Of a stretch of DNA of 32,536 nucleotides, positions 1-32,536 are shown piece after piece. The stretch spans positions 1-32,536 of the forward strand of contig CANCJV010000044.1 in NCBI GenBank assembly GCA_947378425.1, written 5' to 3'. Under the pieces are notes generated by a model. That model saw nothing but the letters and a program-made list of their open reading frames with translations, was not told the DNA's origin and searched no databases. How positions within the stretch are numbered: the stretch's first letter is position 1; each line of letters opens with the position of its first letter. The position numbers and the translations under genes are program-made. Origin of the DNA: Synechococcaceae cyanobacterium (lineage in GTDB: Bacteria > Cyanobacteriota > Cyanobacteriia > PCC-6307 > Cyanobiaceae).

Positions 1-99
1 GCAGAACAGCACCGAATCGAGTACAACGTCTACAGACCGCATTCGGCTCTCCAGGGGCGTACGCCCCTGGAAGTCCTCCAGCAATGGAAGGCGGCCTGA
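1..99 (+). CDS. IS3-type transposase, C-terminal end (cut by window start)
   Basis: The open frame enters from the left edge and ends at TGA 97-99. The visible 32 residues include EYNVYRPHSALQGRTPLEVL, the typical C-terminus of an integrase-core (DDE) transposase of the IS3/IS481 type (a Y-N-x-x-R-P-H-S-x-L block followed by T-P-x-E). The catalytic domain lies outside the window, so intactness cannot be judged. About 45 bp after the stop the sequence GGGGGGTCA (136-144) fits the TGACCCCC-type right end of an IS3 element. Confidence 0.75.
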   Translation, partial: AEQHRIEYNVYRPHSALQGRTPLEVLQQWKAA

Positions 100-119
100 T
101 CACCCCAACAGCTCTCATA

Positions 120-144
120 AGGACTGGAGCAACAAGGGGGGTCA
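120..144 (+). repeat. Probable right terminal inverted repeat of the IS3-type element
   Basis: The segment ends in GGGGGGTCA, whose reverse complement starts TGACCCCCC, a common IS3-family end with terminal TG...CA. It sits about 45 bp after the transposase stop codon, the usual place for a right end. The partner left end is outside the window, so the pairing cannot be checked. Confidence 0.4.
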
Positions 145-489
145 CGTCATCAGGACTTCGCAAGAATGAAGGAATGGGCCAAGAGGAACTACTGGTCGCC
201 GACGATCGGATTGAGCTGCCACTGCAGGGTTAGCCCGGCAGCCGCTCTTGGCGGAGATCCCGGGGCTGATCTCCTGTTTCTCCAGCCGGATGCGGTCGTT
301 GTGATCCCGGACGTGAATGCTTTTGGCTGAGCAGTGATCGCAGGGCACTCTCCAGGGCTGGTCAGCTCGGGGGCTCTACCCAGGAGTTCGCCCGACTGAA
401 GAGTGAATCGTCGGGGATGTTGAGTGGGGTAAGGCCAACAGGTCCCTGGGCAGCCTGATGTCCATACTGGCCGCTCAGGCCATCGATGC

Positions 490-990
490 TCAGCTGTTCG
501 GTTTGCATTGCCGCACCTGTTTGCGCTGCACCCCGGCCAGAGCGTCACGGCACGCCGCCAACAGGAGGCTGTCGAACATCCCCGTGACCGCTTCATCCGC
601 AGGCAGCGCCAACAGATGTGGCACCAGAGCAGTTGCCACATCTGGCCTGTCAGGATCTCGGCCTGCTGCTGTCACGCAGAGCAGTGCCCGGGTTCTAAGC
701 CGCAGGCTCTCGAACGCGTGACGGAGATTCACCTGCCTCAGCAAACACTTCACAGGCTTGAGTGGATGCAGCCGAGGCATGATCACCACGAATTGACTGC
801 GCAGGAACAAGACCAGCAGGTCATCACGCAGGTGCACCATGAGCGGATGGCCGATTCGCTGGGAGGGCGCGTTGTAGGTGAGCGAGCTCACCTCGATCGT
901 GCGCGTCGTCGTCGCAGTGCTGCTGGGCAAACAGAAAGCTGTCCTCGGCAGTACCCTCAACCCTTCAACCCTGACCAGTCCGCGAGGCAC
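490..990 (-). pseudogene. Decayed IS21-family transposase (IstA C-terminal region)
   Basis: A 166-residue minus-strand frame contains SSLTYNAPSQRIGHPLMVHL and RQVNLRHAFESLRLRTRALL, resembling the C-terminal part of IS21-type IstA (Y-S-V-P-S-R-L-I-G-H followed by a YRHVIESLRRKPRAF-like block). The N-terminal helix-turn-helix and the DDE core are missing. After about residue 160 similarity is lost and reading continues only in shifted frames to about position 190. No IstB partner is recognisable. This is a truncated, frameshifted remnant. Family assignment rests on motif memory, not alignment. Confidence 0.6.
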
Positions 991-1114
991 TACCTAGCTG
1001 GCTGCTACTTTGTCTTGAAAAGGCGCTTGGAAGTGGTAGGAATGAGCCAACGCAATGCCAACGCAGTTTGCTATTGCATGCTTTGCCTGGTACACAGCTT
1101 GCTGGACGCAGAGA

Positions 1115-1134
1115 TTGATGGGTGATCAAGATCT
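1115..1134. repeat. Dispersed repeat, copy 1
   Basis: TTGATGGGTGATCAAGATCT matches 21250-21269 at 19 of 20 bases, and both copies are followed within about 60 bp by CTTCAACTG. It lies just upstream of the decayed istA. It could be the end of a mobile element or a small repeat family. Confidence 0.45.
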
Positions 1135-1277
1135 CTGTTTAGAGAATGGATTCTGAGCGGAGTCACGGGCGGGACTTCAACTGGATAGCGCGATCCATGC
1201 AGAAACCAGAGAACTGCGGCTAGGATAAGGACGTCACCAACGAGATCGTGCAGGTGGGAACCGCAGGTATCCGTAAG

Positions 1278-1302
1278 GGTGAACTATCCCATGATATTCA
1301 CC
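1278..1302. repeat. Small hairpin with one bulged base
   Basis: GGTGAACTATC (1278-1288) pairs with GATATTCACC (1293-1302), leaving a CCAT loop and one bulged C, so ten base pairs form. There is no T-run, so it is not a typical terminator, and no adjacent gene explains it. Confidence 0.4.
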
Positions 1303-1472
1303 TGATTTGCAGGAACCAGTGAGATTTTCGGTGCGATTCATGCTTTGCTTACGTCTTTAATCCCATCTCAGAAGCCAAGCTCTGAACGGATCAGAACCGC
1401 TGCAGCAACCAACATGGTGCTGGCATCTGGATCTGAAACACTTATCGCCGTGAGGAGGATGATTGAGACCGG

Positions 1473-1498
1473 GATCATGGGGCCATGGGCCCATGATC
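1473..1498. repeat. 26-bp near-perfect palindrome
   Basis: The arm GATCATGGG (1473-1481) is the exact reverse complement of CCCATGATC (1490-1498), and the centre is also self-complementary apart from one mismatched pair. It could be a dimeric protein-binding site or a relic of a mobile-element end. No gene starts within 350 bp. Confidence 0.5.
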
Positions 1499-1811
1499 TA
1501 GATGATGTAGCTGTAAAATGGCGTTCGATCGATTCACACTGGGATTCTGGTGTTGACCCATGACATCAGACTGATTCTGGCGATGGCAGGGCGACATCCA
1601 GCCCCAGGAATGATTGCAAACGTTGAATCGGCCCTACATGGATCTAGGTGTGACTGCATTGGAACGATTCAATCCTGTGCTGGTGACAACCAGAATTTAG
1701 CTGGTTTGATTCGACACGATGGGACGGGCAATACCCAAACCGCTTGGCTGAGCAAGCAACCTGACATGCACCAAGCGTCCGATCGTTACTCGCAGTCATC
1801 AAAAGTGATGT

Positions 1812-1817
1812 TATAGT
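1812..1817 (+). promoter_or_regulatory. Possible -10 box for the FkbM gene
   Basis: TATAGT lies about 36 bp before the ATG at 1854, in an AT-rich patch just ahead of the first island gene. No good -35 box is seen at standard spacing, so this is a weak call. Confidence 0.25.
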
Positions 1818-1853
1818 ATTTTCAGCAATAGCCTAGCGTGCTCTGAGACAGAC

Positions 1854-3920
1854 ATGATCGACGCCCGAACCCTTGACCTATCGCCTACCCATCTCATCCC
1901 TGGCCAAGACTACTTCGTGGCGCTCAATAATATTGATCGTAGATTGGCGATCGTAGCGCCGGATTTGTTCGCTGCCAATACCTACTATATCGAAGCCGGC
2001 GCCAATGACGGGATCAAGCAGTCAAATACTTTCTATCTCGAAAAGATTTGTGGAGCAAAGGGGCTCTTGGTAGAACCCGCTTTGAACCTCTATGAAAATC
2101 TAATTAAAAACCGTAGCCAGGACAACAGCTTTCGTTGCGGTGCTCTTGTTTCAAGAAGTTTCTCCTCAGAGCTTGTCAAGCTGATTTACTGTGATCTTAT
2201 GACTCTTCCACTTGGGACAGGAGAGGGACCTGAAAAGGGCTACGAATACAAGCATTTTAAGGATGGTTCTTCGGCCTTGCCAGATGCCATGAAAATCCCA
2301 ATTATTTTCGGTGCCCAACCACTTTGCCTGTCAGATGTGCTTTTGGAAGTGGGCGCGCCAAAAATGATTGACTTGCTATGTCTTGATGTTGAGGGCTCGG
2401 AACTTGGGGTGCTTCAAGGTATTGACTTTTCGCTTCATTCTTTTCGCTATATCCTAATTGAGACCTGGAATATCACGGAGGTCGCCAATGCCCTTGAAGC
2501 CTATGGCTATGAATCAACTCACCAAATAACCGACAATGATTTCCTATTTCAGCGAAAGTCAACAGGACATGGAGGGGCAAGTTCCTTGCCAAAGCCGAAT
2601 CAAGTTCAAGATTTGCTCTCACAAGTTCCAGAAATAGCCCCACAACAAATTGTGACTTCCGGTGAAGCACAGATAAAGCATGGCTCGTCAGTCTGCTTTG
2701 TGAATCGACTTGTCTCTACCTTGTCAGAAGACCCTGAGCTAGCAGAGCCAAAATCAGACGGCTCACTACGATCAATGTATTACCATAAATTAGGCAGTGT
2801 TGGCCGGCCGCCAATCGACAATGAACTGATCAATAGTAGTTACTTTAGCTCTATTCAGATTCCCGCCAAGTTGAAATATGCGTTATTGCGTGAGTCGTTG
2901 AGTAGCAGTGCCAAGAGTGGGCAAGGCTTGGAAGTTAATATTTATGGCCTTTATCATGATATGAATCCAGTACGGCGGCGACGCGTCATCCTCGACAGTC
3001 TGTTTGCAAAATTATCTCCCAGCATTGCCATCAGCGAGATAAAAACCATCAATCCTTTATCCTTCGATGATCTTCCAAGGAATGAAAATTCATTAAATAT
3101 TATCTTTACTAATCAATATGCACTTTTCGTAGAAGAAGCGGTTGCTGCGTTGATTAACTATCTCCAAGGCAATCCAGCAAGTTTATTGGTCACATATTTC
3201 ACCGACTCTCATCATATGCTTAATCATACTGCATATTTTGCCGCAATCTCGGATTTCCTTTTTCTTGGCCATCCGTCAAATGTATCACTTGCGACGTGTA
3301 TTAATCCACATGTTCATCTATTGAGGAACTCGCTGACGCAGTGGGATCCCCTAGATGCCGTAGCCCAACTTCACGAAGAAAGCAATGAGCCAAGAAGACA
3401 GGAGCTTTTTGGTTGGCATAATGAATACCCGCAATTCCCTCGGCGGAACAATTTTTTAAATAGCTTGCATTCATCAGGATTCCCAGAAGCGCGCTTGCTT
3501 GCACCCGAAGAATACCAAAAGTTTGCAAAATTTACCCCCATTGATAAGTTAAAACATTGGCTCCAATATGACCACTCACTAGTTGTGCCCACACTCTATG
3601 ATTTGCCGATTCGCTTGTTTGACGCCCTAAGCTCTGGGCAAAATGTCCTTGTGCCGTTTGGCTGTACACATCTAGACCGAATCATCCCAAGCGCCCAGCA
3701 ATTGGACTTGGGAATATTTCGGTATGTAGACGAGTCAATAGAATCTGTCCAAGTTGCTTACAATAAAGCCCTCTCAAAAATACCGAGCAACTATGAACGC
3801 TTGGAACGCTCCCTGTATGTTGCAAACAATCATTCTATCGCTCGTATTGCTGAAGAGTCAATTGCACAAGTAGCATGGCGTATTGCCCATGAGCTTGACG
3901 AACTAGGGTCATTATGCTAG
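1854..3920 (+). CDS. FkbM-family methyltransferase fused to a glycosyltransferase-like region
   Basis: This 688-residue protein has two parts. Residues about 44-235 form an FkbM-type SAM-dependent methyltransferase: YYIEAGANDG (44-53) is motif I, VEP near 73 is the acidic loop, and LDVEGSELGVLQGI (177-190) is the FkbM signature, followed by IETW. FkbM enzymes usually O-methylate sugars or secondary metabolites. A linker of about 100 residues follows. Residues about 340-680 look like a GT-B-type glycosyltransferase C-terminus: LPIRLFDALSSGQNVLVPFG (584-603) resembles the donor-site helix where an R/E-x-x-x-A-L-x-x-G block is common. No donor can be named. The ATG at 1854 has only a weak GAGA upstream. 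Base composition is lower in GC than the core genes. The role in decorating a surface glycan is inferred from neighbours. Confidence 0.75.
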   Translation: MIDARTLDLSPTHLIPGQDYFVALNNIDRRLAIVAPDLFAANTYYIEAGANDGIKQSNTFYLEKICGAKGLLVEPALNLYENLIKNRSQDNSFRCGALVSRSFSSELVKLIYCDLMTLPLGTGEGPEKGYEYKHFKDGSSALPDAMKIPIIFGAQPLCLSDVLLEVGAPKMIDLLCLDVEGSELGVLQGIDFSLHSFRYILIETWNITEVANALEAYGYESTHQITDNDFLFQRKSTGHGGASSLPKPNQVQDLLSQVPEIAPQQIVTSGEAQIKHGSSVCFVNRLVSTLSEDPELAEPKSDGSLRSMYYHKLGSVGRPPIDNELINSSYFSSIQIPAKLKYALLRESLSSSAKSGQGLEVNIYGLYHDMNPVRRRRVILDSLFAKLSPSIAISEIKTINPLSFDDLPRNENSLNIIFTNQYALFVEEAVAALINYLQGNPASLLVTYFTDSHHMLNHTAYFAAISDFLFLGHPSNVSLATCINPHVHLLRNSLTQWDPLDAVAQLHEESNEPRRQELFGWHNEYPQFPRRNNFLNSLHSSGFPEARLLAPEEYQKFAKFTPIDKLKHWLQYDHSLVVPTLYDLPIRLFDALSSGQNVLVPFGCTHLDRIIPSAQQLDLGIFRYVDESIESVQVAYNKALSKIPSNYERLERSLYVANNHSIARIAEESIAQVAWRIAHELDELGSLC

Positions 3921-4046
3921 GTGTTCTTGGTGTTCAGCCCCATGATTTAATTGCAGGCAGTTAATCGAGGTAGGCGATTTCTGCTGCCTTGCAGGAAAAG
4001 ATTGTCAATTCCTTCAATTAAGCCCTTTAATTTACACATTGAACTC

Positions 4047-5021
4047 ATGGTGCATCCTCATCGCCAAACGGTCTCAGACTGGCTTCGTTGCATCCCTAAG
4101 GTTGACGGCATTTATCGTGCATCTGCTGATCGACGATTCGCCCATGATGAGACATCCTATGATGAACAGTATCAATCACCTGATCTTGATATCACTAGGG
4201 CAGACTTTATCACTGACCTATTGGCACCAACATTCGCGGTCAATCCCCCAGCTCATATTCTTGAGATTGCATCAGGCCCCGGAACATTGACCTTGGGCCT
4301 GCGTAACCGTTTTCCTCGGGCTCATATTTTTGCAACCGATGCATCTTCAATGTTTTTAAACATTATGAAAAGGAAAGTAGATCAGTTGGGATTTTCATCG
4401 GAAGAGTCACTTTCATTGATCCAGTTGTCTGATACAGAATTTCATCTTCTTCCAAGGGTCTTTGATCTCATCTGTATTCGTTCTGGTCTACATCATTTTG
4501 TTGATTGGCCCCAGGTGCTCTCAACCTTAAGCACATGCTTGAATGCCAATGGATTAATTTGTATGCTCGAGCCACGGGCAGACTTTTTTATCGTATCATC
4601 AATTCTGCTTCAACTCATGCTAGAGAGACTCGAGAAGATCTCTCCAGCACAAAGTGCCCAGGCAGCAGAACACGTCAAATTATTCCAAGAGACTTCAAAA
4701 TTTTATATTCGCAATGACATTTCAAAAGAAGGTGCAGAGGATAAATATGCTTTTTTCCTCGAAGATCTCCAGCGTGAAGCCACGAAAAATAATCTAAATA
4801 TAGCGGCACTTGGCGCCGAATTCGCGTGCGGATTCAGCTTGGAATTCTTGAACTACCTCAAATATTGCATGTCTTTTCCGGCTTCACTGGTCAAGAGTGC
4901 TTCGGAGATTTTGGACGAAGAGCTAACAATGCTTGAACAGTGTTACGGCTCACGAGCAACCTTCTATGGTGCAGCTGAATGGTATGCACTTAGCAGCATG
5001 CCTGTCAGAACATCCAGATAA
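4047..5021 (+). CDS. Class I SAM-dependent methyltransferase
   Basis: The 324-residue protein shows Rossmann motif I ILEIASGPGT (71-80), an acidic residue after beta 2 in FATDAS (96-101), and the later FDLICIRSGLHHFVDWPQVL block of small-molecule methyltransferases. The acceptor is unknown; the C-terminal half (about 200-324) is helical and unassigned. ATG 4047 is preferred over an in-frame TTG at 3951, because the extra 32 residues are basic and carry no motif. The gene follows the FkbM fusion by 126 bp on the same strand and probably shares its transcript. Its stop codon abuts the stop of the convergent acetyltransferase with no spacer. Modification of a glycan or lipid intermediate is inferred only from context. 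Confidence 0.75.
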   Translation: MVHPHRQTVSDWLRCIPKVDGIYRASADRRFAHDETSYDEQYQSPDLDITRADFITDLLAPTFAVNPPAHILEIASGPGTLTLGLRNRFPRAHIFATDASSMFLNIMKRKVDQLGFSSEESLSLIQLSDTEFHLLPRVFDLICIRSGLHHFVDWPQVLSTLSTCLNANGLICMLEPRADFFIVSSILLQLMLERLEKISPAQSAQAAEHVKLFQETSKFYIRNDISKEGAEDKYAFFLEDLQREATKNNLNIAALGAEFACGFSLEFLNYLKYCMSFPASLVKSASEILDEELTMLEQCYGSRATFYGAAEWYALSSMPVRTSR

Positions 5022-5906
5022 TCATAGTGTTGGAATATTTGCTACCGTCGGGGTTGCATGGGTTAGTGCTTGCCTTGAAATGGCTAGTTCCTCTTCGCAG
5101 AGTTGCATGCACATCTTGAGATGATTGGTATCGTAGTTATATGGATGTGATTGCCAGCTGATATTGTGTCTCATCACTTTTGCGGGAATTCCTGCAAGAA
5201 GGCTTTTGTTCGGGCAGTTTTTTGTTGCTACCGCTTTTGCTGCCAATACTGACCCGTATCCAATGGTGACGCCTTTGAGGATAACTGCATCTTCGCAAAT
5301 CCAGTTATAGCCCTCGATCGCTATTCCCTTGGGACTGTTAATGATTTCATTGCGATCGAGGTCGATGACTGCATGATCATCATGGCTTCTGACAATGGTC
5401 CCCTTGGCGATAGCACAGCACTGGCCCAGGGCGATAGGGCCATTCGAGGCACTTTGGAAGCGTGAACCCGTCGCAGATATGCCATTCGCGACTACGATTA
5501 TTGGGGCAAGAGAAGTTATCGGAGGAACATGCGCGCCCACAATACCAAGGTCGAATTCACATTGGTAGAGGTTTACATCTTCACCTAGAAGCAGTATGCC
5601 GTTGGGTTCATTGCAGCGGACAACAATGGAATTTGCTCCGTCGACAAATCTGTCGTTAACATGAAACCTATTTTTGTCAATGAAAATGCTTGTGCCAGTG
5701 ATGCAGGGGCCGCAAATGTAAAGCCGATCAATGACGTGGTCGGGTCGGTTGTTTTTTTGATAAACTAGCATTGCCCCATTAAAATGCTCGGATACAAGTT
5801 CAATGCTCTGTAAAAAAATATCTTCCCTGTGAACTACATTGCGTAATGCTGCCGTGATGCGTGTTATCCTATCGGCGAGATTTTTAGTGTGTTCTAGTTT
5901 ATTCAT
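5022..5906 (-). CDS. Left-handed beta-helix (hexapeptide) acetyltransferase
   Basis: The 294-residue protein carries hexapeptide-repeat features of the NeuD/WbbJ/CysE O-acetyltransferase group in its C-terminal half: IALGQCCAIAKGTIVRSHDDHAVIDLD (about 158-184, where H175 or H178 is the likely catalytic histidine), then ICEDAVILKGVTIGYGSVLA (203-222) and the closing LLAGIPAKVMR (236-246). This fold transfers acetyl from acetyl-CoA to a sugar hydroxyl or amine. The first 155 residues are less typical and may be an acceptor or oligomerisation domain. The gene runs opposite to the two upstream genes and its stop directly abuts theirs. Acetylation of the island's glycan is inference. Confidence 0.75.
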   Translation of the reverse strand: MNKLEHTKNLADRITRITAALRNVVHREDIFLQSIELVSEHFNGAMLVYQKNNRPDHVIDRLYICGPCITGTSIFIDKNRFHVNDRFVDGANSIVVRCNEPNGILLLGEDVNLYQCEFDLGIVGAHVPPITSLAPIIVVANGISATGSRFQSASNGPIALGQCCAIAKGTIVRSHDDHAVIDLDRNEIINSPKGIAIEGYNWICEDAVILKGVTIGYGSVLAAKAVATKNCPNKSLLAGIPAKVMRHNISWQSHPYNYDTNHLKMCMQLCEEELAISRQALTHATPTVANIPTL

Positions 5907-6468
5907 TTCAGGGAGACGACGTCAATCCTGCGCCGATATTATAGGTGCCAATCTCGGCACTTCTGCCATCATGGCGCGATTTGCTTCAGACTTGAGTGTC
6001 CTTTCTCTATGGTGTTGCTCCCCATCAGGCAATTGGACCTGCTGGGTCTGAGGTCAGGCTCCTCATCTGGTCAAGTCGGCTCCACTATTGACGGATCAAT
6101 TGGGTCCATTCAGCCCTTGTGGGGTGGGCTTAGAGGCCATAGGAAGACTCACTCCGTCGCTGGTTTCCGCCAGTCCCAGCAAACTGAGCCTCCCACGGAT
6201 GCCCTCAATGTATGCAGCCATGTCCTAGGAGTGCTGGTGTTCAGATTTCCGTCGCACCGAGTGGGGCACTTTTCATAGCTGAGTAACGTGTTGCACCCAT
6301 TGACTTATTCTCTCAGCTGCCGCTGCGGCTTACGCCGATGATCGTGAAGCTAGCTGTCCAGCCAGTTGTCGATGGCCCACTCCAGCACCGGCATTGCCTG
6401 CAAGCTTGAGGTGATGACGCTGTCTTGGGCCAGTTGTTGTCTGCTCGTCTGTAGTGTTCTCACCGGCA
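5907..6468. other. Gene-free stretch upstream of acetyltransferase
   Basis: No coding frame with recognisable motifs was found on either strand. The stretch should hold the acetyltransferase promoter, on the minus strand next to 5907. Otherwise it looks like decayed DNA. Confidence 0.5.
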
Positions 6469-6850
6469 TTAGGTCAGCCATGCATGAATCATCATGCATT
6501 CTATGTGGCGGTAATGCTCAATTGTAATTGGTATGTTGATGTTGTGCTGTGCGAGATCTTGAAAAAAAGGGCAGTTGGCATGCGGGCTTCCTACTGCACC
6601 AGCAGACGTGCAGCTCCATACCCTCAAGCAACTTCCGCAGTGCCTTGATTTCGTTGCCTGCATCAGTGGCGATGGTGTCTGGGCGATGGCGACACCCAGA
6701 GAATGGGAATGGAGCCAGACCTAGGCGATACAACACTGTGCCGGAAATTATTTCAGTCTAAGCACTTCTCAATGTTGTTGATTGCAGGCGAATACGTCAA
6801 GCCCCTCTGCTAAGCGTGCTGGGCTGCCATCCAGTCACGCAGCAGGGTTT
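6469..6850 (-). pseudogene. Decayed ISAs1-like transposase remnant
   Basis: Minus-strand fragments in different frames recall ISAs1/H-repeat transposases: LLRDWMAAQ near 6819-6850 (end of the N-terminal domain), then NEIKALRKLLEGMEL near 6600-6660, matching the N-E-I-x-A-x-x-x-L-L-x-x-L-x-L block in front of the second catalytic Asp. The fragments are in the right order but need several frameshifts, and stop codons interrupt them. No terminal repeats were found. Family assignment is tentative. Confidence 0.4.
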
Positions 6851-7372
6851 TAAAGGCATATTCAGATGGGCAAGCAGAGACTGAAGCTGGAATCCGACGG
6901 CGACATGTCGAACCGGTGCTCCACATCTGATTGAGCATCTGGCGATGATGGCTATCAATCAGCTTCACGCTGACCAGCGCGCCCTAGCCGGTGATGATCG
7001 TCACTAACCGCATCCATCTTTGAGGAAAACGGATGTCATGAGACAAGCCACACTCGCGCAGCGTTGACCGAAAGCCGATCACATCATGGGCTATGGCTGG
7101 ATCGGCTGGGATGGTTGACAAGGGAAGCTAGTGTGTCTGTTGCAGGACATGCATATTGGGCAGGGTGCCGAGAGCTTGGCACCCCCCATCTCAATGGGAG
7201 ATGGGGGGTAGCTTGGATGTGGATGCGCAATATTTCCAGAGGAGGGGCATAGCTCCTGTCAATGATACGTCTCATCCCCTATCAAGAATGGGTTTGCAAG
7301 TCTCCTATACTGTCATTGAAGCCTGTCAAGAGCGGCCTGCCAGCCTGGGCGGAGCCTTGAGCGCCCCATTCC
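6851..7372. other. Gene-free stretch with a strong hairpin
   Basis: No convincing gene. It contains a 12-bp perfect inverted repeat at 7181-7209. The rest may be the N-terminal part of the ISAs1-like remnant, decayed beyond recognition. The sulfotransferase promoter should lie in the last 100 bp. Confidence 0.5.
7181..7209. repeat. Perfect 12-bp stem hairpin
   Basis: ACCCCCCATCTC (7181-7192) pairs perfectly with GAGATGGGGGGT (7198-7209) across a 5-nt loop. AGCTTGG occurs directly before (7173-7179) and just after (7210-7216), so the hairpin is flanked by a 7-bp direct repeat. No T-run follows on either strand. It could be a small insertion unit with a target duplication, or an mRNA element. 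Confidence 0.6.
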
Positions 7373-8212
7373 ATGCAAATTAATCAATTATTCAGGGCAT
7401 CAAAAATTGAACCAAGCCCGTTGCGGATCATTCATCACTGGGCCTGCAGCGGAGGAACGCTGATCAGCAAATGTATTGCAGCCAATCCGGGAATCATTTT
7501 CCTCAGCGAAGTTCACCCTGACGCATATTTACGACTCGTAGAGCCAGCTCTGGCAAATTATCTGCCTACAGATATTTGTCACCAGCTCTCGGCTGTTCAC
7601 AATGGACGTGACCCAGTGCTTGCCCGGGCTGCATTTTCTGGTGCCATCAGGGGCTTGGCCAATAAATGTGATCAGCTTGGTCTTTGTCTTGTATTGCGGT
7701 CTCATGACCACATTGATTTCTTTGTAGGCTCCCTCCCGAAGCAATCTTTTACAATTTCAGATTGTTTTAGGAATGAGTTTAAGCTTTTGGAATTCCTTAC
7801 AGTCAGGCATCCATTGGATTGCTGGTTGGGGCTGGTTGAGTCCAATTGGGCGCCGCAAATTAGCTTTGCCAGCGTTGACTCCTTCTGCTCTCGCTGTCAA
7901 ATGATGCTCAATGCAAGTCACGGATTTTCATCCCTGAAGTATGAGCTGTTTGTTGCCGATCCCGTGCCGTCATTGCAGGCTATATGCCACAGCCTGAACC
8001 TTCGTTTTGATGTGACCGCTTTGAATCAGTTTAACAACGTCGTTATGTCCGGCAACAGTGGTCGCCAAGGAATTGACATTGCACCACGGCCTAGACGAAC
8101 GGTCAGCAATGATCTTGAAAAAGAGCTCTCAAGATCAACGCATTATGAGCAAATCTGTGATGCTATGGGGTACGAGTCTAGTCCAAATGCAGCATTCCCT
8201 TATCTGTTATGA
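7373..8212 (+). CDS. Sulfotransferase-family protein
   Basis: The 279-residue protein starts with IIHHWACSGGTLISKCI (19-35), a variant of the P-loop-like 5'-phosphosulfate-binding loop that contacts PAPS in sulfotransferases. LEFLTVRHPLDCWLGLVES (139-157) matches the 3'-phosphate-binding R-x-P-x-D block. The loop has S-G-G-T in place of the common S-G-T-T/S. A carbohydrate acceptor is likely from the neighbours but cannot be read from sequence. The ATG at 7373 has no strong Shine-Dalgarno. A small coiled-coil gene follows after 30 bp and probably shares the transcript. Confidence 0.72.
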   Translation: MQINQLFRASKIEPSPLRIIHHWACSGGTLISKCIAANPGIIFLSEVHPDAYLRLVEPALANYLPTDICHQLSAVHNGRDPVLARAAFSGAIRGLANKCDQLGLCLVLRSHDHIDFFVGSLPKQSFTISDCFRNEFKLLEFLTVRHPLDCWLGLVESNWAPQISFASVDSFCSRCQMMLNASHGFSSLKYELFVADPVPSLQAICHSLNLRFDVTALNQFNNVVMSGNSGRQGIDIAPRPRRTVSNDLEKELSRSTHYEQICDAMGYESSPNAAFPYLL

Positions 8213-8242
8213 TACGTTGATGTTTGGTATCCGATTTTAACC

Positions 8243-8530
8243 ATGAAACAGGGAGCTGGCTTCAGCGATGCTGAACGATGTCGTGAACTTGAGGATCAAC
8301 TTGTGCGCGCAGAGCAACGCGCATTTGATCGTTTGCAGCAGATTTCGTCTACTTGTGAGGAAGTTCAGGGTCAGTATTCTGATCTTCTCAATTCCTACCA
8401 TGAATTGCATGCCGAATGTCAGTCGGCAATGTCAAAAATAAATGACCTTACGAATCAATGCGCTAGTCGGCAAGCGCTGCTCGATGAAACGCTTGAGCGC
8501 CTAATCGACCTGCAGGCAAAGCTATCTTGA
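8243..8530 (+). CDS. Small coiled-coil protein
   Basis: The 95-residue protein is almost wholly heptad-patterned and rich in Glu, Gln, Leu, Arg and Ala, for example CRELEDQLVRAEQRAFDRLQ (residues 13-32), with no signal peptide, membrane segment or catalytic motif. It follows the sulfotransferase by 30 bp on the same strand. Its final 9 bp overlap the end of the convergent coiled-coil gene. It could be a scaffold for the sulfotransferase, or a coiled-coil C-terminus detached from it. Function is unknown. Confidence 0.6.
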   Translation: MKQGAGFSDAERCRELEDQLVRAEQRAFDRLQQISSTCEEVQGQYSDLLNSYHELHAECQSAMSKINDLTNQCASRQALLDETLERLIDLQAKLS

Positions 8531-9919
8531 GACTTCTTGGTTTGGGCGAGACTCAAGCATATTGATCAACGCAACTACTTCTGCGGCAATAATTTCAATC
8601 ATACCTTTTTGCAGTGCATCGGATGCGCTGATATTATTTCGTTCTGACATCAGCGATTCTCGTTCGGCTAATAGTCGGCTTTGTTCGCTCAGCAATTTGT
8701 CCCGCTCACAAACAATAGACTTCAACTGTTGCTCAACCATGGCGAGCTTATTTGCTTGGGCTTTGTACCGATCAGCCAGTCCTTCCTGCTGAATGCGTGA
8801 CTTCTCAAGTTCCATTCGCAACGTTTGCCGATCAGAGATTAGTGATCCATGCTCATCGATCAGTTCGTTCCTTTCCCCGATCAATTCGTCCCGTTCAGAA
8901 ACAGTTGACTCCAGCTGTTGCTCAGCTGTGGCGCACTGATGCTCATGGGCACGGATCAGTTCAGCCTGTTCTTCTTGCTGAATGTGCAACTTTGCTAGTT
9001 CCATTCGCATTGCATTACATTCAGAGACAAGAGACTCATGCTTAAGGATTAGTTGATCATGTTGACTGCTCAATTCCCCTCGTTCTGCGGCCATGGCATC
9101 AAGTTGTTGCTGAGTGGTGGCGGCTTGATGTTTTTGAGCACGTAGAAAATCGGCCTGTTGTGCGCGTAGCTGTTCCAGCTCCACTGCGATAGCATCTCGT
9201 TCCGCGATCACCAGCTTGATGTTGGAGTTTAGGTGTATGGTTTCATTTAGCAAGTGCAGGTTCTGAGATTCAATGTAGGCAATCTGATCCTGGCTCCAGA
9301 TGATTGCCGAATCGAATGCATCGCCCTGCTCGTCGTACTCCTCGGGCTGATGCAATGTCGCGGAAAGTAATTCAGATATTTCCTTGATTTTCTCAACATG
9401 TAATGCTGATGGCCTGGTGCCGGGATGCCAGCGGATCTCTGCAAACTTTTCGATAATTTCTGTTGCTCCCTTCAGGATTGGAGCAGGATCGCGACCGTAG
9501 AGCCAGAGCTGACCACCACCTGCATCCACGTGTGCCTTTAATGTGGGATGACCATTTGCTAAGCCTTGGATCAGCTTGTCAAGACTGACTGTCTTGCATG
9601 ACTCCTCGCGCACGATGCGAAGATTGGGATAGATCGTTGACCAATCTGATGGCGTATTGAGACCATCAAAGCGATGGTCGTTATAGGAATGCCAGACCCC
9701 TTCGCCCTTGGATTCAGCCAAGCGATCCGGACACAACCAGAGCTGGTGCCGACTATACTCAGCGAGTTTATCGGTCAGTTCCGCAACCAGCTCCGGCACC
9801 TGGGGGAGAAGGATCAGGGCATGGTGAGTATTGATCTGATCCATGAGGGTATCGATTGGGGCGGACCCTACGATCACCCGCCATGGGACGGGTTGCGCCG
9901 ATTTCAGGCTGTATTCCAT
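8522..9919 (-). CDS. Coiled-coil protein with degenerate FkbM-like head and 63-residue repeats
   Basis: ATG 9919 gives 465 residues. The frame stays open to 10252, but that N-terminal extension is proline/glycine-rich and antisense to the divergent gene. Residues about 1-165 resemble a worn FkbM methyltransferase domain: VSLDKLI (111-117) precedes HVDAGGGQLWLYGRDPAPIL where active enzymes have an L-D-V/I-E-G-x-E block, so the usual acidic motif is altered. From about residue 230 the protein is a long coiled coil with tandem repeats of exactly 63 residues (nine heptads), starting at the QQL triplets at 271, 334 and 397. The third is partial. A short helical tail closes it. No membrane segment. 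It may be a scaffold or pseudo-enzyme; the role is unknown. Confidence 0.65.
   Translation of the reverse strand: MEYSLKSAQPVPWRVIVGSAPIDTLMDQINTHHALILLPQVPELVAELTDKLAEYSRHQLWLCPDRLAESKGEGVWHSYNDHRFDGLNTPSDWSTIYPNLRIVREESCKTVSLDKLIQGLANGHPTLKAHVDAGGGQLWLYGRDPAPILKGATEIIEKFAEIRWHPGTRPSALHVEKIKEISELLSATLHQPEEYDEQGDAFDSAIIWSQDQIAYIESQNLHLLNETIHLNSNIKLVIAERDAIAVELEQLRAQQADFLRAQKHQAATTQQQLDAMAAERGELSSQHDQLILKHESLVSECNAMRMELAKLHIQQEEQAELIRAHEHQCATAEQQLESTVSERDELIGERNELIDEHGSLISDRQTLRMELEKSRIQQEGLADRYKAQANKLAMVEQQLKSIVCERDKLLSEQSRLLAERESLMSERNNISASDALQKGMIEIIAAEVVALINMLESRPNQEVSR
8636..9109 (-). repeat. In-frame 189-bp tandem repeats encoding coiled coil
   Basis: The repeat units begin at codons near 9109, 8920 and 8731, a spacing of exactly 189 bp (63 codons). 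Shared positions include QQL at the start, ER near 9-10, then L(R)MEL about 34-38 and IQQE about 43-46. Two units are complete and one is partial. Nucleotide identity is only moderate, so the duplication is not very recent or has diverged under coiled-coil constraint. Confidence 0.65.
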
Positions 9920-9994
9920 GGCCGAGTCAGTCGCGCTGCGGGGGAGTTCTGGTGCGATCCTAGTTTTAACGTCTGCATCCAACGTCAGCGATCC

Positions 9995-10906
9995 ATGGGA
10001 ATGTACCTCCTCTTCCGTTCGGCTGGGTCGTCCTGGCCTGAAGGCCTTCAACCCGCAGTCGATGCGCCCAGCTCCGCCAGGGAGCTGGGCGACCTGAGGC
10101 TTGAGGATCACGTGCTGTATGTTCTCGGCTACGCCAGCCCCTTCTCCTGCCTGTGGGACTTCGTCGGTCGTCATGGGGCCTCCAATCCCAGCCAAGAACT
10201 TGAAGGTTGGCGGGATTGTTGTGAGGCCATGCTCCAGCTGAAACGGAAGCACCCCTCGTCCTGCCGGTTGGTCAATTTAGACGCGTTGAGCGGAACCGGT
10301 TTGAGTGCTCTACGGACTGAGCTGGGGTTGGAGCCTGTGGAGCCAGGGCCTGATCGTTCACCTGATCTTAGTTATTCTAAGGAGGCTGACCCTATTCTTC
10401 GCTTTGCAATGGCTGAACGAAAGGATCTTCTTGATCTTTTCGCAGATCTGGAACTCTGTGCAGATCTCTACGGCCGTCAGGTCACTCTCCCCCCTGAGAC
10501 CCCTGCACTGAAATCTCTTGATCGAGCAGCTGTGTTGTTCGAAGTATGGTGCCGTGGTGAGAGGCTGAAGCGGAGGCAGATTGATGGTGTTAATGAACTG
10601 ACCGAGTTGCGTGCCCTTGCGCAAGGCCAACAAACACAGGTTCAGGACCTTGAAGAAGAAAGGCATCTGCTGATGCTTCAACTCCAGCAACTTCAGGAGG
10701 AGTTGCTTTCAACGTTTCAGAGACTGCAGACTTGTTCCTTGGAGCTAAAAGCTGCCGAAGCATCGAATGAGGAGCTGTGCCAACGAATGGCGTCAATTCG
10801 CGAAGAATGCAACTATTATCTCAGCAAGAGCAGGCCCCTCCCCGATCTTGATCAGTTGCGTATCCCTATGTTGATGCAGGGGCTAAAGTCTCATTTGTGT
10901 AAATGA
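9995..10906 (+). CDS. Coiled-coil protein with sulfotransferase-like remnant head
   Basis: ATG 9995 gives 303 residues (ATG 10001 is equally possible). The frame is open from 9674, but that part is antisense to the divergent gene. Residues about 36-95 (LEDHVLYVLGYASP, then LEGWRDCCEAMLQLKRKHP and RLVNLDAL) resemble the middle of a sulfotransferase after its R-x-P block, but no PAPS-binding loop is present. Residues about 194-276 form a Gln/Glu/Leu-rich coiled coil. The gene is divergent from the other coiled-coil gene with about 75 bp between starts, so both may share a regulatory region. It precedes the sulfotransferase fusion by 75 bp. Function is unknown. Confidence 0.55.
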   Translation: MGMYLLFRSAGSSWPEGLQPAVDAPSSARELGDLRLEDHVLYVLGYASPFSCLWDFVGRHGASNPSQELEGWRDCCEAMLQLKRKHPSSCRLVNLDALSGTGLSALRTELGLEPVEPGPDRSPDLSYSKEADPILRFAMAERKDLLDLFADLELCADLYGRQVTLPPETPALKSLDRAAVLFEVWCRGERLKRRQIDGVNELTELRALAQGQQTQVQDLEEERHLLMLQLQQLQEELLSTFQRLQTCSLELKAAEASNEELCQRMASIREECNYYLSKSRPLPDLDQLRIPMLMQGLKSHLCK

Positions 10907-10981
10907 GATGGGCGCCCCTCTTTTTCTCCCGTTCATTTATTGCTACTTCTGCTGTGCTGTGTTCCGCTCGGGTTGAATGAC

Positions 10982-12700
10982 ATGGCGGAATCGAATCTGA
11001 TCTATCAGCGTTGCATTTCGGTCTTGGGAATGCATCGGAGTGGTACCAGTGTGTTGATGGGGAGTCTCCGGGATGCGGGGGTTCATCTCGGACAGGTTTT
11101 AGATCAACATTTTCCACTCAATCGCCGCGGGCTACAAGAGGCGCCAAGTGTACTGTATATGCATGAGCAACTCCTGAAGGACAATGGAGGTAGTTGGCAC
11201 CAACCACCATCCAAGGTTGTTTGGGGACAGTTTCATCATAGTATTCGCGATTTGTTCATTGAATCCAGGGCCTCTGAGCCAATCTGGGGTTTCAAGGACC
11301 CTCGCACACTGCTGACCCTGGAGGGCTGGCTTGATGTTATGCCGGAATTGGAATGCGTTGGAATATTTCGCCATCCCAGCGATGTGGCTTGCTCGCTTCG
11401 TGAAAGGAATGGTTTTAATGTGGAATTGGGTCTACGGCTGTGGGAACACTACAATCGTCGCTTGCTGATGTTCTGCAAGCAACATCACTTTCCAGTTATT
11501 GAATTTCATTCGGATCCCGGGGTCGTCCGAGGGGGCTTGTCTGCAATCTTGCAGAGTCTGGGCTTGTGTGATGCATCAATTGGTTCTGCTCATGCTTTTT
11601 ATGCGCCTTCGGGCCCGCGGGAGCGGCAGCCTATGCTTGGGCTGCCATCCCATATTGTTGATCTCTATCACGAGCTTCGGCAACTTGCCTCTCAATATCA
11701 AAGCCTGCCCCTCTCCAACAGTGCTGGGCCTGATGTGATTGATGCGCCGCAGATTCTCCATTCGCTTCAGCCCCTTTCGATACGGCTTTTCCCACCGGGT
11801 CAAGGGGCAAGTGGTTATCGAATCACTGGTCTTGCGAAGCGATGCGACTGGGTTGTTTTAAGTGATTCTAATCAGCCCGATTTTTCTCTGATCAGACTTC
11901 GGCAATGTGACACGCCGAGACACGTTTTTCTTTCACTGCGTTCCCCATTTGTAGCTCTGACCCGTTTCCAGCAAGAGGTTCTCCCTCTGATCTCAGGTGC
12001 TTTCACACTGGTCACGGGCTCCGAGGACTGCACCATCCCCCACCAAGTTGATCGTCGCTGGCGGCCATTCACGGCAGAGGAGCGTCAAGGCATTCAATCC
12101 TTGTTGGAGGATTCAAGATTAATAAGTTGGTGGGCCGAGAATCTCGACAGTCTCCACCATCCAAAACTTCGTCCCTTGCCTACTGGTATGCTTCCCGATG
12201 TTGGCGAGATCCACCGTTATACCAAGGTCCCGATGGTCTTAGGACTCTCTCGGCGCCCTTTGAGGATGCTGTGCGCTCATCGCATCCGTGAGGGGCCCCA
12301 ATGGGATGTGCGTCGTCATGTCAGTGATATTTGCCGTAAGCATTTCCAGCCCTGGTGCACTTTGCTCGAGCATGAGGTTGCTGAACGGGAGCTTCTCCAG
12401 CGGATGCGCCATCACTCCTTCGTTATCTGTGCGGAGGGGGGAGGATTTGATCCCTCGCCCAAAGCTTGGCAGGCCATCCTGCAGGGTGCGATCCCTGTCA
12501 TTAGGTCCTCGGCATTGGACGAGGCCTATCGACAGTTGCCGGTGGCTTTCGTTTCAGAGTGGAGTCCCACGTCGCTAGCTCCGTCTCAACTTAAGGAATG
12601 GTTGGCTTCATTGTCGCCTTATTATGAACTAGCTGAGAAACGGCAAGTAGTTCTGTCCAGGCTTGGTATGGATTATTGGTGGAACCAAATAGTCGGTTGA
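10982..12700 (+). CDS. Sulfotransferase fused to exostosin-like glycosyltransferase region
   Basis: The 572-residue protein begins with VLGMHRSGTSVL (14-25), the 5'-phosphosulfate-binding loop, and has IWGFKDPRTL (101-110) and GIFRHPSDVACSLRER (127-142), the 3'-phosphate-binding R-x-P-x-D block, so the first about 200 residues are a PAPS sulfotransferase. Residues about 290-572 resemble an exostosin/GT47-type glycosyltransferase. The clearest block is FVICAEGGGFDPSPKAWQAI then LQGAIPVIRSS and LPVAFVSEW (480-526), equivalent to the donor-binding segment where a large G-x-G-x-D is followed by a W/R-x-x-E/Q-A-L-x-x-G-x-I-P-V run. ATG 10982 is preferred to TTG 10940, which would add 14 hydrophobic residues. 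One protein could both add and sulfate a sugar; acceptor unknown. Confidence 0.72.
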   Translation: MAESNLIYQRCISVLGMHRSGTSVLMGSLRDAGVHLGQVLDQHFPLNRRGLQEAPSVLYMHEQLLKDNGGSWHQPPSKVVWGQFHHSIRDLFIESRASEPIWGFKDPRTLLTLEGWLDVMPELECVGIFRHPSDVACSLRERNGFNVELGLRLWEHYNRRLLMFCKQHHFPVIEFHSDPGVVRGGLSAILQSLGLCDASIGSAHAFYAPSGPRERQPMLGLPSHIVDLYHELRQLASQYQSLPLSNSAGPDVIDAPQILHSLQPLSIRLFPPGQGASGYRITGLAKRCDWVVLSDSNQPDFSLIRLRQCDTPRHVFLSLRSPFVALTRFQQEVLPLISGAFTLVTGSEDCTIPHQVDRRWRPFTAEERQGIQSLLEDSRLISWWAENLDSLHHPKLRPLPTGMLPDVGEIHRYTKVPMVLGLSRRPLRMLCAHRIREGPQWDVRRHVSDICRKHFQPWCTLLEHEVAERELLQRMRHHSFVICAEGGGFDPSPKAWQAILQGAIPVIRSSALDEAYRQLPVAFVSEWSPTSLAPSQLKEWLASLSPYYELAEKRQVVLSRLGMDYWWNQIVG

Positions 12701-12777
12701 TCTATCCATTCGTTCATCTTGTCGATTGAGCTAAGCTTCTTGCGCTCGTGCCCTCCGTGCGTGTGCCACTGAGACAA

Positions 12778-13746
12778 ATGGAGAATTCACGTCAGGAGAC
12801 CTTGTCGATTTTAATGCCGTGTCTGGACGCCATTCGCTATCTCGACGAGGCCATCAGCAGTGTTCTGCGCGAAACGGCTGTCTTGGAGCTGGTTGTTTCT
12901 GACGGTGGCTCGACAGACGGGAGTATTGAATGTCTGCAAAACTGGCAGATCAGAGATCAACGGGTAAGGCTGGTTTCTCGTTGTGATCATGGATTAGGGG
13001 AGGGTCTCAACTCTGCCTTCGTTCATGCACGTGGAACGATCCTTGGCTGGCTGAATGCTGATGACCTCTATGTTTCGGGTGCTCCAGATCGGGCACTGGA
13101 AAGCCTGAGGATGCATCCTGAATGGTTGATGGTCTATGGGGAGGGGGAGCACATCGATTCCAGTGGCATTCCCAATAATCCATACCCGACCCGACGACCT
13201 TCCGTGGGCTTGCAGGGCTTCCGCGATTACTGTTTCATCTGCCAGCCAACCGTGTTTTGGCGTCGAAGTATGGGCATCATGTTGGGTCCTTTTTCAACAA
13301 AACTACGCACTGCCATTGATCTTGATTACTGGATGCGCGCGTTCTCTTCCTTTCCGGATCGAATTGGACATGTTCCCCAGCTCCAGGCCCAGACTCGCAT
13401 CCATCCCCACACCATTTCCGTCAACCAGCTGGACCAGGCCGTGCTGGAGGTGACCGGTCTCCAGCACCAGTGGTTCAGTGATGCCAGCACCCACATCCTG
13501 GAACGGCATCTGCGCGACCTCCTGAACAACCCACCATTGATCACCCATGGCAAGGCTGGTTCATGCCATGCGCAGGAGCTGCTGCAGCGTGCAGAGTCCT
13601 TCGTGGCTCACTCCAAACTTCAGGCGCTCAGGAGTGCCCTGCAGGAGCTAATCTTGCCCCATGCTCAAAACCACCCTATCTGCCATCTGGATGCTCAGCG
13701 GCGTCCTGATGATCATCAGCGTTCTGCTGCACAGCCCCAAGGGTGA
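12778..13746 (+). CDS. Family 2 glycosyltransferase
   Basis: The 322-residue protein has the GT-A fold signs of GT2 enzymes: LSILMPCLDAIRYLDEAISS (9-28), VVSDGGSTDGS (39-49) for nucleotide-sugar binding, and GWLNADDLY (90-98) carrying the D-x-D-type metal site. CFICQPTVFWRRSM (about 153-166) matches the acceptor region. No membrane segments, so it is cytosolic. The start could also be GTG 12748. The last 86 nt overlap secG in another frame, so the C-terminal tail of about 28 residues is encoded by secG sequence and is unlikely to be original. Donor and acceptor unknown; likely part of the island's glycan assembly. Confidence 0.82.
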   Translation: MENSRQETLSILMPCLDAIRYLDEAISSVLRETAVLELVVSDGGSTDGSIECLQNWQIRDQRVRLVSRCDHGLGEGLNSAFVHARGTILGWLNADDLYVSGAPDRALESLRMHPEWLMVYGEGEHIDSSGIPNNPYPTRRPSVGLQGFRDYCFICQPTVFWRRSMGIMLGPFSTKLRTAIDLDYWMRAFSSFPDRIGHVPQLQAQTRIHPHTISVNQLDQAVLEVTGLQHQWFSDASTHILERHLRDLLNNPPLITHGKAGSCHAQELLQRAESFVAHSKLQALRSALQELILPHAQNHPICHLDAQRRPDDHQRSAAQPQG

Positions 13747-13891
13747 CGGCATGGGCGGCCTGGCCTCCAGCGGTGGCTCCATGTTCACCAGCGCCCGCAG
13801 CGCCGAGAACACCCTCAACCGCATCAGCTGGAGCCTCCTGGCCGTCTTTCTGGTGTTGGCCGTCATTCTCAGCGCCGGCTGGGTGAGCTGA
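13661..13891 (+). CDS. secG: Preprotein translocase subunit SecG
   Basis: The 76-residue protein has the SecG layout: an N-terminal transmembrane helix (about 4-24, SAIWMLSGVLMIISVLLHSP), the conserved loop PKGDGMGGLASSGGSMFTSA (25-44) and a second helix (about 53-73). SecG supports SecYE in protein export across the plasma or thylakoid membrane. Length is normal. Its first 86 nt overlap the preceding GT2 frame, which belongs to the lower-GC island, so secG is taken as the first core gene. Confidence 0.9.
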   Translation: MLKTTLSAIWMLSGVLMIISVLLHSPKGDGMGGLASSGGSMFTSARSAENTLNRISWSLLAVFLVLAVILSAGWVS

Positions 13892-13897
13892 GAGGCG

Positions 13898-14407
13898 ATG
13901 GTGCTCCATTCCAGACGCGACCTCATCGGCCAGTTGCTGCAACGCAGTCGTGGCCCCTTCGTTGCCTTGATCCCCTTTCTCAGGGTTGCTCGCTCGGATG
14001 CAGCTTCCAAGGCCCTTGATCCGGCCTGGGATCTCAGTGATGCTGAATGGAAAAAGCGGCTCAGTCCCGCCGCCTATTCGGTGCTGCGTCGTGAAGGTAC
14101 CGAGCGCCCCTTCTCCAGTCCTTTCAATCAGGAGCATCGCAGTGGCACGTTCGTCTGTGCCGGCTGCCGATTGCCTCTGTTCAGCTCCAAGGCCAAGTTC
14201 GACAGCGGTACCGGTTGGCCTAGCTTCTGGCAGCCCTTGACCAATGCCGTGGTCACCAAGGTGGATTTCAAACTGATCGTGCCGCGCAGCGAATACCACT
14301 GCCGCCGCTGCGGTGGTCACCAGGGGCATGTGTTCAACGATGGACCTCGTCCGACGGGCAAACGGTATTGCAATAACGGCGTGGCTCTTGCCTTTGTCCC
14401 AGGCTGA
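13898..14407 (+). CDS. msrB: Peptide-methionine (R)-S-oxide reductase MsrB
   Basis: The 169-residue protein reduces the R epimer of methionine sulfoxide in proteins. It shows the two zinc-binding pairs C87/C90 (CAGC) and C135/C138 (CRRC), the GTGWPSFW block (104-111), HQGHVFNDGPRPTGKRYCNN (141-160) and the catalytic Cys158. The first about 40 residues are an extension without motif and could be an overlong start; no signal peptide is clear. It begins 6 bp after secG and is probably cotranscribed. Confidence 0.92.
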   Translation: MVLHSRRDLIGQLLQRSRGPFVALIPFLRVARSDAASKALDPAWDLSDAEWKKRLSPAAYSVLRREGTERPFSSPFNQEHRSGTFVCAGCRLPLFSSKAKFDSGTGWPSFWQPLTNAVVTKVDFKLIVPRSEYHCRRCGGHQGHVFNDGPRPTGKRYCNNGVALAFVPG

Positions 14408-14658
14408 GCGCTCCTGGGCGGCTGATCTTCCTGGAACTGTTGCGGGCCCTGGGCTTGCCCCTGTTTCTCCACGTGTTTGCAACCTGTGGTTGTTGGTGGG
14501 CCATCACAGCCTTCTGCCCCGATGGTTGCAAGCCATGGTGCATCGGATCGCCAGGTTCTGGAATGGCGTTGTCGCTTTGTCCATGGTTATCGGATCCATT
14601 CGATAAGCACTGCAGCACTGGGAACAACCTGGCTACTCCACAAGTCCGGCCCCCCCTC
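14408..14658. other. Spacer between msrB and the IS3 element
   Basis: No recognisable gene. A 77-residue plus-strand frame at 14440-14673 is Cys/Trp-rich and runs into the element's left end, so it is not convincing. This may be what is left of a gene or of the msrB 3' region after the insertion. Confidence 0.4.
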
Positions 14659-14680
14659 TGCCAGGAAGGATGACGCCTCT
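14658..14680 (+). repeat. IS3 element left inverted repeat
   Basis: CTGCCAGGAAGGATGACGCC (first 20 of 23 bases) pairs with the reverse complement of 16356-16378, with two mismatches in the whole 23. It lies 47 bp before the orfA start. Confidence 0.85.
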
Positions 14681-14726
14681 CCATCCCGTCCGTTTCAACC
14701 ACCAGGGGGCCTGATGGAACCGATCA

Positions 14727-15265
14727 ATGCGTCCTTACAGCGAGGCCGTCAAGGCTGATGTCCGCCGGCGGATGGGACCTCCCCACCGCCAGAGCGTGGC
14801 GGAGATCTCCCAGGAGCTGGGCATCCACGTGATCACCCTCTACAAATGGCGTAAGGCCTGGCGCTTGCAGGGGGAGGTGGTGCCAGCCACCCAGAAGGAT
14901 CCGGAGGGTTGGGCCCCTGCCGACAAGTTCACGGTGGTACTGGAGAGCGCTGGTCTCAATGCCACCGAATTGGGCGGATATTGCCGCGAACGGGGCCTGT
15001 TCCCCGAGCAGGTGGACCGCTGGCGCCAAGCAGCCCCTACCTGGCCTTGGCCAGCGTGCCGGAGGCACTTGATGCCAACGCCCAGCCGCTGCTGACGATG
15101 AGCGACCAGAAGGACCTCCAGAAGCGGCACCAGGAGGACCAGCGTGAGATCAAACGGCTGCAGCAGGAACTGCGCCGTAAGGACAAGGCGCTGGCGGAGG
15201 CGGCGGCTCTGCTGTTGGCATCAAAAAAGATCCAGGCCTACTGGGGAGAGGGCGGGGAGGACTGA
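14727..15265 (+). pseudogene. IS3 orfA, frameshifted
   Basis: The first part (14727 to about 15030) encodes a helix-turn-helix protein: SVAEISQELGIHVITLYKWR then GLFPEQVDRWRQAA, the IS3 OrfA pattern. It then continues as a proline-rich out-of-frame tail to 15095. The genuine C-terminus, DANAQPLLTMSDQKDLQKR then EIKRLQQELRRKDKALAEAA and KKIQAYWGEGGED, is in the -1 frame from about 15065 to 15265. A -1 shift between about 15025 and 15070 is needed. No slippery A-rich heptamer is visible there, so a disabling indel is more likely than programmed frameshifting. The leucine-zipper-like helix near the end is typical for OrfA. Confidence 0.75.
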
Positions 15266-15273
15266 CTTCCCCA

Positions 15274-16347
15274 GTGGATCGCCGGAAGGCTCTGGAAATT
15301 CTCGATGCCGGTATGGCGGCTGGTGCTCGAGCCCAGGAGTTGGCCGCTCTGCTGGCCGTGGGCCTCACCACCCTGCAGCGTTGGCGGCGGCAGTTCGCGG
15401 GTGATGGAGACGGACTGGATCGCCGTAAAGGCAGCCACCGCCAGGTGTCTCACCGCCTCACCGAGGAGGAGCGCCAGCGGATTCTGCTCACCTGCAACCA
15501 GCCCGAGTTCTCAGCGTTGCCACCGGGTCAGATCGTGCCGGTGCTGGCCGATCGCGGGTTGTATATCGGCTCGGAGCGCAGCTTCTATCGGGTCCTCCAT
15601 GCCAACGGCCAGGCCCATCGCCGTGGCCGTGCCCGGCCGCCCCAGGAACCACGTCCGGTGCCACGGCTGCAGGCCAGGGGACCCAATCAGGTGTGGAGCT
15701 GGGACATCAGCTATTTGCCCACCAGCGTCCGTGGCGTCTGGCTCTACCTCTACCTGGTGGTCGACGTCTGGAGCCGCAAAGTGGTGGCCTGGGATGTCGC
15801 CGATCGCGAGGAGGCCCAGATCGCCGCTGATCTCCTCAGCCGGGCCTGTCTGCGGGAGCGGATCAGCAAGGGTCGCCGCCAGCGCTTGATCCTCCATGCC
15901 GACAACGGCAATGCCATGCGGGCCGCCACCTTGGAAGTCCGGCTGGAGGAGCTGGGTGTCCTGCGGTCGTTCTCCAGGCCGAGGGTATCCAACGACAACC
16001 CCTACTCGGAGTCGCTGTTCCGCACCGTGAAATACCGGCCGGACTACCCTCGGCGACCATTCCGCAGCGTGGAAGAGGCCTGCTCCTGGGCCTGTGCATT
16101 CGTGGACTGGTACAACCACCAGCACCGCCACAGCGGCATCCGGTTCGTGACGCCCGATCAGCGCCACAGCGGAGAAGCCGTTGAAATTTGTCGCCAACGA
16201 TCTCAGGTCTACGACTTGGCCCGTCAGCGTCAGCCCCGTCGCTGGAGCCGCAACACACGCTGCTGGCATCAGCCGGAGGTCGTCTGGATCAATCCACCAC
16301 CTCCAGAAAACACCATCCATCCGACTACGTTGGTGATGGCCGCCTGA
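15274..16347 (+). CDS. IS3 orfB transposase (DDE integrase core)
   Basis: The 357-residue protein begins at GTG 15274. It has an N-terminal helix-turn-helix region with IS3-type RRKGSHRQVSHRLTEEERQR (50-69), then the integrase core: D144 in WSWDISYLPT, D210 in LHADNG and E246 in NPYSESLFRT. The D-to-E spacing is 35 residues, as expected. The C-terminal FVDWYNHQHRHSGIRFVTPDQRH block is the usual end of the core. OrfB looks intact, but it normally acts as an OrfAB fusion, and orfA here is broken, so the copy may move only with help in trans. Confidence 0.9.
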   Translation: MDRRKALEILDAGMAAGARAQELAALLAVGLTTLQRWRRQFAGDGDGLDRRKGSHRQVSHRLTEEERQRILLTCNQPEFSALPPGQIVPVLADRGLYIGSERSFYRVLHANGQAHRRGRARPPQEPRPVPRLQARGPNQVWSWDISYLPTSVRGVWLYLYLVVDVWSRKVVAWDVADREEAQIAADLLSRACLRERISKGRRQRLILHADNGNAMRAATLEVRLEELGVLRSFSRPRVSNDNPYSESLFRTVKYRPDYPRRPFRSVEEACSWACAFVDWYNHQHRHSGIRFVTPDQRHSGEAVEICRQRSQVYDLARQRQPRRWSRNTRCWHQPEVVWINPPPPENTIHPTTLVMAA

Positions 16348-16355
16348 TCAGCGGC

Positions 16356-16378
16356 AGGGGCGTCATCTTTCCTGGCAG
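16356..16378 (-). repeat. IS3 element right inverted repeat
   Basis: Its reverse complement begins CTGCCAGGAAAGATGACGCC and matches the left repeat at 21 of 23 positions. It starts 8 bp after the orfB stop codon. Confidence 0.85.
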
Positions 16379-16438
16379 TCACCGGCCGGGGCGGGCCAAT
16401 GCGGACTGCAAAACAATCCGCCGCCGAGCTGAACACCA

Positions 16439-16463
16439 GAAAAAAGCGCCCCCGAAGGGGCGC
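16439..16463 (-). terminator. Intrinsic terminator of groEL
   Basis: Read on the minus strand: GCGCCCC, a TTCG tetraloop, GGGGCGC, then a T-run. The stem is 7 bp and perfect. It lies about 48 bp after the groEL stop. Confidence 0.88.
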
Positions 16464-16471
16464 GACCTGGA

Positions 16472-16495
16472 GATCCCTCAGGTCACTGAGGGATC
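16472..16495 (-). repeat. Second 3'-UTR hairpin after groEL
   Basis: GATCCCTCAG (16472-16481) pairs perfectly with CTGAGGGATC (16486-16495) across a 4-nt loop. It lies between the groEL stop and the intrinsic terminator and has no T-run of its own. It may stabilise the mRNA 3' end. Confidence 0.65.
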
Positions 16496-16510
16496 CTTTC
16501 GTTACAGCGA

Positions 16511-18187
<1,677 letters not shown>

Positions 18188-18409
18188 TCAGCTTCTGAAT
18201 GAACAGCGACCGAAGGCGTTGTTGAACCAGTCTTCCTGATTAGACCTTGGCTGAGGTTCAATCAAGCCTGTTCTCGACAGAGAAAACAGCTTTGCAGAAT
18301 GCTTTCATCCTGGGAAACTGCAGAAGAAACATCCGGGGCCGTTCCTGAGGTTGTCGATCAACGCTCCAGTGGTTGGACGATGGAAGGCTGGTCAGCAACA
18401 AGGCCGCAG

Positions 18410-18721
18410 TCAGCTGACGACGGCGAGGATGTCCTTTTCGGAGAGCAGCACATATTCATCGGTGCCGAGCTTGATGTCGGTGCCGGCGTACTTGCTGTAG
18501 AGCACCTTGTCGCCGATGCTCACTTCAGGGGTGGTGCGGGAACCATCGTCGTTCCGACGGCCGGGGCCGACCTGGACGACCTCGCCCACCTGGGGCTTTT
18601 CCTTGGCGGTGTCAGGCAGAAGGATGCCACCGGAGGTCTTTTCCTCCGACTCGGACACCTTGATGAAAATGCGATCTCCGAGCGGTTTGACCGTGGAGAC
18701 GCTGAGGGTTACAGCTGCCAT
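18410..18721 (-). CDS. groS: 10-kDa co-chaperonin GroES
   Basis: The 103-residue protein has [20 protein letters not shown] (12-31), the mobile-loop region [14 protein letters not shown] (32-45), VVQVGPGRR (49-57) and the C-terminal [20 protein letters not shown]. It caps the GroEL cavity as a heptamer. It is the first gene of the groESL operon. The ATG at 18721 gives the standard length. The leader upstream carries a CIRCE-like operator 114 bp before the start, so heat-shock regulation by HrcA is likely. Confidence 0.97.
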
Positions 18722-20572
<1,851 letters not shown>

Positions 20573-20576
20573 GCTG

Positions 20577-20984
20577 ATGACCCTCACCTTGCGCGTTCTC
20601 GCTCCCGACCAGAGCGTCTTCGACGGCACTGCCGACGAAGTGATACTTCCTAGCATCTCCGGCCAAGTCGGTATCCTCACCGGTCACGTTTCACTGCTCA
20701 CTGCCCTGGACAGCGGTGTTTTGCGGGTGCGAGAGGGTTCCACCTGGAGTGCCATCGCCCTGATGGGTGGCTTTGCTGAAGTGGAGGCCAACGAAGTCAC
20801 CGTTCTGGTGAATGCTGCCGAGCTCGCCAGTGCGATTGATCCCGTCGCCGCTGAGAAAGCCTTTGAAGCGGCTCAGCAGGCCGCAGCTTTGCTGGAAGGC
20901 CTGGCCACCAGCCCCGACAAGGTGAAGGCCCAACAGGCCCTGGCCCAGGCCAAGGCCAGGTTGGCGGCAGTGCGGGCCAGCTGA
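20577..20984 (+). CDS. atpC: ATP synthase F1 epsilon subunit
   Basis: The 135-residue protein has the epsilon beta-sandwich, including [20 protein letters not shown] (2-21) and [20 protein letters not shown] (30-49), and a C-terminal two-helix region rich in Ala and Gln (about 88-135). It couples the rotor to F1 and can inhibit ATP hydrolysis. It begins 4 bp after the atpB stop and is surely cotranscribed. Cyanobacterial literature also calls it atpE. No clear intrinsic terminator follows. Confidence 0.95.
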
Positions 20985-21119
20985 TCAGGTCAGTGGCCTC
21001 CTCGCTGCTTCCACGCCGTTCGCTGGCAAATCCTGCACTGGTGCAGCAATGCAGCGCACGAAGCTGGTTCGTTGTTTGGTGGGTAAGGGAATTTTCGGCT
21101 TCTGATCTTTCAATTTTCT

Positions 21120-21163
21120 AGTGTCCTAATCCGTCATGCTTTCGCTTGATGATTCAGGACACT
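21120..21163. repeat. Imperfect inverted repeat
   Basis: AGTGTCCTAATC (21120-21131) pairs with GATTCAGGACACT (21151-21163) with one bulged base, giving a 12-bp stem with a 19-nt loop. CCGTCA (21131-21136) in the loop can alternatively pair with TGACGG (21167-21172) outside it, so two mutually exclusive or pseudoknotted structures are possible. Confidence 0.5.
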
Positions 21164-21249
21164 CCGTGACGGGAGTCTCTTGGATTGGCATTCCTTGAGC
21201 ATGCTGCGCTGATCTGGCTTCGCAATTTTGTCCGGGTTCGTGGCTGAGC

Positions 21250-21269
21250 TTGATGGGTAATCAAGATCT
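21250..21269. repeat. Dispersed repeat, copy 2
   Basis: TTGATGGGTAATCAAGATCT matches 1115-1134 at 19 of 20 bases, in the same orientation and about 20 kb away. Both copies sit in gene-free DNA. Confidence 0.45.
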
Positions 21270-21856
21270 TGCTTGATATGTGCTCAGATCGGCTTCAACT
21301 GCCAGTCACCTTTTTGTTGACTGGCTAACGGTACTGTCGGTAACTGCCAGATTCAGCACATAGCGTGGATGACTGCACTCTTCAGGGCCGTTGATCCGGC
21401 GCGTAAGATGGTGACTGATTTTGACCGATGCAGTCTCATCATTACTTTGAGTTCCCTGTCGACGTTGTCGATCACATTGCCTGATGCTGGGTAAACCCGA
21501 CATCCAAAGCCTGCTCTCGCTTCTTGATGAGCCTGTTCGCTCCGCGGCGGCGAGTGCTGGAAAGTCTCTGCCATGTCCCCACTACATGAAGAAGGCCAGG
21601 TTGGGGCCGACCCGGGATCGGCGCAGCTTTCTGGGTCATTAAGTCCCGCTTTGTGCAGCCAGATCCCAGATCATTTCATCGATCTGCTTGCTTTGTCTCA
21701 ACGAGTCAGTTCGGGACTGCCTGGCTCAGATTTCCCTCCAGCCAAAGGAGGCGAAGTTGTTTCATGGCTGCAAACTTCGCTCCGTAGCCATCCGTTCCCT
21801 GTTGTGTGGGCACGTAGCAGACTGGCGGAGAGACTGGTGAACAGCGCTCTTACCCC

Positions 21857-22525
21857 ATGCGTCTGCGTCTGTTCCTCGATTCCGCTGATCCCCAGGCTTG
21901 GAGCCAGTGGCTGCCCTCGGGGCTGTTCCATGGCATCACCACCAACCCCACCCTGCTGAAGCAGGCTTGCCAGCCCTGTCGGCTGGACCACCTGCGCCAG
22001 CTCAGCCACCAGGCCCTGGATCTGGGCTGCAGGGAGCTGCATCTGCAGGCCTGGGGGGGTGATTCCGCCAGCTATCTGGCCTGCGGTCGCCAGTTGGCCT
22101 CCCTGGCCCCCTGCCCGATTGTCGTGAAGCTGCCGGTGACCCGGGCCGGAGCCACGGCTGCCCGGGCGCTGATCGCTGACGACGTGCCAGTGACTTTCAC
22201 GGCCTGCTACGAGGTGCCCCAGGTGCTGATCGCCGCGGCCATGGGGGCCGCCTACATCGCTCCCTATCTCGGGCGCATCGGCGATCAGGGGCGCGATGGC
22301 CATGGCGAGCTGGTGTCCATGCAGCGCTGTCTGGATGGGCTTGGTTCGAGCGTCAGGTTGCTCGTGGCCAGTCTCCGGCAACCCGCGGATCTTGGCCGGC
22401 TGGCGGCGGAGGGGCTCTCCACCTTCACCATCAGTCCAGCCATCGCCGCTGGATTGTTTGGATCTGAGGCCACCGCCGCCGATGCTCTGCGCTTTGAAAC
22501 CGATGCCGGCTTCGCCACTTCCTAA
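21857..22525 (+). CDS. Transaldolase / fructose-6-phosphate aldolase-like protein
   Basis: The 222-residue protein is a short-form transaldolase of the TalC/FSA type. It opens with RLFLDSADP (4-12), then GITTNPTLLKQ (26-36), and IVVKLPVTRAGATAA (88-102) carries the Schiff-base lysine K91. VPVTFTACYEVPQVLIAAAMGAAYIAPYLGRIGD matches the later barrel strands. Such enzymes transfer or cleave three-carbon ketol units in the pentose phosphate pathway. The short form could be transaldolase or aldolase; this cannot be separated by eye. ATG 21857 is in the right place for the family. The next gene follows after 24 bp on the same strand. Confidence 0.85.
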   Translation: MRLRLFLDSADPQAWSQWLPSGLFHGITTNPTLLKQACQPCRLDHLRQLSHQALDLGCRELHLQAWGGDSASYLACGRQLASLAPCPIVVKLPVTRAGATAARALIADDVPVTFTACYEVPQVLIAAAMGAAYIAPYLGRIGDQGRDGHGELVSMQRCLDGLGSSVRLLVASLRQPADLGRLAAEGLSTFTISPAIAAGLFGSEATAADALRFETDAGFATS

Positions 22526-22549
22526 GCTCACACGACAACGGTCGCTCGG

Positions 22550-23710
22550 ATGGGAACGGGGCGGGAACTGGGTCTGCAGCTTCGTGGCTGGATTGAGAGC
22601 GGCAGCCTGGGCCTGGACCGTGGCCAGGGCCTAGCCAATCGGCTCATCGATGCTCTCGGGGCGGAGGAGAGCCTCAAGGGCCCTGTGCGGGATCTTGCCA
22701 GCCAACCGCTGTTGCGCCAGTTGCTGCAGCGGCGGGATGAGCACAGTGGGATGGCGATTGAGGCACTCTTCAGTCACCTGTCACGGACCTACACGCCTGC
22801 AGTGCTGGCCGAACTGCACGACCTGATTGAAGCCGCCACCGGCATTTCGGCGCCCGCAGTCGCCTGCCAGCCGTCGCCGGTCGCTGACCAGGCGCCGGAG
22901 CCAGCCGATCAGCGACCAACCGCCTCCGCCAGGCGCCCGATCCAGGCGGTATTCGGCGCCGGTCTGGGCCGCGACCTCAAGGGCCTGGGGGCGGGACTCG
23001 CCCTGGCGGCCAGCTTCAGTCTGGTGTTGGCCTGGGCGGCGGGCGAACTAGACCAGGCCGTCTTCGATAGCTGGCGCTGGAGCGGCGGCGTGGTGCTGGC
23101 CCTCAGTTTGGCTCTGGTCCAGGCCCTGAGCCTGGGGCCCCTGCGGCGCCTGCGAAGTCGGGGCCTGCTGGATGAGCGCAGCTGCCGTGATCCGCGCCGG
23201 GCCTGGTGCTGGATCAGTTCCCCCTGGATCCATGGCCGCCACGCCGAAGCGATGGTCAATGTGCTGGTGTTGTTGGTGCTGCTCGGCCCCTCGCCCCTGT
23301 CGCTGGCGGATGTGGTGCTGCGCTACGGCCTGACCAGCCTGGCCACCACCGCTCTGGCCGCCCTGCTGGCCGGTCGGCTGGGGGTGGAGCGGCGTCAATG
23401 GTGCGGGGCGTCGGGGGCGATCGCCGCCCTGATCAGCCTGGCGGCCATTCTCAGCCTGCTGCGCTGGCAGGTTCTGGGCTTCCGGGTCGGCCCGGAAATG
23501 ATCCCCGCCTGGGTGTTGCTGGTGGTCTACGGGGCGCTGCAGCTCGGTTGGCAGCTGCCCCGTTCCAGTCCCCATGATCCGAGCCGCCCGATCGAGCGCC
23601 TCTGGTGCAGCACCTGGTGGTGGGGCACGCTGCTGGGGCTCAGCTGGGGACTGCTGACCTGGGGCTCTGATCTGGCCCATGCCGCCTTCAAGGCCAGGCC
23701 GGGAGGCTGA
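22550..23710 (+). CDS. Rhomboid-like polytopic membrane protein
   Basis: The 386-residue protein has a soluble N-terminal half (about 1-140) and at least five hydrophobic segments after about residue 145. SSPWIHGRHAEAMVNVLVLL recalls the rhomboid H-x-x-x-x-x-x-N block, and WCGASGAIAAL matches the G-x-S-G motif with its nucleophilic serine. The last helix, around TWWWGTLLGLSWGLL, has no histidine where active rhomboids carry the dyad His, so proteolysis is doubtful and an inactive rhomboid-like role is possible. It follows the transaldolase gene by 24 bp and probably shares its transcript. Substrate unknown. Confidence 0.5.
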   Translation: MGTGRELGLQLRGWIESGSLGLDRGQGLANRLIDALGAEESLKGPVRDLASQPLLRQLLQRRDEHSGMAIEALFSHLSRTYTPAVLAELHDLIEAATGISAPAVACQPSPVADQAPEPADQRPTASARRPIQAVFGAGLGRDLKGLGAGLALAASFSLVLAWAAGELDQAVFDSWRWSGGVVLALSLALVQALSLGPLRRLRSRGLLDERSCRDPRRAWCWISSPWIHGRHAEAMVNVLVLLVLLGPSPLSLADVVLRYGLTSLATTALAALLAGRLGVERRQWCGASGAIAALISLAAILSLLRWQVLGFRVGPEMIPAWVLLVVYGALQLGWQLPRSSPHDPSRPIERLWCSTWWWGTLLGLSWGLLTWGSDLAHAAFKARPGG

Positions 23711-24114
23711 GACCGGGGGAGGATCCGTTTCCTCCCTGACTCGGATCTGGCGGCTTGTGACGATCGGACAGGTCGAGAGGTTCAAGGGACCGGCTTCAGG
23801 GCCCGGCATGGATGGAGAGAGCTGGTTCCAGGGCAGAGATCAGCTGCCCCAGAGCCGGCCAATCCTGCAGCGCCCGCCTGCGACCCCGGGATTCTCCAGA
23901 GCGCCAGGCCTAGCCGCTGTTTCCGGATGTTCTGAGCAGTCCGGCGCGGCGCCTCGGGCAACTGTGGGACTTTTTCCGTGCGTCCCCCGCGTCATCCGCG
24001 AGCCACCGGCCACCCGTGCCCGGCAGCTGGCGGCCTTGGGGATGGAACCTTCGATCCCACGATCAGCGCCACGGCCACCGTCACCGCCATTGCCGAGGCC
24101 AGATGGCTGCCAGT
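23711..24114. other. Gene-free spacer downstream of the rhomboid-like gene
   Basis: No supported gene. Frames on both strands are proline/arginine-rich GC artefacts. It contains the second copy of a 15-bp sequence (23769-23783) also found upstream of groES at 18783-18797. Confidence 0.5.
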
Positions 24115-24136
24115 AAAAAGCGCCCTTGGCGGGCGC
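24115..24136 (-). terminator. Intrinsic terminator of ycf65
   Basis: On the minus strand GCGCCC, a five-base loop and GGGCGC are followed by TTTTT. The 6-bp GC stem lies about 90 bp after the ycf65 stop codon. Confidence 0.82.
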
Positions 24137-24223
24137 CTGAGGGATCGATCAATTCGGCATGGGGTGCACGCGACACTTCCCACTGCTCTGATCCAGGGCC
24201 GAGAGCCCTTGGCAAGCGGCGAA

Positions 24224-25571
<1,348 letters not shown>

Positions 25572-25574
25572 ATC

Positions 25575-26903
25575 TCAACGCTCCATCGCCACCGGCGCCT
25601 TGAGGGCAGCGGCCGTCAGGTTCTCGTGGCCGTGCTCGCAGACTGCCACATCGTCTTCGATGCGGATGCCGATGCCCTTCCAGCGCTCCTCGATCAGTGG
25701 CTGACCCTCCGGCACCGCCAGTCGGTCACTGACATAAAGGCCGGGCTCGACGGTGAGCACCATGCCCGGCTCCAGGGCCACATGGTGCTCGCCCAGCCGG
25801 TAGGCGCCGACATCGTGCACATCGAGGCCCAGCCAGTGGCCGGTGCGGTGCATGTACAGGTGGCGGAAGGCCCCCTGTTCGATCACGCCATCGACCGAAC
25901 CCACCAGCAGGCCCAGCTCCAGCAGCCCTGCCACCAGCACCCGCACGGCCGTGTCATGCACCTGCTCGGCCGTCTGGCCGGGCGCCACCGCGGCCACGGC
26001 CGCCTCCTGGGCCGCCAGCACCAGCTCATAGAGGGCTCGCTGTTCGCCGCTGAAGCGGCCGTTGATCGGGAAGGTGCGGGTGATATCGCCGTTGTAGTAG
26101 TCGCCGAGGGAGCAGCCGGCGTCGATCAGCAGCAGATCCCCATCGCGCAGCGGGGCGTTGTTGGCGGTGTAGTGCAGCACGCAGGCGTTGTCGCCACCGG
26201 CCACGATCGAGCCGTAGGCCGGCCCGCGGGCCCCCTGTTCCAGGAAGTGCTGTTCAATCACCGCCTGGATCTGGCGCTCGTGAAGTCCGGGACGAACCAC
26301 CTGCCGGGCCAGCTCGTGGGCCTCGGCGGAGATGCGGGCCGCCTCCCGCAGCCGCACCAGCTCCTCGGGGCTCTTGCGCAGCCGCAGCTCATGCAACAGC
26401 GGGCAGGGGGCAACCAGCCCCAGGGCGGCCTGGCCACTGCGAGGTGCCCGATCCAGCTGACGGGCCCAGGCCTTCAGCACCAGCGGCTCCACCTCCAGAT
26501 GGCGTCCGACGCGGAAAGCGATGCCCTCGGCTCCCTCCAGATAGCCGCCGAGTCGCTCGGCAAGCTCGCTGCGGGGGTGGGCCAGATCGGCGCCAAAGTG
26601 GGCGACGGCCCCCTCACAACCCCAGCGGAAGCCAGTCCAGACCTCGGCGCCGGCATCCTTCGGTTCAACGAACAGCACGAACGGGTTCTCGCTGCGATGC
26701 GGCAGAAACAGGGCCACCGCGCCCGGTTCGTCGAAGCCGGTGAGATACCAGAAATCACTGTTCTGGCGGAAGGCGTGCTCCACATCGGCGTGATGGGTCA
26801 CCAGGGGGGCCGCAGGAATCACCGCCGCCACACCGCCGAGCTGGCGCAGGAAACGCCCCCGCCGTTCGGCCAGCAGCAGCGGATCAATCAGGGGCTCAGG
26901 CAT
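25575..26903 (-). CDS. pepP: Xaa-Pro aminopeptidase (aminopeptidase P)
   Basis: The 442-residue protein is a two-domain metallopeptidase that removes N-terminal residues preceding proline. The N-terminal creatinase-like domain has FRQNSDFWYLTGFDEPGAVA. The pita-bread catalytic domain shows the five metal ligands: two Asp in LLIDAGCSLGDYYNGDITRT, His in HRTGHWLGLDVHDVG, and Glu in VLTVEPGLYV and in GIRIEDDVAV. Length is usual. ATG 26903 was chosen; the frame is open to 26996 but that part is not conserved. It is divergent from the CNNM-like gene with 144 bp between starts. Confidence 0.95.
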   Translation of the reverse strand: MPEPLIDPLLLAERRGRFLRQLGGVAAVIPAAPLVTHHADVEHAFRQNSDFWYLTGFDEPGAVALFLPHRSENPFVLFVEPKDAGAEVWTGFRWGCEGAVAHFGADLAHPRSELAERLGGYLEGAEGIAFRVGRHLEVEPLVLKAWARQLDRAPRSGQAALGLVAPCPLLHELRLRKSPEELVRLREAARISAEAHELARQVVRPGLHERQIQAVIEQHFLEQGARGPAYGSIVAGGDNACVLHYTANNAPLRDGDLLLIDAGCSLGDYYNGDITRTFPINGRFSGEQRALYELVLAAQEAAVAAVAPGQTAEQVHDTAVRVLVAGLLELGLLVGSVDGVIEQGAFRHLYMHRTGHWLGLDVHDVGAYRLGEHHVALEPGMVLTVEPGLYVSDRLAVPEGQPLIEERWKGIGIRIEDDVAVCEHGHENLTAAALKAPVAMER

Positions 26904-27047
26904 CTCTGAGACGATGGATGTACAGCGAGAAGATGGCACAGCCGCTTGAATGCGGTGGATCATGGGCTGTACAGCCCCCAACACCATCACCTCCATCGGC
27001 CGTCCCGCCCCCCTGATTCCAACACCGCGCCAGCTGCGGCCGCGGCC

Positions 27048-28064
27048 ATGAACGACTTCATGCTGCTGGCCGTGGTCGTCGCCGTGATGCTGGCCGGCTC
27101 CTTCGTCTGTTCAGGCATCGAAGCGGCCCTGCTCACCGTCAACCCGGTGAAGGTGCACGAGCTGGCCAGCCGGGAGCGGCCGGTGCGGGGGGCCAGGCGG
27201 CTGGAACAACTGCGTCAGAAGCTGGGCCGCACCCTGGCGGTTCTGGTGATCGCCAACAACGTCTTCAACATCTTCGGCAGCCTGATGGTCGGGGGCTTCG
27301 CCGCCGAGGTGTTCCACAGGCGCGGCATCGACGGCCCTGCCCTGCCGCTGTTTTCCGTCGGCCTGACGGTACTGGTGATCCTGCTGGGCGAGATCCTGCC
27401 CAAGGCGATCGGCAGCAAACTGGCCCTGCCGGTGTCGCTGGCCAGTGCCCCGGCGGTGGGAGTGTTCCAGAAGCTGATGCTGCCCCTGGTGCTGCTGCTC
27501 GAGCAGTTGATGCCGGCGATCACCGCCGAAAACGAAATCAGCACCGACGAGGAGGAGATCCGCTTGCTGGCGCGGCTGGGATCCCAGAAAGGTCAGATCG
27601 AAGCGGATGAGGCGGCGATGATCGCCAAGGTGTTCCAGCTCAACGACCTCACGGCCCGCGATCTGATGATGCCGCGGGTCTCGGCTCCCACCATCGATGG
27701 CAATGGCAGCCTGGAGAGTCAGCGGGCCATCCTGTTGCGCAACCACGCCCCCTGGTGGGTGGTGCTCGGCGAAGAGGTGGATGAGGTGCTCGGCGTCGCC
27801 AGCCGCGACCGGCTGCTGACGGCCCTGGTCCAGGGCCAGGGTCACACCGATGTGGTGGCCCTGTGCGAGCCGGTCGAGTTCGTGCCCGAGATGATCCGGG
27901 CCGATCGCCTGCTGACCAGCTTCCGCCGCCTTGGTTCCGGTGTGCGGGTGGTCGTCGATGAATTCGGCGGTTTTGTGGGCGTGATCGGCCCGGAGGCGGT
28001 GCTGGCGGTGCTGGCGGGCTGGTGGCGCAAACCCCTTGGGGCGGGGGAAGCCCCACCGCCATGA
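27048..28064 (+). CDS. CNNM/CorB-type membrane protein (DUF21 and CBS pair)
   Basis: The 338-residue protein begins with a DUF21/CNNM transmembrane domain: MLLAVVVAVMLAGSFVCSGIEAALLTVNP (5-33), VIANNVFNIFGS (67-78) and the signature GEILPKAIGSKLALP (114-128). A linker with STDEEEIRLL leads to a CBS-domain pair from about residue 205 (ARDLMMPRVSAP) to about 325. The C-terminal CorC_HlyC domain of longer relatives is missing. CNNM proteins are linked to Mg or other divalent ion efflux; the exact ion is not shown by sequence. Its stop overlaps the start of the GTPase gene as ATGA, suggesting translational coupling. Confidence 0.85.
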   Translation: MNDFMLLAVVVAVMLAGSFVCSGIEAALLTVNPVKVHELASRERPVRGARRLEQLRQKLGRTLAVLVIANNVFNIFGSLMVGGFAAEVFHRRGIDGPALPLFSVGLTVLVILLGEILPKAIGSKLALPVSLASAPAVGVFQKLMLPLVLLLEQLMPAITAENEISTDEEEIRLLARLGSQKGQIEADEAAMIAKVFQLNDLTARDLMMPRVSAPTIDGNGSLESQRAILLRNHAPWWVVLGEEVDEVLGVASRDRLLTALVQGQGHTDVVALCEPVEFVPEMIRADRLLTSFRRLGSGVRVVVDEFGGFVGVIGPEAVLAVLAGWWRKPLGAGEAPPP

Positions 28065-29425
28065 GCGCCACCACCACCCCGGCCATGGCCGAGCGCTGCA
28101 GGCTGTTGCTGCGTCGCTGGCGCCAGGAGCTCCAGCTCAGCCCCCGGGAACGCAGCCTGCTGGGGCCGGAACTCCAGGGCCTGGATCGCCAGCTGCAGCG
28201 CCTGGAGCAGCAACGGGTCCGGGTGGCTGTCTTCGGACGGGTGGGGGTGGGCAAGTCGAGCCTGCTCAATGCCCTTTTGGGGGAAGAGCACTTCGCCACT
28301 GACGTGGCCCATGGCTGCACGCGGCGGCAGCAGGAGCGCCCCTGGTCACGGCCGATCCAGGGCCTGGCCTCGGTCGATCTGGTCGACACCCCCGGCATCG
28401 ATGAGATCGCCGCGGTGGCCCGTGCCCGCCTGGCCGCCCGGGTGGCCCTCGGCGCCGATCTGGTCCTGCTGGTGATCGACAGCGATCTCAGCCAGAACGA
28501 ACTGGAAGCCATGGACTCCCTGGTGGCCAGCGGCAAGCCCCTGTTGCTGGTGCTGAACCGCTGCGACTGCTGGGCCGCCGCCGACCTTGAGGCCCTGAAG
28601 ACCAGCATCCGCAGGCGCCTGCCGGTCGCGGCCCGCCATCTCGAACCGATTGCCGTGGCGGCGGCGCCAAGGCGGGCCCAGCTGCTGAGCGACGGCCGGG
28701 TGCGCAGCCGCCCCGAAGCGGCGCGCATCGAGCCCCTGACGGAGCAGCTGGTGGCGGTCCTGAACCAGCACGGCGAGCGCCTGCTGGCGCTCAATGCCCT
28801 GCGGGCCGCCGATCGGTTCAGCCAGGGCCTGCATCAACAGCGCCTGCGTCAGGGCCGCCGCCAGGCCCAGGGCCTGATCGGTCGCTTTGCCGCCCTCAAG
28901 GCCACTGGTGTCGCCGCCAATCCGCTGTTGCTGGTGGATCTGGCCGGCGGCCTGGCCTGCGACAGCGCCCTGGTGCTGCAGCTCTGCCAGCTCTATGGCC
29001 TGCCGATGACCCGCAGCAGCGCTCGCCAGCTGCTGGGGCGACTCTCGAGCCACAACGCCCTGCTCGCGGGAGCCCAGCTGGGCCTGCAACTGGTGCTCGG
29101 TGGCCTGCGCCAGGTGCTGGTGCTGGCGGCCCCCTTCAGCGGTGGCCTCACCCTGGCCCCGGCGGCGCCGGTGGCCGTGGCTCAGGCGGCCCTGGCGGTG
29201 GTCACCACCCGCCGTACAGGTCGGCTGGCGGCGGCCGAGTTGTTGCGCAGCACGATGGCGGCCGGTCAGCCGGGGGCCTTGCTGCGCCGCCTGGCGGACC
29301 AGGATCCGGAAACCCGGCGCTGGCTCGGGGACTGGCGGCCGCTGACGTCCGGCAGCGCTGGCCGCCGCCCCCAGGGCTCCGGGCCTCTGGGGACTGGCCC
29401 CCTGGGTCCTGGCCTGCTGCCCTGA
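28061..29425 (+). CDS. Era-like GTPase with C-terminal DUF697-like membrane region
   Basis: The 454-residue protein has a GTPase domain with G1 GRVGVGKSSLLNALLG (59-74), G3 DTPGID (109-114) and G4 NRCD (near 166). The C-terminal third (about 275-400) has Ala/Leu-rich hydrophobic stretches, as in the DUF697 (YcjF/Era-like) group, so it is probably membrane-attached. The last about 35 residues are Gly/Pro-rich and may be disordered. The start overlaps the upstream stop (ATGA), and nadD begins 8 bp after its stop, so it is the second of a four-gene operon. Function is not known for most relatives. Confidence 0.8.
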   Translation: MSATTTPAMAERCRLLLRRWRQELQLSPRERSLLGPELQGLDRQLQRLEQQRVRVAVFGRVGVGKSSLLNALLGEEHFATDVAHGCTRRQQERPWSRPIQGLASVDLVDTPGIDEIAAVARARLAARVALGADLVLLVIDSDLSQNELEAMDSLVASGKPLLLVLNRCDCWAAADLEALKTSIRRRLPVAARHLEPIAVAAAPRRAQLLSDGRVRSRPEAARIEPLTEQLVAVLNQHGERLLALNALRAADRFSQGLHQQRLRQGRRQAQGLIGRFAALKATGVAANPLLLVDLAGGLACDSALVLQLCQLYGLPMTRSSARQLLGRLSSHNALLAGAQLGLQLVLGGLRQVLVLAAPFSGGLTLAPAAPVAVAQAALAVVTTRRTGRLAAAELLRSTMAAGQPGALLRRLADQDPETRRWLGDWRPLTSGSAGRRPQGSGPLGTGPLGPGLLP

Positions 29426-29433
29426 GGCTGCCC

Positions 29434-30054
29434 GTGACGCTCGCCGCCAACCCTGACGCCATCGCCCTGTTCGGCACCAGCGCCGATCCCCCCACCCATG
29501 GCCATCGGGCCCTGCTGGAGGGGTTGCTGGGCCTCTACCCCAGGGTGGTCACCTGGGCCAGTGACAATCCGCTCAAGCAACACACCGCGCCTTTGGCCCT
29601 GCGCACCACCTTGCTGAAGGCGCTGGTGGAGGCGATCGCCGATCCGAGGCTGAGTCTGGAGCAGGAGCTCAGCAGCCCCTGGACGATCGAAACCCTGGAG
29701 CGGGCCCGGCGGCGCTGGCCCCGGGCAGAACCGGTGATCGTGATCGGCAGCGATCTGGTGCCCCAGGTGTTGCGGTGGCGCCGGGCGGCCGAGTGGCTGG
29801 CCCAGTGCCGGCTGGCCGTCACCCCCCGCCAGGGCTGGCCGCTGGCTGAGGAGCAGCTGGAGCGGCTGCGGGCGCTGGGGGCGCGGCCGGAGCTGCTGAC
29901 GCTGCAGGTCCCCGCCAGCGCCAGCTCCAGGGTGCGGGCCCGCCTCGATCTGCACCAGGTGCCCGAGGAGCTCTGGCCCCTGCTTCGGCACGATGATCCC
30001 TATGGACTCCTGACGCCCCGATGCGCATCGCCCTCGCCCAACTCAACCCCCTGA
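29434..30054 (+). CDS. nadD: Nicotinate-nucleotide adenylyltransferase
   Basis: The 206-residue protein transfers AMP from ATP to nicotinate mononucleotide to make deamido-NAD. It shows IALFGTSADPPTHGHRALLE (10-29) with the nucleotidyltransferase G-x-F-x-P-x-H-x-G-H-type loop in the variant GTSADPPTHGH, and the second signature as SASSRVRARL. The start is GTG 29434, 8 bp after the GTPase gene. The 3' end overlaps nadE by 34 bp, so the consecutive pathway steps are coupled. The last about 15 residues lie in the overlap and are probably poorly conserved. Confidence 0.9.
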   Translation: MTLAANPDAIALFGTSADPPTHGHRALLEGLLGLYPRVVTWASDNPLKQHTAPLALRTTLLKALVEAIADPRLSLEQELSSPWTIETLERARRRWPRAEPVIVIGSDLVPQVLRWRRAAEWLAQCRLAVTPRQGWPLAEEQLERLRALGARPELLTLQVPASASSRVRARLDLHQVPEELWPLLRHDDPYGLLTPRCASPSPNSTP

Positions 30055-31889
30055 TCGGTGATCTGGAGGGCAATGGGGAGCGGATCCTGGCCGCCTGCAT
30101 CCAGGCCTCTCAGGCCGGTGCCGATCTGGTTCTGACGCCGGAACTGTCGCTGTGGGGCTATCCCCCACGGGATCTGCTGCTGCGCTCGGCCCTGCTGGAG
30201 CGCCAGGAACGGCAACTGGAGCATCTGTCCCGTTCCTTGCCGGAGGGCACGGCGGTGCTGGTGGGCATGGCCGATCCGGTGCCAGGCACCGAGACCCCCC
30301 GGCTCTGGAACGCCCTCGCCCTGGTGCGCTGCGGCAGCTGGGAGACGGTGGCGCACAAGCGCCTGCTGCCCACCTACGACGTGTTCGATGAGACCCGCTA
30401 CTTCCAGCCCGGAAAACAAGGGGCCTTGCTGGAGTGGCAACAGGGACTAAGGCTGTGGAAGCTGGGGCTGAGCATCTGCGAAGACCTGTGGGTGGAGCAG
30501 GAGCTGCAGGATCAGAGGCTGGCGGGAGTCGATCCGATCGGTGAGCTGGCGGAGCGCGGTGTCGATCTGCTGCTCAATCTTTCGGCCTCTCCTTACGGGC
30601 GGGGCAAGCTGCAGCTGCGGCGGCAACTGGCTGCCAGGGCCGCCGTCCGGGTGGCCGCTCCGGTGGTCTATGTGAATCAGGTGGGGGGCAACGACGAGTT
30701 GGTGTTCGATGGCGCCAGCTTCGTGGTCGATGCCGATGGACAGCCCCTGTGGCAGGGAGCCTGCGGACGCGAGCAGCTGTCGATCTGGGACACGGAGCAG
30801 CCCCGGATGGGCTGCCTGGAGCTGGAGCTGGATCTGGAGCGGGCCCGGGCAGTGAGCAATGCAGGGGCAATAGCTCAACGGCATCACGAACGTGGAGGTC
30901 GAAACGATGAGACCTCGGCTCAGGAGACTGAGGCCACTGGCGTGCAGTCAGCCGACACCGAAACCGTCGCGCTCGTTGCCGGTTCAACAGACGCCTCCGC
31001 CACAGCTGTGCCAGGCGAACAGGAGCAGATGCTGCGGGCCCTGGTGCTGGGAGTGCGGGATTACGCCGGCAAATGCGGCTTCGGCGGCGCCCTGCTGGGG
31101 CTGAGCGGCGGCATCGATTCGGCCTTGGTGGCGTTGATCGCCTGCGCCGCCCTTGGCGCGAAGAACGTGACGGCGCTGCGGATGCCCTCACCCTGGAGTT
31201 CGCCGGGGTCGCTCGAGGATGCCCAGGCCCTGGCCAATCGCCTCGATCTGGGAGTTCACACCCTACCGATCCAGCCTCTGATGCAGGCCTTTGATCAGGC
31301 CTTGACGCCGGCCCTGGGAGCAGAGCCAACCGGCGTGACGGCTGAGAATCTGCAATCGCGCATCCGCGGCACCCTGCTGATGGCGATGGCCAACCAGCGG
31401 AGCCGGCTGCTGCTCTCCACCGGCAACAAATCAGAGCTGGCCGTCGGCTACTGCACCCTCTACGGCGACATGAACGGCGGGCTGGCGGTGATCGGTGATC
31501 TCTACAAAACCACGGTATTTGCACTCTGCGACTGGATCGACAGCCCCGAATCCCGGACCTGCAGGGCTGATCTGGGCCTGCCGACACAGGGAGAGCTGAT
31601 TGGAGTCGCCATCCGCCACAAAGCCCCGAGCGCCGAGCTCAGGCCCGACCAGAAGGACAGTGATTCCTTGCCCGATTACACAATCCTGGATCCGCTGCTG
31701 AAGGCCTACATCGAAGGACTGGCCAGTCCAGAGCAGCAGGTTGTCAGCAATTGCGATCCGGACTTGGCTCAGAAGGTCTATCAGCTGCTGCGACGGGCCG
31801 AATTCAAGCGTCGTCAGGCCGCGCCGGTGCTGAAGATCAGTGGCCGCTCATTCGGCGGTGGCTGGCGGATGCCGATTGCTGCGGCCTGA
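30021..31889 (+). CDS. nadE: Glutamine-dependent NAD+ synthetase
   Basis: The 622-residue protein converts deamido-NAD to NAD using glutamine. The N-terminal nitrilase-type glutaminase has the triad E41 (TPELSLWGYPPRDLL), K113 (AHKRLLPTYDVFDE) and C153 (LSICEDLWVE). The synthetase domain has the P-loop LSGGIDSALVALIA (361-374) and STGNKSELAVGYCTLYGDM. Between them, residues about 281-333 form a low-complexity acidic/Thr/Ala linker (such as NDETSAQETEATG) that makes the protein about 50-70 residues longer than common two-domain NadE. It begins 34 bp inside nadD. Confidence 0.95.
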   Translation: MRIALAQLNPLIGDLEGNGERILAACIQASQAGADLVLTPELSLWGYPPRDLLLRSALLERQERQLEHLSRSLPEGTAVLVGMADPVPGTETPRLWNALALVRCGSWETVAHKRLLPTYDVFDETRYFQPGKQGALLEWQQGLRLWKLGLSICEDLWVEQELQDQRLAGVDPIGELAERGVDLLLNLSASPYGRGKLQLRRQLAARAAVRVAAPVVYVNQVGGNDELVFDGASFVVDADGQPLWQGACGREQLSIWDTEQPRMGCLELELDLERARAVSNAGAIAQRHHERGGRNDETSAQETEATGVQSADTETVALVAGSTDASATAVPGEQEQMLRALVLGVRDYAGKCGFGGALLGLSGGIDSALVALIACAALGAKNVTALRMPSPWSSPGSLEDAQALANRLDLGVHTLPIQPLMQAFDQALTPALGAEPTGVTAENLQSRIRGTLLMAMANQRSRLLLSTGNKSELAVGYCTLYGDMNGGLAVIGDLYKTTVFALCDWIDSPESRTCRADLGLPTQGELIGVAIRHKAPSAELRPDQKDSDSLPDYTILDPLLKAYIEGLASPEQQVVSNCDPDLAQKVYQLLRRAEFKRRQAAPVLKISGRSFGGGWRMPIAAA

Positions 31890-32375
31890 GCTTGATCCAG
31901 CCGTCTGGTGGGACCTCGGCCACGCTGGCGGTAGACGACCTGGAACTGTCATGGGCCCGCAGGCTGAGGCCATCCGACAGGTAGCCAGGAGCCTGTTGCC
32001 CATGGCCCGTTGGGAGCCAAAAGGCCGCCATTGCTCCATGTCAACACCCAAAATCATCACAGCATTGGAGTGGTCCCAGGCTTCTGGCATAGCCAGCGCT
32101 TGGGATCGCTGGCTGCATGGTGGATCAGGAGGAGCCGGCCAGTCGAGATTCCGTCATGGCCACTGTCGTTCGGTGCCTTTCTGAATCCTCTCGGCAGCGG
32201 AAAAGTCTCGATTTCTGTTCAGGATCCACTCATATCAGGCTTCCATATGGCACAAATTCCGTTCCGCAAGCCGGCAGCGAGTCGGCTTATGCGCTACTAA
32301 TGTGATGCATGTAATTGCCGCGATATGGGTAGACAGAGCCGGGAGCAGTCACTAATGTTGTAAAAAAGATTTCAC
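31890..32375. other. Gene-free spacer downstream of nadE
   Basis: Short frames on both strands lack motifs, and no clear T-run terminator was found after nadE. The last about 100 bp are AT-richer and should carry the promoter of the secreted-protein gene. Confidence 0.5.
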
Positions 32376-32536
32376 ATGTCTAACACAATGAAAATCTTCG
32401 GATTTATCGCTGGATGCACGGTGATTGGTCTGACATTGAGCCCGTCTCAATCTGCAAAAGCAGCCGTTTTCGACCTCACCAAGTCAACGCCAACGTCGGG
32501 AAGCACCCTCTCCTATTCCGTGAATGGTGCCAACCT
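32376..32536 (+). CDS. Secreted protein, N-terminal fragment (cut by window end)
   Basis: From ATG 32376 the frame stays open to the window end (53 full codons). Residues 1-30 form a Sec signal peptide: a single basic residue (MSNTMKIFG), a hydrophobic core (FIAGCTVIGLTLS) and a likely cleavage near SAKA-AVFD. The mature start, AVFDLTKSTPTSGSTLSYSV, is Ser/Thr-rich and resembles the beginning of PEP-CTERM-type exported cyanobacterial proteins, but the sorting signal would be outside the window. No function can be assigned. Confidence 0.7.
   Translation, partial: MSNTMKIFGFIAGCTVIGLTLSPSQSAKAAVFDLTKSTPTSGSTLSYSVNGAN

What the first reader, a model, noticed from the sequence alone, without database searches (positions are those of the whole stretch)
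1854..13746. Island encoding a possible triple-decorated (methyl, acetyl, sulfate) surface glycan
Within 12 kb there are an FkbM methyltransferase fusion, a second methyltransferase, a hexapeptide acetyltransferase, two sulfotransferases, a GT2 enzyme and two glycosyltransferase-like fusion halves. Each motif is visible in the sequence; their combined role is inference. Sulfated extracellular polysaccharides are known in cyanobacteria, but no polymerase, flippase or Wzx/Wzy genes are visible here, so this may be a modification cassette for a glycan or glycoprotein made elsewhere.
Basis: partly seen in the sequence, partly recalled or inferred. Interest (0 to 1): 0.7.

Follow-up and report, generated by a model that had tools for sequence, protein, structure and literature searches.

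The report
Cyanobacterial secretion-linked surface sugar island
The cluster of sugar-decorating genes is real, but it appears to be one half of a larger island whose other half encodes a protein-export machine and its likely cargo, so the sugars are probably added to a secreted surface protein rather than to a free polysaccharide.

Summary
The genes are there. GT2, FkbM and the second methyltransferase pass Pfam cut-offs; the acetyltransferase resembles polysialic-acid O-acetyltransferases; one sulfotransferase is fused to a clear GT47 domain. Both sulfotransferases score below the Pfam cut-off and rest on relatives, motifs and convergent weak hits.

The interpretation needs enlarging. The window is a whole contig. 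In 32 of 35 genus-mates with both genes on one contig, gpmI and msrB lie within about 0.4 kb. Here and in five other genus-mates an island fills that spot. The gpmI side of this genome's island is on contig C25: an HlyB/HlyD-type secretion system, a PpiC protein, a TPR-heptosyltransferase-like enzyme, a GT4 and a Ser/Thr/Asn-rich protein whose distant relatives fold confidently as a beta-solenoid.

This secretion/glycosylation core recurs widely, often without the window's sulfotransferases; but where strong homologs of these occur, they lie 12-28 kb from the core marker in 4 of 4 and 4 of 4 other genomes. No PF01943-type Wzx was found in the genome.

Best reading: a type I secretion locus whose small beta-solenoid cargo is glycosylated, sulfated and, here, perhaps methylated and acetylated before export. 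Attachment to the cargo is inferred.

The parts
1..1853 (.). contig edge with decayed insertion-sequence-like remnants (1-149 and 328-902)
   Evidence: 98% match to the end of contig C52 beside an IS3-like reading frame; 68% match to C82
1854..3920 (+). FkbM methyltransferase fused to a GT4-like half (second half weak)
   Evidence: PF05050 44 bits; C-half homologs with Glyco_trans_1_2 E 0.062 and 6e-4
3951..5021 (+). SAM-dependent methyltransferase (start may be an inner ATG near 4047)
   Evidence: PF08242 E 2.2e-12
5022..5906 (-). hexapeptide glycan O-acetyltransferase
   Evidence: phmmer to polysialic-acid O-acetyltransferase 3jqy, E 1.9e-17
7373..8212 (+). sulfotransferase STa
   Evidence: PF13469 E 0.014; profile's best PDB hits are sulfotransferases, E 0.004; one homolog at the cut-off; strong homologs linked to the secretion core in 4 of 4 other genus genomes
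8243..8530 (+). small coiled-coil protein
   Evidence: one short 52% match (33 residues) next to STa in L156
8522..9919 (-). coiled-coil protein ccM with a conserved N-terminal part
   Evidence: homologs in G223 (31%) and G163 (27%) islands
9995..10906 (+). coiled-coil protein ccP
   Evidence: homologs in G220, G163, G216 and G223 islands
10940..12700 (+). ST47: sulfotransferase-GT47 fusion (likely start near 10982)
   Evidence: PF13469 E 0.006; GT47 8q8i/8avq E 7e-12; full-length 53% homolog in G223/L158
12748..13746 (+). GT2 glycosyltransferase at the secG end of the island; last ~28 codons overlap secG
   Evidence: PF00535 E 3.4e-15; 44-54% identical homologs in five other islands
13661..13891 (+). 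secG, chromosomal right border of the island
   Evidence: frame translation; order gpmI-secG-msrB in G226 and G218; gene names read from the sequence
13898..14407 (+). msrB, chromosomal flank
   Evidence: TIGR00357 above cut-off; 42 of 42 genus genomes have a match

Best explanation
The window holds the secG-side half of an island inserted between gpmI and secG. The island makes and exports a glycosylated surface protein. The gpmI-side half (contig C25) encodes a small RTX-like cargo, a TPR/heptosyltransferase-family enzyme, a GT4, a conserved protein of unknown function (p377), a PpiC-type protein and an HlyB/HlyD-type type I secretion system. Proposed route: the TPR/GT9-like enzyme starts glycans on Ser/Thr of the cargo in the cytosol; GT4, GT2 and GT47 enzymes extend them; the two sulfotransferases add sulfate; in this genome the methyltransferases and the O-acetyltransferase cap them; then the ABC/HlyD channel exports the finished protein, which folds at the surface. 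Shown: the genes, their domains, the shared insertion site, the recurring core and the sulfotransferase linkage. Inferred: contig order C25-C44, the cargo as acceptor, the order of steps and surface location.
For: Insertion site: of 35 genus genomes with both genes on one contig, 32 have gpmI-msrB gaps of about 0.4 kb or less; G163 has 34.5 kb, G223 26.6 kb, G187 3.4 kb (counted by hand). G163 carries its whole island on one contig. In the window's genome gpmI is on C25, followed by the cargo and secretion genes. Core genes PpiC, HlyD, p377, GT4 and TPR are all found around the exporter in 13 of the 18 best records, L156-L173; p377 matches 22 of 42 genus and 76 of 400 family genomes. Strong STa homologs (E<1e-70) lie 12-15 kb from p377 in 4 of 4 other genus genomes that have one; strong homologs of the ST47 N-half outside the genus (E<1e-50) lie 19-28 kb from p377 in 4 of 4. 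Cargo-like ORFs stand next to the TPR gene in 10 of 14 records with that gene; the model of one type (pLDDT 90) is a beta-solenoid closest to the calcium-dependent beta-helix 3p4g, probability 1.00, E 0.02. TPR C-half profile hits heptosyltransferase WaaC over 79 positions, E 5e-4. No PF01943 flippase in the genome, control 13 of 14.
Against: C25 and C44 are not joined in the assembly; other contigs could lie between. The core often occurs without the window's sulfotransferases: STa matched 3 and ST47 2 of the 60 records printed (10-kb flanks), and only 5 of 42 genus genomes have a strong STa against 22 with p377; G163's island has no STa. Three weak partial STa hits (G204, G208, G175) are on other contigs than p377. 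Two other PF13469 sulfotransferases of this genome lie on contigs C1 and C6. Cargo-like proteins were picked by composition and position; this genome's cargo and the modelled type are linked only by a profile match (E 6e-6, probability 85, about one third of the length), and the own-type profile finds no PDB match. No structural match of the cargo model reaches E 0.001. No direct evidence of glycosylation. Other flippase families, ABC-2 polysaccharide exporters and TolC were not searched.
Confidence: 0.58

Rival explanations
1. The window genes modify a lipopolysaccharide, capsule or sulfated exopolysaccharide, like the synechan (xss) cluster, and their position next to a secretion system only reflects a shared hotspot for surface genes.
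For: Sulfotransferase genes in cyanobacteria are reported mostly in Wzx/Wzy- or ABC-type polysaccharide clusters (PMC8205485, passages seen); the enzymes themselves do not tell a lipid-linked glycan from a protein-linked one; many genomes have the secretion core without these sulfotransferases.
Against: No PF01943 Wzx in the 98.6% complete genome; no flippase or polymerase family among the island proteins scanned; in G005 and G203 STa lies beside the type I core on other contigs than gpmI, so the pair is kept away from this hotspot.
Confidence: 0.25
2. One of the sulfotransferases (STa) sulfates tyrosines of the exported protein itself, as RaxST does for RaxX in a system that also uses type I secretion.
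For: The nine best matches of the weak STa model are sulfotransferases, eight of them tyrosylprotein sulfotransferases (model pLDDT 51, best E 0.009); Rax pairs a tyrosylprotein sulfotransferase with a type I exporter (PMC6637879, passages seen).
Against: The model is of low confidence and sequence profiles rank polyketide/olefin-synthase sulfotransferases first; this genome's exporter has no cysteine in its C39-like region, unlike a leader-cleaving exporter; the other sulfotransferase is fused to a sugar transferase.
Confidence: 0.08
3. The window genes are a chance pile-up of unrelated horizontally acquired genes at an insertion-sequence-rich contig edge.
For: Low GC, IS-like remnants and an IS3-type element; FkbM, second methyltransferase and acetyltransferase have no counterparts in the other islands compared.
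Against: GT2, the coiled-coil genes, STa and ST47 recur, in varying sets, in the islands of G163, G216, G220, G223 and G230 at the same spot.
Confidence: 0.1

Closest known systems
HlyB/HlyD type I secretion of RTX proteins
   Same: ABC exporter with a C39-like region that in this genome has no cysteine, adjacent HlyD adaptor, neighbouring small RTX-like protein
   Different: exporter carries an extra cyclic-nucleotide-binding domain; a PpiC-type protein and sugar enzymes are part of the recurring block; scores are below the curated NCBIfam cut-offs
Autotransporter heptosyltransferase systems (TibC/TibA, AAH/AIDA-I)
   Same: a heptosyltransferase-like enzyme encoded near a Ser/Thr-rich beta-solenoid export substrate
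   Different: type I instead of type V export; [quoted passage not shown] further sugar and sulfate enzymes are present
Synechan (xss) sulfated exopolysaccharide cluster of Synechocystis 6803
   Same: two sulfotransferases with several glycosyltransferases in a cyanobacterium
   Different: xss has Wzx, Wzy and a co-polymerase; none was found here in what was scanned
raxX-raxSTAB of Xanthomonas
   Same: sulfotransferase linked to type I secretion
   Different: Rax cargo is a small double-glycine-leader peptide cleaved by RaxB; here a larger RTX-like protein and no cysteine in the peptidase-like region of this genome's exporter

Membership tests
Type I secretion locus | HlyB-type ABC exporter next to HlyD-type adaptor | tested here: met
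   TIGR01846 E 7e-180 and TIGR01843 E 3e-50 on neighbouring genes, both below the curated cut-offs of those models; Pfam ABC_membrane, ABC_tran and HlyD_3 above cut-off
Type I secretion locus | encoded substrate with RTX-like beta-solenoid | tested here: inconclusive
   cargo type of other genomes models as a solenoid, best structural E 0.02; this genome's cargo linked by profile E 6e-6
Type I secretion locus | TolC-type outer-membrane channel | not tested
   no search made
Wzx/Wzy sulfated polysaccharide cluster | Wzx flippase and Wzy polymerase | tested here: not met
   PF01943 absent from the genome; none among the island proteins scanned; other flippase families and Wzy not searched genome-wide
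PAPS-dependent sulfotransferase (PF13469-like), STa | curated Pfam score or significant structural match | tested here: inconclusive
   own score below cut-off, not recovered at E 0.01 in the genome search, one homolog at cut-off, PDB profile E 0.004, weak model
PAPS-dependent sulfotransferase, ST47 N-half | curated Pfam score | tested here: not met
   17.3 bits and, in the G223 homolog, 20.7 bits against cut-off 27; a GMHRSGTS stretch resembles the PAPS-binding loop (motif recalled)
GT47 (ST47 C-half) | significant similarity to solved GT47 enzymes | tested here: met
   E 7e-12 to 8q8i, 8avq, 8asa
BAHT/TibC heptosyltransferases | iron-finger motif and dodecamer | not tested
   only distant heptosyltransferase similarity was tested: WaaC E 5e-4, no TibC among the hits
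Rax system | leader-cleaving C39 peptidase exporter | tested here: not met
   no cysteine in the C39-like region (about residues 280-410) of this genome's exporter or of those of G163 and G216; G223's has one, about 20 residues after where I would expect the catalytic one (position recalled)

The most novel reading that the evidence does not exclude
Picocyanobacteria carry a recurring, relocatable type I secretion system with built-in protein glycosylation and, in some lineages, sulfation: a TPR-heptosyltransferase-like enzyme primes a small RTX beta-solenoid in the cytosol, strain-specific enzymes elaborate and sulfate the sugar, and the glycoprotein is exported to coat the cell, giving a swappable surface identity seen by phages and grazers.
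Probability: 0.35. Interest if true: 0.78.

Novelty: new variant of a known kind. Interest (0 to 1): 0.55.

Why it matters
Sulfated surface material of cyanobacteria is usually discussed as free polysaccharide. A locus that ties sulfotransferases to type I secretion of a small RTX-like protein offers a different carrier, and since the decorating genes vary between close relatives at one chromosomal spot while the export core stays, it is a candidate for surface variation that phages and grazers would meet. It also names a specific protein to purify and test.

Tried and rejected
A first genome-contig scan with the ST47 protein found no relatives. Extending the contig leftward was impossible. 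The 8522-10252 ORF as a 576-aa protein and the 9674-10906 ORF as a 410-aa protein overlap antisense; I take inner starts (about 9919 and 9995) because ccM matches to relatives begin at residue 114 of the long ORF and because the two genes then no longer overlap; the ccP start is a guess. The STa structure model is poor (pLDDT 51), so its fold hits are only supportive. phmmer of the FkbM fusion against the PDB gave nothing useful, and the profile of the own-type cargo gave no PDB match. p377 has no informative PDB or Pfam match; its function is unknown. The 1.47-kb stretch 5907-7372 has no other copy in the genome and one short translated match to L166. Paper searches for such a locus turned up no description of it in the held library, which lacks most subscription journals; of the papers listed I looked only at passages of four and of PMC4358343. 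The linkage test of any match to the ST47 sulfotransferase part in single-contig genomes (4 of 8 within 30 kb, P 6e-5) used a distance chosen after seeing the data and is exploratory; G099, G131, G140 and G147 were the misses.
Full report
What was reported and what is there. All of these ORFs exist at the stated places. FkbM, the second methyltransferase and GT2 pass Pfam cut-offs. The acetyltransferase fails Pfam's cut-off but matches solved polysialic-acid O-acetyltransferases at E 1.9e-17 and 7e-14. The C-terminal half of 10940-12700 is a GT47 domain: a three-member profile finds 8q8i, 8avq and 8asa at E 7e-12. The C-terminal half of the FkbM fusion is only weakly sugar-transferase-like.

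Sulfotransferases. Neither passes the Pfam cut-off in the window (E 0.014 and 0.006), and a search of the genome with PF13469 at E 0.01 recovers the second but not the first (two others, on contigs C1 and C6, pass the cut-off). For STa (7373-8212), one relative reaches the cut-off, 27.1 against 27 bits (L172); a four-member profile puts two sulfotransferase structures first at E 0.004; and a low-confidence model (pLDDT 51) has sulfotransferases as its nine best structural hits, none better than E 0.009. For the N-half of 10940-12700, a full-length 53% homolog scores E 5.6e-4, still below cut-off. I take both as sulfotransferases, with STa the less certain.

The contig is a fragment of something larger. 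The window is all of contig C44 of an 84-contig genome, 98.6% complete. To find what belongs to its left, I used the chromosomal genes to its right. In relatives G226 and G218 the order is gpmI-secG-msrB (gpmI and secG named from their sequence). I compared positions of msrB and gpmI in 42 genus genomes. Seven could not be used (genes on different contigs or missing: G000, G216, G219, G220, G224, G227, G230). In the other 35, worked out by hand, the gap between the two matches is about 0.4 kb or less in 32, 3.4 kb in G187, 26.6 kb in G223 and 34.5 kb in G163. In the window the GT2 gene abuts secG. In G163 and G223 island genes fill the same spot on one contig; in G216 and G230 they are seen on both sides on two contigs each; in G220 only the secG side is seen. 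So this is an insertion site, and the window holds the secG side of an island.

The gpmI side in the window's own genome. gpmI is on contig C25 (the match has one stop inside). Beyond its 3' end, to the contig's end, lie: a 345-aa Ser/Thr/Asn/Gly-rich ORF; a TPR protein with a heptosyltransferase-like C-half; a GT4; a 377-aa protein of unknown function (p377); an HlyD adaptor; an HlyB-type ABC exporter with a cyclic-nucleotide-binding domain and a C39-like region without cysteine; a PpiC-type protein; and a GT4-GT2 fusion. G163 has the same order from gpmI to PpiC, with two cargo-like genes, and runs on to secG in one contig. That C25 and C44 are neighbours in this genome is therefore an inference from synteny.

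The core recurs. The comparison with the island proteins was printed for the first 60 of these 80. Of the 18 best (L156-L173), 13 show all of PpiC, HlyD, p377, GT4 and TPR around the exporter. L157, L164 and L171 are cut by contig ends, L162 lacks a GT4 hit and L168 a TPR hit. Their titles name Cyanobium, Synechococcus, Aphanothece and Microcystis elabens FACHB-917, besides uncultured cyanobacteria; L171 is labelled Gammaproteobacteria. p377, a marker of the core, matches 22 of 42 genus genomes (two of these, G148 and G229, only over short stretches) and 76 of 400 family genomes. In the smaller genomes G061, G186 and G058, outside the genus, the genes appear in a different order, and no PpiC was seen in G058.

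The window's sulfotransferases and the core. The core is often found without them: STa matched 3 and ST47 2 of the 60 printed records, which have at most 10 kb on each side. But the reverse link is strong. STa matched 8 of 42 genus genomes. Besides the window's own, four matches are strong (G216, G223, G005, G203) and all four lie 12-15 kb from p377 on the same contig; the three weak partial matches (G204, G208, G175) are on other contigs. The ST47 protein matched 64 of 201 family genomes, mostly weakly over the sulfotransferase part. The four strong matches to that part outside the genus (G006, G058, G186, G061; E<1e-50) lie 19-28 kb from p377. Six genus-mates match over the GT47 half; in G090 this is about 24 kb from p377, in the other five on another contig. 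Among eight single-contig genomes with any sulfotransferase-part match and p377, four are within 30 kb (P 6e-5; post hoc distance).

Shared and private genes. STa recurs in the islands of G216 and G223; ST47 in G223 in full and in G216 as its GT47 half; coiled-coil relatives in G163, G216, G220 and G223; and the GT2 in G163, G216, G220, G223 and G230. The GT2 is the last gene before secG in the window, G223 and G230; other genes follow it in G216 and G220, and in G163 it lies about 10 kb away. FkbM, the second methyltransferase and the acetyltransferase had no match in these other islands. In the family, the FkbM fusion was matched in 24 of 201 genomes, the window's own included, mostly over the methyltransferase domain (best-scoring 38% identity), with two weak matches to its C-half. 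These three are also the lowest in GC, 0.44-0.46. So the sulfation genes belong to a recurring system and the methyl/acetyl genes look like later, private additions.

The likely cargo. Next to the TPR gene, 10 of the 14 records that have it carry an ORF with at least 33% Ser+Thr+Asn+Gly and at most one cysteine; L160, L162, L166 and L167 do not, L166 being cut soon after. Six alignable ones (A7) gave a confident model (mean pLDDT 90) of a chain of short parallel strands, a beta-solenoid. Its four best structural matches are chains of 3p4g, a calcium-dependent beta-helical antifreeze domain, at probability 1.00 and E 0.02-0.04; RTX domains and serralysins follow at lower confidence. No match reaches E 0.001. 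The window genome's own cargo-like protein belongs to a different subgroup linked by profile comparison, E 6e-6 and probability 85 over about a third of its length. That 3p4g comes from a type I-secreted adhesin is recalled, not taken from a call.

Mechanism. I propose cytosolic glycosylation of the cargo followed by export. The TPR protein's C-half profile matches WaaC heptosyltransferase over 79 positions at E 5e-4, and 10 of 14 members match Glyco_transf_9 at E 0.01 or better. The nearest functional parallel is TibC/TibA, where a heptosyltransferase modifies serines of an autotransporter passenger; TibC itself is described as lacking sequence homology to known glycosyltransferases (PMC4358343, passages seen), so this is a likeness of function, not of family. 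Here export would be by type I instead. No Wzx of the PF01943 family was found in this genome, though the same search rings in 13 of 14 control genomes; other flippase families were not searched. Maeda and colleagues describe cyanobacterial sulfotransferase genes as mostly lying in Wzx/Wzy or ABC-type polysaccharide clusters (PMC8205485, passages seen), so the present context differs from that. The Rax system (PMC6637879, passages seen) shows that sulfation and type I export can be paired.

Verdict. Observation confirmed. Interpretation partly supported: a decoration cassette, yes; triple decoration of one glycan, untested; and the carrier is more likely an exported protein than a free polysaccharide. 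The system is best called a new variant of type I secretion loci, with attached glycosylation and, in some lineages, sulfation genes. Ten literature searches of the held open-access library listed no paper that I could see describing it; that library does not cover most subscription journals.

Noticed in passing
window 14727-16347: An IS3-type element sits between msrB and groEL, where relative G226 has a reading frame that looks like an ammonium transporter (named by eye); G224 has neither, so this gap is variable.
   Followed up: partly
window 5907-7372: A 1.47-kb stretch without a convincing gene inside the island; single copy in the genome, one short translated match to L166.
   Followed up: partly
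L150 (G187:C127:8000-17000): A 3.4-kb insertion between gpmI and msrB in G187, which has no p377 match; not identified.
   Followed up: no
L103 6372-9407 (G163:C14): Two 360-364 aa paralogous proteins (65% identical) with signal-peptide-like N-termini and PEP-CTERM-like tails (by eye) near secG in G163, with msrB fragments between them, as if the right border had been duplicated.
   Followed up: no
L170, L172: In these records the core has a dxr-like reading frame (by eye) on its cargo side instead of gpmI, so the core occupies at least two different chromosomal places.
   Followed up: partly
L102 10038-14159, L156 1389-5618: Giant proteins (1372-1409 aa) recur in the islands of G163, G216 and G223; the two scanned carry GT47 domains. 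No counterpart was seen in the window.
   Followed up: partly
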